From: a virus
IMG/VR virus record: IMGVR_UViG_3300021964_000054
Location: 1 to 64,000 of that record
Strand: one strand, 5' to 3'
Length of the DNA: 64,000 bases
Shown here: piece after piece, positions 1-64,000 of the stretch
Numbering within the stretch: position 1 is the first letter of the stretch
Layout of the letters: each line of letters opens with the position of its first letter
Made by a program: the position numbers and the translations under genes
Notes under the pieces: generated by a model
Databases searched by the model: none
What the model was told of the DNA's origin: nothing
Seen by the model: the letters and a program-made list of their open reading frames with translations, nothing else

Positions 1-198
1 GTGACAATCCAGCACCATCCTGGAACATATTGTGAAGATGGACATGCCTATGAGTTTACAGTTCTTGTAGAAATAAACGACTGGGGCAACATGGAAATTA
101 TAGACATCAAGTGGAAGGATATTGAACCATTGGATGTTGATCTTGTTGAAGATGAGATCAAAGATAAATTTTTTGACACACAAAGAGAAAACTTGTAG
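1..198 (+). CDS. Hypothetical protein, possibly 5'-truncated by the window edge
   Basis: An open frame runs from the first base (GTG) to a TAG stop. Because the frame is open at the edge, the true start may lie outside the window. The product is at least 65 residues, acidic and without membrane segments. It has a repeated beta-like pattern (YEFTVLVEIND, then MEIIDIKW) that suggests a small beta-rich fold. I do not recognise the family. The next gene starts 3 bases after the stop, so both probably share a transcript. Confidence 0.55.
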   Translation: MTIQHHPGTYCEDGHAYEFTVLVEINDWGNMEIIDIKWKDIEPLDVDLVEDEIKDKFFDTQRENL

Positions 199-200
199 TT

Positions 201-467
201 ATGGAAAAGTTAAAAAAGATATTATTAGGAATGGGTTATTTAACCTGGCTGATCTGCAACATTGCAGTACTATATGGAATTGGATGGGGAGCAATGAAAC
301 TCTTAGAATCTGAATCAGTAGGAGAGGTTTTACTGAAGCTTGCCGGAGGGATGATCATGGTATTAATGATGGTGATACTGAGTATTCTATGTTTAGGATT
401 GGTAGCTATGATGTTTGGAGATGATGAGCTGGAGAAGAAACTAGATGACATATTTCCTAACATGTAA
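201..467 (+). CDS. Small membrane protein with two transmembrane segments
   Basis: The 88-residue product has two hydrophobic stretches, at about residues 9-35 and 47-72, separated by a short charged loop (ESESVGE). An acidic tail (DDELEKKLDD) follows. This is a helical hairpin in the inner membrane. Holin-like or superinfection-exclusion roles are possible but nothing specific supports them, and a better holin candidate lies at 27839-28240. The ATG lies directly after the stop of the preceding gene, and a gap with inverted repeats follows. Confidence 0.7.
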   Translation: MEKLKKILLGMGYLTWLICNIAVLYGIGWGAMKLLESESVGEVLLKLAGGMIMVLMMVILSILCLGLVAMMFGDDELEKKLDDIFPNM

Positions 468-547
468 AAGTGCATTTCACAACACTTTTTGACAAATATC
501 GCGTATCGCAATATGCAATAACATATAAAAGTGCATCTGAAAGCACT
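465..547. repeat. Two copies of a TAAAAGTGCAT...CACT inverted-repeat element
   Basis: Two related elements lie 61 bases apart in the 158-base gap before the gene at 626. Each begins TAAAAGTGCAT and ends with CACT. In the second copy AGTGC (530-534) pairs perfectly with GCACT (543-547). In the first copy AGTG (469-472) pairs with CACT (483-486). A third AGTGC-type inverted repeat occurs at 4784-4815. Recurrence in early plus-strand gaps suggests an operator, promoter or RNA-hairpin function, which is inference. The rest of this gap shows nothing else I can name. Confidence 0.5.
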
Positions 548-625
548 ATTCAATGTAAAAGCATATAACGTAAAATAGTATTTCCCAAAGTGGGCAATTT
601 GTAAAAACTATTTAAATAAGTAGAT

Positions 626-895
626 ATGACAGCAATGGAGGAATTGATTGAATTTATTAATGTTGAATTTTATGCAGACCAAAGAATTTGGAATAAACTT
701 GACGAACTAGAAAACCAACTCTTAACCAAAGAAGCTCAACAACGTGAGGAACTTTACGAACAAGGACAGGTAGACCTAATCAACGAAATAAAAGATAAGG
801 TAGCACATTTGTTGGACAGAGATAATAACTCTGGTATAGACTTGGCTGCTGATCTGATTAATCTATTAAAGAATCTTAAACCAAAACAAAGATGA
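626..895 (+). CDS. Hypothetical alpha-helical protein
   Basis: The 89-residue protein is highly charged and almost entirely helical in character, with likely coiled coil around residues 20-60 (repeated LxxLExxL and QQREELYEQ patterns). It has no membrane segment, cysteines or catalytic motif. It is the first gene after a 158-base gap with inverted repeats. Its stop overlaps the next start (ATGA), so the two are probably translationally coupled. Function unknown. Confidence 0.65.
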   Translation: MTAMEELIEFINVEFYADQRIWNKLDELENQLLTKEAQQREELYEQGQVDLINEIKDKVAHLLDRDNNSGIDLAADLINLLKNLKPKQR

Positions 896-1548
896 GTAAA
901 GAAGAAGCAATAAAGTTTAAGCCCAACTATGTTGGAAGCGCAGCTGTTGATTCAGGACAGCTTATGATTTGTGATCCTTCTTACATTGAAGATCAATGGA
1001 AAGAAGAAGAATTCAAATTTGACGAAAGAGGATGTCAAGATCCTAAGACAGGTGAAAAACTTTACTATGGTAAGGATTTTCCAAATTATGCTGAGATAAT
1101 ACCAAAGCATGGTAAATCTATGAATGACTTGATGAAGGAAGATGGGTGGGTTCAATTACCTTATCCTGAAGCTGAATATGGTTTTAGCTATTATGCTTGT
1201 TGCAAGCAAACGCTTGAAGGTCACGGAGCTGGACCTCTTTCATTTAAAGCAGGACATGCCGGTGCAGGTGTTGCATTTAGAACAGCATGGGGTGATGGTT
1301 ATTATCCTGTTTATCAGAAACACGATGAAGAAGGTGAACTGCTTTCTGTTGAAGTTGTATTTGATGCCGGTCTTATGGATGAGTACAATGATTTAATCCA
1401 AGAAGGAGAAGATGATACTTATCCACCTCATCAATTAAGAATCTATACAGATTTTGATGAGACAGATGGAAAGATTGTGTTCAATGAAGAAGCAATGCGC
1501 GAAGATTTTGAACATAAAATTGCACAAATGAAAAAAAAGTTTGAATAA
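892..1548 (+). CDS. DUF4241-like protein
   Basis: The 218-residue protein has VDSGQLMICDPSYI near residues 20-33 and GDGYYPVYQKHDEEGELL near residues 126-143. These resemble the two ends of the DUF4241 family: an opening with a D-x-G motif followed by a DP motif, then a GDGxYPVY block. This is memory-based pattern matching, not a search. The domain is common in phages and bacteria and its biochemical function is unknown. The protein is acidic and soluble, and the last third (DDTYPPHQLRIYTDFDE onward) looks lineage-specific. The gene overlaps its upstream neighbour by 4 bases and its stop touches the next start. Confidence 0.65.
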   Translation: MSKEEAIKFKPNYVGSAAVDSGQLMICDPSYIEDQWKEEEFKFDERGCQDPKTGEKLYYGKDFPNYAEIIPKHGKSMNDLMKEDGWVQLPYPEAEYGFSYYACCKQTLEGHGAGPLSFKAGHAGAGVAFRTAWGDGYYPVYQKHDEEGELLSVEVVFDAGLMDEYNDLIQEGEDDTYPPHQLRIYTDFDETDGKIVFNEEAMREDFEHKIAQMKKKFE

Positions 1549-1946
1549 TGAGTCACCCACTACATCACAGTATCTCCTCAGTTAAAAAATGGGGAGGTAC
1601 TGAAGAAGATTATTTACCAATACATAATTGGTTTGACGAAACAAAAGCACACTATCCTGATATGAGACACAGAGTACTGCGTCATCATGCTGAAGGTATA
1701 TTTTGGTGTGAGAAAGAATTTGGCGTATACATAGTAAACTCTGATGGTAAAAAAGTACCAGTGAGAGCTATAGGTGAACAACATTGTATGGAAGATCTTG
1801 GATGGATTCCTACAATTAAAGATTATTTGGACAACATGGAAGTTGTAGGCTGGATGTTTAAACCAGGTGAAGGCAGAAAGTTGATGAAACAAATAAGAGA
1901 AGATAAACTAGATTATGTAAAAACTGATAAACCCACATTACCATGA
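1548..1946 (+). CDS. DUF6915-like protein
   Basis: The 132-residue protein opens HPLHHSISSVKKWGG and continues with YLPIHNWFDETKAHYPDMRH and RVLRHHAEGIFWCEKEFG, then VPVRAIGEQHCMEDLGWIPT. This chain of conserved His, Trp and Arg blocks matches my memory of the small DUF6915 family in phages and bacteria. Histidine clusters (HPLHH, LRHHAEG, EQH) could bind a metal, but no activity is established. The last 30 residues (GEGRKLMKQIREDKLD onward) are an extra charged tail. It overlaps both neighbours by 1-4 bases in the same operon. Confidence 0.7.
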   Translation: MSHPLHHSISSVKKWGGTEEDYLPIHNWFDETKAHYPDMRHRVLRHHAEGIFWCEKEFGVYIVNSDGKKVPVRAIGEQHCMEDLGWIPTIKDYLDNMEVVGWMFKPGEGRKLMKQIREDKLDYVKTDKPTLP

Positions 1947-2629
1947 GTAGAATAAAAGAAGCATTTGCTTGGTTTGATGAGCAAGCAAAAGAAGGAAAAG
2001 AACTTTCCATCTGTTGGGAAGGCGGAGGAGATTCTGGATGGGCATATTTCACCCTTGATGGAAGCAATATTGAAAATGAGCACACAGAGCTTGTAGTTGA
2101 TCTAATGTATGAGAACCTTGATTATGGTTCTTGGGCTGGAGAGTTTTATGCTTCCGGTGAGGCAGTGTATGATCCTGATGAAAAGGCTTTTGAAGGTATT
2201 GACACCTACGGAAGTGATGAAAGTAACTACCTAGAGCTTACAGACAATCCTATTGTATTTGAGATTCCAAAACACTTTGCATTTGATCTTCTTGCTATAA
2301 TGACAGAAGATGAAAACTGTAATACTCAAGCTGATTTTGCAGGAATGAACAGATTTAAAAGACCTGATGAGTCTGAATTTCTTAATGGTCTTTCTGAAAA
2401 GATTCGATCAGAAATACTTGATAGAATTGATAAGTATGAGAGCTCCTCAAAAGCAAGTGGAAATGAAATTAATAGTTTTTGGAATGAATACACTCTTCGC
2501 AGATCTGAAATGAGTGATAATGGTGATACATATATTGCTGTTATGAATGAGATTCACTTTTATGAAACAGAGTCTGAAGAAAGAAATATGCGAATAGAGT
2601 TAGAGACAATGTTAGAAAATGCAATATAG
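1943..2629 (+). CDS. Hypothetical acidic protein (weakly DUF6878-like)
   Basis: The 228-residue protein is strongly acidic. Its N-terminal half has a WEGGGDSGWAYF block at about residues 25-36, followed by VVDLMYENLDYGSWAGEFY. A G-x-GDSG motif near a predicted beta strand is reminiscent of DUF6878, but this is weak. The C-terminal third is helical with many Glu and Arg. No membrane segment or catalytic motif is visible. It overlaps the DUF6915-like gene by 4 bases and the next gene by about 11. Function unknown. Confidence 0.6.
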   Translation: MSRIKEAFAWFDEQAKEGKELSICWEGGGDSGWAYFTLDGSNIENEHTELVVDLMYENLDYGSWAGEFYASGEAVYDPDEKAFEGIDTYGSDESNYLELTDNPIVFEIPKHFAFDLLAIMTEDENCNTQADFAGMNRFKRPDESEFLNGLSEKIRSEILDRIDKYESSSKASGNEINSFWNEYTLRRSEMSDNGDTYIAVMNEIHFYETESEERNMRIELETMLENAI

Positions 2630-3365
2630 TATGGAAGGATTAGATTTTAATAGTATCCCAACTTTCACTTGTGAAGGTGTGGAAATGCCAAAAGAAAGAG
2701 CTGTCCAAATATGGAAGCTTACTTACAAAACAATTGAAGAGTTTGTAAAAGAAGTTATCAGTGGAAACCCAGCATTAAATCAGATACTTGGATATATTTC
2801 TGATAACTGGGATGATGCTGAAGAAGTGACTTTTGAAGAGTGCTTTAAAGAGCCTAATATTGAAATTAGAAGGCTTTTATTTAGAGGAATTGGAATGGAA
2901 GTGATGATGAAAGAGTTGAAACCTGAACTTTTAGGTAAAGAAACTCTTATTCACAAGCAGATAAAATGGGATGACGACAATGATCAGCTAGATGAAGTTA
3001 CTCACAACAAGGAAGTTTATGAGCTTTATAAAATAGAAGGTACAAAGTTTCGCTCAGAAAAAGAGTTAGAAGGAAAAGATGAATGGGAAATAAGAAGAAT
3101 GAACTATGATACAGTTTATGCTGTAAGATGTTGGTGTTGTTCAACTGATAGAGAATATTGGATTTACGTTCCTGAACATGCTTGTAAAAACTTTGATCCT
3201 ATTGAAGCTATTGCTTGGACTGTAAGGCTAAATTATACTGATCCATTGTTTATTATGAGGCAAGGTGATGTCATTATTGCCAAAAATAGTCCAACATCAG
3301 TAGAATGTGCTCCTTATCATTTAGACAAGGAAACATATAGTCAACTGTTAGTAGCGGCATCATAA
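2619..3365 (+). CDS. Hypothetical protein with CWCC cysteine cluster
   Basis: The protein has 248 residues from the ATG at 2619, or 244 from a second ATG at 2631 that lies just past the upstream stop and may be the true start. The N-terminal half is helical. A central YAVRCWCCSTDREYWIYV segment (about residues 168-185) carries three cysteines in four positions and may be a metal site or a buried strand. It is followed by HACKNFDPIEAIAWT and a probable beta-rich C-terminus. I do not recognise a family. It is the last gene of the overlapping run that starts at 626. Confidence 0.6.
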   Translation: MQYSMEGLDFNSIPTFTCEGVEMPKERAVQIWKLTYKTIEEFVKEVISGNPALNQILGYISDNWDDAEEVTFEECFKEPNIEIRRLLFRGIGMEVMMKELKPELLGKETLIHKQIKWDDDNDQLDEVTHNKEVYELYKIEGTKFRSEKELEGKDEWEIRRMNYDTVYAVRCWCCSTDREYWIYVPEHACKNFDPIEAIAWTVRLNYTDPLFIMRQGDVIIAKNSPTSVECAPYHLDKETYSQLLVAAS

Positions 3366-3379
3366 ATAAAATTTTAAAT

Positions 3380-3631
3380 ATGAGAAAAATTAATAAACTT
3401 CAATTAACTCCTGGAGGAGCTCCAGAGAAGCATATTTTGAAATCAAAAACTGATTTTCAATATGCAAGCATTACACCGGATGGTCAATCTATTCTTTTTG
3501 AATTGAAAAATCCTGCTGTAATAACACATGATGAACACGACAAGATAGTTCTTGATCAAGGTGTTTATGTAAAGACTAACCAAGTGGAGTTTAATCCATT
3601 TACAAAACGTATTGATTATGTCTTTGACTAA
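3380..3631 (+). CDS. Hypothetical small beta-rich protein
   Basis: The 83-residue product alternates polar and hydrophobic residues (SILFELKNPAVITHDEHDKIVLDQGVY) as in a small beta barrel or sandwich. It has no cysteines, membrane helix or recognised motif. Small beta proteins near phage regulatory genes are often head-fibre-like or inhibitor proteins, but nothing here decides that. It overlaps the next gene by about 14 bases. Confidence 0.6.
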   Translation: MRKINKLQLTPGGAPEKHILKSKTDFQYASITPDGQSILFELKNPAVITHDEHDKIVLDQGVYVKTNQVEFNPFTKRIDYVFD

Positions 3632-3800
3632 CTATAAATTCATTTGTGAAGAATGTGGTACAAATTATTCTTCCTCTCAAAAAGAACCGCCACCAGGAAT
3701 ACTTTGGTCTGATGGACATAGATGCAAACCTGTACCAAAAGACGAAAGAGCTAATATTCACAAAGGATTGAATTATGGGAAAGAAGAAAGGGAGCTATAA
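3618..3800 (+). CDS. Small zinc-ribbon-like protein
   Basis: The ATG at 3618 gives 60 residues. A TTG two codons upstream is possible but less likely. The N-terminus has FICEECGTNY, a CxxC pair typical of a treble-clef or zinc-ribbon knuckle. A later HRCKP near residue 37 could complete the site, although the second pair is not a clean CxxC. The tail is charged (KDERANIHKGLNYGKEERE). It could be a small DNA- or RNA-binding protein. The gene overlaps its upstream neighbour and ends inside the terminator hairpin at 3787-3810. Confidence 0.6.
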   Translation: MSLTNYKFICEECGTNYSSSQKEPPPGILWSDGHRCKPVPKDERANIHKGLNYGKEEREL

Positions 3801-3814
3801 AACTCCCTTTTTTT
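3787..3814 (+). terminator. Rho-independent terminator overlapping a stop codon
   Basis: The stem AAAGGGAG (3787-3794) pairs with CTCCCTTT (3803-3810) across an 8-base loop. T-rich sequence follows. The hairpin includes the end of the small zinc-ribbon gene. It closes the first plus-strand gene cluster, and a gap of about 100 bases follows before the gene at 3901. That gap is A+T-rich and shows no clear promoter. Confidence 0.75.
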
Positions 3815-3900
3815 CTCCTTTCTTTAATGTAAAATAAGTATGGTTATCGCCAAATATTGGAACTAATCTAACTCTTATTTTGTAATTTAGCAAGAAAAAG

Positions 3901-4410
3901 ATGGCAAAAGAATTGAAAAAAGCTCTTTATCTAGATGACAAAAGAGTCCCAGTTAAAACTATTCCTGGTCATGAAGACTGGGTAGTAGTAAAAAATTTTG
4001 ATGAGTTTAAGGATTACATTTTAGAAAATGGTATTCCTGATTATATCTCATTTGAGCACGACTTGCATGAAGAGCATGTACAAGATTATGTAAATTATCA
4101 AGGACAAGGTATTATGGCTATAAATTATGGTGATTTTACTGTTGAAACAGGTCTTGACTGTTTAAAATGGTTGTGTGAACATATTCAAGAAGATCATGAA
4201 AAAGGTGAAGGAAAACTTAAGCTTAATCTTGTTGGTATCCATAGCTTTAACAATCTGGGTGTTGAGAACTTACGCCACATGGCTAATAGTTTTAAAGAAC
4301 ATATGGGTTGGGCTGCTGATGCTTTTATAGCAAAGCCTGAATTTAATATTCCAGGAAAAGACAGACCACCTGATCTTGTTGAGATAGAGAAACCAAAAAT
4401 AATTTTATAA
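3901..4410 (+). CDS. cREC_REC-like (cyclic-phosphate-processing receiver) protein
   Basis: The 169-residue protein opens with LYLDDKRVPV (Asp12 and Asp13), followed by ISFEHDLHEE and late GIHSFNNLGVENLRHMANSF. This order (LDDxRxP, then SFDHDL, then HSxNxxGxxN) matches what I remember of the cREC family. That family is a receiver-like domain proposed by comparative genomics to process cyclic phosphates in conflict systems. The catalytic activity is predicted in the literature rather than proven. The acidic residues could bind a metal. It is the first gene after a terminator and a gap, so it probably heads a transcript, and its stop overlaps the next start (TAATG). A simple receiver-fold regulator is the alternative. 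Confidence 0.65.
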   Translation: MAKELKKALYLDDKRVPVKTIPGHEDWVVVKNFDEFKDYILENGIPDYISFEHDLHEEHVQDYVNYQGQGIMAINYGDFTVETGLDCLKWLCEHIQEDHEKGEGKLKLNLVGIHSFNNLGVENLRHMANSFKEHMGWAADAFIAKPEFNIPGKDRPPDLVEIEKPKIIL

Positions 4411-4778
4411 TGGAAATAGAAAAAGGATCAGCTCAAGTAGAAATTGCAGGTCCATTTGGCTCTGTATTCCTCTATGCTGAAGAAGGCAAAGGGATAATAG
4501 GAGCTCTGCATAGAGCTTTAAGTAAAGAAAAAAGGTGGAATGATCCTGATTATTTGTCAAGGATAATATTCTGCCAAATGGTTCCTGAAAAAGAATGGAA
4601 CGGAACCAATAATTTTGGTATAGGGACTGAAATGTATGCAAATATTGACATTTTTGTTACAATTGATACTATCACTGAAAATATCACAATACAAGCTAGA
4701 GGATCTAGTCTTCAAGATAGATATAAAATGAGTTTTAAGCATTTTATAGATAGCTTTACTAGTAATGCTAGATTGTAG
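4410..4778 (+). CDS. Hypothetical protein
   Basis: The 122-residue protein is translationally coupled to the cREC-like gene, since TAATG shares a base between stop and start. It is mixed alpha and beta, with FGSVFLYAEEGKGIIGALHRAL near residues 16-37 and a beta-rich middle (ANIDIFVTIDTITENITIQ). It has no cysteine pairs and no membrane helices. The coupling suggests a shared process with its neighbour, but I do not recognise it. An inverted repeat begins 6 bases after its stop. Confidence 0.6.
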   Translation: MEIEKGSAQVEIAGPFGSVFLYAEEGKGIIGALHRALSKEKRWNDPDYLSRIIFCQMVPEKEWNGTNNFGIGTEMYANIDIFVTIDTITENITIQARGSSLQDRYKMSFKHFIDSFTSNARL

Positions 4779-4783
4779 CTATA

Positions 4784-4815
4784 TAGTGCAATAAAAAGAA
4801 AACTTTGTTGCACTA
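4784..4815. repeat. Perfect 8-bp inverted repeat TAGTGCAA/TTGCACTA
   Basis: TAGTGCAA (4784-4791) and TTGCACTA (4808-4815) form a perfect 8-bp stem around a 16-base A-rich loop. No T-run follows, so a factor-independent terminator is unlikely. The core AGTGC/GCACT is shared with the two elements at 465-547, which points to a common binding site or RNA structure. The rest of the gap to 4874 is A+T-rich with nothing clear. Confidence 0.5.
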
Positions 4816-4874
4816 ATAAACACAACTCTCAGAAAATTAATCTATTTTAGTGAGCATATTAAAATGCACACAAA

Positions 4875-5150
4875 ATGTTAATTCAATTAGCCAATGGTAA
4901 ATGTATTGAATTATCAGTTGAGCAATACTTAAGATTGTCTGACCAGGATTTAAAAGAACTAGAATCAATGAATTGGGGAGAAGAAATCAATGATCCATTT
5001 GCAATAAGCGTATTGAAATATGGACCATCTAAAAGATCTCAAACCAATCATGAAGAGGATAATGAAATTGAACCTGATTTAAATGACATATCTGATCAAG
5101 AAAAGCTCTCTGATAGTGATTTCATTGATACTGACAATATAGAAGTATGA
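4875..5150 (+). CDS. Hypothetical acidic protein
   Basis: The 91-residue product starts with an ordered segment (LIQLANGKCIELSVEQYLRLSDQDLKEL) and ends with a low-complexity acidic tail rich in Asp, Glu and Ser that is probably disordered. Acidic-tailed small phage proteins sometimes mimic DNA or bind host polymerase, but there is no direct evidence here. It sits alone between two short gaps. Confidence 0.6.
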   Translation: MLIQLANGKCIELSVEQYLRLSDQDLKELESMNWGEEINDPFAISVLKYGPSKRSQTNHEEDNEIEPDLNDISDQEKLSDSDFIDTDNIEV

Positions 5151-5176
5151 TTTTCTGAGTTTAAAAGACATCAGAT

Positions 5177-5632
5177 ATGAAGCCAAAACTAAAAATGTGT
5201 GCTGGTTGTGACCAAATGAAGCTCATTTGGAAGAACCATGAAGGGCAAAAGTATTGCAAAGATTGTTGGGGAAGAATTAAATCCTCAACTACAATTCAAC
5301 TTTTAGCCAAGCGTCCAATTTTTAAGAAGGACGCATTCAAAAAAATCAAAACTGTTTCTGATAAGAAAAAAGCTGAAGATGTTATTTACAGCAAATTGCG
5401 TAAAGACTTCTTAGATAAACCTGAAAACTCTACATGTAGAGCTAAAATGCCAGGATGTTTAGGAGTATTTAAACAAGATTTGACTGTTCACCATATGAAA
5501 GGTAGAGGTAAATATTATCTTGACACTTCTACATGGATACCTTTATGTTTATCTTGTCATGAGTGGGTAGAAACTCACCCAAAAGAAGCAAGGGAAATGG
5601 GATTTTCTGGATCTAAAATTTCAGATGAGTAG
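5177..5632 (+). CDS. HNH-family nuclease with N-terminal zinc ribbon
   Basis: The 151-residue protein has an N-terminal CAGC/CKDC zinc ribbon (about residues 8-30) and a basic lysine-rich middle. The C-terminal treble clef is HNH-like: CRAKMPGCLG, then VHHMKGRGKYYLD, then WIPLCLSCHEWVETHP. The HH pair, the following Asp and Trp, and the CxxC-H cluster are the normal HNH beta-beta-alpha layout. The family cleaves or nicks DNA, and related phage proteins (NinG-like, recombination endonucleases) act in recombination or packaging. Its place just upstream of the replication genes favours a recombination or repair role over a homing one. Confidence is high for the fold and moderate for the role. 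Confidence 0.75.
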   Translation: MKPKLKMCAGCDQMKLIWKNHEGQKYCKDCWGRIKSSTTIQLLAKRPIFKKDAFKKIKTVSDKKKAEDVIYSKLRKDFLDKPENSTCRAKMPGCLGVFKQDLTVHHMKGRGKYYLDTSTWIPLCLSCHEWVETHPKEAREMGFSGSKISDE

Positions 5633-5710
5633 ATTTAATACCTCACCCCCCATTCAAACCACCAATAAACAAAAGAAAAGTTTAACTTTAACTGACTAAA
5701 ACTTAAAAAT

Positions 5711-5965
5711 ATGAATAAGAAATTTGTTGGCTATTTTATCATTGGAGCTAAAACAAAAGAAGAAGCTCAAAAAGGAAAAGGATTAAAAGCATGGTCTACT
5801 AAAAAGCCTAATATAATTGTAAGATTCTTCAATAGAATTTTGCTAAATATTAGATGGGTAGACTCAATCAATACTATTAGTAAAAAATATGAGCCAAAGA
5901 GAGAACATCCAAAAGAAGGCCCTAAAAGAACTAGAAGGTCAACATCGCGCAGGTCTAGGGATTAG
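5711..5965 (+). CDS. Small basic protein overlapping the helicase gene
   Basis: The 84-residue frame opens MNKKFVGYFIIGAKTKEEA and has a hydrophobic or amphipathic stretch at about residues 36-52. Its last 26 residues lie inside the helicase gene in another frame and are Arg/Lys/Pro-rich, which looks like a by-product of that overlap. The first 58 codons lie in otherwise empty sequence after a gap, which supports a real gene. The overlap is about 77 bases, unusually long for this genome. Confidence 0.45.
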   Translation: MNKKFVGYFIIGAKTKEEAQKGKGLKAWSTKKPNIIVRFFNRILLNIRWVDSINTISKKYEPKREHPKEGPKRTRRSTSRRSRD

Positions 5966-6986
5966 CATGGGTGTAGGTAAAACCTACATTGGATTGCAAC
6001 ACATGGAAAAAGAATATCACTATGGTGCTAGAAAATTCTTAGTTGTTGCTCCAAAGAAATCTATATTCCAAAGTTGGAAAGATGATGCTGAAAAGTTTAA
6101 TCTTTCTCACATTATGGAGTATGTAACATTTACAACATACTTATCTCTTAAAAAGCAATCAACAGACTATGATGTTATTTATTTAGATGAGTGTCATAGT
6201 TTGCTAAATTCTCATGATTTTTATCTCTCAATGTATGGAGGGAAGATATTAGGTTTGACCGGTACTCCTCCTAGATATAAGAATTCTGAGAAAGGTAAAA
6301 TGGTAGAAAAATACTGCCCAATTGTATATAAATACATTGCAGATGATGCCATTGGAGATGAGATATTAAATGACTATAACATCATTGTGCATAGACTTCC
6401 TTTAGATAAAAGAAGAACTATGCAAGTGAAAACAAAGACTGGAAGTTTTTTTACTAGTGAGCAATCTAGTTATGATTACTGGACCAATAGAATAGATCAG
6501 TCTTTTATAACTCCTAAACAAAGACAAATATTTAGGATAATGAGAATGAAAGCTATGATGGAATTTCCATCTAAAGAAGCTTATGCCAAAAGACTACTTG
6601 AAATGCAGCATGAAAAGACTATTGTTTTTTGTAACACAATAGAACAAGCTGATCAAATGTGTAAACATAGTTATCACAGCAAGAATAAAGATAATGATGA
6701 GAACCTGGATTTATTTAAATCAGGGAAAATTGAACAGCTATCTTGTGTTCTTCAATTAAGTGAAGGTATAAATGTTCCAGATTTGAGATGCGGAATAATC
6801 CTGCATTCTTATAGTAATGAGAGAAAGAGTAGTCAAAGAATAGGTAGAATGCTTAGACTAAATCCAAAAGATAAAGCTACAATTCATATTCTAATGTATG
6901 AAGACACTGTTGATGAAGACTGGGTCACAAAAGCATTGAAAGAATGGGATGAAAGTAAGATAATCTTAATGGATCCAATTATTTAA
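5889..6986 (+). CDS. SF2 (SNF2/DEXH-type) DNA helicase
   Basis: The 365-residue protein has the ordered superfamily 2 motifs. These are motif I SMGVGKT (residues 26-32), motif II DECH in VIYLDECHSL near residue 100, motif III LTGTP, and motif VI QRIGRMLRL near the C-terminus. It is a compact two-lobe ATPase without accessory domains. It uses ATP to translocate on or remodel DNA, and crAss-like phages commonly carry a SNF2-type helicase in the replication module. The ATG at 5889 is required because motif I begins only 25 residues later. It is followed 2 bases later by a small unknown gene. Confidence 0.9.
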   Translation: MSQRENIQKKALKELEGQHRAGLGISMGVGKTYIGLQHMEKEYHYGARKFLVVAPKKSIFQSWKDDAEKFNLSHIMEYVTFTTYLSLKKQSTDYDVIYLDECHSLLNSHDFYLSMYGGKILGLTGTPPRYKNSEKGKMVEKYCPIVYKYIADDAIGDEILNDYNIIVHRLPLDKRRTMQVKTKTGSFFTSEQSSYDYWTNRIDQSFITPKQRQIFRIMRMKAMMEFPSKEAYAKRLLEMQHEKTIVFCNTIEQADQMCKHSYHSKNKDNDENLDLFKSGKIEQLSCVLQLSEGINVPDLRCGIILHSYSNERKSSQRIGRMLRLNPKDKATIHILMYEDTVDEDWVTKALKEWDESKIILMDPII

Positions 6987-6988
6987 TT

Positions 6989-7378
6989 ATGCATAATATA
7001 ATACTTAAACTTAAAATTGATGAAGATGGCCAATTGATTCCTGCTAATGAAGTAGAGAAATCAAAGTTAAAAGCATTTGCAGCATCAGCAAAAAGTGAAG
7101 ATACGCTTGATGCGTTTATTACTGTAATTGATGGCAATGCTAAAACATTAGGTCAACTTGCAAAAGTGCATGTATTAATGCGCGAATTGGCAAATGAAAC
7201 AGGGCATACACTTGATGAGATGAAAAGTTTTGTCAAGGAAAAAGCCGGTTTAATAGAACTAGATGAAGCTGGATATAAAGTTTTAAAAAGCTTTGCAGAA
7301 TGTAGCAAAGGAGAACTTTCTAAAGCAATTCAAGAATGTATAGCTATAGGAGATGAAATTGGATGTTACCTTTATTGA
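6989..7378 (+). CDS. Hypothetical helical protein
   Basis: The 129-residue product is soluble, mostly helical and rich in Ala, Lys and Glu (NEVEKSKLKAFAASAKSEDTLDAF, then FVKEKAGLIELDEAGYKVL). It has no enzyme motif. It starts 2 bases after the helicase stop, so it is probably co-transcribed and may be a partner. Its end overlaps tail-to-tail by 7 bases with the antisense gene at 7372-7722, with no terminator between them. Confidence 0.65.
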   Translation: MHNIILKLKIDEDGQLIPANEVEKSKLKAFAASAKSEDTLDAFITVIDGNAKTLGQLAKVHVLMRELANETGHTLDEMKSFVKEKAGLIELDEAGYKVLKSFAECSKGELSKAIQECIAIGDEIGCYLY

Positions 7379-7722
7379 GTATCATCCAATTTTAGTTTCT
7401 TTTTGAGATCGCCAACAGTGGTTTCTTCCAGATGGCCTTGTTCTTCAGCTTTAGTTTCAATCTCTTTACAGAGGATTATCATTGTTTCATAATGATAAAT
7501 CCAATCATCTTTGATTTCTTGATTTCTAATTTGTTGTACAGCCTCTTTTATTTCTTTTGCAGATTTTCCATCTAAAATGCTATAAAGAAGGAGTTGCAAT
7601 CTTCTATAATATCCTGTACTAACTTTAAGATCAATAAGTGAATCCTCTTTGATTACACTAATTGACTGATTATCATCAGAATCATCTGGAACTAGGTCTT
7701 TTATTAACTTATCGTCATTCAT
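7372..7722 (-). CDS. Antisense hypothetical protein inside the replication module
   Basis: I place the start at the ATG at 7722, giving 116 residues that begin MNDDKLIKDLVPDD. A longer reading to 7842 adds a Phe/Ile-rich stretch that lies in the promoter gap and is unlikely to be coding. The protein is helical and acidic, with VSTGYYRRLQLLLYSILDG and IYHYETMIILCKEIETKAEE, and no catalytic motif. It is the only minus-strand gene between 1 and 18 kb. A TATATTTG box lies about 18 bases upstream of its start, suggesting its own host-type promoter. A regulatory or early role is possible but untested. Confidence 0.7.
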   Translation of the reverse strand: MNDDKLIKDLVPDDSDDNQSISVIKEDSLIDLKVSTGYYRRLQLLLYSILDGKSAKEIKEAVQQIRNQEIKDDWIYHYETMIILCKEIETKAEEQGHLEETTVGDLKKKLKLDDTQ

Positions 7723-7739
7723 AATAACTATGTTTGCAT

Positions 7740-7747
7740 CAAATATA
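7740..7747 (-). promoter_or_regulatory. Candidate Bacteroidota -7 box (TATATTTG) for the antisense gene
   Basis: On the minus strand TATATTTG fits the known Bacteroidota primary-sigma -7 consensus TAnnTTTG. It ends about 18 bases before the ATG at 7722, leaving a short leader. An exact TTTG at -33 is not present, although T-rich sequence is. The 125-base gap separates divergent genes, so one side at least needs a promoter. Confidence 0.4.
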
Positions 7748-7753
7748 CAAAAA

Positions 7754-7879
7754 ATGAAAATAGTAAAAGTAAAATTAAGCGAAATAACAGCTGATCCAAA
7801 TTTAAATTTGTCAGCAAAATATTGGATAAAGAAAAAAAGCAAGAAAAATGGAAAGCAAAAAAGTAAAAATAAATCCTAG
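7754..7879 (+). CDS. Possible 41-residue basic peptide upstream of the UDG gene
   Basis: An ATG at 7754 opens a 41-codon frame that overlaps the start of the glycosylase gene by 32 bases. Its N-terminus MKIVKVKLSEITADPNLN resembles the opening strand and turn of ParB/Srx-like domains (a V-x-L-S-E-I-x-x-x-P pattern). The remainder is Lys/Ser-rich and would be far too short for that fold. It may be a real short peptide, a leader or a remnant. Confidence 0.3.
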   Translation: MKIVKVKLSEITADPNLNLSAKYWIKKKSKKNGKQKSKNKS

Positions 7880-8585
7880 TGAGGTAAGTGACAAATTGTA
7901 TAACGTTCTTAAGGAATCTAATACAGGTTGGCATAATTTATTAAAAGGATTTCTGTTGTCTAAAGATTTTGTAAACATATTGTCTACATTAGAAAATCTT
8001 GTCAATGATGATAAACGATTTACACCTCCTCTTAAGGATGTGTTTAGGGCATTTACAGAATGTCCTCTAGATAAGTTAAGAGTTGTAGTTGTAGGTCAAG
8101 ATCCTTATCCACAGCTTGGAGTAGCAGATGGTATTGCATTTAGCTGCAGCAAGAAAGATAAGAAAGAAGCATCACTGAGATACATACACAAGGCAATTGC
8201 TAAAACTGTCTACAATGATGAAGTAGACTTTAACAGTTTATCCAATGACCTTTCAACTTGGTCAAACCAGGGAATACTTATGCTTAACACAGCTCTCACA
8301 TGTGAGGTTAAAAAAATAGGAACTCATATTGACATATGGAGTCCTTTTATAGCCTATCTGTTTGATATGTTAAACTCTGGAGATCAAGAATTGATTTTTG
8401 TCTTCTTGGGTAAAAAAGCTCAAGGATATGAAGATTTAGTTGATGACATCACACACTTTATATTAAGAGCATCTCATCCAGCATCAGCTGCTTATAATAA
8501 ACAAAAAGAGTGGGATTGTAGTGATGTTTTTAACAAAGTTAATGGAATTTTAGAGGCCCGTGAATGGCCTAAAATTATTTGGTAA
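7848..8585 (+). CDS. ung: Uracil-DNA glycosylase, family 1-like
   Basis: The 245-residue protein has motif A as VVVGQDPYPQLGVADGIAFS, with the water-activating Asp85. WSNQGILMLNTALTC follows, and then ASHPASAAYN with the transition-state His of motif B. The enzyme removes uracil from DNA by cleaving the N-glycosidic bond and starts base-excision repair. One departure is that the usual GQDPYH has Pro88 in place of His. Length is normal for the family. crAss-like phages typically encode such an enzyme beside replication genes. In a phage with its own nucleotide metabolism it would limit dUMP misincorporation or cytosine deamination. A gap of about 40 bases separates it from the helicase. Confidence 0.92.
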   Translation: MESKKVKINPSEVSDKLYNVLKESNTGWHNLLKGFLLSKDFVNILSTLENLVNDDKRFTPPLKDVFRAFTECPLDKLRVVVVGQDPYPQLGVADGIAFSCSKKDKKEASLRYIHKAIAKTVYNDEVDFNSLSNDLSTWSNQGILMLNTALTCEVKKIGTHIDIWSPFIAYLFDMLNSGDQELIFVFLGKKAQGYEDLVDDITHFILRASHPASAAYNKQKEWDCSDVFNKVNGILEAREWPKIIW

Positions 8586-8625
8586 ATAGACTGATTTTCA
8601 GTATTTTTACATACACAAAAATCAT

Positions 8626-9606
8626 ATGAGTATACCAATTTTAAACAAGCCTTGGAAGAGGATAGGAGATGTATTGCAAGAAAGTATCGACTATATTCAA
8701 AAGAAGGCTGCAGGTATTATCAAATCTCTAAAAACTAGATGGAAACAATTCAATTCTATTGGTCTTAATGGTATTGAATGGCAATCTTTGTATGTATTGG
8801 CCGCAAGACCTGGTGTTGGTAAAACACTAATTGCAGCTACTATTGCAAGAGATCTTCCTAAGTTAAACAGAGATCAAGAATTTGCGATTTTACATTTTCA
8901 ATTTGAAATGTTGGGCAGAAACATGGGTATAAGAGAGTTATCTGCCGCAAACAATCTGGATGTTAGATACATTCAATCTGCAGAAGATGATGGTATGCCT
9001 CCTTTGTCAGAAGGAGATTTAGATAAACTTAAGAAGTATGCTGAATCTCAAAAAGATAGAGAAGAGTATGTCATTGACAAAGTCAGTACAGTTAATCAGA
9101 TGAAAGAGTACATATATGCTTTTTACAAAGATAAAAAAATGCCAATGGTTGTAACTCTTGATCACACTTTGTTGGTAAAACAAGGTGCATCAGAAACTCA
9201 CCGGCAACAGACACTGCAGAATTTAGCAACAATGATGACTGAGGTAAAGAATGATTTACCTGTCACATTTATTGTCTTAACACAGCTTAATCGTGAGATT
9301 GATGATGCAGAAAGACAAAAACCAGGTAAATTATCAAACTATCCTACAGAAGCTGATGTGTATGGTAGTGATTATTTACTTCAATGTGCGGATGTAATGA
9401 TTGCATACAACAGACCAGCTAAATACAATTTAGCACAATATGGTCCGCAAAAGTTTGCAATTGAACCAAAAGACAAGTTTTTACTTGCAGCACATGTTAT
9501 AAAGAATAGATTTGGAGTAACAAGCATTCAATGGTATAAAGCAAATTATGCTACAATGTCTATTGAAGAAGCTCCAACACCAAAATCAGCATCATTTACA
9601 AGTTAA
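8626..9606 (+). CDS. DnaB-like replicative helicase (RecA-fold core)
   Basis: The 326-residue protein has Walker A ARPGVGKT (residues 60-67). It also has a beta-strand MVVTLDHTLLV that fits the Walker B region, then TFIVLTQLNREID, matching the DnaB motif with Gln/Asn sensors, and a late ADVMIAYNRPA strand. It lacks the N-terminal primase-binding domain of cellular DnaB, having only about 50 residues before the core. It should form a ring that unwinds the fork in the 5'-3' direction, working with the separate primase at 11830. Only 10 bases separate it from the next gene. Confidence 0.88.
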   Translation: MSIPILNKPWKRIGDVLQESIDYIQKKAAGIIKSLKTRWKQFNSIGLNGIEWQSLYVLAARPGVGKTLIAATIARDLPKLNRDQEFAILHFQFEMLGRNMGIRELSAANNLDVRYIQSAEDDGMPPLSEGDLDKLKKYAESQKDREEYVIDKVSTVNQMKEYIYAFYKDKKMPMVVTLDHTLLVKQGASETHRQQTLQNLATMMTEVKNDLPVTFIVLTQLNREIDDAERQKPGKLSNYPTEADVYGSDYLLQCADVMIAYNRPAKYNLAQYGPQKFAIEPKDKFLLAAHVIKNRFGVTSIQWYKANYATMSIEEAPTPKSASFTS

Positions 9607-9616
9607 ATTATTAATT

Positions 9617-10246
9617 ATGAGTTTTAAAGCAGAAGACAAACCTAAAAAACACATCAGTGAGTTAACAAAAGAACTCAAGCCTTTTTGGGAAAGCCTGTTT
9701 GATGCCTATGAAATAGGTAATCCAACATTTGGAGCAAAGCTAGGCTATATGGGTAAAGAGTTTGGAGAACCACGAGTTGCATGTGTTAGGTTTTTTCCTA
9801 ATGAATTAAGCAGTGGTAATGATTATTATCTAGAATTGTTCAATTGGGATCAAGATCCTTTTCATGAAGGTCAGAGAGTTTTGTATAGACATAAGTTTGA
9901 TTCTGAGTGGGAGAAAAAGATTGGATCTAAGTATGTAGAAGTAGAAGTTGCATCTTTATCTACCCCTACATATGCTGTTAAAGTTTCTGATCTTGAATTA
10001 GTTAACGAGACAGACATTAAAGCAGCTTATCCAGAACTTGATACCAATACTGCTTCTGAAAAAGATGAGGTTCCTTGGCATGAAGATGAGGAAAAGCAAA
10101 CTGAGATGTTCATTGAGCAAGAAGATGATCATTATACAAAGATGACGATTAGAGACTTGTACTGCATGATGAATGAAGTACCTATGTCAAATAAAAAGTG
10201 GTTAAATACATTAATTAAAAATGGTTCAGAATGGAAGAAAAAGTAA
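9617..10246 (+). CDS. Hypothetical replication-module protein
   Basis: The start at the ATG at 9617 gives 209 residues, opening MSFKAEDKPKKHISELTKEL. Longer upstream readings overlap the helicase and look non-coding. The central part is beta-rich (PRVACVRFFPNELSSGNDYYLELFNWD and KYVEVEVASLSTPTYAVKVSDLELV), and an acidic segment precedes a short helical tail. Position between the helicase and the AAA ATPase suggests a replication accessory role such as loader or ssDNA binding. No motif shows this. It overlaps the next gene by 16 bases. Confidence 0.65.
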   Translation: MSFKAEDKPKKHISELTKELKPFWESLFDAYEIGNPTFGAKLGYMGKEFGEPRVACVRFFPNELSSGNDYYLELFNWDQDPFHEGQRVLYRHKFDSEWEKKIGSKYVEVEVASLSTPTYAVKVSDLELVNETDIKAAYPELDTNTASEKDEVPWHEDEEKQTEMFIEQEDDHYTKMTIRDLYCMMNEVPMSNKKWLNTLIKNGSEWKKK

Positions 10247-10995
10247 AAGTAAAAGGTGTTAAACTTCCCACAAAAAAAGTAAAGGCTATTAGTCAAAGTC
10301 CCAAAAACATGATTATTTTCAGCAAGCCTAAAGTTGGTAAAACAACTTTGTTATCACAATTAGATAACTGCTTAATCATAGATTTGGAAGATGGTTCTGA
10401 TTATGTAGATGCCTTAAAAGTTAAAGCGAGTTCTGTAGCTGACATCAAGGAGATTGGAGAGGCTATAATTAAGGCAGATAAGCCTTATAAGTATATTGCA
10501 TTAGATACAATAACCGCATTAGAGACAATATGTATTCCTTATGCTGAACAATTGTATTCAAAAAGTCCAATGGGCGCAGCATGGTTTGAGAAAGGTAAAC
10601 CTAAATATGGGAGCATATTAAATATGCCAAATGGTGCAGGTTATCCTTGGCTTAGACAAGCTTTTGAGAAAGTTATTGGATATGTTAAGACATTAGCACC
10701 ACATATCATTCTTATTGGACACATAAAAGATATTCTTCTTGAGAAAGGTGGATCAGAATTTAGTGCGCTAGATTTAGATCTTACAGGTAAACTTAAAAGA
10801 ATATCTACATCACAATCAGATGCAGTTGGTTATCTTTACAGAAAAGGTAATCAGAATATTTTGAGTTTTAAGACAAGTGATGAAGTATCTTGTGGAGCTC
10901 GTCCAGAGCACCTTAGAAACAAAGAGATTGTTATCTCTGAAATGAAAGAAGACGGATCTATCCAATCAAATTGGGATAAGATCTATATTGATTAA
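10231..10995 (+). CDS. AAA_24-like RecA-fold ATPase
   Basis: The 254-residue protein carries MIIFSKPKVGKTTLLSQL (P-loop at residues 31-39), where the first Gly of the Walker A consensus is Ser. LIIDLEDGSDYVDAL follows, then IALDTITAL as a Walker B-type strand, and HIILIGHIKD. This pattern matches the AAA_24 phage ATPase family, often found next to single-strand-annealing or ssDNA-binding proteins. The likely role is a recombination mediator or Sak4-like recombinase. The adjacent gene may supply the ssDNA-binding partner. Confidence is good for the fold and moderate for the role. Confidence 0.82.
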   Translation: MEEKVKVKGVKLPTKKVKAISQSPKNMIIFSKPKVGKTTLLSQLDNCLIIDLEDGSDYVDALKVKASSVADIKEIGEAIIKADKPYKYIALDTITALETICIPYAEQLYSKSPMGAAWFEKGKPKYGSILNMPNGAGYPWLRQAFEKVIGYVKTLAPHIILIGHIKDILLEKGGSEFSALDLDLTGKLKRISTSQSDAVGYLYRKGNQNILSFKTSDEVSCGARPEHLRNKEIVISEMKEDGSIQSNWDKIYID

Positions 10996-11018
10996 TCTAT
11001 AATTTAAATTTAAAAAGT

Positions 11019-11765
11019 ATGTTTAAAGCAACAGACGCAGGTACAGGAGGAGCAAGTAAAATCCTCAAACCAGGAACACACTTATGTCGTATTGTAGACA
11101 TTAGAGTAGAAACTCCACCTTATGACAGCAACAATCGCCAAATTCAATTAGTATTGGAAGGGATAGATCAAGGAGACAGTTTTGAAGGTGTCTTTATTGA
11201 TAAGGATAAACCAGAACTAGGGAAATACAGAGGGATGGTTGCAACTGTTAAGCATGATCTTTATGATGTTAAAGATTTTGAATGGCAAGGAGAAAATATT
11301 CCCAAAGAACAGCAAATCTATAATTGGATAAACAAATTGGCAAGAGGTTTAGGTGCTCTAGGAGAAATGAACGCTAACAATGTATCCGGTGAAACAATTG
11401 AAGATTATGTTTCTGAAGCAAAAAAGTATATTGTTAATCCAGATGTATGGGCTTACTTTACTATTTGTGGTAAAGAGTACTACACTGAGGGGTACAATCA
11501 ACCAAACTACAGGTTATTCTTAGCATGCAAAAGTATGCTTGATAAAGAGGATAGACCTAAATACAAAAACAAGAATCCGTTTATCTTAGCGGAAGACAAT
11601 TCTGATGAATATGTGGCAGAATTACTAAATAGCGATAAGTTTATTAACTTTGATCCTGCTATTCATATTATAAAAGCTAAAGCTCCTGAAGCTCCTGCAG
11701 AGATAGATAGTTTTAGTTCAAACGGGCAAGCAAGTGATAGTCAGGGATCTGACCTTGATTTGTAA
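11019..11765 (+). CDS. Probable ssDNA-binding or recombination partner protein
   Basis: The 248-residue protein opens with a Gly-rich ATDAGTGGASKILKPGTHLC. A beta-rich N-terminal half follows (RIVDIRVETPPYDSNNRQIQ, then LVLEGIDQGDSFEGVFID), resembling an OB-fold core. The end is disordered, Ser/Gly/Asp-rich and acidic (GSDLDL), as in ssDNA-binding proteins whose acidic tail recruits partners. Proteins of this layout (DUF669-like) often follow AAA_24 ATPases in phages. I infer a single-strand-binding role from tail and context only. A strong terminator follows. Confidence 0.55.
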   Translation: MFKATDAGTGGASKILKPGTHLCRIVDIRVETPPYDSNNRQIQLVLEGIDQGDSFEGVFIDKDKPELGKYRGMVATVKHDLYDVKDFEWQGENIPKEQQIYNWINKLARGLGALGEMNANNVSGETIEDYVSEAKKYIVNPDVWAYFTICGKEYYTEGYNQPNYRLFLACKSMLDKEDRPKYKNKNPFILAEDNSDEYVAELLNSDKFINFDPAIHIIKAKAPEAPAEIDSFSSNGQASDSQGSDLDL

Positions 11766-11787
11766 GCCTTTTTTTTCATAGTTGAGA

Positions 11788-11818
11788 GGGTGTCATTAGT
11801 TTGACACCCTTTTTTTTA
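11788..11818 (+). terminator. Strong rho-independent terminator
   Basis: The stem GGGTGTCA (11788-11795) pairs perfectly with TGACACCC (11802-11809) over a 6-base loop, followed by a run of nine T bases. It ends the helicase-ATPase operon. Transcription of the primase gene, which begins 12 bases later, therefore needs read-through or its own promoter. Confidence 0.9.
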
Positions 11819-11829
11819 TCTTTGAGCCT

Positions 11830-12825
11830 ATGTTTTCAAGCAATCATTATATAGAAGATGTAAATGACATACCACCAAGGTGGATTTTTGAGAACTATCT
11901 TGATTTAAATGTACCATTGAACGGTAATAGAGTAAGGATAAAAAGTTTATTCAATCCTGCAGACAAAACTCCTTCCATGTTTATTTACTATAACAGGGAT
12001 TGTAACTGTTATAAGTTTAAATGCTTTTCAACAGGAAAAGGAGGAGGTGCTGTAGATTTGATGATGCATATTTGGAATGTAGATTTTAAACAGACTTGTG
12101 ACAAAATCATCAAAGACTATAGTGACTATCTAAAAGATGGAAAATCCCCAGAAAAACAAACTTTTGATTTAGTTACCTGGGTTCCTGGTTCTTTTGAGCA
12201 TAGGAAGTGGACAACAGCTGATGCAAAATACTGGTCACAGTTCAATATTGGAAGTGACCTTTTAGAAGAGCATGGTGTATATCCATTGAAGTCTTATAAG
12301 ATGTTTAAATACAACTCTGATGATACAATTGTAGATTCTTTTGAAATTTGTGGAAATCATATATATGGTTTTTATGATACAAAAGGAAATCTATGCAAGA
12401 TATACCAACCTTACAAAAAAGAAAGAAAGTTCATAAAAATAACTGACTATTTACAGGGAAGCGATCAACTTAAAGCAAACAAATACTTAGTAATAGCATC
12501 ATCCCTTAAAGACATAATGACCATAAAAAGCTTAGGCTTTAGAGTTGACGTAGTTGCTCCTCATAGTGAGAATACTTTAATTAGCAGTGAGATCATGAAG
12601 ACATACAAGAAACTATACAAAGCTGTTGTTTCTGTACTGGATAGTGACCAGGCGGGTATAAATGCTATGAAAGAATATGAAGAAGCATATGGAGTACCAT
12701 TTTGTTATCTACCTTTAGAGAAAGATATCAGTGACATCGTTAAACATCATGGAAAAGATGTTGCGCTGCGGGAATTATCTCCAAAGTTAGACAGAGCAAT
12801 AGAAAAATATCTTCAGAAAAATTAG
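11830..12825 (+). CDS. DnaG-type primase with degenerate zinc finger and Toprim domain
   Basis: The 331-residue protein has an N-terminal region like a CHC2 zinc finger: SLFNPADKTPSMFIYY, then YKFKCFSTGKGGGAVDLM. The Cys/His ligands are mostly lost, as CPFH is replaced by NPAD and the second knuckle has only one Cys. A Toprim domain follows, with YLVIASSLKDIMTIKSLG and the metal-binding VLDSDQAG (Asp271 and Asp273). It makes RNA primers for lagging-strand synthesis and should work with the separate DnaB-like helicase. No C-terminal helicase-binding domain is obvious. Confidence 0.82.
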   Translation: MFSSNHYIEDVNDIPPRWIFENYLDLNVPLNGNRVRIKSLFNPADKTPSMFIYYNRDCNCYKFKCFSTGKGGGAVDLMMHIWNVDFKQTCDKIIKDYSDYLKDGKSPEKQTFDLVTWVPGSFEHRKWTTADAKYWSQFNIGSDLLEEHGVYPLKSYKMFKYNSDDTIVDSFEICGNHIYGFYDTKGNLCKIYQPYKKERKFIKITDYLQGSDQLKANKYLVIASSLKDIMTIKSLGFRVDVVAPHSENTLISSEIMKTYKKLYKAVVSVLDSDQAGINAMKEYEEAYGVPFCYLPLEKDISDIVKHHGKDVALRELSPKLDRAIEKYLQKN

Positions 12826-12833
12826 TATGTTTG
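12826..12833 (+). promoter_or_regulatory. Candidate -7 box TATGTTTG
   Basis: TATGTTTG directly follows the primase stop codon and lies 18 bases before the ATG at 12852. It fits the Bacteroidota TAnnTTTG consensus, but no clear TTTG at -33 is present, so it may be chance in A+T-rich DNA. If real, it would give the downstream endonuclease gene its own host-type promoter. Confidence 0.25.
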
Positions 12834-12851
12834 CCTATAATCTGAAGACTT

Positions 12852-13313
12852 ATGATTAATTGGCAATGTGACTTCAACAAGAAGACAAGATTTGTTTCTT
12901 GTATTGAAGATTTTGACAGCCATGAGAATCTTGTTGGCTTTGTGTATAAAATCACAAACTTAAAGACCGGCAAGTTTTATATTGGTAAAAAGAGCTTTTT
13001 TCACACAAGAAAAACAGCTATCTCTAAAAGAGAAAAAGCCCAAACTGGAACCAAAAAAAGATTTAAGCGAGTATCTAAAGAGTCAAATTGGTTGACTTAT
13101 TATGGATCATGTAAAGAGCTTAAAGACGATATAGGCCAAATGGGAGCTGATCTTTTTAAAAGAGAAATCCTTGAAGTATGTTGTACTAAAAAGTATCTAG
13201 GATACTGCGAAGTAAAGCATCAAATTATAAATGATGTACTTGGCAAAGAAAGCTATAATGGAAACATTTTAGGAAGATACTACCCCAAGGACATAGAAAA
13301 TTGTAACAAATAA
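12852..13313 (+). CDS. GIY-YIG (SegE-like) endonuclease
   Basis: The 153-residue protein has VGFVYKITNLKTGKFYIGKKSF at about residues 29-50, where V-Y and Y-I-G form the GIY-YIG core. A basic stretch follows (TKKRFKRVSKESNWLTYYGS), then FKREILEVC and YCEVKHQIINDVL with the catalytic Glu position. The layout matches phage SegE-type free-standing homing endonucleases, which nick or cut DNA and spread their own gene. It lies between primase and exonuclease, a typical insertion place. A domesticated repair nuclease is the alternative. It ends 3 bases before the next gene. Confidence 0.8.
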   Translation: MINWQCDFNKKTRFVSCIEDFDSHENLVGFVYKITNLKTGKFYIGKKSFFHTRKTAISKREKAQTGTKKRFKRVSKESNWLTYYGSCKELKDDIGQMGADLFKREILEVCCTKKYLGYCEVKHQIINDVLGKESYNGNILGRYYPKDIENCNK

Positions 13314-13316
13314 TAT

Positions 13317-14360
13317 ATGGCAGCAAGTAAATTTATAACGCCACCGCCTCTTTCAGAGAGGATTTCAAAAGAAGAAGAGTTCTTTGCGAAGAACTTTTAC
13401 TTGTCTTATTCAGGATTAAACAAATTGTTATATAGTCCTGCTTTGTTTTATAGTCACTACGTACTTAAACAAAGAGATGACAGCTATGATCAGAACATGG
13501 TTGAAGGAAGCTTGATTCATTGTCTTCTTTTAGATAAAGAAAACTTTGATGATAAGTTTGTACTTAGCCCAGCTGATACACCAAGTGATTCTCAAAGAGA
13601 TATATTGGATTCTTTATACATTCACTATAAGTCCCTTGAAGACGACTCAAGAGAAGAACTTCATGATTTTTCAGGAGCTGTTCTAGACTTGTTAGAGGAC
13701 AGAAACCTGTATCAATCTATGAAAGAGTCAACAAGAATTGATAAAATGATAAACGAAACTACAAATGCTTATTGGGAATATCTCAAAAAAGCTGAAGGTA
13801 AGTTAATCATTGATCAGGATACTTATGACTTTGCAAGATCTGTAGTAGACAAGATTACAACAAACTCTGTTGTAATGGATACTATGGGTTTCTTTGGAGA
13901 TGAAATGAATGGAATTTCATGCACCAATGAAGTTGAGTTAATGATGGAGGCTGATGTTTCAGACTATCCATTTGGATTTAGAGGTTTTGTAGATAACCTT
14001 GTTATTGACAAAGAGAATAGAATCATTAGAATAAATGATCTCAAAAAAACAAGCAAGACATTGTCTACTTTTCCAGATTCAATTGAATATTTCAACTATT
14101 GGGCTCAAGCAGCTTTGTATACAATCTTAATAGAGGATGCTTTCTTAAGTCTTCCAATCTATGATGGATGGTCTACTGAATTTAGATTCATAGTTGTTGA
14201 TTCTCAAATGCAAATTGCTCCAATAAAAGTGTCTAGTGAAACTATGGCACAATGGAAGGAGAAACTTAAAGATGCCTTACTAAAAGCTTCTTACCATTTT
14301 GAGAAACGTAATTTTGAAGCACCTTATGAGTTTTTAACTGATAAAGAATTGGTAATATGA
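13317..14360 (+). CDS. PD-(D/E)XK exonuclease (RecE / Cas4-like)
   Basis: The 347-residue protein opens with YLSYSGLNKLLYSPALFYSH, the typical S-x-S-x-L-xx-L-xx-P-x-x-F entry of RecE/YqaJ-type nucleases. GSLIHCLLL follows, with the motif His. FGFRGFVDNLV precedes IIRINDLKKTSK, where the Asp and the Asp-x-Lys are the metal-binding core. YWAQAALYTILIE carries the Gln-xxx-Tyr motif. It should degrade DNA ends 5'-3' for recombination or genome processing. The AAA_24-like ATPase and the possible SSB upstream would complete a recombination set. It overlaps the next gene by 4 bases. Confidence 0.85.
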   Translation: MAASKFITPPPLSERISKEEEFFAKNFYLSYSGLNKLLYSPALFYSHYVLKQRDDSYDQNMVEGSLIHCLLLDKENFDDKFVLSPADTPSDSQRDILDSLYIHYKSLEDDSREELHDFSGAVLDLLEDRNLYQSMKESTRIDKMINETTNAYWEYLKKAEGKLIIDQDTYDFARSVVDKITTNSVVMDTMGFFGDEMNGISCTNEVELMMEADVSDYPFGFRGFVDNLVIDKENRIIRINDLKKTSKTLSTFPDSIEYFNYWAQAALYTILIEDAFLSLPIYDGWSTEFRFIVVDSQMQIAPIKVSSETMAQWKEKLKDALLKASYHFEKRNFEAPYEFLTDKELVI

Positions 14361-14908
14361 TAAAAGATATTTATAGGGATTATTTCCAAAAATCATTTAC
14401 TTTTCTTTACCCACTCTTAGGATTTAAGAGAAAAAAGCATCCCAAGCCAGTGCATACATTTATGTATTGGCCTGGTGAAGATGTTAGCAATTGCAATCTT
14501 TATTGTCTTTACAAGAAAGATGATAGCGAAACATGGAAGCTTTTTGAAGAAGGCAATTTGATAAATCATGAGAGATTAGAGAGATGTGAAAACATAGATG
14601 ATGACCACATTCTTTATGTTTTTAATCTTTCTAGCTTTAAAGATGATTTTGATCACATTGCTAATGGTAAGTATTCTCAATTTTCAAGAGAAGCTAAGAA
14701 AAGAATATCTGACTATTACGGAGTGCATACTCCTGAATGGGTTTATATTGAATCCTTTTTATTTCCATCAAAGTATTATGGCATTTATGCTGAAATACTT
14801 AATTGTGAAGAAAACCAACTAAAAGATGTTGGTGAACTTTGTCCAAAGTATGATCCTCATAAGGAAACTTTTGACAAGGATTCTTTTTTATTAATGGCTA
14901 ACACATAA
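14357..14908 (+). CDS. Hypothetical protein
   Basis: The 183-residue protein overlaps the exonuclease stop by 4 bases. It is aromatic-rich (Tyr and Phe throughout) and has a basic N-terminal segment KRKKHPKPVH. A central IDDDHILYVFNLSSFKDDFDHI and a WVYIESFLFPSKYYGIYAEIL strand suggest a mixed alpha/beta fold. I see no motif for enzyme activity. Coupling to the exonuclease and polymerase neighbours points to DNA metabolism by context only. Confidence 0.65.
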   Translation: MIKDIYRDYFQKSFTFLYPLLGFKRKKHPKPVHTFMYWPGEDVSNCNLYCLYKKDDSETWKLFEEGNLINHERLERCENIDDDHILYVFNLSSFKDDFDHIANGKYSQFSREAKKRISDYYGVHTPEWVYIESFLFPSKYYGIYAEILNCEENQLKDVGELCPKYDPHKETFDKDSFLLMANT

Positions 14909-14918
14909 ATAAATAAAT

Positions 14919-15317
14919 ATGGCAACAAAAAAAATGTACGAAAGCATGCTTGTTTATAGAAGCAACTGGTACGGAAAAGACAGTTTCAGAATGATGCCCA
15001 TTACTGATGATTGTCCATTTTTGGAAGTGATTTTTGATCCTTCTACAAAAGTTCTTGCAGTTATTGGAAGAAGTATGAAAGACAAACCTCAAATGGTTCC
15101 AAAATTAAATGGCAAAGGGCAGCCAATCACAGTTAAAAGTGCTGAAGGTACAGCTGGATTGGCGGAAGAAAGACTTGTGTTTGAGTCTTACTATGAATAC
15201 TATGTTGATGATCCAGAGGATATTAAAAACTTCGTAAAGATGTATGCGTTAAACTTTGATCATCCAGCAGTTAGTATTTTTGAAACAATTTTTGAAGAAG
15301 AAAAAGTAGAAGAGTAA
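14919..15317 (+). CDS. Hypothetical conserved-type replication-module protein
   Basis: The 132-residue product has an N-terminal beta-rich half (ESMLVYRSNWYGKDSFRMMP, then FLEVIFDPSTKVLAVIGR) and a helical acidic C-terminus (DPEDIKNFVKMYALNF). The pattern could be a small OB or SH3-like fold binding DNA or the polymerase that starts 2 bases after its stop. No family is recognised. Operon position is the only clue to function. Confidence 0.65.
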   Translation: MATKKMYESMLVYRSNWYGKDSFRMMPITDDCPFLEVIFDPSTKVLAVIGRSMKDKPQMVPKLNGKGQPITVKSAEGTAGLAEERLVFESYYEYYVDDPEDIKNFVKMYALNFDHPAVSIFETIFEEEKVEE

Positions 15318-15319
15318 AT

Positions 15320-17290
15320 ATGAGGCCAAAAGAATTCTGGATAATGGACTATGAAACCATTGTGAATTGTTTTGTTGCTGTATTTTCTTCTTATTCTTCA
15401 GAAGCAAAAAGAGTATTTGTAATTCATGATCTGAGAAATGATATTGAAGAGCTAGTAGAATTTTTGCAAGAAAATGTACAACAAAAAGATTGGCATTTTG
15501 GTTTTAATAACTTGGCATTTGATGCTCAAATTACTGAGTTTATTCTTAGTAGAGCAGAACATCTCAAAAACATGGAGTCAGCAAGTGATATTGCAGAAGC
15601 AATATATGCCTATGCTCAAAGTGTAATTGAGAAATCTAACAATGGCGAATGGTTGGATTATCCAGAATTTAAGCTTTCTATACCCTGTGTAGATATATTT
15701 AAGTTAAATCACTGGGACAATAACGCAAAAAGATCTTCACTAAAGTGGATTCAGTTTACAATGGATTGGCATAACGTAGAAGAGATGCCGCATCCTCACA
15801 ATGAATCTGTTAAAGACGAGGAAACATTGCAAGATGTTATTGACTATTGTATTAACGATGTTGCTTCAACTGAAGCGATATTTAAACTTGAAGACTCAAA
15901 GGGAGAAAGAGTAATGTCTTCTCAGATAAATCTTAGAGCTCAACTTAGTAAAAAGTACAACGTTGCGTTGCACTCTGCTAGTGAGCCAAAGATTAGTAAG
16001 AATATATTTCTTCATTTCCTTTCTGAGAAATTAGGGAGAGACAAGAGAGATATACGTGACCTAAGAACTTATAGATCTAGTGTTACGTTAAGAGACATAA
16101 TACTTCCTTACATTAAATTTGAAACTCCTGAATTTACAAGTGTTCTGAACTGGTTTAAAAGTTTAGAGGTAGATACCAGGATTTTAGATGAAAGTGATAA
16201 GAAGTTAGGTCCTAAGCACCGAATGATGCATAAATGTGTTCCTACTGACTATGCGTTAGGAGGAATACACGGATGTATAAAGTCTGGTGTTTATGAAGCA
16301 GGTCCAGGTAAGAAGATTATGACAGCAGATGTTACATCTTTTTATCCTTTCCTTGCAATTACAAATGGATGGTCCCCAGACCAAATACCTAAAGAAGAAT
16401 TTTGTGAACTTTATAAAGGGTTCTTTGATGAAAGAAAAAAGTATGCAAAAGGCACGCCTTTAAACTACTTGTTTAAAATTGTCCTAAATTCAACTTATGG
16501 TTTAAGTAAGAGTAGATACTCATTCCTATATGATCCTGAGCTTACATTTAGAATTACAGTAAACGGTCAACTGTTGCTGTCAATGCTATATGAAATGCTG
16601 TCAACAAGAATACCAGGATCAATTCCTTTAATGCAAAATACAGATGGTCTAGAATTCATTATTGATGAAGAATATGAAGATGAGTTTTATGCTATATGTA
16701 AAGAATGGGAAGAGCTGACAATGTTGCAGCTTGAAATTGACGAGTATCAAAAAATGATAATTGGAGATGTAAACAACTACATCGCAGTATATAAGAATGG
16801 AAAAACAAAATGCAAAGGTAGATTTGAGTTTGAAGGTTTAGCCCTTCATAAGAACAAATCTCATTTGATTATACCTAAAGCATTGTATGCTTATTTTGTT
16901 TATGGTAAAGATCCTAAAGAATTTTTACAGGAAAACAGAAACATTTTTGATTACTGCATTGGTGCAAAAATTAGAGGCAATTGGTATTTTGAAGAACGAG
17001 GAGTTGACCAGGGGAACTATTTCTCCAAAAAGCTCCAAAAGCTTGTAAGATATTATGTTTCTAATAAAGGCAACAAGATTATCAAATGCAACCCTGATGG
17101 CAGGGAAATACAACTAGAAAGTGGACCTCATCTTATGACATTATTTAACCAGTATGAAGAAAAAAGCTGGGAAGATTATGGTATTGATGAGAAATACTAT
17201 CTGGACAAAATATATGATGAGATAGAAAAAATAGAATCTGACTCATCAACTTTACCACAAAACGAATCAGTACAACTGAGTTTATTTTAA
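15320..17290 (+). CDS. Family B DNA polymerase with 3'-5' exonuclease
   Basis: The 656-residue protein has exonuclease motifs IMDYET (Asp10, Glu12), HFGFNNLAFDAQ (Asp68) and YCINDVAST. The polymerase motifs are A DVTSFYP (Asp337), B KIVLNSTYG (Lys386 to Gly394) and C QNTDG (Asn440, Asp442). Motif C has Asn in place of the first Asp of DTD, a variant I recall in other phage polymerases. It copies DNA with proofreading and belongs with the helicase and primase. It is short for the family, and a clear terminal-protein insertion is not seen, so primer RNA rather than protein priming is favoured. Confidence 0.9.
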   Translation: MRPKEFWIMDYETIVNCFVAVFSSYSSEAKRVFVIHDLRNDIEELVEFLQENVQQKDWHFGFNNLAFDAQITEFILSRAEHLKNMESASDIAEAIYAYAQSVIEKSNNGEWLDYPEFKLSIPCVDIFKLNHWDNNAKRSSLKWIQFTMDWHNVEEMPHPHNESVKDEETLQDVIDYCINDVASTEAIFKLEDSKGERVMSSQINLRAQLSKKYNVALHSASEPKISKNIFLHFLSEKLGRDKRDIRDLRTYRSSVTLRDIILPYIKFETPEFTSVLNWFKSLEVDTRILDESDKKLGPKHRMMHKCVPTDYALGGIHGCIKSGVYEAGPGKKIMTADVTSFYPFLAITNGWSPDQIPKEEFCELYKGFFDERKKYAKGTPLNYLFKIVLNSTYGLSKSRYSFLYDPELTFRITVNGQLLLSMLYEMLSTRIPGSIPLMQNTDGLEFIIDEEYEDEFYAICKEWEELTMLQLEIDEYQKMIIGDVNNYIAVYKNGKTKCKGRFEFEGLALHKNKSHLIIPKALYAYFVYGKDPKEFLQENRNIFDYCIGAKIRGNWYFEERGVDQGNYFSKKLQKLVRYYVSNKGNKIIKCNPDGREIQLESGPHLMTLFNQYEEKSWEDYGIDEKYYLDKIYDEIEKIESDSSTLPQNESVQLSLF

Positions 17291-17301
17291 TCCTTATTAT
17301 T

Positions 17302-18081
17302 ATGAAAAGAACATTGAAAGGAATGGATGCTTACTCCAAAATCTTGGCACGCGAGCTTCCTGAAAAAACAGCAACGTACACACCTATTTCACATGCAGAT
17401 GTAATTAACCAGGTTAGATCAGAAATCACAAGTGCCGGTTATATTATAACCAAAGAAGAGTATAGGTGTACAAATGATGGCGATGTAGCCATTGGAATTT
17501 TTAGTATGAAATATGAAGAAGATCCTGATATTGAATTATCAGCAAACTTCTTAAACTCTTACAATAAGCAGTATGCATTTAGATTTGCATTAGGTGCTGT
17601 TGTAAAAGTATGTCACAATGGTATGATTTTAAACAATAACAAGTTTGGATCTTACAAAAGAGTTCACAAAGGTGATGCAGACATTTTGGCTGAAGGTAAA
17701 ATTAAAGAATTCATTGAAGACTCATCAGAGTATTGGGAATCTTTAGTTGAGCACAAAGACAAGATGAAACACATAGTTTTGACTAAAGCAGAAATTTATA
17801 ATGTTTTAGGTAAACTGTTTTATGAAGAGAATCTTCTTAACACTATGCAGTTAAATATAGTTAAGAAGGAGTTAGACCTTCCTAGCTTTGATTACAAAAC
17901 TCCAGATGAATCAGCATGGACTCTTTACAATCACATCACTCTTGCATTGAAAGAGTCTCATCCTTCTACTTGGATCAAAGACCAGTCTGAAGTGCATAGA
18001 GTATTTGATGAACTTCTCACATTACAAGATGAGACTGAAGAACCAATTCTTGATGGAACTGAATTTAGTGTAGAAGAATAA
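17302..18081 (+). CDS. DUF932-like phage protein
   Basis: The 259-residue protein has an N-terminal PISHADVINQVRSEITSAGY and a central FALGAVVKVCHNGMILNNN, resembling the V-C-x-N-G block of DUF932 proteins of plasmids and phages. The C-terminus is helical with SAWTLYNHITLALKESHP. DUF932 function is not established, though members are often near replication or plasmid transfer genes. This is the last gene of the plus-strand replication block and is followed by two back-to-back hairpin terminators. Confidence 0.6.
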   Translation: MKRTLKGMDAYSKILARELPEKTATYTPISHADVINQVRSEITSAGYIITKEEYRCTNDGDVAIGIFSMKYEEDPDIELSANFLNSYNKQYAFRFALGAVVKVCHNGMILNNNKFGSYKRVHKGDADILAEGKIKEFIEDSSEYWESLVEHKDKMKHIVLTKAEIYNVLGKLFYEENLLNTMQLNIVKKELDLPSFDYKTPDESAWTLYNHITLALKESHPSTWIKDQSEVHRVFDELLTLQDETEEPILDGTEFSVEE

Positions 18082-18085
18082 AAAA

Positions 18086-18103
18086 GCCCCCAATTAAGGG
18101 GGC
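18086..18103 (-). terminator. Terminator for the minus-strand lysis operon
   Basis: GCCCCC (18086-18091) pairs with GGGGGC (18098-18103) over AATTAA. On the minus strand the stem is followed by six T bases (the plus-strand A-run at 18080-18085). This suits termination of the leftward lysis transcript and lies just beyond the end of the rightward operon. Confidence 0.75.
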
Positions 18104-18155
18104 TTAGAAGAAGAAAAAACCAACTATATGCATGAGCGTATGTTGTCTATTTTAG

Positions 18156-18182
18156 AAGGCCTGGCTTACGCTGGGCCTTTTT
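18156..18182 (+). terminator. Terminator for the plus-strand replication operon
   Basis: AAGGCC (18156-18161) pairs with GGCCTT (18174-18179), extended by T-G-G against C-A-G-like bases, and T bases follow on the plus strand. The T-run overlaps the stop codon of the endolysin gene on the other strand. Together with the hairpin at 18086 it gives a crossed pair, each closing the operon that reads through the other. Confidence 0.7.
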
Positions 18183-19137
18183 ATAGAGATAGTAACATCT
18201 CTACAAGTTTAGGATGTGGATACATATCCACTTTTCCCTTACGAACATTTGTATGTGTCCACAAACCTGGATGTTTTTCCACGTAGTCTGTATCACGAAA
18301 ATCAAATGCTTCAAATGCTCCCTTTTCTTTTATTAGTTCAGGGAGTCCTTTAGTAACATCAATATTATCTCTTTCAGCTATATATAATGTCAGCTTTCTG
18401 AGAGATTCAATTTGAGCATCTGTATAATTATGCCAGTATTGATGTCCACGGAACTTTCTTCCAAGATCAAAAATTTGATCAGGATGAGCTTCAGTTCCTA
18501 CATATGTGTAAAACTTGTCTGGATCTTTTGATATCCAGGTTTTACCATTAGAATTTCTTTTATAGTAACCTCCTTGAGTAAGCTGACCAAAACAATTGAC
18601 CTCAACTCCTACAGAATGTGTGTGAACAGGTCTTCTACCAACTGCTAAATGCCAACCATATCCCCCAGCGGGGAATGCTTGAACAACTTCTCCATCAAAT
18701 TGAGAGTCGTTGTTAGTAATTTTTTGACCACCAACACAGAACTCAGTGGCAACTTCACCACGTTTGTCATTACTCCAGTTTCTGATAGTCTTATATGGAT
18801 TATTCCAACCTGCAGTATGATGTAAAAAGAACCAACTCTTTTTTGTTGGGCCAGGGAAGTATTCATCTTTAGGCATAAAGGCTTGGTTAATTACCAATTC
18901 TCCATGTCTAATGGTATCATCACCCAAGTCTTCTTTTTCTTCATTGATATGGGTATCAACAAGACCCATCGCTCTGAGTGTTTTTGAACCCACAATACCA
19001 TCATCGCTAAGATTATTTTTTGATTGCCATTCTTTAACAGCTTTCTCAGTCATTGGACCAAAATCCCCGTCTGCTGTGATCCCTAAAAAGATCTGCAATT
19101 GCTTTACATTTTCGCCTTTGTCCCCTCTTTTCATCAT
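18181..19137 (-). CDS. Endolysin: N-acetylmuramoyl-L-alanine amidase with peptidoglycan-binding domain
   Basis: The 318-residue protein has an N-terminal PG_binding_1 domain (about residues 3-57, with GDKGENVKQLQIFLG and DGDFGPMTEKAVKEWQ). An amidase_2-type catalytic domain spans about 95-310. Visible zinc-site candidates are FFLHHTAG (His106 or His107), His295 in GLWTHTNVRKGK, and Asp304. GVEVN (Glu179) fits the general acid region. It cleaves the amide bond between MurNAc and the peptide stem during lysis. There is no signal peptide, so it needs a holin. It overlaps the upstream spanin gene by 4 bases (ATGA) in one operon. Confidence 0.9.
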   Translation of the reverse strand: MMKRGDKGENVKQLQIFLGITADGDFGPMTEKAVKEWQSKNNLSDDGIVGSKTLRAMGLVDTHINEEKEDLGDDTIRHGELVINQAFMPKDEYFPGPTKKSWFFLHHTAGWNNPYKTIRNWSNDKRGEVATEFCVGGQKITNNDSQFDGEVVQAFPAGGYGWHLAVGRRPVHTHSVGVEVNCFGQLTQGGYYKRNSNGKTWISKDPDKFYTYVGTEAHPDQIFDLGRKFRGHQYWHNYTDAQIESLRKLTLYIAERDNIDVTKGLPELIKEKGAFEAFDFRDTDYVEKHPGLWTHTNVRKGKVDMYPHPKLVEMLLSL

Positions 19138-19646
19138 TTCAATAAATATCTATTAAGTTTTCCTTTTATTACTCTATATATCAGGTATAAAAGAAGAATG
19201 AGAAGAATGATTCCACCTGCCCACGCTAAGAAATTAATAAAACCTGGTATATGTTTTTCTTTAACAGTGATTGTTTTTGTTTGTGTGCGATCAACGTACA
19301 CAGTATTACCTTTTATTGTTTTGTAAACTGTATCAACTACAGCTCTAGATTTGTACCTGTTATTACGAAGTTCAGTTTCTAGAGTAGCTATTTCACCTTC
19401 TCTTTCAGAAAGGCGAATAGAATACACATTACCTAAAGAATCACAGTAAACACTATCAATAACCTCTACAGTTTCACCTGGAAGAGTGATAGTTGTATCT
19501 CTGTATTTAATAACAGTAACAGTACTATCTTTATTGGGACACAGCTTGCAATATTTGTCAAGCTTGTTTTGAATACGCTTTGCTCCATCACATGATTGAA
19601 GCAATGCAGCTGTAGCAATTACAGCAAAAATAATTAGTTTTTTCAT
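19134..19646 (-). CDS. Unimolecular spanin (u-spanin) candidate
   Basis: The 170-residue protein has a lipoprotein signal peptide ending in a lipobox-like LLQSC (Cys19). A long periplasmic stretch follows, with beta-type TVTVIKYRDTTITLPGE and a heptad-like segment LSEREGEIATLETELRNN. A C-terminal transmembrane helix lies at about residues 132-158, with a basic cytoplasmic tail. A lipid anchor at one end and an inner-membrane helix at the other is the u-spanin layout known from phage T1 gp11. Such a protein fuses inner and outer membranes at the end of lysis. It overlaps the endolysin. Asp20 at lipobox +2 is unusual for an outer-membrane lipoprotein by E. coli rules, but Bacteroidota sort differently. 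Confidence 0.75.
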   Translation of the reverse strand: MKKLIIFAVIATAALLQSCDGAKRIQNKLDKYCKLCPNKDSTVTVIKYRDTTITLPGETVEVIDSVYCDSLGNVYSIRLSEREGEIATLETELRNNRYKSRAVVDTVYKTIKGNTVYVDRTQTKTITVKEKHIPGFINFLAWAGGIILLILLLYLIYRVIKGKLNRYLLK

Positions 19647-19675
19647 TGTAAGAATGTTATTTACATTCCCACCAT

Positions 19676-19691
19676 CCTCAATATAAGATAC
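19676..19691 (-). promoter_or_regulatory. Putative late promoter motif upstream of the lysis operon
   Basis: The minus strand reads GTATCTTATATTGAGG, ending 30 bases before the spanin ATG. A near-identical copy, GTATCTTATAGTGAAGG, ends 32 bases before the tail gene at 33202. Shared sequence and shared spacing suggest a phage late promoter. It does not fit the host TAnnTTTG consensus. The rest of the 175-base divergent gap holds a small hairpin (19767-19782) and A+T-rich sequence before the reductase. Confidence 0.6.
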
Positions 19692-19821
19692 GTTTAATTA
19701 TCACAATAAACAAGAATTTTTTTTAGAAGATTCTTTATATATTTACTTGCTTCTAGCAAATTTTATGGCGACATTTGTTGCCTTTCCATTTTAATTTTTA
19801 ACCCTTTAAAAAGCATAAAAC

Positions 19822-21729
19822 ATGGCTGATGAAACTATTACTCCCCAAGATATACCCTGGGGACCTGTAGGTTATATTACCTATAAAAGAACTTATTCTC
19901 GTGCAACAAAAAACAACAGAACAGAAGAATGGCCTGATACTATTGAAAGAGTGATTAAGGCTAGTAAAAATCAACTTAATGTTGGATTTACTGAAAAAGA
20001 AGAAGATGAAGTTAGAGACATGATGATGTCATTGAAAGGCACTGTGGCCGGCAGATTCTTGTGGCAACTTGGAACTAAGACAGTTGACAGGTTGGGACTA
20101 CCTTCTCTTCAAAATTGTGCATTTGTTGTATGCGACAGACCTATTAGACCATTTACATGGACATTTGAAATGTTGATGTTAGGATCAGGTGTAGGTTTTA
20201 ATATTCAAAGGGAGAATGTTTATCAAATCCCCAAAGTATTAAAAAAAGTAAAGATTGAAAGAAAAGATGTAAATGACGCAGACTTTATAGTTCCTGACTC
20301 AAGAGAAGGTTGGGTAGAACTTTTGAGAAGAGTGTTGGAAGCATCTTTTGTTACAGGTGAAGGATTTACATTTGCTTGTCATTTGATTAGATCTAAAGGA
20401 TCTCCCATCAAAGGATTTGGCGGTGTTGCATCTGGACCTGAAGACTTAGTATGGGGTATGTTTGAGATAAACAAACTTCTCAATACTATGTCAGGAAAAA
20501 GACTACGACCAATTGATTGCTTGGACATAATGAATATCATAGGTAGAATTGTAGTTGCAGGTAACGTTAGGCGTTCAGCTCAAATTGCAATTGGTGACTG
20601 TGATGACATTGAATACTTAAAAGCAAAACGCTGGGACTTAGGAGGAATACCAAATTGGCGTTCAATGTCCAATAACTCTGTAGCATGTGATGATGTATCA
20701 CTTTTACCAGAAGAGTTTTGGGAAGGCTACAAAGGCAATGGTGAACCATATGGTTTAATTAACCTTGATGCCGCAAGAAGAATGGGTAGAACAGGGGAGC
20801 TGGATTATCCAGATCCTGATGTAATGGGATTTAATCCTTGTGCAGAACAATCTCTTGCAGATCATGAGACTTGTTGCTTAGCAGAAATCTACCTACCAAA
20901 TATTGAGTCGTATGAAGAACTGAAAAAAGTTGCGACTTATCTCTATAGAATTAACAAACATTCACTAGCAATCAAATGTGCTGTAAAAGAAACTGAAGAC
21001 ATTGTCCACAAGAACATGAGAATGGGTATTGGTGTGACTGGTTATCTTCAGGCTACTGATGAACAGCGTGATTGGTTAAGTGATTGTTACATGTATCTAA
21101 GAGCATATGACAAAGAATACAGTAGACAGAAAGGATTTAATCCTTCCATTAAACTTACCACTGTAAAACCATCAGGAACTTTGAGCTTACTTGCCGGAGT
21201 AACTCCTGGAGCTCACCCTGGTTATTCAACTTACTTTATCAGAAGAATTAGAATGGCTTCTGATAGTCCTATTGTAGACGTATGTAAGAACCATGGGTAT
21301 GATGTAGAATATCAAAGAAATTTTGATGGAACAGAAGATCACAGCACAGTTGTGGTTTCGTTTCCTTGTAAATTCCCTAATAACACAGTTGTAGCTGCTG
21401 ATCTTTCAGCTGTTGATCAACTAAACGTTACTAAGAAGCTACAAACAGAATGGTCTGACAATGCTGTTTCAGTCACAATTTACTATCGTCTTGAAGAACT
21501 TGACGCTATTAAAGAGTGGCTTGCAGAAAATTACATAAATGTAAAGTCAGTTTCATTCTTATTACACAATGATCATGGATTTGATCAAGCCCCTTATGAG
21601 GAAATTACTAAGGACGTGTATGAGGAAATGAGCTCTAAAGTGAAACTTATAACAAATTTAGAGGGACAAATCTCTCTTGATGATATGGACATTGCTGACT
21701 GTGAAGGTGGTGCGTGTCCAGTGCGATAA
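19822..21729 (+). CDS. nrdJ: Adenosylcobalamin-dependent (class II) ribonucleotide reductase, monomeric RTPR-like
   Basis: The 635-residue enzyme has QNCAFVVC (Cys99) and FNPCAEQSLADHETC, where Cys340 is the thiyl-radical cysteine, Asn338 and Glu342 are catalytic, and Cys351 is the second redox cysteine. It ends DCEGGACPVR, whose Cys627 and Cys632 match the shuttle pair of the Lactobacillus-type enzyme. It makes deoxyribonucleotides using B12, needs no oxygen and no second subunit, and so suits an anaerobic gut host or an otherwise B12-supplied one. It is about 100 residues shorter than the L. leichmannii enzyme. A terminator follows directly. Triphosphate rather than diphosphate substrate is inferred from the family. 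Confidence 0.9.
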   Translation: MADETITPQDIPWGPVGYITYKRTYSRATKNNRTEEWPDTIERVIKASKNQLNVGFTEKEEDEVRDMMMSLKGTVAGRFLWQLGTKTVDRLGLPSLQNCAFVVCDRPIRPFTWTFEMLMLGSGVGFNIQRENVYQIPKVLKKVKIERKDVNDADFIVPDSREGWVELLRRVLEASFVTGEGFTFACHLIRSKGSPIKGFGGVASGPEDLVWGMFEINKLLNTMSGKRLRPIDCLDIMNIIGRIVVAGNVRRSAQIAIGDCDDIEYLKAKRWDLGGIPNWRSMSNNSVACDDVSLLPEEFWEGYKGNGEPYGLINLDAARRMGRTGELDYPDPDVMGFNPCAEQSLADHETCCLAEIYLPNIESYEELKKVATYLYRINKHSLAIKCAVKETEDIVHKNMRMGIGVTGYLQATDEQRDWLSDCYMYLRAYDKEYSRQKGFNPSIKLTTVKPSGTLSLLAGVTPGAHPGYSTYFIRRIRMASDSPIVDVCKNHGYDVEYQRNFDGTEDHSTVVVSFPCKFPNNTVVAADLSAVDQLNVTKKLQTEWSDNAVSVTIYYRLEELDAIKEWLAENYINVKSVSFLLHNDHGFDQAPYEEITKDVYEEMSSKVKLITNLEGQISLDDMDIADCEGGACPVR

Positions 21730-21748
21730 GCAGTTAACCAGGCATTTT

Positions 21749-21773
21749 GAGAGGGATAATTCCCTCTCTTTTT
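21749..21773 (+). terminator. Rho-independent terminator after the reductase
   Basis: GAGAGGGA (21749-21756) pairs perfectly with TCCCTCTC (21761-21768) over a TAAT loop and is followed by five T bases. It lies 20 bases after the reductase stop and 17 before the next ATG, so the following genes need their own promoter or read-through. Confidence 0.88.
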
Positions 21774-21789
21774 GTCTAAAAACAATTTT

Positions 21790-22008
21790 ATGAGAATAAA
21801 AAGTGTAAGTGAGGTGGAGCAAGTTAGAAATTTACTTGAGTCACATTTTGGAGAAATGCCTGAAAACTTTATCATTGAAAGTGAGGAAGTTGTAAAGGAA
21901 TGTAAACACTATGGTGGTTTGTATAATAAACTGACATTCCCAACTTTTGATTTAAAAGTATGTGGAGTAAGAGTAGCAAATCAGATAGCAGAAGTTGAAA
22001 TATTATGA
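21790..22008 (+). CDS. Hypothetical protein
   Basis: The 72-residue product starts at the ATG at 21790. An upstream TTG would overlap the terminator. N-terminal SVSEVEQVRNLLESHFGEMP is helical, and the end is a beta pair (FPTFDLKVCGVRVANQIAEVEIL). No motif is recognised. It overlaps the transglycosylase start by 4 bases. Confidence 0.6.
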   Translation: MRIKSVSEVEQVRNLLESHFGEMPENFIIESEEVVKECKHYGGLYNKLTFPTFDLKVCGVRVANQIAEVEIL

Positions 22009-22508
22009 GATTAGCACAAATTATTTTAGCAGGAACATCAATGTTCTTATTTGGATTAATGCTTGGAGCAAACTATTACAAAGTTGTAGAGTTTGAATAT
22101 TTACAAGCTCATCCCACAATAGACACAGTCTATATTGAAAAAAGAGATAGTATTGATAAACTTATTGATGCTATTATTCATGTAGAAAGTAGAGATCTTG
22201 ACAGTGCAGTAAACCGTAGAACCAATGCAGTTGGCTGTATGCAAATCAGACCAATAATGGTAAATGAAGTAAACAGGATTCTGAGAAAAAAACAATTTCC
22301 ACTGGTATATGATCTACATGACCGGTACAAAAGAGATAAGTCTTTACAAATGTTCTATATATGGAAGGCATATCATCACAGAAAATCCGACTTAGAAACA
22401 ATTGCTAGGTGTTGGAATGGTGGAACAAATGGCGAAAACAAAAAGGCAACCTATAGTTATTGGGTAAATGTAAAAAGAAAAATGAAAAATGAAGAAGAGA
22501 AAATTTAA
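22005..22508 (+). CDS. Membrane-anchored lytic transglycosylase (SLT domain)
   Basis: The 167-residue protein has an N-terminal membrane segment (about residues 3-24) and a lysozyme-like SLT core from about residue 50. IIHVESRDLDSAVN carries the catalytic Glu61, NAVGCMQIRPIM is the G-x-M-Q-I motif, and IARCWNGG is the late motif. It cleaves MurNAc-GlcNAc bonds with anhydro-product formation and would act in the periplasm. It could assist lysis or local wall opening during entry. It is separate from the main lysis cassette. Confidence 0.85.
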   Translation: MRLAQIILAGTSMFLFGLMLGANYYKVVEFEYLQAHPTIDTVYIEKRDSIDKLIDAIIHVESRDLDSAVNRRTNAVGCMQIRPIMVNEVNRILRKKQFPLVYDLHDRYKRDKSLQMFYIWKAYHHRKSDLETIARCWNGGTNGENKKATYSYWVNVKRKMKNEEEKI

Positions 22509-22656
22509 TGTGAGAAAGTTTGCAGAGGAAATTGTGTCATCAGTCAATGCAACAAGTAATAACTATGATGCAGTAGAAGCTGTTGAAGAAAAACTTGAAC
22601 AAGTAATTGCACTCGCAGAACTAACAATTAAAATGCATGAAGTAAATAAAGAATGA
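22489..22656 (+). CDS. Small 55-residue helical protein
   Basis: An ATG at 22489 opens a 55-codon frame that fills what would otherwise be a 144-base empty gap. The product begins MKKRKFNVRKFAEEIVSS and continues with amphipathic helix (AVEAVEEKLEQVIALAELTI). It overlaps the transglycosylase by 20 bases and the next gene by 4 (ATGA), the coupling style used throughout this operon, which supports a real gene. Function unknown. Confidence 0.6.
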   Translation: MKKRKFNVRKFAEEIVSSVNATSNNYDAVEAVEEKLEQVIALAELTIKMHEVNKE

Positions 22657-22982
22657 CATTATATCATGGTACAGACCGTAGAAATTTAGGCTCCATCTTA
22701 TCAAAAGGATTGTTAAAATCTGCTTTTGAAGGTGGAGTTTATCTTACAGACACAGCTGAATCAGCCTTAGCATGGACAGCAATAAGAGTTGCTGCCGCAG
22801 GAGGTTCTGAGATTTTAGTTTGTGAAGTTGAAATTGACGAAAATAATTTGCAATTGGGATGTGATCACAGCCCTGCTATGCAAGAAATATTTGGATGTGG
22901 TGAATCATATGTGCACAAAGGCGACATCCCAACAAAGTGCATTAAAAATTATACAGTTTATGGCACTAAGAAAAATGTTTGA
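22653..22982 (+). CDS. ADP-ribosyltransferase-fold protein (Tpt1/KptA- or PARP-like)
   Basis: The 109-residue protein begins MTLYHGTDRRNLGSILSKGL and continues with GGVYLTDTAESALAW. His5 in YHGT and Tyr30 in VYLT match the first two residues of the H-Y-x NAD-binding triad, and the IL-x-x-GL helix between them is typical. VCEVEID and ESYVHKGDIPTKCI complete the small ART fold. Known activities include ADP-ribosylation of protein or nucleic acid, and removal of RNA 2'-phosphate using NAD. The sequence does not decide which, and the third triad residue is uncertain. It overlaps both neighbours. Confidence 0.7.
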   Translation: MTLYHGTDRRNLGSILSKGLLKSAFEGGVYLTDTAESALAWTAIRVAAAGGSEILVCEVEIDENNLQLGCDHSPAMQEIFGCGESYVHKGDIPTKCIKNYTVYGTKKNV

Positions 22983-23571
22983 CTTTTTAGCAACAAACAG
23001 TGTAAGTCCTAATGGACTATATGTTTTAAATGCAATGCATGAGAAATTCTATCATCATAAGTATGTGAACCTGATAACAGAACAGCATAGGCTAGAGTTG
23101 TCAGGCCACTTGAAAAAGAATGATGCCGGTAAGTATGAGCTAACAAATAAAGGGCTCTTACTTATTAGGGATTCTCAGAAATTCTTTAAGACATCTGCAA
23201 AAAAGAAGAAGGTTCCGTTTGAAGAATGGAAAGATAAGATAGTCATGTTTAATGAATTATTTCCTAAAGGAAGAAGACCTGGGTCAAGTATTGGTTACAG
23301 GACACCACCTAAAGAGTTATACTCTAGGTTTGCATGGTTTTTTGAAGAGTACCCAGAATATGACTGGGAAATGGTTATAAATGCAACAGAAAAATATGTT
23401 AAAGTATTTGATGAGAACAATGACTATACGTATCTTCAGAGCTCAAAATATTTCATAAAAAAAGATGATCGTAATAAGAACACAACCTCAACATTGGGGT
23501 CTATTTGTTTTATGATTGCAGAAGGTGAAGATTTTGAAATTGATCAAGGACATCATTATTTTGGACCATGA
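22975..23571 (+). CDS. Possible winged-helix protein
   Basis: The start at the ATG at 22975 overlaps the previous stop by 8 bases and gives 198 residues. The N-terminal 60 residues (VSPNGLYVLNAMHEKFYHHK and YVNLITEQHRLELSGHLKKN, then KYELTNKGLLLI) read as a winged helix-turn-helix. A basic linker (SAKKKKVPFEEW) follows. The C-terminal domain is aromatic-rich (FAWFFEEYPEYDWEMVINA). It may be a DNA-binding regulator or a structural adaptor. Coupled to the short HTH gene downstream. Confidence 0.6.
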   Translation: MFDFLATNSVSPNGLYVLNAMHEKFYHHKYVNLITEQHRLELSGHLKKNDAGKYELTNKGLLLIRDSQKFFKTSAKKKKVPFEEWKDKIVMFNELFPKGRRPGSSIGYRTPPKELYSRFAWFFEEYPEYDWEMVINATEKYVKVFDENNDYTYLQSSKYFIKKDDRNKNTTSTLGSICFMIAEGEDFEIDQGHHYFGP

Positions 23572-23840
23572 GTAGAGATATACAGGCATACGAAGCTGAA
23601 ATGATAAAAAACATGATCCACAAAGGATTAACTTTGCAGAATATTCATGAACGAACAGGAAGATCAGTAAAGTTTTTGCAGAAAAATTTTGGCAATTTTA
23701 TAAAACATAAACCCAAGAGAGAAGTATTAGGTCACAAAGATGAACCATACTACTCTGAAAAAGAATTACTAAATTTGGAACATCATTACAATTATGATTC
23801 CTTAAGTGATGATGAAAAAAAGATATTCCACGGTGAATAG
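23568..23840 (+). CDS. Small HTH DNA-binding protein
   Basis: The 90-residue protein has IKNMIHKGLTLQNIHERTGRS followed by VKFLQKNFG, a helix-turn-helix of the resolvase or terminase-small-subunit type. A basic segment (KHKPKREVLGHKDE) and acidic helical tail follow. It overlaps the upstream gene by 4 bases and is the last plus-strand gene before the strand switch. A regulator or a small terminase-like role are both possible. Confidence 0.6.
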   Translation: MSRDIQAYEAEMIKNMIHKGLTLQNIHERTGRSVKFLQKNFGNFIKHKPKREVLGHKDEPYYSEKELLNLEHHYNYDSLSDDEKKIFHGE

Positions 23841-23863
23841 TGTGGATGTTTTGTGGGTTAATT

Positions 23864-23904
23864 AAAAAAAAGGGAGGCAGGAAATAACTGTCTCTCTTTT
23901 TTTT
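23864..23904. terminator. Bidirectional terminator at the strand switch
   Basis: Eight A bases (23864-23871), a 9-bp stem of GGGAGGCAG (23872-23880) with CTGTCTCTC (23888-23896) including two G-U pairs, then eight T bases. The symmetry allows termination on both strands. It lies between the convergent plus-strand operon and the long minus-strand late block. Confidence 0.88.
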
Positions 23905-23960
23905 ATCAGAAGGTTTATTTGAGTTTACTCTATTGGAGGCATTTGATTTAATCTTTCAGC

Positions 23961-24299
23961 CTAAACATCTTTATTTGCTAGAACCATAGCTAGAAAAGCT
24001 CGTAGCTTATCTTTATCTGCTTCATTCATAGCAGCATAGTCTACATCTTCAGTAGCTTCAAAGTCTACGACAGTAGAAGTCATTCTTTCAATCCAAAATT
24101 CTGATAACGTATTATCTATGTTGGTTTCCCTGTTATCAGCAAATAATGCAATAGCATCATCATAAATTGTCTGCTCCTCTGTTGTTAAATCTTCTCTCAT
24201 TAAACACGTAGTAAAATGAGTTCCTGAATCATCGTTGCCATAAATATCCATGTGTTCAATATTAGGAACGTCTGTTGTTGTTGAAGTTGCTCTAACCAT
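23961..24299 (-). CDS. Hypothetical late protein
   Basis: The 112-residue acidic product, with TTEEQTIYDDAIALFADN and EADKDKLRAFLAMVLANKD, is probably helical. It is the last gene of the minus-strand block, 10 bases after the tail-spike gene, so it may be a spike assembly factor or a small virion protein. No motif. Confidence 0.6.
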   Translation of the reverse strand: MVRATSTTTDVPNIEHMDIYGNDDSGTHFTTCLMREDLTTEEQTIYDDAIALFADNRETNIDNTLSEFWIERMTSTVVDFEATEDVDYAAMNEADKDKLRAFLAMVLANKDV

Positions 24300-24309
24300 T
24301 GCTTAAAAT

Positions 24310-26775
24310 TTAAGGTAATTTAGGTACTATAAAAGTAGGAATTGCAGCATATCCTGTACCCCAAATATCTGAATACGTTGCTCCAACTGGCACGTTTGCC
24401 GTTGTGTTAACTGTTCCTATAACTGCGAGACTTGTGGGTACGTTGCCTTTTACAAGTTCAGAGCCTAAGCCAATCGCACCCCCCTTCTCAAACGAAGAGT
24501 TGTAGCTATAAATTTCAGCAGGCGTTGTACCTCCTCCTACACAGAATATAATTGAATCTAAGTTATCTATATCATCATTATAAACAGCACAATCTTTAAA
24601 ATACAATTCTTTTCCACTACCTGCTATTACACGAGTACCACCTGTAATGATAGAGCCATTGAATCGCCATATTTGTTTTGAAGCACCTCCCCATTGTGTT
24701 AATTCAAGCCAGATTGGCGCACTTGACTTTAGTCCTACAGGGCTTCTAGCAATAATATTACCATTAAAATTAAACTCTCCATAAAGTGAGCGATAATCAG
24801 TAGTAATACATGGTTGGTTATTACCAATAACATCCCCATTGACTTCTAAAGTTGGAAAATCAACTGCGGAAAATGTTGCAAAACTATGAACAACTCCTAT
24901 TTCATAAGTAGTTGGTGGAGTATAATTACTAACACAATCACCATTTATAATAAAATCAGTATCAAACGCGGAGTCTGCTATTCTAACTACTGACCTATTT
25001 ACATTACCGTAACTGAAAGTTTCGTAGTCATCAATTATCCTACTTTCAGGGCAGTTGACAATGAATCTTCCTCCTCCTCCGCATTGCCTACCAAACCATA
25101 CATCGTGTTGTGATTCAACATAGTACTTAATATTAAATTCAAATGTTGCCCCTGTTCTTAATCTTGTTGCGTAGGCTCCACCATTAATACAGTTGCACCG
25201 AATAAAATCTGCGCTCATTTTAACGTATGGGAAAAGCCCAAAACCTACGCTGTCTTCAAAAATTATCCGATTGCAATTTAGGGCGTGAGAAAATTCAAAA
25301 TCAATATTGGCGTTAGTATCATTTATACGCAATATGTATGCGTTTCTTCCATCCCATACAGCTTTTCCACTAAATTTAAAATTAGTAACTCCTGCGCCTT
25401 GAACTCTTATACCACCGCTAACAATTCTAACACCTTCCATTGCGTGAATGTGTTTGTTATCAACTGTAATGTTAGCAAGAGATGTATATGTCCCAGGCTT
25501 TAAGATTACATAGTCTGAATTAGACAACGCAGTAAAAACAGATGAGTACGGTTTATTACCATCACCTACAACAGCAGTGCTGTTATTCCCGTTTGCAGGG
25601 TCTACAAAAGCTGCGCTAGGTATATCCCAAGTATTAGTATCAACAGGCAAAAATGCACTAAAATTATCATACCCCCCAGCTCCGTTATCTCTGCAAATAG
25701 TAAATATATCTGTAGGTAGAGGATCTGAAAGAGGGAATCCGCAAATTTGCGTGGTTACTGGAGCAGTATCCATTGTTGAGCCATCAGAAAATGTAATTAC
25801 ACAAGGATCTGATACAGTAATTTCCTGAACATCCATTGCAAATCCTCCCCAAGGACCTCCTGGAGGATTGCTTCCTTTATCCCAAGATGTAACTAAAAAT
25901 GTAAAGTATTGATCTGTAGATATTATGTGACAAACTAGTTCAAGTCCTACAATATTACTACCAACACCTCCTCCACCGCCACCACCACCACCAAATCCAG
26001 CAGCAGCTTGAATGAAAGATCCATAATTTCTGCTCTGAATATCTCCTAAATTAGTAAAGCCATTTAATGTGGGATCTACAAAAGAAGAATTCCATTCAGT
26101 ATCGCTAGGCCATGCAGCACTGTAACCTCCACCAATACTAGTTTCATTAACGGAGTTATACCATTGTCCACCACCATGATCTCTACTTAATTCAAGAACT
26201 CCTGGTACAATAATAGCAGGACCACTAGCTCCAGAACCATACGGAGGTTGTGAGAGAGAAGATATCCCACTAATATTAAAATTTTGAAGAGGACCTAAAG
26301 TTGCTTCAAGAGGAGTAAGTGTAATATTGCAAAATTCTTCGCAGCAATCTGGAAATGGTATAAATTCTAATGCATTCTCTGCAGTATTAACTGCAACTGC
26401 ATAACCTGCAAAACCAGTATAGTCTGCAGGTGTATCCAGTAAATCTAAAAAAGTTTGTGGTATTATTGGTTTATTTAATATAAAGGCTGGACCTGATGTT
26501 GCAAGCCAGTCAGCATTTACCTGAGGAGGAATTGCTGATATTTGACATTGTAATTTCTGAAACGCTTCAAGAACCGTATCAGTTGCAACTATAGGTATGC
26601 AAGGACCTGCAACAAACCCGTCAAGAGGTCTGTCAAGTACAACATCTTTCTCAGAAAGTTTGAGAGTTTTTAAGTACCCTTCTTTATAATAGAGTTTGTG
26701 CCAACTAGCCAAAGGCAATGTTGGAGTTTGACTCATTTCCAAAAGTCTTAGTGGTACAATAAATTTAGATCCCAT
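24310..26775 (-). CDS. Tail spike or fibre with right-handed beta-helix
   Basis: The 821-residue protein has an N-terminal attachment-type region (VLEAFQKLQCQISAIPP), then Gly-rich beta modules including a run of nine glycines near residue 262. A long repetitive beta region begins about residue 410: YVILKPGTYTSLANITVDNK, then MEGVRIVSGGIRVQGAG, then many short N/G/V-x-F strands. This is typical of pectate-lyase-like beta-helices that bind or cut surface polysaccharide. No lyase active site is visible by eye. It probably recognises capsule or other host glycans. It is the 3'-most large gene of the late operon. Confidence 0.72.
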   Translation of the reverse strand: MGSKFIVPLRLLEMSQTPTLPLASWHKLYYKEGYLKTLKLSEKDVVLDRPLDGFVAGPCIPIVATDTVLEAFQKLQCQISAIPPQVNADWLATSGPAFILNKPIIPQTFLDLLDTPADYTGFAGYAVAVNTAENALEFIPFPDCCEEFCNITLTPLEATLGPLQNFNISGISSLSQPPYGSGASGPAIIVPGVLELSRDHGGGQWYNSVNETSIGGGYSAAWPSDTEWNSSFVDPTLNGFTNLGDIQSRNYGSFIQAAAGFGGGGGGGGGVGSNIVGLELVCHIISTDQYFTFLVTSWDKGSNPPGGPWGGFAMDVQEITVSDPCVITFSDGSTMDTAPVTTQICGFPLSDPLPTDIFTICRDNGAGGYDNFSAFLPVDTNTWDIPSAAFVDPANGNNSTAVVGDGNKPYSSVFTALSNSDYVILKPGTYTSLANITVDNKHIHAMEGVRIVSGGIRVQGAGVTNFKFSGKAVWDGRNAYILRINDTNANIDFEFSHALNCNRIIFEDSVGFGLFPYVKMSADFIRCNCINGGAYATRLRTGATFEFNIKYYVESQHDVWFGRQCGGGGRFIVNCPESRIIDDYETFSYGNVNRSVVRIADSAFDTDFIINGDCVSNYTPPTTYEIGVVHSFATFSAVDFPTLEVNGDVIGNNQPCITTDYRSLYGEFNFNGNIIARSPVGLKSSAPIWLELTQWGGASKQIWRFNGSIITGGTRVIAGSGKELYFKDCAVYNDDIDNLDSIIFCVGGGTTPAEIYSYNSSFEKGGAIGLGSELVKGNVPTSLAVIGTVNTTANVPVGATYSDIWGTGYAAIPTFIVPKLP

Positions 26776-26837
26776 GATTTATCTTTTAAAAATTACATGT
26801 ATTAAAAGTCTTAATATTACAAACACAACAAATACAA

Positions 26838-27071
26838 TCACTTTTCATTCTCAGTATTTTCTTTCTTAATCTTGAAGATATTCATAAACATTCCTTCAAG
26901 AAGCGTATCTCTAGCTGTTAGGAAAACCCAACCAAGAACAGCAACAGATGCTGTTTCAATTAAAGATACATCAAAATCCTTAACCTTGCTAAGGACATAC
27001 ATTGTGATAGCTGTAAGCATAAGTACAGCTCCAATTGCTGTTGTTAACCAATTTTGCAATCTTTCTTTCAT
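26838..27071 (-). CDS. Small two-helix membrane protein (holin-like)
   Basis: The 77-residue product has two hydrophobic segments (about residues 10-28 and 39-55) and a charged C-terminus (KIKKENTENEK). This is the class II holin layout of two helices with both ends inside. It neighbours a membrane/coiled-coil protein and a holin-family protein, so it may be a holin or antiholin. The 62-base gap to the tail spike has no clear signal. Confidence 0.6.
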   Translation of the reverse strand: MKERLQNWLTTAIGAVLMLTAITMYVLSKVKDFDVSLIETASVAVLGWVFLTARDTLLEGMFMNIFKIKKENTENEK

Positions 27072-27073
27072 AA

Positions 27074-27391
27074 CTATTTGTTTAATTGGCCTTTCAGATA
27101 GTACAACTCTTTAATTGTTTCAATATCCTCCTGGCTGTTTTGCTTTATTTTACTTTTAAGATCTTCAATTTGAAACTCAATTCTTTCATATCTTTTATTA
27201 GACCTATTAGAAATTATTTCAATTTCTCTTTGATCAAAAGTTCTAAGTTCTTCAATCATCAACTTTAACTCTGATATACCTTGAGAGTTACCTTTGATTT
27301 GATAATATGTTAAAAAGCCATACCCTATAATTAGGATAACAGTGAAAGCTATTTTACCCCAAGCGGAAATAGCATCACCTAATGTGGCCAT
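27074..27391 (-). CDS. Single-pass membrane protein with coiled coil
   Basis: I choose the ATG at 27391 (105 residues, MATLGDAISAWGKIA) because AAGGAAGG lies at ribosome-binding distance upstream, whereas the ATG at 27415 would lie deeper in the preceding gene. One transmembrane helix (about residues 11-32) precedes a long charged coiled coil (EELRTFDQREIEIISN, then YERIEFQIEDLKSKI). This could be a membrane-tethered lysis regulator or i-spanin-like protein. No lipoprotein partner overlaps it. Confidence 0.6.
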   Translation of the reverse strand: MATLGDAISAWGKIAFTVILIIGYGFLTYYQIKGNSQGISELKLMIEELRTFDQREIEIISNRSNKRYERIEFQIEDLKSKIKQNSQEDIETIKELYYLKGQLNK

Positions 27392-27842
27392 TTTTGTTAT
27401 CCTTCCTTCCGGCATCTTCTTTCTTAAATTTACTTAATAACCTTAAAAATTCATCACAATAATGATTGACATTTCTTTGAGCAAAATATTTCCACTTAAA
27501 AAAACAAAGCCATGCAACTCTAACAGCAAACCACCTTCTTCCTGCTTTTGCTTTTGGTGTTTTTTCTAAAATCATAAGTTTGTGAAAAAGATAATCAGCA
27601 TCTTTACCTCCTTGCCCAGTGATCCACAAATAATCATGTATAAAACAACTTACACAAGGGTGTAACAAGTCTTGAACCATAGTGCAACCATTATAATCAT
27701 CTAAAGGATTCCATCTAGGATCTCCTATAGCAACTCTAATTAATTCTTTAACCTCAGTTCCCATATCTAACCTGGATGCAACAAATTTTAAATGTTGCCC
27801 AAGCTCAGATCTAGACCAAAACTTATATGGTTTATATCTCAT
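27375..27842 (-). CDS. HD-motif protein, phospholipase A2-like or DUF1353-like
   Basis: The 155-residue protein has YNGCTMVQDLLHPCVSCFIHDYLW near residues 50-73 and GGKDADYLFHKLM after it. Cys-x-x-Cys-x-x-His-Asp (His69, Asp70) followed by an acidic pair on the next helix is the arrangement seen in prokaryotic phospholipase A2 domains, and also in DUF1353 phage proteins with HDWLY. A C-terminal helix is Trp/Phe-rich and basic (WLCFFKWKYFAQRN), perhaps membrane-binding. It could hydrolyse phospholipid during entry or exit, but activity is unproven. It overlaps both neighbours in a membrane-protein cluster. Confidence 0.5.
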   Translation of the reverse strand: MRYKPYKFWSRSELGQHLKFVASRLDMGTEVKELIRVAIGDPRWNPLDDYNGCTMVQDLLHPCVSCFIHDYLWITGQGGKDADYLFHKLMILEKTPKAKAGRRWFAVRVAWLCFFKWKYFAQRNVNHYCDEFLRLLSKFKKEDAGRKDNKNGHIR

Positions 27843-28240
27843 GACTCACCCTCCTTATCTTTCCAAATCGCCTTCTTAATACTATCCCAAAGATCAAACC
27901 CAAGAAGCATATTCATTTTCTCAAAAATACTTTTCACCTCAACAGTAGCCACAATACCTGAAGTGACCTTGGTCCAAGGAATTTCTGGAGCTAAATATTG
28001 TTCTGACACTTTTGCTACAATAATAGCCAATGGATAAAGTATAAGTTTGGTAATAATCCTACCTGCTTTTCTTGAAGTGATAGACTTTCTACCGTTTGCT
28101 TTCCAAGTTGCCCAAAGAGCAAGTCCTGTGTCTGTCATAATTAAAAATCCTATTGACCACAAAACAGGCTGTAGATCAGCAAAAAACACTGCTAAAAATG
28201 AGCATATTGCAACTATATATTCCCAAGCTATTGACTTCAT
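27839..28240 (-). CDS. Holin family protein (phage_holin_4-like)
   Basis: The 133-residue product has hydrophobic helices at about residues 6-36 (SFLAVFFADLQPVLWSIG, then FLIMTDTGLAL) and 64-82. KANGRKSITSRKAGRIITKL between them matches the D-x-x-x-G plus SRK-x-xx-xx-xK pattern of the toxin-secretion/phage-lysis holin family. A conserved EVKSIFEKM follows. It would form inner-membrane holes and release the amidase made from the operon at 18.2-19.6 kb. It is genetically separated from that endolysin by about 9 kb. Confidence 0.78.
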   Translation of the reverse strand: MKSIAWEYIVAICSFLAVFFADLQPVLWSIGFLIMTDTGLALWATWKANGRKSITSRKAGRIITKLILYPLAIIVAKVSEQYLAPEIPWTKVTSGIVATVEVKSIFEKMNMLLGFDLWDSIKKAIWKDKEGES

Positions 28241-28242
28241 TG

Positions 28243-28554
28243 TTATTCTGTTTCAGGAGTTAAATCTCCTGTTAATTTATCTTTAGCTGCTTGATCCATA
28301 AACGGAAGTGTAGAAGCTTGTATTGCAGCTAACAAAGGTTGTGTATTACCTAATGTATAAACATAAAGTAACGCAGCTACTTCTGTAGATACTTGTGATA
28401 CTTTACTTTCTGCTGTTGCTTGATCATCACCAAGCCCCATAAAATATGCTACAAAATCCATTGTAGCCAACATAAGAACACGCTCTCTTTCTTCAGTACG
28501 TAACTCATACTTATATCCGTGATCTTGTCCTTTTTTCCATTGTTTACCTGGCAT
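28243..28554 (-). CDS. Hypothetical late protein
   Basis: The 103-residue protein is soluble, starts with a basic turn (KQWKKGQDHGYKYELRTEER), and has helical hydrophobic segments (VLMLATMDFVAYFMGLG and STEVAALLYVYTLGNTQPLL) that could pack as a bundle. No motif is recognised. It lies between the fibre gene and the holin, with gaps of 2-10 bases. Confidence 0.6.
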   Translation of the reverse strand: MPGKQWKKGQDHGYKYELRTEERERVLMLATMDFVAYFMGLGDDQATAESKVSQVSTEVAALLYVYTLGNTQPLLAAIQASTLPFMDQAAKDKLTGDLTPETE

Positions 28555-28564
28555 AACTTAAATT

Positions 28565-31231
28565 TTATCTAAATGTTATTGAATAAAGTTCTGCTGCTCC
28601 TGGATATGTATCATTAGGATTTGCTCCTCCTGCATTTCTTCTAACTCTTAAATGTAATTGAGTATCTCCTGCAAGACCGCTAATAGCAGCTACTGTATCT
28701 GTATATTGTAATTGACTTGTTCTAGCGTCAACAACAACTATTGTAGTAGTTACTGTTGGTGTAGCTCCAAACACATCAATACCATCTCTACCAAAATAAT
28801 ATTCTATAGTCCACTCTACTTGATCTCCCACACCAGGAACACCAAATAACATCCAATGTAAATCTATAGTAATAGTTCTTCCGTCATAAGCAACATTGTT
28901 GTTGTATAAAGGAATCATAGTTGCCCAAGAATCATCAGCAGTTCCTGCATAATTTCTATAGTGTCCAATTCCAACACCGTTTGCTACTAAAGCTGCACTT
29001 TGACCTGCAGTACCAGAAGATACATCTGTGAATGGAAATACCCATCCACCTCCACCTCCACCACCAGGTGTTTGCCAAGTACCTCTACCTTGAGTATCAG
29101 AAGTCCAAACTTTACCTGCTCCTTCTGTACCATCTACAAACTGAGCTGCCCAATGAGAACCTGCACCTGCATTATTAGCCGTAGCATACAATCCAATGTT
29201 ATCTCCTGTACTTGTACCAATAGAAGAAAGAATTAATCCATAACCATCAGTATTACCTAACACACTTTGATTTTGTTGAATTACTCCTCCAATAGAATTT
29301 CCTGTTGGCAAACCTCCATTAAGACCATTTGCAAAAACATTAAGTCCTATTGCACTTGTTCCTGTACCTACCGTAGCTTGACCTAATAAAGCGGTATTTG
29401 AAGTACCATTTGCCGCAACACCTGTTATCCCGAAGTTGGTAGTATTGGCATTACCTACACCTGCAATTGCATACCTATCATTTACATCATTGTAAACAAT
29501 TAACTGATAATCCGTAGTTGGAGCAGAGTTAATACCAACAGTCTGTCCATCATCTCTAATCTGACTATCTCCTAACGTATCTCCATCAGGAGTCCATTTA
29601 GGGATATAATTTAATGTTCCTGATCCATCAACGGTTCCCGTTGGTAAAGGAGTTTCAATAGGATATCCATTGGCATCTCCTACCCAAGTATTACCATTAG
29701 TAAGATTAGGAAGTCCTGCTGTTCTAAATGTATTAAATATTTGAAGATGTCCTCCTGTTGCATCTACTTTAAGTACTTTAGCTACTCTTTGGATAGCTGT
29801 ACTTGCCCCTGTTGGTCTAACATTTGTCAAACCTCCTAGAGTTGTTGAAATATAAAGAGCTTGATTAATAACCCAAGTCTCTCCGTTAGGATTAAGAGTT
29901 GTTACAGCATTTGTAGTGTTAACACCTGTCAATCTACCAAACGTCATAATATGCTTAGACTCAGTATCATTAAGAGGTTCTGCTGTAAATCCAATTACAG
30001 GCATTGTACCTGCTCCATTAGCATCTGCTAATTCAACTGTAACTATATCATTATCTTCTCCTACTAAATATACAGGAAGTCCTTTAGCAATAGTTCCTGC
30101 TGTAGATTTTTTACCATTGATAATAACAGTTCCGTGATTTACTTCTTCTGAAGTAATAAACTGTTGAGTAGTTTCATCATAGTAAGGGTATTTTCCATCA
30201 TCATTTTGAACACCTAATGATGTGTCAAAGTCTAATGTCACATCTCCTAAATCATTGAAGTTAATAACAGTAGTTGGAGGAGTTACTGCTCCACCCTCTA
30301 AAATATGAACATCATCTAAGAAGAAATCTGCTGTAGATGAACCTGATAGTTTAAAGAATCTTAAAGCATCTACAGTTGCTGGCAATACACCAAATGCAGC
30401 CATAGGTATAGATACTATCTGATATCCTGAAGTGTCAGTTGCATCAAATCCATAAATAGGAAGTGTAGTACCTGCAACATATACAGCATTACCAACAAGA
30501 GAGCCTCCGTTAAAGAACCCAATGTATAGCCTACCTGTAGTTGCAGACATATCTACCTTAGCTTTCATTTGGAACACTAGTGTAGATGGGTTAACTATAG
30601 TATAAGGAGACGCAGGAGTTAAAATAATCTCTCTGTTTGTTCCTAGTGGTAGGTTTGTTTCAATAGAAACAGTTCCTTGAAATGGGTCATTTGTAGATGC
30701 AAAGTTTACGTTTGTATCATCTGATGTTCCTGCCCACTCTGTAGGAGTACCTGCATTTTCATCATATACTGTGATTTCAGTTATTACAGGTACAGTTGCT
30801 CCTGCTGGAACTAAAATAGTTGCTAGTACAATCTGAGTAAGTCCATCAACTGATGGCGGCACAGGTACGGGAGCAGGTGTTCCTGCTATTGTTCCTACGG
30901 AATTTGTATCATCTGCATATACAACCCAATATTGAGGGTTTGTAGGGTCAGACGTAAGAGTTACTTGTGTGGCAGCACTTGTGTATTGAGTTCCTTGAAT
31001 TACATATACGTGTGTAGTAACATCATATATTAATCCAGAACCTGACCAAGATACATTACCTGAGATAACTATATTACCACTTCCTCCTGTAATATTGTCT
31101 ATCTGAATCTGTAACGAATCTATTTCCGCATCTGTAGCAAATGGATTTGTTGTCCCAGGGTTATTAGGATTGTTATTTGCACCTGTAAACCCAGGATTGT
31201 CTAATTTTCTACTTGATTTAGTTCCTGACAT
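28565..31231 (-). CDS. Modular tail fibre / receptor-binding protein
   Basis: The 888-residue protein has a disordered Asn/Pro/Gly N-terminus and a beta domain (residues about 55-130). A jelly-roll, carbohydrate-binding-like module follows at about residues 180-310 (REIILTPASPYTIVNPSTLV, then DALRFFKLSGSSTADFFLDD). Fibre repeats come next (GKVWTSDTQGRGTWQTPGG, then a run of seven glycines) and a C-terminal beta sandwich. The G-K-V-x-T-S-D-x-x-G-x-x-x-W block is common before tips of Bacteroidota tail fibres. It should bind host surface sugars. It shares a poly-Gly hinge with the spike at 24310. Confidence 0.75.
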   Translation of the reverse strand: MSGTKSSRKLDNPGFTGANNNPNNPGTTNPFATDAEIDSLQIQIDNITGGSGNIVISGNVSWSGSGLIYDVTTHVYVIQGTQYTSAATQVTLTSDPTNPQYWVVYADDTNSVGTIAGTPAPVPVPPSVDGLTQIVLATILVPAGATVPVITEITVYDENAGTPTEWAGTSDDTNVNFASTNDPFQGTVSIETNLPLGTNREIILTPASPYTIVNPSTLVFQMKAKVDMSATTGRLYIGFFNGGSLVGNAVYVAGTTLPIYGFDATDTSGYQIVSIPMAAFGVLPATVDALRFFKLSGSSTADFFLDDVHILEGGAVTPPTTVINFNDLGDVTLDFDTSLGVQNDDGKYPYYDETTQQFITSEEVNHGTVIINGKKSTAGTIAKGLPVYLVGEDNDIVTVELADANGAGTMPVIGFTAEPLNDTESKHIMTFGRLTGVNTTNAVTTLNPNGETWVINQALYISTTLGGLTNVRPTGASTAIQRVAKVLKVDATGGHLQIFNTFRTAGLPNLTNGNTWVGDANGYPIETPLPTGTVDGSGTLNYIPKWTPDGDTLGDSQIRDDGQTVGINSAPTTDYQLIVYNDVNDRYAIAGVGNANTTNFGITGVAANGTSNTALLGQATVGTGTSAIGLNVFANGLNGGLPTGNSIGGVIQQNQSVLGNTDGYGLILSSIGTSTGDNIGLYATANNAGAGSHWAAQFVDGTEGAGKVWTSDTQGRGTWQTPGGGGGGGWVFPFTDVSSGTAGQSAALVANGVGIGHYRNYAGTADDSWATMIPLYNNNVAYDGRTITIDLHWMLFGVPGVGDQVEWTIEYYFGRDGIDVFGATPTVTTTIVVVDARTSQLQYTDTVAAISGLAGDTQLHLRVRRNAGGANPNDTYPGAAELYSITFR

Positions 31232-31243
31232 ATCAGTTAATTA

Positions 31244-33202
31244 TTAAGGTTGTACAAATGTAACTACTAATTCACACCCTGCTGTTGTCGCATCAAAAGT
31301 TACGGCAGGCAAATGACTTCCTATTGGAGCTTCCCATGATTGCTCCTCCCCAGGCTTGATTGTTCCAAAAAATCCTGCTGTCATACTTCCATCAGCAGTT
31401 CCTACATTAATTACAGATATAGAAGTACATCCTAATAGTGTGCTTCCTGAGTTACCTATTAATCTCAGTTGACCGCCAAATGTTATAAGTGTACTTGCAG
31501 CAGGGGTTGTACTTACAGGAACAGGATTAGCACCTGATACATCAACATCTCCTACTTGAAGGTTTGCATTTGCATTGAAGTTATCATGTACAGTGTTATC
31601 TACAGTAAGAGAACTACCATTATCTGATACAGGAACAACAGATGGACTATCTAGTATCACTTTAACTTTGCCATCAGCATCTGTTGCAATTTGCTGATCA
31701 TTGGTGCCATCTGTACCTAGTGCTCTGACACCTTTCTGAGAGGCTCCATGAGCAACATTATCTGTACCAATTGGACCAAGTAACTGAACTAGTGTTACTT
31801 CTGAAGCAAAATCCTCAGCGTTAAATGCAGCTAATAATAAATTCAAAAAGTTATTAGCACTAGCTAATGTAATTTCCGTTGCTGCTCCTGTAGGAAGGGC
31901 AGAACTTGTTACATTAACTTCCAACGCTGTAGCAATAAAGTTTAACAAGTCTGTTTGAGCCTTGATTCCTGCCAATGTTAATTCAGTGGCAAGTGTTCCA
32001 GCAGTATTGTTAAGACCAATAAGTTGGTTTTCTATTGCAGCAAGTGTAACGTTAGCTGAAGTGAGTCCATTAACCGTGTTTAAAGTGTTTGTCTGAATCT
32101 GATCAAGTACTCCATCAATTGTAGTTAATAGAGAATTTGTTGTAGTTATTAGCACTTCAATCGCAGCAAGATCTACCACCATTGCATTAGTATCCACAAG
32201 AATACTATCCAACACAGCATCTATTGTTGTCAATAATGTGTTCGTTGCCTGAACAGTTGTGTCTAAAGCAAGACCACCTACTCCAAGATCAGAATCAATA
32301 TTTTGTACTGCAGTTTGAATTGCAAGTAATGCGGCATAAGCTTCAGCATCAACAGCAACCGGTGTAGATGTTGCTTCTGGCTCTCTACCAAATGTGTTAA
32401 ACTTAGCATTGAGAAGAGCGATATTAGTTTCAATAGTAGCTATATCTGCCGCTTGAGCAGCTAATGTTGTTTGTGTCGCAAAATCTTTTCCATCCAAAGA
32501 AACAAGAAGCAATCTAGCTAACTCTAATGTTGCTTCAGTTGCTCTTGTAGAAAGTGCGACATCCAAGTTAGCCGTGTCTAACTTTATGTTATCAAGAACT
32601 GTTTTTATTAATTGCTGTGTAACTTCTAGATTTAATCCTGTCGTATTTGTGACAAGTTGAGCTAAGAATGTATTTGGATTAATATAACTTATTGCTCCCG
32701 TTGGTGTACCCGCAACTGTTGATCCAGGTAAATAATACTGAGGAGTGCCTAAAGTACCTGATTGTGCATCCCAATATCTTACCTCTAACCAAGTTACCGG
32801 AGTAACATCACTATCAACAACCAAACGAACCTCATAGTCACGCATTGCATCTACTGCAGCAAGAACATCAAGAAGCGTTGATTCTGTTGCAAGTCCTGTT
32901 GCAGTCAAAGAATTAAGTAAATATCCTATTCCTGTGTTTGCGGTATAAAAATCTTCCCAAGCAGCTACTGAAGGATAAGGTGCTCCAAATTCATCCTGGA
33001 TAGCGGTAAAGCTAATACCTGGAAATGACTGAGAAACATTGTTTTGACTGAGCGTTTCTTGGCGTAAAAAAGAAATTGTATAAGTTACATCATTTTGTTT
33101 CTCTTTGGTAACAAAAACATTTTCACACTGCTCTTCAAAAAAGTTACCCCTAGGGTCAACTATAATAAAATAGTTGTTTGATCTATAAATTTTGTAATAC
33201 AT
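31244..33202 (-). CDS. Tail fibre protein with repetitive coiled-coil shaft
   Basis: The 652-residue protein has an N-terminal domain of about 120 residues (MYYKIYRSNNYFIIVDPRGN). Its shaft repeats Leu/Ile-rich units with Thr and Asn, such as LLTTIDAVLDSILVDTNAM and SLLTTIDGVLDQIQTNTLN, indicating a trimeric coiled coil interrupted by short turns. A C-terminal beta domain (VSTTPAASTLITFGGQLRLI, then PAVTFDATTAGCELVVTF) probably forms the knob. It is the first gene after the putative late promoter at 33234-33250 and begins the tail and lysis-membrane operon. Confidence 0.72.
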   Translation of the reverse strand: MYYKIYRSNNYFIIVDPRGNFFEEQCENVFVTKEKQNDVTYTISFLRQETLSQNNVSQSFPGISFTAIQDEFGAPYPSVAAWEDFYTANTGIGYLLNSLTATGLATESTLLDVLAAVDAMRDYEVRLVVDSDVTPVTWLEVRYWDAQSGTLGTPQYYLPGSTVAGTPTGAISYINPNTFLAQLVTNTTGLNLEVTQQLIKTVLDNIKLDTANLDVALSTRATEATLELARLLLVSLDGKDFATQTTLAAQAADIATIETNIALLNAKFNTFGREPEATSTPVAVDAEAYAALLAIQTAVQNIDSDLGVGGLALDTTVQATNTLLTTIDAVLDSILVDTNAMVVDLAAIEVLITTTNSLLTTIDGVLDQIQTNTLNTVNGLTSANVTLAAIENQLIGLNNTAGTLATELTLAGIKAQTDLLNFIATALEVNVTSSALPTGAATEITLASANNFLNLLLAAFNAEDFASEVTLVQLLGPIGTDNVAHGASQKGVRALGTDGTNDQQIATDADGKVKVILDSPSVVPVSDNGSSLTVDNTVHDNFNANANLQVGDVDVSGANPVPVSTTPAASTLITFGGQLRLIGNSGSTLLGCTSISVINVGTADGSMTAGFFGTIKPGEEQSWEAPIGSHLPAVTFDATTAGCELVVTFVQP

Positions 33203-33233
33203 AGTTGTAATTAAAATTGTTTTTCCTAGACCC

Positions 33234-33250
33234 CCTTCACTATAAGATAC
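33234..33250 (-). promoter_or_regulatory. Putative late promoter motif upstream of the tail operon
   Basis: The minus strand reads GTATCTTATAGTGAAGG and ends 32 bases before the ATG at 33202. It matches the copy before the lysis operon (19676-19691) at about 15 positions and in distance to the start codon. The 84-base gap has no other function visible apart from a short tandem repeat next to the upstream stop. Confidence 0.6.
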
Positions 33251-33266
33251 AAAAAACGTAAGAAAT

Positions 33267-33288
33267 ATTAAAAGATTATTAAAAGATT
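33267..33288. repeat. Tandem 11-bp direct repeat ATTAAAAGATT x2
   Basis: Two exact head-to-tail copies of ATTAAAAGATT abut, overlapping the stop codon of the 2038-residue gene. Lying about 17 bases upstream of the putative promoter motif, the repeat could be an activator site or simple A+T-rich slippage. Confidence 0.55.
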
Positions 33289-36200
33289 ATTGAAGTCTTT
33301 TTAATACATCAAGTCTATCAGAAGGATGGAATATGCTTCTGAAGTTTCTAATACCTGTAAGATCAGCAAAATCTTTAACTAACTTAACGTCACCTTTTTC
33401 GTAAGGGCCTGATTTTCTTGAATAAAAAGCATCTTTCCAAACCTCTTGATAATACTCACTGTCATAACCAGGATCAGGTTCTTCACCCCCATTAATCATC
33501 ATCGCCATCCCAAGACTCCACCCGTGATTGACCATTCTAATTAATGTATTAGCTTCTCTCACAAAAGGAACAGCTGTTGTAAAGTTTTTTACATACTCTG
33601 TAGATCCTGCCCCTACAGGGAACATAGACATTGCCTCCATTTTAACACCCCATATCACACGTATCATATTACCTGTAAGCATATCTATTTCTTCATCATC
33701 TTCATCTTTACGCTTAACATAAGAAAGAAGCATGAAAGAAAGAATTCCTAGCATGCCCATTGCCATTGCATCACGCCTTGCATGGTGAACTCTTCTCTTA
33801 TAGAAATCTCCAATATCTTTTGTTGTGGTTTCACCATCTTCTCCTTTAATTACCATGGTATCAATTCCAGTTGATCCTAATTTCTCCATAACTCTAGACC
33901 CCAAGAAAAACTCTCCTAGTGTTGCCTTTGCGCCAAATAGTTTCCAAGACTGCATCACGGCCCTCCAGTACCCCAAGGAAGCCTCACCACCTTCCCAGTT
34001 TGGTCTTAAGTACCCAAACCTATTAAGCATACCTGGAACCAAGAACTTTCTAAAGAAGAACATCGCCTTTCCTAGAAGTGTAGACTCTTTTTGTGTTTGA
34101 TCAGATTTGGCGTAGTTACCTTGAGCTCGTCTTATTTCTGAGTAAATTGTATTTCTAACTCTATTTTCATCTTCTTCACTAAAATCAACATCTGCTCTTC
34201 TAACAAGTTGACCTTGTTCATTTTTTGCATATGCTTGATGAACCGGCACATAAACTATGTTGCCATCAGAATCTCTTTTATATGTCTTCTCACCTGTAGT
34301 AGGATCTACACTTGCTATTTCAGGGAATCTATAACTATTCATTATAGCATACATAACAGTTACTCCAATTTCTGTATCACCTTTATCCTGAAGTAAGAAT
34401 CCTAACTCTCCAGGAGCAGTCAGTCTTTCCATACTTTTTCTCTTACGACCCCCAGACACATCCTCATAATATTTAATCATATCTTTTTGAAGAGGATTAT
34501 ACATTCTATACAACATGGTTGAATCATGCAAATCGTGAACTCTACCCCAATCAGAAAAATAATTATGAATAAAACCATTGTAGCCATATACCATCTTCTT
34601 TGCCACAAGATAGTCTTCTCTACTATAGAAATCATTTTCATTTGAACCCGCTGCCAAAAATGCTTGAAGATTACCTGCTACGTAGTTTTTTGTCTGGTTA
34701 GCTAAATCAAAACCAATCCTTACAAATGCTGTCCATCCAAAAACAGCACCGGCAATCTTTTGAAACTCTCTATTTTTTTCCTCAGAAGTTTGTCCAGAAA
34801 GGAACTTTTTAGACTCAAACTCTAAAAGTTTAATGACCTCATCTAGTTCAGCCTTTCTTTTTTCCATGTTTACTTCAACACTTTCACCCTTTTCGTTCTC
34901 AATATATTGAACACCTTTAGTGGCCAATGCATCTCTTTGCATTTTAAGAAACTCAATTGAAGACTCGCTAATAGGAAGAACTTCTTGCATTGCAATATTC
35001 ATATGAGCTTCAGTAGTCCACTGCATTACCGCACCAATAACATCCTCAGTCTGTAAATCCTCTGATAGTTGATCTGCAAACCTGAGTCTTAAAGACTGAC
35101 CCAAATCACCAAAAACGTTTTCAACTTTATCATGTTGAGACTCTGTGGTCTTCAAGTGTTTATCAAGGAATATGTTTGCTTGCTTTTTAAATGCTGCCAA
35201 GAAGCCATTTCTAGCTACATTCTCTACAAGACTTGATGAAACACCAGGTACACCGTATCCAGTTTTTCTACCTTCAACCTTTTCCTGAAGACCAAAGAAC
35301 ATCTCTGTTAGAGCATCATATAACCTTTTTATGTCAGAATTGTTTTGTATGTCCAAATACTTTGGATTCATATTTTTTGAAGGTGACATTCCAGGCGTTA
35401 TAACATACCTGTTATCACTATTAATCATCAACTCTTTAGGTAAAGGTATTCCATCAGGTCCTTTTATAAAGTTCTCATTGTAAGCACCAGGTTTTGTCAT
35501 CAACCTTCCCTCAGCTTTCAAGCTTTCCATCTCTTGAGGATTCTTCTTAAGCTCTTTTATTTCCTCATTTTTTAATTCAACTCCATCAAGAGTCCAGTTA
35601 CCCAACTTCAAACGCTTTAGTTTATAGTATTTAGGATTAGGAACTGTCTCCATATATTGATCTTTTACAGCAGGATTAGGAACATTCTCATAGTTAAATG
35701 ACTTTGGCTGCTTGGTAGGAGCTCCGTGGTCAACTATAGATTTATATTTGTTAACATGATTCTTATTAAACCATTGCTCAAATTTTTGTTCCTGCTGATC
35801 AAACTCAACAGTTGCTGCAATCAATTCTTCTTGAGCTTTTTGTATTTCCTCTTTGTTACCAGAAGATTTTGCAAGAATAAGTTTATTGTTTGCACCTCTC
35901 ATGTCTCGTAATGCTCTTTCTAGTATTCTATATTTACTTGAATATTCTTGAGAATAATTTTCATTTACCTGTCTAGTTTTTATAGCTCTAATTTGTTCTG
36001 AAATTATTCCAAGTTGCTTTTTAGTTTCCTTATCTAACCCAGATGGAGTTTCTCTCATCTTCTGAATTCTATCTTCTATCTTAGCCTCTAATTCATCAAG
36101 AGCTTTTATTTCTTCATCATTTAAAAACTTAGAAGTAAAGCGACCACCTTGTTTGTGAGGACGCATTATCTTTGATCTTTCTTCATACCATTCAGAAAGA

Positions 36201-39200
36201 ATCATATCTTGAGATGTAAGACTAAAAAGTTGGTCATAAAGAGCACCTAAATCATCATACCATTCTTGACTAGGCCTTGTGATTGTATTAGCTTTTCTCC
36301 ATCTTTCATATGATTCTGGATCATCAGCAAACTGAATTTTTTTATTTCTATCCATTGCTCTGAAGTAACGATCATTTGTATCATACTCATAGAGCTCATT
36401 AAATTTCTCTATACGTCTAGCGTACTCTTCATTTTCTTCAGCAGCCTCTTGAAACAATTTTCTCTGCTCAATGTCTAACTCAATAAGACGATCCCAGTCT
36501 TCATCATTTAAAAGAACCTCATCACCACTAACATGTCTTAAAAGTATCTCTCTTTCTAAATAAATATCTTGAAGCCTGACCCTTATACTTTCTGGAAGAC
36601 CCAATTGAAGTTCATAAAAAGAGTCTACATAAGGAAGATTGGCATTAGCTCTCAACCATTCTATAAATTCAACATTAGCATTTTCTCTTTCCTTAACCTT
36701 TGCCTGCCAAGTGTCGCGTGCAGTTTTGACTTCACCTTCAGATCCTGTATCAAAAATGCTCAAGTATTGAGCTTTGAGTTGGTATATCTCTTTGTTTAGA
36801 GCTCTAATGTTATCATCAAAAGATCTATACGTAGTTTCATATTCCTCAGAGTATGGCTTTGCTAAAAATAACTTGTTCCTTTTGGAAAGCTCTGTTGCAC
36901 CTTTCTCCCTATATACAACTTCTCTCCATTCAGAGATAGCATCATTCAACTCTTCTAAGGTGTATCCTTTGTCTAAAAGTTCTTGTCTAATACTGTCAAA
37001 CTCCATCATTGCAATATCGTTTACAATATTTCTTCTTGCTGTATTTTCTTGATTTTTAAGCATTTGTGTAAATGCAGAAATACCCAAATCTGAATTTGAA
37101 ACAGAAGCAATGAAAGAGTCCATTGCCCAAGTTCTAAGCAAAGAATCTGAATTCCAAATACTTTGAGATCCTAGATAGTTGTTAACACGGGGATCCAAAA
37201 TGCCATCAATATATTTCTCTAAACTTCTATCAGACCCATCAAAGTCTGAAAGTATTTCCTGAATTCTTACTATTTCAGACTCTATCTTTTCTATTTCAGA
37301 TAGACGCTTCTTTCCTTCCGGTCCAATAGATTCTTCAAATTTAGACTTAAAGGTTTTGCTTATAAAAGAATAAAAAGAATCTCTCAGTCCTGTTAATAGT
37401 TGCTTGCTTTCAGAAGATCCTTCTTTAAGCTCTTTAAGCCTTTCTTGCAACTTTAAAAGCTTTGGTTCTAATGCCATCTTTAAATCTCTTTCAACTCCTT
37501 TGAAAACTTTTTCACCAGGAGTTTTAAGAACTTCCATCCAGACTGTTTTTGCAGCTTTCTTAAAGTTAGCCTCAATAGCTGAAAGCGCAATTCTAATATC
37601 TACTAGTTTTCTTGCAGCAGGATTATCTGAAGTAATTGTATTTGTGGGATCATCTATAATCTCCCTCATAATATCCTCTAACTTTGAGGTGATTTCAGAC
37701 AAGGTTTGAGACTTTTGGTATGCCTCAAATATTTGTTTTGTTTGACCTTTTAATGATTTAACAACACCTTTCTTTTTATTAGCAGTACTCATTATTTTTT
37801 CAAACTCTGAGAAAGATTCGTTTGAAACATCATGCATTAATTTTATTTCTGCCTCAACTGTTTCTAATGCTGTGTTAAAGTTTGCAGCATTTCTTACTGC
37901 CTCTTTATCAGCATGCGATGCTGTCCTAATTGAATTTATGATATTCTGAAAAGTATTTAAGCTACTCTTTCTTTCTTTGTAAATTTTCTCAAGTCGTTCA
38001 TCTTTTGTCTCTCTAATCAAGGTGTTTATTTTCTGAAGCTGTCCCTTTACAACTTGATCTAAATCTTCAACAAACTTTTCCATGTTCTCTTGAGAAGGCC
38101 TAAATGAATACGCTTCCTCAGGATTTCTTTTAAGGCGTTCTTGTCTTTCTGTTTCACCAGGAATAGGCATTGCTTTAGAAAGAGCCTCCTCAAATTGCTT
38201 TATATGTTCATCTATTGTTCCCCAAAATGTAGGCTGCTTATAGTTTCTTTTTGCAACAAGATTTACAGCTTGAGCATAGTAATCTTGGTTTTCAAAAATA
38301 TGAATAGCTTGTCCTTTGTATTCGTTAGTGTCTTTGTCAATATCATAAAGCAAGGAGAACACAGACTTTTTGTTAACATTGATTCCATTTTGTTGCAGCA
38401 TTCTATCATACAACTCAAGTTGAACCCTCCAAGTATCAAATGTATTTCTAGGTAGTTTTGCAATATCCTCATTTGTTCCAGGTCTAATTACAAGACTGTA
38501 AGAAGCCTCGCTTCCAAGCTTTGAGAAAGTGAACGCTTTATCAATTACAGTACTTGTACTAGCAACACCTGAGTCAGGATCAATGTCATTTCTAGACTTG
38601 ACCATGTGTTCAACCTTTTTTGTCTTAAAGTCAATAATTTGAGCATTACCTCCACCATCAATTAAAAGCATATCAATTCTACCAATAACTTTCTTATCAT
38701 CAACAGACTGTCCAACAACTGTTATTTCAGGAAGCAATATTGCTCCTGTAAAGTTATAGTAGTCTAACTTTTCTACAAGCTCAAGACCCATCTTAAACAT
38801 TTCATCTTCAGTTAGATTGATAATATCAAAAGGATTTTTCTTCACATACTCAGCATATCTTTTAGCAAAAAATGCTTCTGTGTAAAGTTCCTTTAAAGAC
38901 TTGCCACTTCTAATAGAATCTTCTTGTGCGAACTCTAAAAGTTCGTGCATAAAAGTTCCAAATAATTTAAAAGACTCATACTCTTTTGAATCTCCCCTAA
39001 ACTCTGATTGCCCAAGAAAACGTGTTGCTGCAATTGTAACCTCAGGCTCTGCACCTTTATCCTCTTTATCTATATTCTCTTTAAGAAAAGCTTGATAAGT
39101 CTCATTCATTGCAATAAGCTTATCAATAGTTTCCTGCTGAGCTTTACCGGCTCTAAGTCTTACCCTATCTAGCATCTCTCTTTGAGCTGCGGCTCTTGAT

Positions 39201-39403
39201 AATTTAAACTTATTTGAAGATCTAGAAAGTTGCTCATCTTTTTCTTGAACCTTGAAATTACTCATGAGCTTATCAGCTTCCTCTATAGTAGGTATCACAT
39301 TACCATTTTCATGGAAAGCAGCCATAGCCATACCTTCACCAAAATGCTCAACAAGCTTTTTCCATTCTTCAGTACTTTTATTTGGGCAAGAATTATTTTT
39401 CAT
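33287..39403 (-). CDS. Giant virion protein with N-terminal RecB/Cas4-like PD-(D/E)XK nuclease
   Basis: The 2038-residue protein opens CPNKSTEEWKKLVEHFGE. A nuclease core follows at about residues 140-350: LLPEITVVGQ, GRIDMLLIDGGG (Asp244), QIIDFKTKK (Asp258, Lys260) and WRVQLELYDRML (Gln-xxx-Tyr). Residues about 430-1250 are long charged helices and coiled coil. The C-terminal 600 residues are mixed, with NQTKNYVAGNLQAFLAAG, and a hydrophobic segment AMAMGMLGILSFMLLSYV near residue 1890 that may enter membrane. Size and position in the late block suggest an ejected internal virion protein. The nuclease could act on host DNA or on phage DNA ends. Confidence 0.75.
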   Translation of the reverse strand: MKNNSCPNKSTEEWKKLVEHFGEGMAMAAFHENGNVIPTIEEADKLMSNFKVQEKDEQLSRSSNKFKLSRAAAQREMLDRVRLRAGKAQQETIDKLIAMNETYQAFLKENIDKEDKGAEPEVTIAATRFLGQSEFRGDSKEYESFKLFGTFMHELLEFAQEDSIRSGKSLKELYTEAFFAKRYAEYVKKNPFDIINLTEDEMFKMGLELVEKLDYYNFTGAILLPEITVVGQSVDDKKVIGRIDMLLIDGGGNAQIIDFKTKKVEHMVKSRNDIDPDSGVASTSTVIDKAFTFSKLGSEASYSLVIRPGTNEDIAKLPRNTFDTWRVQLELYDRMLQQNGINVNKKSVFSLLYDIDKDTNEYKGQAIHIFENQDYYAQAVNLVAKRNYKQPTFWGTIDEHIKQFEEALSKAMPIPGETERQERLKRNPEEAYSFRPSQENMEKFVEDLDQVVKGQLQKINTLIRETKDERLEKIYKERKSSLNTFQNIINSIRTASHADKEAVRNAANFNTALETVEAEIKLMHDVSNESFSEFEKIMSTANKKKGVVKSLKGQTKQIFEAYQKSQTLSEITSKLEDIMREIIDDPTNTITSDNPAARKLVDIRIALSAIEANFKKAAKTVWMEVLKTPGEKVFKGVERDLKMALEPKLLKLQERLKELKEGSSESKQLLTGLRDSFYSFISKTFKSKFEESIGPEGKKRLSEIEKIESEIVRIQEILSDFDGSDRSLEKYIDGILDPRVNNYLGSQSIWNSDSLLRTWAMDSFIASVSNSDLGISAFTQMLKNQENTARRNIVNDIAMMEFDSIRQELLDKGYTLEELNDAISEWREVVYREKGATELSKRNKLFLAKPYSEEYETTYRSFDDNIRALNKEIYQLKAQYLSIFDTGSEGEVKTARDTWQAKVKERENANVEFIEWLRANANLPYVDSFYELQLGLPESIRVRLQDIYLEREILLRHVSGDEVLLNDEDWDRLIELDIEQRKLFQEAAEENEEYARRIEKFNELYEYDTNDRYFRAMDRNKKIQFADDPESYERWRKANTITRPSQEWYDDLGALYDQLFSLTSQDMILSEWYEERSKIMRPHKQGGRFTSKFLNDEEIKALDELEAKIEDRIQKMRETPSGLDKETKKQLGIISEQIRAIKTRQVNENYSQEYSSKYRILERALRDMRGANNKLILAKSSGNKEEIQKAQEELIAATVEFDQQEQKFEQWFNKNHVNKYKSIVDHGAPTKQPKSFNYENVPNPAVKDQYMETVPNPKYYKLKRLKLGNWTLDGVELKNEEIKELKKNPQEMESLKAEGRLMTKPGAYNENFIKGPDGIPLPKELMINSDNRYVITPGMSPSKNMNPKYLDIQNNSDIKRLYDALTEMFFGLQEKVEGRKTGYGVPGVSSSLVENVARNGFLAAFKKQANIFLDKHLKTTESQHDKVENVFGDLGQSLRLRFADQLSEDLQTEDVIGAVMQWTTEAHMNIAMQEVLPISESSIEFLKMQRDALATKGVQYIENEKGESVEVNMEKRKAELDEVIKLLEFESKKFLSGQTSEEKNREFQKIAGAVFGWTAFVRIGFDLANQTKNYVAGNLQAFLAAGSNENDFYSREDYLVAKKMVYGYNGFIHNYFSDWGRVHDLHDSTMLYRMYNPLQKDMIKYYEDVSGGRKRKSMERLTAPGELGFLLQDKGDTEIGVTVMYAIMNSYRFPEIASVDPTTGEKTYKRDSDGNIVYVPVHQAYAKNEQGQLVRRADVDFSEEDENRVRNTIYSEIRRAQGNYAKSDQTQKESTLLGKAMFFFRKFLVPGMLNRFGYLRPNWEGGEASLGYWRAVMQSWKLFGAKATLGEFFLGSRVMEKLGSTGIDTMVIKGEDGETTTKDIGDFYKRRVHHARRDAMAMGMLGILSFMLLSYVKRKDEDDEEIDMLTGNMIRVIWGVKMEAMSMFPVGAGSTEYVKNFTTAVPFVREANTLIRMVNHGWSLGMAMMINGGEEPDPGYDSEYYQEVWKDAFYSRKSGPYEKGDVKLVKDFADLTGIRNFRSIFHPSDRLDVLKRLQ

Positions 39404-39404
39404 T

Positions 39405-41639
39405 TTATAAGCATTTAAGTTTGTCTAGTATATCTTGGTTGTTATATCCATTTCCAGCCAAAGCATTAGAAAGAATTTTAGTTTGTTTCCCAAACTCTTC
39501 AAGATCCATTGTTTTGCTTGAGAATCCATAAAGATAACGAATTGCATCTTCAGTAAAGTTTAAATCATTTAAATCTTGCATTATTTTATTTTCATTTTCA
39601 TCTTTAGCATTGTTTGCAGAGTCAGATTCTAATGCTTGGAAATAAACAAGACGATCATTAAAGTCAGGGGCCAAAATGTTATCTTCATCAAAGTAGTCCC
39701 ACATTTGATAATCATATGCATCCTTAGGTCTACCCATCATATTAAGTTTCTCATAAAAGGCATAATTAAAGTGAGCTAACTTCAAACCATAATCTGGATC
39801 AGGCACTGAAATATATTCTTCTGAAGTTTCTGGTCTTAAAAAGAAATCAAAGAGATACATCTGATCTATCTCTTCTTCTGTAAAATGTTCAAGTCTATCA
39901 TTAAAAGAACCTGTTAATGATTTAAATCTATCTTTAAGTTCTTGATTTTCAGACCATATTGCATTCACTGTAATGTAGTATGCATTCGCTTTTTGGTTGT
40001 AAAAAGTATATAGCATATCCATGTCAGGATACTTTTTAAGTATCTTCTTAAAGTAATCAGACTTATCAACGATATCTTCCATCACAAGTTTCATGTTGCC
40101 CTGAATCTTGTATTTTTTTGCTTCTTTAAAGTTACCTTCTGAAACCAACTTTCTATACATCGCATCATTTTGAAGCTGCTCCTCAGTCATGTAATCTCTT
40201 TTGTCAAGACTTAGACCATGAATATCAGAAGGAACAATCATATCAATATCATGAAGCGCATCTATCATAGGTCTATAAACAGTGCCTTGAAGACGGTATG
40301 CTAAAGATCCTGTAATAATATTTCCCCAATCACTAAACCATTTCATAAACCCTAACGCTCTTCCACCATCTTTAGCGTTTTGAGTTTCAATGGTTTCTGT
40401 ATAGGACAAAAGATTAAAGTCTGAAGTATCTTTCTTAAGTCTTTTTAGCTTAGACTTGTCCCCTGCTAATATATCTTTTGCAATAAGATCTGCTTCTCGC
40501 TCTATAGACGAATAACTAAGCTTGGCAAGAATGTCAGAAATAAAGTCAATTATTCTTTGGACAACACTCCAAAACTCTGAATCCTGCTGGGCCTTATAAT
40601 TTCTAACTAATGCTATACCAATGGCCTGACCAACTGCTTCTTTCTTGATTTTATATATGTCAATATTACCTTCAGAGGTTTTGTATATATCTTTGTACTG
40701 ATTGAACACCCTTTCATAACCATCCCACTTTTCTATTTCATTAAACATAAAAGTGAACAACTGGTTTCCAGACTTCTTTTTAGAAATTGATCCTAACAGC
40801 TCAACAAAAGCATGTCCATACTCCTCAGGAAGAGTCAGCAAGTTTCTGTTCTTTGCGTAATAAATTGTTTTTGCAAGAACATCAAATACACCAACACTAT
40901 CAACTCCAAACTTTTCTTTAAGGTTATCTATCTCCTTATTTCTAATTTTAAAATCTGAGAAATAGTCAATTAGCAATGCTTCAAGTTTTTTGTCTAACGG
41001 CTCTTGCACAGCTTGATAGTATTGGCGATCCGCTTCTTTTACTATCTCCTTAGAATAAATAGATAAAACTTCTGATACTCTAAATTGTTTTAGACTAGGA
41101 TTATTATCAAGTATTGATATAAATTGCTTTCTAAATTCTGGAGCCATCCCCACTCTTTTAAGCTCAGCGTCAAGTTTCTTATTAGATCCAATTGATTTTA
41201 CAACTTTGTTTACACCTTTTAATCTTTTTTGAACCTTCTCCAAGTTTGTCAGAACATCATCTACTTGAAATAAATAGTCATCATCAAAATCTTCACCGGC
41301 CCTTTCTGCATCCTCTTTAAGCATTGCTCTTGCTTGTTCAGTGTTGACCTTAAGTAGATAAGACTCATAATACTCTTCAATTATTTCTGGACCTGGCTCA
41401 AATACAACTTCATGCCCATTTGTTCTCTCAACAACATAAGCCATCTTTCCACCATAATCCCTAGCAGATCTTTTCAAAAGGCTTTGTGCAACTTGATATG
41501 ACTGACCAGGGAATTTAAAAAGAGCATTAGACACAAATAAAGTATTTGGACTAACTTTTTTAATATTACCTGTTTCATAAGTTTTGACAGCTTTCTTTAT
41601 AAGTGCCTTTTTAATATCAACTTTACATTTTAGTGCCAT
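39405..41639 (-). CDS. Virion protein with nucleotidyltransferase-like domain
   Basis: The 744-residue protein is helical at the N-terminus. TLPEEYGHAFVELLGSI near residues 270-285 resembles the active-site helix of a zincin with the first His replaced by Glu. The middle has ITGSLAYRLQGTVYRPMID then ALHDIDMIVP: Gly444-Ser445 and Asp464-x-Asp466 match the G-S...D-x-D signature of Pol-beta-fold nucleotidyltransferases, with a somewhat long spacing (18 residues). The acidic C-terminal third (YLFDFFLRPETSEEYISVPD onward) may complete the fold. It lies 6 bases after the polymerase gene and 1 base before the nuclease gene, so it is probably co-packaged. Confidence 0.68.
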   Translation of the reverse strand: MALKCKVDIKKALIKKAVKTYETGNIKKVSPNTLFVSNALFKFPGQSYQVAQSLLKRSARDYGGKMAYVVERTNGHEVVFEPGPEIIEEYYESYLLKVNTEQARAMLKEDAERAGEDFDDDYLFQVDDVLTNLEKVQKRLKGVNKVVKSIGSNKKLDAELKRVGMAPEFRKQFISILDNNPSLKQFRVSEVLSIYSKEIVKEADRQYYQAVQEPLDKKLEALLIDYFSDFKIRNKEIDNLKEKFGVDSVGVFDVLAKTIYYAKNRNLLTLPEEYGHAFVELLGSISKKKSGNQLFTFMFNEIEKWDGYERVFNQYKDIYKTSEGNIDIYKIKKEAVGQAIGIALVRNYKAQQDSEFWSVVQRIIDFISDILAKLSYSSIEREADLIAKDILAGDKSKLKRLKKDTSDFNLLSYTETIETQNAKDGGRALGFMKWFSDWGNIITGSLAYRLQGTVYRPMIDALHDIDMIVPSDIHGLSLDKRDYMTEEQLQNDAMYRKLVSEGNFKEAKKYKIQGNMKLVMEDIVDKSDYFKKILKKYPDMDMLYTFYNQKANAYYITVNAIWSENQELKDRFKSLTGSFNDRLEHFTEEEIDQMYLFDFFLRPETSEEYISVPDPDYGLKLAHFNYAFYEKLNMMGRPKDAYDYQMWDYFDEDNILAPDFNDRLVYFQALESDSANNAKDENENKIMQDLNDLNFTEDAIRYLYGFSSKTMDLEEFGKQTKILSNALAGNGYNNQDILDKLKCL

Positions 41640-41645
41640 GAGTTC

Positions 41646-44600
41646 TTAACAATTATCTTCATCATTTAAATCAATACCAGGTTTACCTTTAGGCTTCACC
41701 TTGTTTTCATCAGTTGGATCTTCATCTAAAAGACCCTTAAGCATATCCTCTGTATCCTTAAACTCTTCATCAGTACCCACAATATTACCATTATAGTCTT
41801 CAAATTCCATTGAAATCTGACCAGCATCTTGTGCAGGTATAATTGGTTTTTCAGGCTTTTCAACTGAAGGCGTTTCAGATACATCTTCCTCAACTTCTGC
41901 ACTTTCAGTTTCTAAAACAATGTCCTGAATCGTACCATCATAGTATCCATAGATGGCAACCAAGTTATCATTTAATGGAACAACCTTATCAAGATTGTTT
42001 TTTATTTCAGAATTCACCTCCACAGGTTTAACGCCATTAGCTGTGCCTAAAGTAATATGAGGATTTTCATTTGTTGATTTATCATTCTCTAACACAAGTG
42101 CATCAATCTTGTCAGTAATAAGTCTACCTATAACTTTTAAGCTTGTTCTTTCTCCAACCTGAACATCAAGTCCACCTCTATAAGAAACTGTCATATGATG
42201 AGCGTGTCTATTGGGCATACTAGTTGGGTACTTTTCATCCATTTCCTTTCTGCTTACAAATGCACCGGTATAGACAACGTTTCTTTTAGCAGGAGTACGC
42301 TTAGTATCTGGGTCGTTTGGATTTACTGTATTATTACCCTTGTCAATGACTTCTGTTTTTGATATAAGCCTTTTATAACGCTTTGCATCTTCTTTTGTAA
42401 ATCCTAGAGGACTTATCATTTCAGACGAAAACTGTTTAGGTATTGCAGTGTATGTAGCTTTCTCACCTAGAATAGTCATTCTATTAGATCCTTCAGCTAA
42501 TGAATTAACCAAAGTTTCTCCCATGTTCTTGTCATCTGATGTATCCTCATTACCTTGATAGACATAATAAGTATCTTTAATCTTAATTAATGGTGGGAAA
42601 GCAAAGGTATTAATAGTGTCATCATATGATATACCCATCTTTCTTCCAATCTCATAAATAGCAAGCTTTTCTTTTTTATCCTTACCATCAATAGACATAT
42701 CTATTGTAAACTCAGCTTTTAGCGTACCAGGATTAAGATTAAATGAACTAGCAGACTTTTTAAATACTTCCTTTTTTTGTTTTGCTGTAAAGCTAAACAC
42801 TGATGAAATTGCATTTCTGACAGCATCCTTTGCCTCTAAAATATCATCCTTAGTATCACCTTCAAGAATGTTTTTAACTAACCTTGAACTTTTGTTTTTC
42901 TTTTTCGCATCATAATACCAAGACAATCTTTTTATCTCAGGAACAATAGCTTCACCCTTTTCGTTTTGTTCAGCTAAAGAATAAGCAACTTGTGTTAACA
43001 GGTTATCAAAGAAATCATAGACCTCATCATTTGACATATCCTCTTTGCCAAAAAACTGCCTAACCTTTGACAGTACTATTTGCTTAGCTTTTGCAGAATC
43101 ACCTTCTTCCAAAGAGTCAATTTCTTGAGATGCGTCTTTAAGTGATAAAATAAACTCGTCAATACCTTTTGAAATAGGTGCTAACAAACTAGGTGGAAAG
43201 AACTTTAAAAATGATCCAGTAGCTGTAATCATACCAGTTCTTGCCAACTCATGATAAAACAATCTTTTAACAAACATCCTAGCCTCATTATCTGTAGGAT
43301 GGTTATATAGAAAAGCAAGATCTTGAGCTATTTCTTCAGCTAGAGTACCTTTGAGTTTTGATCTTTCATAAAGCTTTATAACTTCTTCATTCAATCTAAG
43401 AACTCTATCATTTGACATTGCATTAGCAGTAGCATCACCTTTTTCATTTCTCAGATATTTTAAGAACTTGTTATCTGAATACTTTGATTTAAACTTAGAA
43501 ATCTCTGTAGATAAATTATGAGTAAACCAATAGTCTGGAGTAAATGTATCAAGTAAATTCTTGTCATCTTTATCTATAAGATTTTGAAGCTCAGGATTTG
43601 AAGATGATCTTGAACCTGGGAATGACTCTAAGAACTTTCTAATTCCAACAAATGCTGTTATTGTTTCTGCAATATGCCTTTTGTCTTTAAATGACTTTGT
43701 GAACAACCCTACCAAAGGCCTAAAGAATGGAGACTTTTCTAAGAATAGCTTTGAGGCCTGTTCATTTAGATCAGACAGCATCTCCTGCATAGTATTGTAA
43801 ACAGAATCTTTTGAGAAGATTCTAGCAGCAGAGTCTATTGTAAATATACTTCTGTCATTTGTAATCTCATAAATAGCATCAAGTAGATTATCTATCTCAG
43901 TAAGGGTAGGATTTAGTCTCTTGAACATATTAGTTACCCTAGAAGCCTTAGTTAAAGTATTGCTCTGATTAACCTGATCAATATACATTTTTGTAAGCAC
44001 AAACTCCATTGCTGAATCAGCAAGACCAGTTCCATCTTCAAGTCTAAGATCAAATCCTATTTGAGTAGGTGTAAGAGTGTTTGAGTTTAAAGCATCTTTA
44101 TCAATTGTCTTAGGAGTAAAATCAAATATTATTTTTGAACTAATTACTTTGCCAGACTCAACATCATAAAGACCTGCAAGAATCAAATTTTCAAGAACAT
44201 CTGGGTCCAACTGATCATACAAGTGACCAGAAAAAGTTTTGAAGAGTTCTTCAGTATCTGTAGATAGTGCATTCTTTTGATATTGAACATTCTGAGAAGC
44301 TATTCTTACAGAAGGCATGAAGTTAAATGCTGCAACCATTGTAGGATCTAACCCTAGACCTATCATTGAAAGAGTTGTGTTTACATTTACATCATTCCAT
44401 TGGAGAGCTGCAGGTATAGGTTCTTTTGTAGCATCTGCAAACATACCCAAGATATTACCTATCAAAGCAATAACTCTTTGCTGTTGCTCATTAACATGTG
44501 AAAACTTATCCTTAATCACTCTCTTACCATCCTTATCTAAATAGTCCCAAACAACACCATCCTCATTAAGTTTAAGGTCATACTGACTTGCAAGAGCTAA

Positions 44601-47600
44601 GAACTTGTTCATAACAGCTGTAATACCAATACCATCTTTGTTCATTTGGTTTTCTACTTTAGAACTGATAGCATTATCAAGAGTATAAAGATTACTTTTT
44701 GTTGTCATCTCTTTCAAGTCTAATCCAAAACTATCTAGTATCTTGACAAATTCCTCTGTTGAAGCTCTTTGGTTAATGAATAGTCTGTTGAACACAGCTT
44801 CATTAGTCAAAACTTCTAGAGTAGCATCTAAGTTCTTATTCTGCTGTTTATAACTAACCATCTCAGAATATACAGGATCAGAGTTGAACTGATCAATACT
44901 TGCAGGAAGACCAGAATTTCTAAGAACATCCATTGTTGCTTGATACCCAAATAGTGCATCTAACAAATCTTTTGATCTTTGCATGAAATTAATCTCTGTA
45001 TTCAAGTCAGCAATAATTTCACCCTTTTCTTTTCGTTCTCTCCAAGCATCTCTATCAAGACGATTGTTTTCAGTTCTTTCTTTTGCTTCTACATAGTCCT
45101 TTTTAATGTCACCTTTAATTGCAATTAAAGATTTTCTTCTCTGTTTAACAGCAGAATAAATAGTCTTATCTTCAACTTCAAGTGCCACATACATAAGATC
45201 TTCATTTGTAAACCCTAAAGCACCAAGAATATAATCTAAATCACCATCTTTTGGAAAACTAAAAGAACTTGTGGAATCTATAAGTTCTTGTTTTTTATCC
45301 TTAATTGCATCTTTAAACTCTATACTATTTTGCATAAAGTGTAACCACTCAATAAATTGTGCTGTATTTTGATCAGCAAGTTCATATCCACTATAGTCAC
45401 CGTAAAGATGGAAATTACCTGCGGCATCTTCATAAAATGCTTTCATCTGACCAAACAATGAATCAATATCAAAGTCAGATCCAGAAAGAAGATGTATAAA
45501 GTGAGGGACAATTACATTATTAGATTTTGACTCATCTACAAAGTCAACAACCTTAATTGCAATCATAGATCTCTTATCCTCAGTTGGAATACGAACTCCA
45601 AACATTTTGTTTATTCTCGCTAACCAAAACTGTTTTTGACTTGGATTATTAAAAAATGGAGCAGGTACAATTGCTTCTACCCAATGTGTTTTGATACCAG
45701 TTTCTGGATCCACCTCAACACTGACACTTAAAGGCCTTACTCTATACTTAGTATTGTCAGAGTAAAGACTAGGATTTTTAGAAATTTCTTCAGAAGTAAT
45801 TATACGACCTGTTTCAATATCTTCTAAGACTTCATATCCAAAGGAGCTTTCATGAAAATTCTTAAATCCAAAAGCCTTCTCGTCTGTAACATTGTTACTA
45901 TACTGAGCCATAAAATAATATTCCAAAGTTCTTCTTATTACTGGAAGGTTTGGACTAAACTTAGGCTTTCCATTTTCTGTAGCAAAATAAGCGAGAATTG
46001 AGGATGCTGCTCCTTGAGATTCTAGTCCTTCTCTTATTACATCATATAACTTTGCAACATCAATATCACCACCCTCTCTGATCACTCTTTTAAAGTATTC
46101 TAACCTACCTTTCATTACAGCATTCAAAGAGTCTTTGTATTTGTAAAAACTGCTTGATAAGTCTTCAACTGCAAGTTTCTCTGACTCAGTTAAAGGTTTA
46201 CCTTCTCTTATTGCCTCAGCTTCTAAGACTCCAAGTACATCTTTAGGATTTATATCTGCAGGTAAAAGAAGTTTCTTTTGAACGGAAACTTTTGCATAAT
46301 CCTTAACACCACTTGTTTCTACCTGAACATATTTTGATCTATTTGGAACTGGAACTGATGAAAGATTTAGGTTAATCAATCCCTCAGAAGTAAAGTTAGT
46401 ACCTACAGATTCATTTGACAAAACTTGAACCGGCAGTAATGTTGCATTTTTACTTGCTGAAGTATCCATTACTTGATCTACATTATAATGCTCCATTGAG
46501 TTCAGCATTCTATGAAGCATTTTTCTATGCGGCATAGGCATAAAATAAGAATGCACCTTGCTTGTAAGATTTGAAATATCTGCTTCAAGCATTGAAATTT
46601 CTTGAGCAGGAGCTTTGATTTTTATCAGCTCTTCTATAGCTTTTCTAGTATCATAAATTTGAAGATACAAGCTATGTATTTCATCGTATATTCTGTTTAC
46701 TGTTTGTCTACTTGCATTCTTAGGTATAACAACATAACTCACATCCATTCTGTCAATGTGGGCTTCTGAAAGTTTATGATAGACATTTAGTCCTGCCGTA
46801 ACAGTCTTTTTAGAGTTTAGAACAATCTTCAAGGACTTTAGATAATTTGCTTCATCTTTAGTAAGCTTTCTGTAATGCTTGGCTATCATCAAGTGTTTTG
46901 CAGTTTCATCTAGCCTACCTGTTGAATCATAAATATCCATATGATGCATCAACAAAGAATGAGACTGACCATCATATGTTTCATGGAAAAACTTTCTATC
47001 TCCATCTACGTCCTGATCATACGCTTCTAAAAGTTCTAATCTTTGTTCTGGTGAAAGAGTTGGGTCATTTTCAATCTCAGCTCTATTATAATAAGGCCCT
47101 TTATCTAGATGGCCGTCATATATAAATGCTTCAATTGTATTTAAATATGCAACTTTATGATATCCTTCCTTTAAATTACTACCAGAAGCAACAACTTTCT
47201 TAAGACGTTTTACATAGTCTTGATTATTTTTGACATTCATGGCTATATCGCCATCCATAAGTTCATTAAGCATCAATGCATTTGACCAATAATTCATGAA
47301 GTGATCAAACAAAACTGACTCTAACACACTATCTGACCCTGCAGATTTAGGATAAATTGAATTTAACTTTAATGTTCTGTCTTGGAAAGGATTCTTTTTT
47401 CTTTTTGACTTCACACTTATGCCACTATCCCTCATGAAATCTGGTAGTAAATCAGACTTATAATAAATCGTTGGTTGATCAGTAGTTTTAGATGGAACAA
47501 TAACCTTTTCTACAACACCTTGATCTACAAGTTTTTGTAAGTGATTGTCATATGTTTGTTGTGCAAAAGTATCCAAGCTAGACAAAAGTTCATCTATAAG

Positions 47601-50600
47601 TTCTACGGGGATGTCTTCAAACTTTTCAGCACCAACAAGTTCATTTGTTTCAGTATCTAAGATTGAACCACCTTTTGCCAATTCAATTATCTTGTCACGA
47701 AGCTCTGGAACATTTTCAAAAAAGTCTGACAACTTGTTAAAGTTGTAAGCTCTTAAACTATCAGCATCAACTTCAACAGTTCCATCAGGATTTAATGTCG
47801 CATTGTACTTGTTTATGTTTTTGTTGTCTAGGCCTAATTCATAATTTTCCTTTCTTTCAAGTCTACTATTCCACTCACGCTTTATCCTATTAAACTCTTG
47901 GCGAACAACAGCTTCAAGATCCTTTACAATCAAAAGATGCTTATCTTTATATAAAAGCTTTCCTTCACGTTCTCTGAGTGATCTTGTTTTATCTGCAGTT
48001 TTTACAGCAGATAAGTTGACAAAAGACTTATGTAAAGAGCTTGTCAGAAAGTTTGTTTGTGTTGCTTCAAGCTGGTGAAAACTTCTATCATAAACTTGTA
48101 TAGTAGTTCCATCCTTGCCGGTAATAGTTTTTCTAGACAAGAAAGACAGCATGTTAAGAATATACAATGACTTTGCATCAATATCTTTAAACACTTTTCC
48201 ATCTTTGTATTCATCTTTCCCAACTATCTGTTGAACACCCCCAAACAAAGAACTTTCAAAATTATTTAAGAAGAGTTGCATTTCTTTTGATTGATCTGTT
48301 ACTTCACCCTTAAGGATTGGTCCTAACATAGGATTATCTAAAAAGAAATCTCTGACAAAGTCATCCCAATACATTTCATCTTCAAGTGCTCCCTCTAAAC
48401 CAAGAGTTCTCAATCTCTGAGCAAGCATTGCCATTGGGTTGTATTTGCTAAAGCGATATATGGATTTTCCTTCAGCATTTAAAATAGTACTATGAACTAT
48501 ACTAGGATCATATTTAACAATATAAGCAGATGCACTTTTTAATATGACCATGAATCTTCTGATATTATCAATCTTACTTTCATCATCAAGTTTATTTGAA
48601 AATGCAGGATCAGGATTATTGCCCTTGTACATAGAAGTTAAAAGGCCCCCTAAACTTCTAAAGAAATCTTCCTCCAAGTATTGACCTTCTCTAATAAAGT
48701 TTTCGTTTAAATCATAGAACTCCACATGAGAAGGGTCTAAACCTAAAAGAGGTTGCTTGTATTCATTGTTATGAATAGCCATCAAAGAAAGTCTAATTAA
48801 TGACTTAGGAACATCAATCCCAAGTATCTTCATGTTTTCGTTAAGCTCATTTGTTAACTTATTCAATCTAGACTTAGGACTAACGCTTGTTAGTATCTTA
48901 CCCTTAGATGTAACTGTAATCTCTTTAATTAAGGATAACAATTTTCTGTGAGCATCCTTGTATACTTTTGTGTTTGCATTCTCTGAGTGAGAAATATTTA
49001 TACTAGTGATAATCTGATTTCTTTTATCCCTAACGCTTCTTTCTAAAACTTTATCTGTAACTCTAAAGTTAAACCTCTGTTGAACAGGTGGCAATGGAGA
49101 TGCTAACTCTGCTTCAGTTAAAGGCTTAGGAGTACTGACATTAAACATTTTCCAATTCAACTCCACATTGTTAAACACATCTACAAGCATGTTGTAAAGC
49201 CTTTTGTTACCAGGCTGACCATCAATCATTTTTGTAGAGTTTTCTATTTCATTATGCAAAGCCTCAAAATCAAGTCCGGTGGAAACACGCCCATCTTCAA
49301 TCATAGTCTCTGCAAAAGACTTTATACTGCTAATAATCTTATCAGGAGAAAGATTAGAAGTAACCTTTACAACACTAGTAAATAAATGCTCCCCATCTAA
49401 CATTCTAGGTATAACAGCTCCAGTTGCATCATCTATCTCATCTCTTCTTATTGTAGAAAAGAATCGTCTTACTTGAGAAACATATGAATCTATTACATTC
49501 ATATTCCCTAGAGTAACGTCAAAATCATTAGACCCTTCTAGTTCTTGATTTGCAGAATTAGACTCACTATCACTAACCTTTAAGTTCTCATCATCAAAAA
49601 TTGCCTCAACTTCATCAGCATTAACAATAACCTCAACATCACCAGATCTAATTAGATCCATACGAACTGCAGAGTCATACTTCTTTTTAACAAGTTTCTT
49701 AAGAATCTGATAAGAATACTGACCACTTGTGTTGTCAACATATCCTACACCTGTAAGGTTATATGGATTTTTAGTTGCTCTATTATCATATCTAGAATCA
49801 CCAGTCAAGTTTATATCATCAGCCTGATAACCTTTCATTCTTGCACCAAGCATAAATCTATAAGCATTAAACATGTCGCCATACTTCTGTTTTATATCTA
49901 ACGCACTTGCCTTAGTCTTTTCATTTTGATTTATGATCAAGTCAATATTATAAATGCTATCAATGATTTTAGTTGTTACATTGTCAAACTTATCGTCAAA
50001 ATTGTCGTTAGAATCATCTTTTAACAACTCTCCAACAACCATATCTATAAGTCTGTTTTGCTCAGAAGTTTGAAGCCAATGAATATCAGTATTTCCTTGT
50101 TCATTTAAAATAATGTTTGGACCAGGTATAAGTTCAAACGCAACTTGACCGTCATACATATTTGATTTTATAGCTGCAGACTTGTAATAGCCAGTTGCTA
50201 TTTTGTCATAAATAAGATCAATATCATTCTCATAAGCCTTAAACGCTCTAATAAGTCTTTCTAAAAGATCATAAAGAAAACCAATTATTCCTGATGGCTT
50301 CTTTTTCTTTGACTTTTGATTCATATAGTTTTGAAAACCATCCGCTAAAATTTCTTCAGCTACAAGTTCTGCCATTCTATCAATGTTATACTCATACCCT
50401 CTCTCTTCTGCAAACTTCATTAAAGCTTCTTGAGTGAACTTCTCATAATGCTTAGAGTCATTCATCACTGTCTGAATGAGATTTCTTCTCTCGCTGTTTG
50501 TCATTAAGTATCTAAACACACCATGAAAAGCCTCATGGAATACAACACCCTTTACTTTAAGTTGATCATTTAAATAGATTACTCTATTTTTAAAGAGCCC

Positions 50601-53600
50601 TAAAACAGTTCCATCTATTTTTGACAAGTCAACAACATCCTTAACACCATCAAGTGAAATACCAAATTGAGGTAGTATTGAAGACAAGAACTGAACCTCT
50701 GACATAAGCTCGCTGTCAGAAATTATCTGAACGCCTTCAGGAGTTTCTACAAGTTTGAATCTCTCAACGCGATTGAAGTCATCATCATTATCATCTCTTT
50801 TGTCTTCTTTTTGTTTTCTATATTCTTCTGCCAAGTAGTCCTCAATCCTAGTTAACTCATCTTTAATGTCAGCCTTAACCTCTTGACCTCTAGCCATATT
50901 TAATCTTATGGATTCAATCTGGGCTTGATCTGGCTCTGGTTCAGCCTCAAGCATTTGCAAATTCATATTTGCATCTATCAATGCATTATCAATGTTGATA
51001 ATATCTTCAGAGAGTTTTGTCTTTCTATTCTCAGCTCTCTTTACTGAAGTCAGTGCTTCTTGCTGTTCTTTAGTGAGAGTCTTAACAGGGCTAGATCCCG
51101 CTTCAGGTTTTTTAGCAGGCTTTTTTTCTATCTTAGTATTATCAATTTTTTTCCTGTCTTCACTAGAAGTTGGTCTAACACCTTTAGGTTGAATTGAAAC
51201 AGTCTTAGAAGATGCAGACCTTACATCAAGATTTGATAAGCTTTTCTTAAACCAGTTGTTATCCTTTTCATTGTAGCTTCCAACATGGATTTTAGGAATA
51301 AGTCTTCCATCTTCAAGAATGTCAAAAAACAAATACTCAGGCTTATACTCCCCGCTAAAAGTTGCATCTTTTTCAAACAGTTCAAAAAACTCAGCATTAC
51401 CTACATCAATAGTTTCACCGCCAACTGTCATCTTCTTTGTCTTCAAAGGAGTGACTATTGCTCTCATTATCTCATTGCTAAACTCCTGGAGCAACTCGGT
51501 TTCAACATAATCAACTAGTTCAGACATTTCTTTTGTCTCAAGACCATCAATCTTTGATTTGTAAATGGTATTATAAAGTTCCATTACCCCTTCAATAGTC
51601 GATAAATCTAAAGTTTGCAATGCCTTGTTTGAAGCAACTGCAGCCTTTACCTTTTCACTTTTTGACATCTTTTCATAGATGCTTTTTATAACAGACTCAT
51701 TAACAGGAAACCTGAACCCTAACTTCTTTCCTCCAGTGATTGCAACTTGATTAGTCTGAACTATATCTCCAGTAGTAGCCTCAGTATAAGGCTCAGTAAA
51801 ATCCCCTCTCTTTGAACCATAAGGTCCAAGTTCTATTTGTAGCTTGTTCCCTTTCTGTGGTTGCCCAGTAGATAAAGAAAAGCTTAATGCATACTGACCT
51901 TCACCATCTTTTATTGCACCCTTGAAATTAAACGCACCTTGTTCTTCAAAAGATTTTACCTTTCTAGCCTTTTCGGCAGGTTTTGCAGTTATTGCATCAA
52001 ATAGTTGAGAAATATATGAAGCAAGCATTGGAGCAGCAGACAATGCACCACGAGATTCTAATACTCTATGACCAGAAGCATTTCCTTTTTTGTCAAACTT
52101 AATAACAAAGTTTCTTGTTATTCGTTTTATGACACTATTGTTTATTCTGCGCAAAGTACCATCTTCAGATCTTTGGGACTCAATTATCTTTTCAATTTCT
52201 GCGTCCTCTGCTTTGAAGTGTTCAGCTGCCCAGTCTTCATAATTTAGTTGATCTCTAGCATAGTCAACATCAGTGATTAGTATTGGTTCACCAGTTTCAG
52301 TTTTAACCTCAATAAACTCATTAGAAGCAAGAAGCGAAACCATTGAGTATGAAACTTTTCCTCCAGGTGATATATCTTTTTTAATGTAAAAAGGAACTTT
52401 TCTACTGTCCTCCCTTTTGATAACATTGTTTTCAGCATCAACAGTTACAACCGGCAATTCTAAAGAAATAGAATCATCTACTTTTATTTGACTAAGCAAA
52501 TCTTTTCTTTCTGTTTCATGTCTTTTTGAAGTAACAGAATATGAATCAAAAAATTCATTTGTTATCTCAACACTGTCTTTACCTTGCTCAAGTGCCTCAT
52601 TAAACTTTTCTCCAACAACTTCTTTAAGGTTAGAAAGATGTGCAGATGCATTTGAAATAGATCTCAAGTCAGACTCGCTAAGTGCAACTAGTGAACCAGT
52701 TGAACTTTGCTTTAATGAAAGCATTTGAATTTGTTTTAAGTCCTCAACATTTGAAAGATCAACTTTTGTAGTTGTGTTATCAGCATCAACAAATACCATG
52801 TCATCATTAGAATGAACATAGAATATCTGACCAGTTGAAAGAACCTTACCCATTATTGCAAAAGAGTCTTCTGAAGCTTTTGGTCTTGAAACTGTAAGCA
52901 CTCTTGCAGAAGGATTAGATTTAAGCTTTGCAACCTGCTGAGTAGTTTCAAATGTCTCATGGTTTCTATTAGATAAAAGTTTAAACTTTTTTTCATCTCT
53001 AGCTAAAGACTTCATTCTTTGAACCCGTGAATCACCTACAGGGCCAACCTTAACTGCAAAAAACTTTATGCCAGATTCTGGAGCTGACATTTTTGACAGA
53101 GCTTTTGTTAAGTCTGCTTGTTCCATTGGATCTGCAGCTCTAAACTTAAAACCTGAAACAAGTTCATCGTTTCTAAAAATTTCCTCACCGTTGTTAGTTC
53201 TTGAAAATACTTGTGGTCTTGACTGCTTATCTACTAATATCTCATCAGGGCTTATTGGCTCAAGTAAACCATCAGAATTTAACTTAAGAAGTGCATTTGG
53301 AGATTCTGATTTAGCATCTCTAACAGCCTCTATCATAGTACCATCCTTTAGAATAACCAAGTAATTAGAAAGACCAGCATAGTCTGAAACCTCTCCATTT
53401 ATATCTATATACTCTGACTCAAATGTGAGCATCTTGTCAAAGGCCGCATCAACTATTTTGAATAAGCGATTTTTGTAAACATCATTCCTTGCAATGGTTC
53501 CCATCTTAGCAATGTTACCCTTAATCTCCTTTTTGATTTTTTCAGAATAGTTTGAACGATCTTGATCAGTTTCAAAGTCATTAAAAATAAAGAAGTTTGT

Positions 53601-54017
53601 CACAAAATTTAAGAGACTATTAAGACTATCATCACCTTCTTCTGCAATGAAATCCATTGTTTCAAGAGCCTTGATTTTTTTATTCAGCGTAGCTTTTCCA
53701 AAATCTTCTTGGGCTGAATTATCAGAAAACAAATCTCTGATGTGACTGATGTATGCAGCATTATCATCTATGAAGGTTACAGCTTTTTTTACATCATCTG
53801 CTTTACCGGCATCATAAAATTTTGGATCTACATCCTCAAGCATTTTGTAAATATGAGCAAAGTTGTGAACTGAAAGCTTTTTTTGCTCAGCACTTAGACT
53901 ATCTGTTTTCAATATAAAGTTTGCTGCAGCATTAAAGCTTTTATACAATGAAGGATTCATTTTAATAAGATCCTCAACTATTGCTATATAATTAGTAGTG
54001 TTAGTTTCACAAGACAT
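41646..54017 (-). CDS. Giant virion RNA polymerase polyprotein (4123 residues) with zincin and 2H phosphoesterase domains
   Basis: This is the largest gene here. In order, residues 1-950 are mixed alpha/beta of unknown fold, followed by a Lys/Pro-rich linker near 960. A zincin motif FHEAFHGVF follows (His1161, Glu1162, His1165) with downstream MAELVAEEILAD supplying an acidic ligand. The RNA polymerase part has RIPTEDKRSMIAIKVVDF, then IHLLSGSDFDIDSLF, where Asp2848, Asp2850 and Asp2852 match the DFDID catalytic loop known from the phi14:2 virion polymerase. Near the C-terminus AHHMTVSY (His3941, Thr3943) and ENPHITLGT (His3987, Thr3989) are paired H-x-T motifs of a 2H phosphoesterase. The tail is acidic. 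It is expected inside the capsid and to transcribe early genes after entry. crAss-like polymerases are usually spread over smaller proteins. Confidence 0.85.
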   Translation of the reverse strand: MSCETNTTNYIAIVEDLIKMNPSLYKSFNAAANFILKTDSLSAEQKKLSVHNFAHIYKMLEDVDPKFYDAGKADDVKKAVTFIDDNAAYISHIRDLFSDNSAQEDFGKATLNKKIKALETMDFIAEEGDDSLNSLLNFVTNFFIFNDFETDQDRSNYSEKIKKEIKGNIAKMGTIARNDVYKNRLFKIVDAAFDKMLTFESEYIDINGEVSDYAGLSNYLVILKDGTMIEAVRDAKSESPNALLKLNSDGLLEPISPDEILVDKQSRPQVFSRTNNGEEIFRNDELVSGFKFRAADPMEQADLTKALSKMSAPESGIKFFAVKVGPVGDSRVQRMKSLARDEKKFKLLSNRNHETFETTQQVAKLKSNPSARVLTVSRPKASEDSFAIMGKVLSTGQIFYVHSNDDMVFVDADNTTTKVDLSNVEDLKQIQMLSLKQSSTGSLVALSESDLRSISNASAHLSNLKEVVGEKFNEALEQGKDSVEITNEFFDSYSVTSKRHETERKDLLSQIKVDDSISLELPVVTVDAENNVIKREDSRKVPFYIKKDISPGGKVSYSMVSLLASNEFIEVKTETGEPILITDVDYARDQLNYEDWAAEHFKAEDAEIEKIIESQRSEDGTLRRINNSVIKRITRNFVIKFDKKGNASGHRVLESRGALSAAPMLASYISQLFDAITAKPAEKARKVKSFEEQGAFNFKGAIKDGEGQYALSFSLSTGQPQKGNKLQIELGPYGSKRGDFTEPYTEATTGDIVQTNQVAITGGKKLGFRFPVNESVIKSIYEKMSKSEKVKAAVASNKALQTLDLSTIEGVMELYNTIYKSKIDGLETKEMSELVDYVETELLQEFSNEIMRAIVTPLKTKKMTVGGETIDVGNAEFFELFEKDATFSGEYKPEYLFFDILEDGRLIPKIHVGSYNEKDNNWFKKSLSNLDVRSASSKTVSIQPKGVRPTSSEDRKKIDNTKIEKKPAKKPEAGSSPVKTLTKEQQEALTSVKRAENRKTKLSEDIINIDNALIDANMNLQMLEAEPEPDQAQIESIRLNMARGQEVKADIKDELTRIEDYLAEEYRKQKEDKRDDNDDDFNRVERFKLVETPEGVQIISDSELMSEVQFLSSILPQFGISLDGVKDVVDLSKIDGTVLGLFKNRVIYLNDQLKVKGVVFHEAFHGVFRYLMTNSERRNLIQTVMNDSKHYEKFTQEALMKFAEERGYEYNIDRMAELVAEEILADGFQNYMNQKSKKKKPSGIIGFLYDLLERLIRAFKAYENDIDLIYDKIATGYYKSAAIKSNMYDGQVAFELIPGPNIILNEQGNTDIHWLQTSEQNRLIDMVVGELLKDDSNDNFDDKFDNVTTKIIDSIYNIDLIINQNEKTKASALDIKQKYGDMFNAYRFMLGARMKGYQADDINLTGDSRYDNRATKNPYNLTGVGYVDNTSGQYSYQILKKLVKKKYDSAVRMDLIRSGDVEVIVNADEVEAIFDDENLKVSDSESNSANQELEGSNDFDVTLGNMNVIDSYVSQVRRFFSTIRRDEIDDATGAVIPRMLDGEHLFTSVVKVTSNLSPDKIISSIKSFAETMIEDGRVSTGLDFEALHNEIENSTKMIDGQPGNKRLYNMLVDVFNNVELNWKMFNVSTPKPLTEAELASPLPPVQQRFNFRVTDKVLERSVRDKRNQIITSINISHSENANTKVYKDAHRKLLSLIKEITVTSKGKILTSVSPKSRLNKLTNELNENMKILGIDVPKSLIRLSLMAIHNNEYKQPLLGLDPSHVEFYDLNENFIREGQYLEEDFFRSLGGLLTSMYKGNNPDPAFSNKLDDESKIDNIRRFMVILKSASAYIVKYDPSIVHSTILNAEGKSIYRFSKYNPMAMLAQRLRTLGLEGALEDEMYWDDFVRDFFLDNPMLGPILKGEVTDQSKEMQLFLNNFESSLFGGVQQIVGKDEYKDGKVFKDIDAKSLYILNMLSFLSRKTITGKDGTTIQVYDRSFHQLEATQTNFLTSSLHKSFVNLSAVKTADKTRSLREREGKLLYKDKHLLIVKDLEAVVRQEFNRIKREWNSRLERKENYELGLDNKNINKYNATLNPDGTVEVDADSLRAYNFNKLSDFFENVPELRDKIIELAKGGSILDTETNELVGAEKFEDIPVELIDELLSSLDTFAQQTYDNHLQKLVDQGVVEKVIVPSKTTDQPTIYYKSDLLPDFMRDSGISVKSKRKKNPFQDRTLKLNSIYPKSAGSDSVLESVLFDHFMNYWSNALMLNELMDGDIAMNVKNNQDYVKRLKKVVASGSNLKEGYHKVAYLNTIEAFIYDGHLDKGPYYNRAEIENDPTLSPEQRLELLEAYDQDVDGDRKFFHETYDGQSHSLLMHHMDIYDSTGRLDETAKHLMIAKHYRKLTKDEANYLKSLKIVLNSKKTVTAGLNVYHKLSEAHIDRMDVSYVVIPKNASRQTVNRIYDEIHSLYLQIYDTRKAIEELIKIKAPAQEISMLEADISNLTSKVHSYFMPMPHRKMLHRMLNSMEHYNVDQVMDTSASKNATLLPVQVLSNESVGTNFTSEGLINLNLSSVPVPNRSKYVQVETSGVKDYAKVSVQKKLLLPADINPKDVLGVLEAEAIREGKPLTESEKLAVEDLSSSFYKYKDSLNAVMKGRLEYFKRVIREGGDIDVAKLYDVIREGLESQGAASSILAYFATENGKPKFSPNLPVIRRTLEYYFMAQYSNNVTDEKAFGFKNFHESSFGYEVLEDIETGRIITSEEISKNPSLYSDNTKYRVRPLSVSVEVDPETGIKTHWVEAIVPAPFFNNPSQKQFWLARINKMFGVRIPTEDKRSMIAIKVVDFVDESKSNNVIVPHFIHLLSGSDFDIDSLFGQMKAFYEDAAGNFHLYGDYSGYELADQNTAQFIEWLHFMQNSIEFKDAIKDKKQELIDSTSSFSFPKDGDLDYILGALGFTNEDLMYVALEVEDKTIYSAVKQRRKSLIAIKGDIKKDYVEAKERTENNRLDRDAWRERKEKGEIIADLNTEINFMQRSKDLLDALFGYQATMDVLRNSGLPASIDQFNSDPVYSEMVSYKQQNKNLDATLEVLTNEAVFNRLFINQRASTEEFVKILDSFGLDLKEMTTKSNLYTLDNAISSKVENQMNKDGIGITAVMNKFLALASQYDLKLNEDGVVWDYLDKDGKRVIKDKFSHVNEQQQRVIALIGNILGMFADATKEPIPAALQWNDVNVNTTLSMIGLGLDPTMVAAFNFMPSVRIASQNVQYQKNALSTDTEELFKTFSGHLYDQLDPDVLENLILAGLYDVESGKVISSKIIFDFTPKTIDKDALNSNTLTPTQIGFDLRLEDGTGLADSAMEFVLTKMYIDQVNQSNTLTKASRVTNMFKRLNPTLTEIDNLLDAIYEITNDRSIFTIDSAARIFSKDSVYNTMQEMLSDLNEQASKLFLEKSPFFRPLVGLFTKSFKDKRHIAETITAFVGIRKFLESFPGSRSSSNPELQNLIDKDDKNLLDTFTPDYWFTHNLSTEISKFKSKYSDNKFLKYLRNEKGDATANAMSNDRVLRLNEEVIKLYERSKLKGTLAEEIAQDLAFLYNHPTDNEARMFVKRLFYHELARTGMITATGSFLKFFPPSLLAPISKGIDEFILSLKDASQEIDSLEEGDSAKAKQIVLSKVRQFFGKEDMSNDEVYDFFDNLLTQVAYSLAEQNEKGEAIVPEIKRLSWYYDAKKKNKSSRLVKNILEGDTKDDILEAKDAVRNAISSVFSFTAKQKKEVFKKSASSFNLNPGTLKAEFTIDMSIDGKDKKEKLAIYEIGRKMGISYDDTINTFAFPPLIKIKDTYYVYQGNEDTSDDKNMGETLVNSLAEGSNRMTILGEKATYTAIPKQFSSEMISPLGFTKEDAKRYKRLISKTEVIDKGNNTVNPNDPDTKRTPAKRNVVYTGAFVSRKEMDEKYPTSMPNRHAHHMTVSYRGGLDVQVGERTSLKVIGRLITDKIDALVLENDKSTNENPHITLGTANGVKPVEVNSEIKNNLDKVVPLNDNLVAIYGYYDGTIQDIVLETESAEVEEDVSETPSVEKPEKPIIPAQDAGQISMEFEDYNGNIVGTDEEFKDTEDMLKGLLDEDPTDENKVKPKGKPGIDLNDEDNC

Positions 54018-54029
54018 ATTATCTCTTAT

Positions 54030-57000
54030 TTATTTTTGACAACCGTGTATATCTTTTAATTTCTGAATGATTGAATCTTCTGTAACGTCTGCTTCAGTTG
54101 ATTCTTGCTCAGCCTCAGTAAATTTAGCACTTTCTTCTTGAACTTCATCATCAACCTTCTCTTTTGGTTGAGCTTTGATTGAACTTAACCTTGTATCAAG
54201 ATCTTGAATACTTTCCATTGTAAGAGCTGATCCAGTTGCTGTTGTTGTTGTTTCAAACAAAAGAAGTTGAGTTCCTTCTTTTATAGCCTCATTTCTTTCT
54301 TGCTTTTCAACCTCCAAGACATCTTCATAAGTAGTGCCAAGTATTGCTGATTTTTTTGCAGCTTCCAACTCTCTCATACCCTTAGGTATTTTGCTATACT
54401 CTTCAAGTGTTGCTATTGGAGTTTTTGAGCCCTTGTTATGAATTTCTAGCAACCTCTTACCTCTACTGACAAATAATTGTAAATCTTCAGAGAAGTCACC
54501 CAATCCTTTTTCAGAATCACTTAGAAACTGTATTCCAAACTCAACATTTTGCTTATCATTAACAAGACCCTCTACTATAACTTCTGCATCATTTAGTGTA
54601 GGAAGATTTTCTATCACCACTGATTGATTTGAATCTCTGACTTCATAACCGCTTTCATCATCACCATATATCTGGTACTGACCTTCTTTGTCTGAAGCTA
54701 GATTATCAGTTGTTTCAGCATTATCGCCCTCCTCCAACATAGATTCAATATCATCCATGTTTTCCTCTCCTGGGAAATATTCTTCTGGTTCTTTAGAAGG
54801 TGGTTGTTCACTTGCCTCTTCTTCTAAGGTTTTAATGTAACTTTCAGCCTCCTCTTTTGTACTAAAAGCCAAAACATCATCACTTGTGGTATCAGTAATT
54901 GGATTACCGCCTTTTTCTATGTACCAACCATATCCGTCCTGATAAGCTACAGAATACTCACCTTCTATATTACCTTGAGATCCTAATTCTTTTTCTAGTT
55001 CATCAATCTCTTGTCGATGTGCTTTGTAAATAGTACCCTCTCTATTAGAAAGTTTTTCCTTTTTTGCATTCTTGTTTGCAATAGAATTCTTTAAAGAATC
55101 ATTAGCCTTTTGATTATCGTTAAAGTTTTTCCAATCTTCATCAGAAACAGCCTCTTTAGTTTGAGTTAAATTAGAAAGTTCCTCTGGGGTAACAAGATTT
55201 AATTTCAAAGCTTCAGATATAGCATCTTGATCACCCATTGTTTGAACTTCTGCTGTAGAATATTGACCAGACTCTACAAGTTTTCTTTTTGAGAATGACA
55301 CAGGATTAGCACCAATATGATTTTCAACAGCTTTGAATATATCATCTAATACTGATTCTTGCATGTTTATATTAAACGCTCTCTTTAAGAAGTCAGCTAA
55401 TAACGACAAGAAGTCTTGCCATACAGATTGCTCTCCATATTTACTAGGTACTTTTTGAAGTTCAGCTTGAAACTCTGGATTACTATATGCTTCTGCTAAA
55501 AATTCATGGATATTTGTAAATCCATAAAAGTCTGTATCAAGTCCTGTCGCTTGTAGAGTTTCTTTTGCATGTGTAAATAAATCTTGAACTTGTTTTGCAA
55601 ATTCACCTTCAGGTGCATTGTTAAGTTCATTAGATGTCATATAGTGAATCATTTCATGCATTAGTATTCCCTCAAAAGACATTCCCAAATCAGCAATTGT
55701 AGGGTCTATGACTATCATATTATTATTTGCATCATAGTATCCAGGCGCATATGTTTGCTCACTGTTAAATTCAATCTTATGTTCAGGATTGATGAATGGT
55801 AAAAAGTTTTTGAGAACTTCTTTTACGTAAGGATGGGTATGATTACTTGCGATGGCCTTTTGGACTACTGATACCAAGGTTCCAGTTGACATATCAGAAA
55901 TACCATAGTATTCAATAATGTCATCAAAGTTTCTGTCATCAGTATCTAAAATGAAAAGATTAGTACCAGCTCTTCCTTTTGTTACATCAACATCTCTTTC
56001 ATCATAATTTTTAGTTTTTGTTCGCTTACGAGTTCTTTTTGCAGCTACTGCATCTTTTAAACTTTGAACTTTCTTATCTATCTCATCTTTGAAAAACTCA
56101 TAGATTTCAATTTGCTTTGGTGAAAGTTCTTCACCCGCAAACATTTTTTCTGCAATAATATTTTTGGTAAAGTCATCTACCTCTTCTTCAGTTTTAAATC
56201 TAGTATAGACCTCATCTGAAACATCTTCAAATGTTTCTGGGAAGTACTCTCTATTAAGCCTTGCTATCTCACTATTCATGATAGTTTCAAGTTCTAAGTA
56301 AGCTTCATAAGCCATCTTAAATTGCTCTGTACCAAGATTTTCATTTACAACAACTCCCAATAAAGTATTATATGCATCGCTTTTCTTTATAGTATTTTCA
56401 AGTCTCTCTTTAATTTTAGGCATCAGTGAACTTAGGTTCTCCGCAAACTCATCTTCAGAAACTTGATCTAGATTTTCCTGCACAACAGATTGAGTAATTT
56501 GCAGAGAGGTTCCAATGATGAATCCTTCTATCATATTAAGCCAATCTAAAACCTCTTTTTTAAACTTTCCATCAGACATTCTTTTTAGAACTTGTCTATA
56601 GTGATCAGGATTATACAATGCATCTACAGCTCTCATATAATCTTTAGCATCTTGATCAAGTCTAATGAAGTCAATAATTTTATCAAATCCACTTCTAAGT
56701 TCTTCTTCAGAAACTTCAGTACTTATTCCGGCTTGCTTGTTTCTAAGATTTACAAACTTCCTAAATGCTTCAAGAGCTTTTTCATCATGCAAATCCCAAG
56801 CATCTTCTTTTTCTTTTGTAAATCTTCCAGTCTTAGAATCTCTTTTTTGTCTTTTAAACTTTCTACCTACATATGTATTTTTAACCTTATCTTTTTTCTC
56901 AATAACTTTACCAGTGTCTGGATCACGTCTTTTTGAAACAACATCTCTGTCATCCCAATACGTCATCCATTCATCGTATATTTTCTTTTCCTCTCTTTTC

Positions 57001-59675
57001 TCTTTTAGTTGCTTTTCAAGACTTGCTTTTAATTCAGGAGTAAGACCCCCTTCTTTAAGTTGCGTTTTTAATGATTCAATTTCAGAACCCAACATTCCAA
57101 TCTCACTATCCATCATTTCTGGATTTGTCAAAACTCTCAAAGCATGTTCTGCAGAATTTGCTAATCCTGGAATAGAAAGTATGTCTTTAGAAACAGACTC
57201 TGCTCTTTCGTCAGCTCTCATAGCTTTCATTTTATTTAAGGCTATGATTTTAATTGCATCTTCTTGAGCATTGTGAAGCATTGTTGCAATCATTCTTTCT
57301 TCAGTTCCCTTTTCATACATAAAAGGATCTGCTAAATTTTTAGCAGTCTTTCTTACAGAGTCTACTACATTTGAATATTTTTGCACATCATCAGCAACGT
57401 CATTCATAAACTCTAAAGGTGATGAATACTTTGTTTCTGACAACTTTGTTCCAAACTGGGCCTCAAACTGTTCAGCAGTCATTTCCATTCCGGCATCTCG
57501 CAATGCATGCGTAAACATATCAATAGAACCACTTCTGTTTGCAGCAAGTGCTGCATTAAGCATCATATTGTCATATGCATTTTGATACTCATACTGTTTG
57601 TTGTTTGCAGCAGCTTCTGTCTGATCTATTGTGGATTGAACAGTATTTGAAAAGCTAAAAATAGCATCTTCCTTTTTTGTCTTAGAAGTCATTGATGCAA
57701 TTGCAGCATTTACAAGATCAGCATCTCTTTGCATTTGATCCTCATGCTGTTGATATGGATTTTGAGTGCCATCTTTATATTGAGCATTCATTGCAGCTTT
57801 TTGTGCTGCACCTAATCCTTTTTGAAACAATCTTGTGGGACCATGAATAAGACCACCTGTTAATGCACCCATTAAGAAAGTTTTCAGTCCTTGCTTTGAC
57901 CATTGTTCGCCAAGACCCTCACTAAATGCGTCACCTAAAGTTGATGATGCATTTTCATATTGATCCACATAGTAACGTGTCCAAGCACTGTTACTTGTCT
58001 CTTGAAGGTTTTCCTGAAGACCTTCTGTTACTTGAAACTTACCAAAGTCTTTTACAAGCTTTTTACCTAATTCATATACAGCCTGCTTTCTTCCAAAGTC
58101 TTGTGAGACTTGACCTATAAGACCGTAAGTTCCAAAAAATCCTTTCTTATATTGCTTACCTATAGTTTGAGTACCTTTGAACATTCTATTTACGTTCAAA
58201 AACTCTCCAGTAGCATCCTCCATTATTTCTTTACCAAACTTATTGGCCAAGCTGAATTTGCTAAACAGACCTCCAAATTGGAGTCTATTTGTTGCAAGAA
58301 GAATTGACAAGTTTGTTCCATAGTTTTTAAATGACGCTTTCATTGAAAGCTCCTGCATTCTTATAAGTTCTTCGGCAGGAGGAGTCTCTCCATTATTACG
58401 AGCTCTATAGTTTTTAACCATCTGATCTAAAGTAGCACCGTATGTACTAACTCCCTCAAATGATGCTTCTGTAGAAGCTAGGTTAAACTCTTGTCTGACT
58501 CTTGACAATCCCTTTAAACCAATACCTGTAAGCTTACCACCACTAAGACCAGCTTTAGCACCAACTGCAATCTTTTCACCATAACGAACACCAGTACCAA
58601 CTAAAGGAATACCTTTAGCCATATTTTGTGCAAACTCTCCAAAGCTTTTTGATTTAACTGTCTCATCAAAGTTTAGAGAAAGTGTTTTCCAAAGTTCACT
58701 AAGCATGCCTCGTGCAGGATTGCTTCCTACTTTACCTGCATCTTTAACAGCATCAGCTTGTCCCATCTTAATATCTGTTGCACTAGCTCTAATACCATCT
58801 GTAGATGTGTCTCCTAGTTTCCAACCTTCACCAAGATCTTCAAGAAACTTACCTGCTTTAGTAGTACCTTTTTTTGCACCCTTTTTTAGAACCTGTTCTC
58901 CAACTTCTTCTGCAGCTTCTTTACCTACTTTTTTAAGACCAAACTTAGCACCAAGCCTTCCAAATGTAGCACCAAAAGCCGCAAAACCTGGAATACCAGC
59001 TGCTGGCGCAGTGGCAACAGTAATTAGCAAATCTGCCGCAAGCTCAATTCCTACACCGGCAAATGTACCTAATGCAAAACCTGCGTTACCTATAAACTCA
59101 GAAACTGAACGCTTGCTGAAAATATCATCATCTTCATCAGGTGGAACAAAGACAAAATCCTCCATCATGTCTTTATGCTCTTTCCAGTTGTATTCAATCA
59201 TTTGAGCTTCACCAGGTTGAAGCTTGCTAGAGTCCCAAGAGAAAAGGGCGTTAAACATTCTACCATAACCTTTCCAATAGTCCTTAAAAGTATGTCCAAA
59301 ACGAGAAGCAAAACTATCAAAACCTTTACCTAAGGCATCTCCCCAACTTTGTTCAGCAGTCCATCGCTCATAGTTTGTTGGATCATTACTATTAAAAGTG
59401 TAAGAGTTAAAGTCATCTTGAAATCTATATAAGTCCAGCTCTGGGCCAGCATAGCCAACTTCAGAATGAGCAACAGGTTTATTAAAGTCCAAAAAACTTT
59501 TAGGAGCAGGTGGTGCAAAATTTGTTTTAAAAGCATCATCTGCAATACCATTCATAACCTCACCAAAGTTTGACTTGGGAGGATCTGGTGTTACTTCTGG
59601 AGAAGTAAATTGTTCTGCACTTATATCATTTAAATCTGACGTTATATCAAACCCTTCTGTTTGCTCTTCTGCCAT
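54030..59675 (-). CDS. Giant internal virion protein with zincin metalloprotease motif
   Basis: The 1881-residue protein has an acidic disordered N-terminus and a WTAEQSWGDALGKGFDSFAS block. A Gly/Ala-rich hydrophobic region lies at about residues 195-245 (GFALGTFAGVGIELAADLL, then PGFAAFGATFGRLGAKFG) that could insert in membrane. Long helical regions follow. LMHEMIHYM (His1340, Glu1341, His1344) with NIHEFLAEAYS about 40 residues later forms a typical zincin site. The end is Glu-rich and coiled. It may be an ejected cargo protein, and the protease could mature virion proteins or cut host proteins. It lies 12 bases upstream of the polymerase gene. Confidence 0.75.
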   Translation of the reverse strand: MAEEQTEGFDITSDLNDISAEQFTSPEVTPDPPKSNFGEVMNGIADDAFKTNFAPPAPKSFLDFNKPVAHSEVGYAGPELDLYRFQDDFNSYTFNSNDPTNYERWTAEQSWGDALGKGFDSFASRFGHTFKDYWKGYGRMFNALFSWDSSKLQPGEAQMIEYNWKEHKDMMEDFVFVPPDEDDDIFSKRSVSEFIGNAGFALGTFAGVGIELAADLLITVATAPAAGIPGFAAFGATFGRLGAKFGLKKVGKEAAEEVGEQVLKKGAKKGTTKAGKFLEDLGEGWKLGDTSTDGIRASATDIKMGQADAVKDAGKVGSNPARGMLSELWKTLSLNFDETVKSKSFGEFAQNMAKGIPLVGTGVRYGEKIAVGAKAGLSGGKLTGIGLKGLSRVRQEFNLASTEASFEGVSTYGATLDQMVKNYRARNNGETPPAEELIRMQELSMKASFKNYGTNLSILLATNRLQFGGLFSKFSLANKFGKEIMEDATGEFLNVNRMFKGTQTIGKQYKKGFFGTYGLIGQVSQDFGRKQAVYELGKKLVKDFGKFQVTEGLQENLQETSNSAWTRYYVDQYENASSTLGDAFSEGLGEQWSKQGLKTFLMGALTGGLIHGPTRLFQKGLGAAQKAAMNAQYKDGTQNPYQQHEDQMQRDADLVNAAIASMTSKTKKEDAIFSFSNTVQSTIDQTEAAANNKQYEYQNAYDNMMLNAALAANRSGSIDMFTHALRDAGMEMTAEQFEAQFGTKLSETKYSSPLEFMNDVADDVQKYSNVVDSVRKTAKNLADPFMYEKGTEERMIATMLHNAQEDAIKIIALNKMKAMRADERAESVSKDILSIPGLANSAEHALRVLTNPEMMDSEIGMLGSEIESLKTQLKEGGLTPELKASLEKQLKEKREEKKIYDEWMTYWDDRDVVSKRRDPDTGKVIEKKDKVKNTYVGRKFKRQKRDSKTGRFTKEKEDAWDLHDEKALEAFRKFVNLRNKQAGISTEVSEEELRSGFDKIIDFIRLDQDAKDYMRAVDALYNPDHYRQVLKRMSDGKFKKEVLDWLNMIEGFIIGTSLQITQSVVQENLDQVSEDEFAENLSSLMPKIKERLENTIKKSDAYNTLLGVVVNENLGTEQFKMAYEAYLELETIMNSEIARLNREYFPETFEDVSDEVYTRFKTEEEVDDFTKNIIAEKMFAGEELSPKQIEIYEFFKDEIDKKVQSLKDAVAAKRTRKRTKTKNYDERDVDVTKGRAGTNLFILDTDDRNFDDIIEYYGISDMSTGTLVSVVQKAIASNHTHPYVKEVLKNFLPFINPEHKIEFNSEQTYAPGYYDANNNMIVIDPTIADLGMSFEGILMHEMIHYMTSNELNNAPEGEFAKQVQDLFTHAKETLQATGLDTDFYGFTNIHEFLAEAYSNPEFQAELQKVPSKYGEQSVWQDFLSLLADFLKRAFNINMQESVLDDIFKAVENHIGANPVSFSKRKLVESGQYSTAEVQTMGDQDAISEALKLNLVTPEELSNLTQTKEAVSDEDWKNFNDNQKANDSLKNSIANKNAKKEKLSNREGTIYKAHRQEIDELEKELGSQGNIEGEYSVAYQDGYGWYIEKGGNPITDTTSDDVLAFSTKEEAESYIKTLEEEASEQPPSKEPEEYFPGEENMDDIESMLEEGDNAETTDNLASDKEGQYQIYGDDESGYEVRDSNQSVVIENLPTLNDAEVIVEGLVNDKQNVEFGIQFLSDSEKGLGDFSEDLQLFVSRGKRLLEIHNKGSKTPIATLEEYSKIPKGMRELEAAKKSAILGTTYEDVLEVEKQERNEAIKEGTQLLLFETTTTATGSALTMESIQDLDTRLSSIKAQPKEKVDDEVQEESAKFTEAEQESTEADVTEDSIIQKLKDIHGCQK

Positions 59676-59686
59676 AATACTTTTAA

Positions 59687-62320
59687 TTAATCGTACATTG
59701 CTAGACTCATTCCATATTTAGTCCAAATGTCATTAATAGTCTGAGAAACTTTTACAAAGTCATTTGGATCACCAAAGTCAACATGGAAAAATCTTTGATT
59801 CAAATCTCTTGTGACTTTTGCTTTAGGATCATATACTTCACCCTCAAACAACAACCCTCGTCTTCCATTCTCATCAAATGAACCAGTAACAGACCAGTTA
59901 AATCCTGAGCTCTTCATGTAGCTTGGAGCATTTACAGTTGATGTAGAGTCACTAGCAAAGACATCAAACAAGCCATAAGAAACAGGATTAACTGTATTTG
60001 CATCAGCATATGTAGCCAGCCTGCCCAAAGACCCCCTTCTAGCTTGAAGAGTTTCGTATGGTATTCTTAATGTCATTTGTTCTTCATCTCCTTTTATACC
60101 AAGACTTTTAGCTTCTGATGAATTCATATCAACAGATACTGTTATGATAGCATCTTGTGATGCCGGATCATATGAAACCTTCATTTGTTTTCCAAACAGA
60201 TTTCTGAGATTTGTTCTATTGAGAGATTTTAGATTAACATCTTTTAGCTTGTCAGCTTCATACTCAACCTCAACGCCTTTTAAATCAGCAAGTTCAGCAA
60301 TATTATACGCCTCAGATGCAGTCATACCAGTCATATTGTATGTGTTTCCAGTAGGCCTACTTCTTGAAGAGAACTCACTACTTATAGATTTTTCACTTAA
60401 GAAGTTTCTCTCAGCTTCACTGAGCCCACTAAGGTCATAGATAGGACTTCCACTTCCAGTGTATCCAACTATAGGAGCATCTTCAAATATTTCTTTCATG
60501 TCATCTTGCTGTGCAAGTTTAGCTATGTTTTCATAGTTAGCATTGATATTTTTTCTCTCCTGAACCAAAGTTCTCATGTCTGAAAATGCACCATCAAATA
60601 TTGGGAAATACTTCTGTGCCTCAGCACTTTTACCAGACTTCTTATACATTGATAGTTTATTGCTTGCAAAATCATAAGTCTGCATAACTAGATTGTCAAC
60701 CAAAGCTGCTGCTTCTGCAGCATTTTGTGGAGTTGCAACTTGATTCATATCTGTACCTCCAACCTTATTATAATATTCTACTAATGCACGTTTGTCTTGA
60801 TCATTTAAAACAACATTTTGCCCTTCTGACATTTTCCTAACTTTGGCAATTGTAGGAACATATTTACCATAATCAGAGTTCTTAGCTAAAGCTAGATTTA
60901 CAATACCCTTTTCAGCAGCAAAAACTTTATTATAAAGATCACCTTTAGTCTTATCATAAGATGCCTCCAAAGCTTCAACACCTGTGTAGTTAGCACCTTC
61001 TTCTCCTGGCGCAGTAAACTGACCCATGTTCTCTTCACCAGGCATCTCACCTTTATTTACAGCTTTTTGCATTTCAAAGGCCATCTTTTCATTATGCATT
61101 TTTTGCTGATGAGCCATTTTCATTTTAGCTAATCTTTCTTGAGATGATATTCTCATTTGAGTAAGATAAACTTGATCTGCCTCCATATCCATTTTTGCAG
61201 TCGCATCTGCATAATTCATAGCCCACTGCATTGCAGTAGCTTGTCTTGCACCTGCAGTAAGATGACTATAAATGTTGTTGGATACATAGGAAGGATCTTC
61301 CATAATTTTTCTAGACTCTTCAGATGCATTTGAATAGTTCTTTTCAAGAATATCTCTTGCCTCAAGAAGTTCCATATATTCCTCCTTAACTTCAGGCTTA
61401 TCATAAGGGAAACCATCTTTGTAAAGCTGCTTATAGGTTTCAATTTTATTTTCAACTTGTGCCAAATTACTCATAGAAAACTGAGCCTCATCACTTCTGT
61501 CTTGTTGAAGCTTCTTAGCCATGTCTTGAGAAATTGTATTAATAGCGTCTTCTCTAGAAATACCTTGCTCTTTCATCATGCTTCTGATCTGGTTTTCACC
61601 AGACACTCTTCCCATAACATCAAACTGACGATCAAATCTAGGTCCCATTACACCCATTGCCCAGCTTGTGAATGGTTTGTATGCCATTTCACCATTTTCT
61701 ATCTTATAGAGATAAGCAGGATTTTTAGGATCTTTTGTACTATACTTTATACCCAAGCCTTGCTCTTTAGCCTGTTCTGCCAAAAACTTGTTTATGTCTT
61801 CAAATGGTGTAAAGTCACGAGGAGTGACTTTTTTAATTGAACCATCACCTCTTTTTGCACTTCTTAAATCTTCTTCTGCAAAACCAATGTCCATTGCAGA
61901 ATAATCACTGTACATTTCTCTTTTTTCTGGATCAGTACTGTTTTTGTATTGATCCATCAAAGATTTTTGTTGTTGATGATGCTTAGTTACATGAATGTCA
62001 TAAACCAAATCTTCATCTTGAGATATAGGATTTAATAAAGCCTTTGCTTTCTTTATATTTGTTGGATCAGATAAATCTACACCGGAAACACTATGTAAAG
62101 ATTTTTGAAGCTTTCTAAACATGTCATCTCTAAACTGTCTATTCTCATCATTAGTAACTGGACTATTGAGAACTGAGTTATATAGACTTTTCACCTGATT
62201 AAACCCGCGATCATAGCGAGCTTGCCCAGCAGAATAAACAGCTGTTAGAAATTGCCAGTTAGGCTGATAAGGAACAATCTTCCCAAATTCATCTGTAACG
62301 CCTTTTATATAAGTTGCCAT
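59687..62320 (-). CDS. Large virion structural or cargo protein
   Basis: The 877-residue protein begins MATYIKGVTDEFGKIVPYQP and is mainly helical. It has long charged and Met-rich helices (YLTQMRISSQERLAKMKMAH, then QQKMHNEKMAFEMQKAVNKG) and Gln/Lys clusters (HVTKHHQQQKSL). The final 150 residues are more beta-rich (GFNWSVTGSFDENGRRGLLF). No enzyme motif is visible. Position between the zincin protein and the next upstream gene (4- to 11-base gaps) and the amphipathic helices fit an internal or ejected protein. I know no exact function. Confidence 0.68.
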   Translation of the reverse strand: MATYIKGVTDEFGKIVPYQPNWQFLTAVYSAGQARYDRGFNQVKSLYNSVLNSPVTNDENRQFRDDMFRKLQKSLHSVSGVDLSDPTNIKKAKALLNPISQDEDLVYDIHVTKHHQQQKSLMDQYKNSTDPEKREMYSDYSAMDIGFAEEDLRSAKRGDGSIKKVTPRDFTPFEDINKFLAEQAKEQGLGIKYSTKDPKNPAYLYKIENGEMAYKPFTSWAMGVMGPRFDRQFDVMGRVSGENQIRSMMKEQGISREDAINTISQDMAKKLQQDRSDEAQFSMSNLAQVENKIETYKQLYKDGFPYDKPEVKEEYMELLEARDILEKNYSNASEESRKIMEDPSYVSNNIYSHLTAGARQATAMQWAMNYADATAKMDMEADQVYLTQMRISSQERLAKMKMAHQQKMHNEKMAFEMQKAVNKGEMPGEENMGQFTAPGEEGANYTGVEALEASYDKTKGDLYNKVFAAEKGIVNLALAKNSDYGKYVPTIAKVRKMSEGQNVVLNDQDKRALVEYYNKVGGTDMNQVATPQNAAEAAALVDNLVMQTYDFASNKLSMYKKSGKSAEAQKYFPIFDGAFSDMRTLVQERKNINANYENIAKLAQQDDMKEIFEDAPIVGYTGSGSPIYDLSGLSEAERNFLSEKSISSEFSSRSRPTGNTYNMTGMTASEAYNIAELADLKGVEVEYEADKLKDVNLKSLNRTNLRNLFGKQMKVSYDPASQDAIITVSVDMNSSEAKSLGIKGDEEQMTLRIPYETLQARRGSLGRLATYADANTVNPVSYGLFDVFASDSTSTVNAPSYMKSSGFNWSVTGSFDENGRRGLLFEGEVYDPKAKVTRDLNQRFFHVDFGDPNDFVKVSQTINDIWTKYGMSLAMYD

Positions 62321-62323
62321 TCT

Positions 62324-64000
62324 TTAATATTTTTTACCCCAAGGTGTACCATAACTAGCACCAAACGGCATTGAACCACCATCTTCGCGTGTTGACATCA
62401 TCATTGGATTTGTCCTTTGATTTAGAGCAGCTTGAGCATAGCTTCTAGTTTGATTATTATTGCTTCTACCTCTTGCGTAGCATTCTCTTTGAGCATTTTC
62501 AGCAAACTCATGGGCATTTTTAGTTTTCTTTTCATCGTCCATCTCTATGGATGTAGATTGCATATATTGATTATATGCCCTCTCATACTCACCAAAACAA
62601 TCACTTGTCAAACTTTGAGGATCAGAAGTATCTTCAAGAGGATCTTTATAGTTACCAGAAGCATCCCAAGTTCTACCCATGTTGAATCTATTTGGATACT
62701 TAGCTTGTGGATACAAGTATCTTAGCAACTCATCGTTATATCTGTTTTCCTCCCCTTTGTTATACATCTCAGTCATTAATGCACGTTTTGCATTTTGTGC
62801 ATTTGTAAGATTCTGACCAAATATAGCACTTTCATCTCCAAATGTTTTTCTCATTGCAAGATTTCTTTGTGCAGTATCTTGATCTAATTGAGACTTTTGC
62901 CCATAAGCTGTGTTAAGTCTATCAACATTTCTTGTTGCTACACCTGCTATATCTTGAGCAAGTTGATTCAAGAAAGTACCTTGAGCTCCCAGGGATGCTG
63001 CTGCTGCAGCATTACCAGACATCGTATTTGCCAAAAGATTGTTATACTGATTGGACATACCTGTTGTCGCAGCAATTAGTGTGTCTGGACTTTCTAGTGC
63101 ATAACCAAAAGGAGCCGGCCCCATTTGATATAGATTAGGCCTTCCCTTATATATCTTTTGACCAGCTGCTGTCAGATAGTTTCTGATGTCATTACCAAAC
63201 CAAGTGTCTGGAGCAGGAGCCTCTTCTTCAAGTATTTCGCCTTCTGCTTCACAAATCTTTTGAACACTCCCTAAATCTTCATACCCTTCACTAACTGCAC
63301 CACTTGGAGGAGTAGGACTCTCACCTTCTTTTACAGTAATTGGATCACTAACTCTCTTACCACTTTCGTCTTCAATACAGTAGTAAAAGGTTTTTGTTCC
63401 AGGTTCTGGCGGATCTACGACCTCCTCTTCTTTAGGAGCCGCAACAAGTCTTTGTTGAATGTATGTATCTCCAGGCCAAACATTGCCCTCTATATATGTA
63501 ATAGGTCTTCCACCACGACTTTGATCTGTAACACCTGTAGGGTTAATATCTAGGCCTGCCTTTCTAAATCTGTCTCTAAATTCAGGGTTTTGTAAAACGT
63601 CCTGCATTGCTTGATAAGAAGCTTCATATCTTCTGAGATCATTGTCATCCATTGCTTCACGACCCATTTGTTCCATTATGGATCTGTAATAGTCACCTCT
63701 TCCTGTGAGTTTTTTACCGCTTTCAGAATAACTCTTATCCCAATAATCATCTTGCAAAAAGTCACTATCGGCATAGATAGAAGATATAAGAGAAGTTTCT
63801 TCATTACCTCTAATGAGATTTTCAACAAACTGTTCTTTTGTCATTCCTCTTAAATCTGCAAGTGCTGTAGCATCAGGTGCATTACGTGGATTCCAATATC
63901 CTACATTATTTGGATCATCAAACTTACCTTGATCAACAAGAGGGTCAGTTACAATTTTTTGATAATCATCCCACATTTCGTCAATCATATCTTGACTCTT
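62324..64000 (-). CDS. Virion protein, 5' end beyond the window
   Basis: At least 554 residues from an ATG at 63988. The frame stays open to the window edge, so the true start is probably outside. The N-terminal part is helical, with a central Pro/Glu-rich hinge (PKEEEVVDPPEPGTKTFYYC) and an acidic beta segment. A helical part rich in Ala, Asn and Gln follows (LIAATTGMSNQYNNLLANTM, then RNVDRLNTAYGQKSQLDQDT). The end is Asn/Ser/Gly-rich (MPFGASYGTPWGKKY). It resembles internal tail or ejection proteins in composition, but the family is not recognised. Confidence 0.65.
   Translation of the reverse strand, partial: KSQDMIDEMWDDYQKIVTDPLVDQGKFDDPNNVGYWNPRNAPDATALADLRGMTKEQFVENLIRGNEETSLISSIYADSDFLQDDYWDKSYSESGKKLTGRGDYYRSIMEQMGREAMDDNDLRRYEASYQAMQDVLQNPEFRDRFRKAGLDINPTGVTDQSRGGRPITYIEGNVWPGDTYIQQRLVAAPKEEEVVDPPEPGTKTFYYCIEDESGKRVSDPITVKEGESPTPPSGAVSEGYEDLGSVQKICEAEGEILEEEAPAPDTWFGNDIRNYLTAAGQKIYKGRPNLYQMGPAPFGYALESPDTLIAATTGMSNQYNNLLANTMSGNAAAAASLGAQGTFLNQLAQDIAGVATRNVDRLNTAYGQKSQLDQDTAQRNLAMRKTFGDESAIFGQNLTNAQNAKRALMTEMYNKGEENRYNDELLRYLYPQAKYPNRFNMGRTWDASGNYKDPLEDTSDPQSLTSDCFGEYERAYNQYMQSTSIEMDDEKKTKNAHEFAENAQRECYARGRSNNNQTRSYAQAALNQRTNPMMMSTREDGGSMPFGASYGTPWGKKY

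Follow-up and report, generated by a model that had tools for sequence, protein, structure and literature searches.

We have found that the giant RNA polymerase (RNAP) of a crAss-like phage carries a compact 2H phosphoesterase domain near its C-terminus. Its relatives and its predicted model show it to be a 2H domain with a fold closest to the CNPase and tRNA-ligase CPD enzymes, and alignment with close relatives of the polymerase shows that it sits in a C-terminal slot which they leave empty or fill otherwise. The best explanation of this arrangement is that the domain is an injected 2',3'-cyclic phosphodiesterase that heals RNA ends, a reading to which we give about an even chance.

The window, i.e., the whole stretch of DNA analysed, comprises 64,000 nucleotides (positions 1 to 64,000 of the IMG/VR record IMGVR_UViG_3300021964_000054). 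Its source record is a linear virus fragment of 64,581 bases, that is, an incomplete genome. The features referred to below are as follows.

3901..4410 (+): stand-alone gene for a cREC (cyclic-phosphate processing receiver domain); Pfam PF20274, E 2.8e-13
33287..39403 (-): 2038-aa protein, the last of the transcription block, with a PD-(D/E)XK nuclease domain
39405..41639 (-): downstream 744-aa protein
41646..54017 (-): giant crAss-like RNAP open reading frame (ORF), 4123 aa, with the C-terminal 2H domain; RNAP-core HMM and tblastn
41649..41696 (-): tail of the RNAP that follows the 2H domain (..GIDLNDEDNC) and ends in Cys; common to L092/L093 (..SIDPTDENNC)
41931..42284 (-): residues 3912-4029, a compact phosphoesterase domain of the 2H type, similar to tRNA-ligase CPD and CNPase; AlphaFold2 model, fold match and relatives
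42051..42059 (-): H3987-I-T3989, the second of the two catalytic motifs; its H and T do not vary in the 37-sequence alignment
42189..42197 (-): H3941-M-T3943, the first of the two catalytic motifs; its H and T do not vary in the 37-sequence alignment
45462..45476 (-): DFDID (D-x-D-x-D) RNAP catalytic motif, residues 2848-2852; aligns with L002, L004, L005, L006 and L008
50523..50537 (-): zincin-like motif HEAFH of the RNAP protein (N-terminal half, residues 1161-1165)
54030..59675 (-): giant 1881-aa protein upstream of the RNAP; zincin-like motif HEMIH

The protein that carries the domain

The window genome encodes DnaB-like and other helicases, a DNA polymerase, a primase and a ribonucleotide reductase, and its minus strand holds a block of giant ORFs. 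The nuclease domain of the 2038-aa protein in this block matches PF12705 at E 1.6e-7. In addition, a short ORF at 22653-22982 (+) gives weak DUF3990/PARP-like ADP-ribosyltransferase matches; it overlaps 22822-23571 (+) in another frame, and is possibly a broken or frameshifted gene.

Judged by its sequence, the protein that hosts the 2H domain is a crAss-like RNAP. In tblastn it matches Crassvirales RNA polymerases, best of all the 'putative RNAP catalytic subunit' of Rudgehvirus (E 6e-14). An RNAP-core HMM built from other contigs reaches E 1e-38 with the window protein. Among the eight named Crassvirales RNAPs examined, it gives about 1e-30 to 1e-33 for seven (L002-L006, L008 and L009) and 3e-25 for L007; phi14:2 gp077 is matched at E 1e-18. 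The DFDID core and the position in the transcription block are as in the crAss-like virion RNAPs phi14:2 gp077 and crAss001 gp50. A search with the RNAP profile retrieved no solved structure for the window RNAP by sequence.

In two phages, homologues of this polymerase are virion proteins. For phi14:2 gp077, the annotation as a structural protein comes from MS/MS, and the RNAP proteins gp47, gp49 and gp50 of phicrAss001 have been detected in virions (PMC10172136). Because of these homologues, the window RNAP, and hence its 2H domain, is probably packed in the virion and injected with the DNA. The first-pass annotation of the window had proposed a 2H phosphoesterase fused to the virion RNA polymerase, and this identity of the host protein agrees with our results.

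Sequence evidence for the 2H domain

The same annotation had reported two H-x-T motifs 46 residues apart. Both motifs, H3941-M-T and H3987-I-T, are present at that spacing in the 4123-aa ORF, with the flanks as quoted. The domain that it placed at 42020-42290 does exist, but the folded unit in the AlphaFold2 model is longer, covering residues 3912-4029 (window 41931-42284).

Matches found with the window sequence alone are few. Pfam tRNA_lig_CPD (PF08302) reaches the domain at E 7e-4 with 19.6 bits, below the curated cut-off of 23 bits. No annotated phage was matched by the domain at E 0.01 in tblastn, and at E 10 there are scattered short matches only; a locus scan with the window sequence alone yielded no relatives either. 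We have collected relatives with a DNA pattern from the motif region followed by a profile scan, which gave dozens of phage proteins with a 2H domain. The relatives L042, L044 and L084 pass the curated cut-off of tRNA_lig_CPD by themselves.

A profile of these relatives, which were first chosen by a DNA pattern containing the active-site motif, matches the window protein at E 8e-9 (Z=100000). Since the pattern included the active site, the motif letters were masked and the match was tested again. The match to distant relatives then drops to E 0.66, and that to the closest subfamily holds at E 1e-17 to 1e-20. In the alignment of 37 2H sequences, full invariance is confined to six columns, in the order H, T, N, H, T, N: the H and T of each motif, and two Asn. 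Nearly all of the aligned sequences (35/37) are matched by tRNA_lig_CPD, the best at 4e-8, and 28/37 by phrog_36523, a family of unknown function. Overall, these sequence comparisons indicate that the 2H domain is not a chance match, as do the confidently predicted model and the structures that it matches.

Predicted fold

Neither phmmer nor a profile search found a relative of the domain among PDB sequences, so the evidence for the fold rests on structure comparison. With the 37-sequence alignment, AlphaFold2 models the domain at pLDDT 90.6 and pTM 0.85; from the single sequence it returns a useless model (pLDDT 34). The comparison with known structures, which the first-pass annotation had put forward as a check, recovers a 2H fold: the predicted duplicated alpha/beta structure can be aligned over its full length with 2H enzymes, among them CNPase and tRNA-ligase CPD. 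The top match is CNPase (Z 12.1, 2.1 A, 117/123 residues aligned; VIA-align 2), and the fungal RNA kinase/CPD structure 6u05 is matched at Z 10.9 over 117 residues. The likeness to the tRNA-ligase type of CPDase, suggested earlier from the motifs, is borne out by these two matches.

The catalytic domain of CNPase (mouse, e.g., 4wcc) matches the window domain over its whole length, and its two catalytic His/Thr pairs, H230/T232 and H309/T311 (named in structure titles), have counterparts in the window domain. From this whole-domain alignment, H3941 and H3987 would share one active site, by analogy with H230 and H309 of CNPase. On the other hand, the window domain has ~120 aa versus ~210 aa in CNPase, shares 20% identity with it, and is carried on a phage RNAP. 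The CPD of fungal tRNA ligase (PF08302; 6u05) agrees in both fold and sequence; here too the window domain is more compact, and, unlike the fungal ligase, the window RNAP has no recognised kinase or ligase domain. Acb1, the anti-CBASS nuclease (7t26), has the same superfamily fold with a clearly weaker match (Z 6.0), and no sequence-level link between it and the window domain was found. All rows for Acb1, LigT and plant CPDase lie at Z 6.0 or less, with the Arabidopsis CPDase at Z 5.6.

A variable C-terminal slot of the polymerase

With the RNAP-core scan we have fetched 80 RNAP loci. The nearest relatives of the window RNAP, which are 37-49% identical to it, match it until just before the 2H domain: L092-L098 align with it up to residue 3881-3917, beginning at its first residues wherever the sequence of the relative includes a start. 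Beyond this point they differ. The RNAP of L098 holds an AlkB-like 2OG-Fe(II) oxygenase (7e-14) and an RNase H (1e-11) in the slot, L092/L093 and L096 have unassigned stretches there, and L094, L095 and L097 have almost nothing. The comparison shows that the C-terminal slot of the 2H domain is vacant in some close relatives and has other contents in the rest, and, with AlkB and RNase H at this place in L098, the C-terminus has the look of a slot for exchangeable payloads.

An assembly artefact or chimera was considered as the source of the fusion and rejected, because the RNAP homology reaches up to the insert and the lineage's own C-terminal tail resumes after it.

Two further observations concern the C-termini in this family. 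The AlkB and RNase H domains of L098 lie within the last ~540 aa of ORF 2033-14767. A C-terminal stretch of ~60 residues (..ILDKLKCL) in the 744-aa protein of the window resembles the RNAP C-termini of L094, L097 and L098, as if a module of this size had moved between neighbouring proteins.

Relatives of the domain and earlier descriptions

No other RNAP with a 2H domain was found among the fetched loci, and the named Crassvirales RNAPs examined have none in the RNAP itself. The subfamily scan retrieved four crAss-like contigs, L173 (the same contig as L146) to L176, in which the 2H domain lies in a giant protein, between a WFGDW motif and a likely ADP-ribosyltransferase region. A zincin-like HExxH is found in the 2H-bearing protein of L173, L175 and L176, and in a neighbouring ORF for L174; the ART-PolyVal match in L146/L173 has an E of 4.9e-21. 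In L146 the giant protein with the 2H domain is directly upstream of the RNAP. Moreover, in three of these four contigs the 2H/ART giant protein is close to the RNAP gene. L041 has a stand-alone copy of the domain with 41% identity, and the tree groups the window domain with L173-L176 and L041 (support 100/99). The named crAss-like phage Kolpuevirus 'frurule' also encodes a stand-alone 2H protein, recognised by HMM after a first short tblastn match at E 10, which is placed elsewhere in the tree than the window domain. A scan of genome contigs added one relative in a Parcubacteria MAG.

Other members of the 2H family are fused to enzymes: to AAA_33/PNK-like kinases in L054 and L066, to PolyA_pol/CCA-adding nucleotidyltransferases in L044, L073 and L084 (E to 2e-22), and to both PolyA_pol and HAD_SAK_1 ('Swiss Army Knife RNA repair proteins') in L043. 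The L043 ORF, 71-4738, encodes a 1556-aa phage protein that joins the 2H domain, the PolyA_pol nucleotidyltransferase and the HAD_SAK_1 phosphatase; it is on the same contig as L018.

Fusions of 2H domains in phages have been published before. Polyvalent proteins and MuF/portal fusions with such domains were described in 2017 (PMC5512222) and 2022 (PMC9503650), so the earlier remark that no such fusion was known needs narrowing; for the RNAP itself, we found no report of one. As in the polyvalent, MuF and portal proteins of Iyer et al. 2017 (PMC5512222), the domain is located inside a large, probably injected phage protein; unlike them, it is at the C-terminus of a catalytic RNAP. In the relatives L173-L176 it is also close to zincin-like and ART regions, a further likeness to the polyvalent proteins (PMC5512222). 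The text of PMC5512222 has no mention of 'crAss', and in open-access papers we found no description of such a domain in a variable C-terminal slot of the catalytic RNAP in crAss-like phages. As components of injected phage proteins, 2H domains are already known, while the position on a crAss-like RNAP, in a slot that elsewhere holds other enzymes, was not found described.

Proposed function and rival explanations

In the proposed mechanism, an active-looking 2H 2',3'-cyclic phosphodiesterase would form the C-terminal module of the virion RNAP, between the polymerase body and the conserved tail. The polymerase would enter the cell together with the DNA, as its homologues suggest, and the domain may then act on RNA with 2',3'-cyclic phosphate ends, opening these to 2'-phosphates. 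This RNA would have been cut by metal-independent RNases of the host, and is most likely tRNA; the opening would be the first step of end healing. The phage cREC and kinase, phosphatase and ligase functions of host or phage might act alongside or later. It should be mentioned that gp61 of crAss001 is annotated as a polynucleotide kinase.

This reading, in which damaged RNA would have its 2',3'-cyclic phosphates opened at an early stage of the infection, is favoured by the RNA-end enzymes that are fused to relatives and by the cREC gene. The predicted fold leans to CPD without deciding the substrate. Several points stand against RNA healing: no RNA ligase, polynucleotide kinase or tRNA was found among the window ORFs scanned, the record being a 64.6-kb fragment; the window domain alone stays under the Pfam cut-off (19.6 of 23 bits); and the nearest crAss-like relatives pair the 2H domain with an ADP-ribosyltransferase and with no repair enzyme. 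In addition, according to Iyer et al., polyvalent 2H domains lack an association with RNA ligases and may be RNases or signal degraders, the roles that these authors preferred (PMC5512222). A 2022 review names both RNA repair and injected counter-signalling (PMC9503650).

The domain may instead be an injected counter-defence enzyme. As infection begins, it would break down the nucleotide alarm signals, cyclic or 2'-5' linked, of CBASS, type III CRISPR and similar systems. Acb1 is itself a 2H enzyme and is matched by the model at Z 6.0, such a role has been suggested for the 2H domains of polyvalent proteins by Iyer et al. (PMC5512222; PMC9503650), and the closest 2H relatives are in giant crAss-like proteins with zincin-like and ADP-ribosyltransferase regions. 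However, the fold is much nearer to CNPase and tRNA-ligase CPD than to Acb1, and the fusion partners of relatives include kinases, CCA-adding enzymes and a HAD domain of RNA repair; we regard signal degradation as rather unlikely, though deserving attention. The ADP-ribosyltransferase regions also bring in a 2H domain that acts on Appr>p. The same subfamily occurs just before an ART-like domain in the four crAss-like relatives (E 4.9e-21 for ART-PolyVal in L146/L173), the superfamily includes Appr>p hydrolases, e.g., 1fsi, with Z 5.6 to the model, and the window has its weak PARP/DUF3990 match at 22653-22982. Nevertheless, this activity seems very improbable, as the search of the window RNAP gave no ART domain and as CNPase is closer in fold to the model than the Appr>p enzymes are.

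The physical joining to the RNAP, together with the RNase H in the same slot of a relative, would also fit an RNase or transcript processor that works on RNA from its own polymerase, by Usb1-like end trimming or by maturation of transcript ends, and Usb1-like RNase activity has been proposed by Iyer et al. (PMC5512222). We consider this quite unlikely, since the fold is matched best by CNPase/CPD, not by Usb1, and since the slot is empty in the close relatives L094, L095 and L097, which indicates that the domain is dispensable for transcription. Least credible of all is a catalytically idle domain that serves in RNA binding or as a spacer only. Although the domain occurs once in the lineage and in a variable slot, every catalytic position is kept, both H-x-T motifs included.

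Terminal cysteines in the transcription block

The virion transcription proteins of crAss-like phages contain hardly any cysteine. Of the 4123 residues of the window RNAP, only residues 3 and 4123 are cysteines. The proteins around it show a similar placement: in the upstream 1881-aa protein the only Cys is close to the C-terminus (..HGCQK), the two of the 744-aa protein are close to its opposite ends (MALKC.. / ..KLKCL), and in the 2038-aa protein the only Cys is close to the N-terminus (MKNNSC..). Thus, in the four-protein block (33287-59675, minus strand), there is a Cys on both sides of every internal junction and none at the outer ends.

We have surveyed the cysteines in the window, in loci L092-L171, and in L179 (phi14:2) and L180 (crAss001). 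The counts come from related sequences and so are not independent events, and partner subunits were assigned by size, position and strand, not by homology. Across the relatives, 68/72 junctions adjoining the RNAP have a Cys on both sides. A C-terminal Cys is present in 68/68 RNAPs with a separate downstream subunit versus 0/9 fused ones, and an N-terminal Cys in 19/23 with a separate upstream partner versus 1/13 fused. Internal cysteines make up 0.08% of residues in complete RNAPs versus 1.4% in twelve other window genes.

The pattern is perfect in phi14:2, where gp078 has Cys 1797 of 1797, gp077 has Cys 3 and 2179 of 2180, and gp076 has Cys 3. In crAss001 there is one extra internal Cys (gp47, 2339 of 2341; gp50, 5/1334/2404 of 2412; gp49, 5). 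Here gp47 is on the opposite strand from gp50-gp49, which argues for a cause at the protein level rather than at the DNA level. Inter-subunit disulfides are known from the tail and portal vertex of crAss001 virions (PMC10172136), and the word 'cysteine' has no occurrence in the text of that paper.

The simplest guess from this pattern is a head-to-tail disulfide, or some other Cys-mediated coupling, of the injected cargo. Taken together with the slot, one could picture the RNAP C-terminus, from the polymerase body to the terminal Cys, as a swappable bay for injected enzymes (2H; AlkB plus RNase H), and at the same time the giant virion proteins as chained head to tail through their cysteines, with the 2H domain as one wagon of a covalent train. 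We put this combined picture forward tentatively and would sooner doubt it than rely on it.

Implications

If the preferred reading of an injected, RNA-end-healing phosphodiesterase is right, an enzyme that heals RNA ends (or degrades signals) would be present at time zero, before any phage gene is expressed, and it would share one polypeptide with the polymerase that starts transcription. RNA repair would then join the jobs of injected phage proteins. If the cysteine pattern does reflect covalent chaining, it would bear on how crAss phages maintain the order of their megadalton cargo during ejection. In addition, since the slot is variable, it may be possible to mine relatives' RNAP C-termini for further injected activities.
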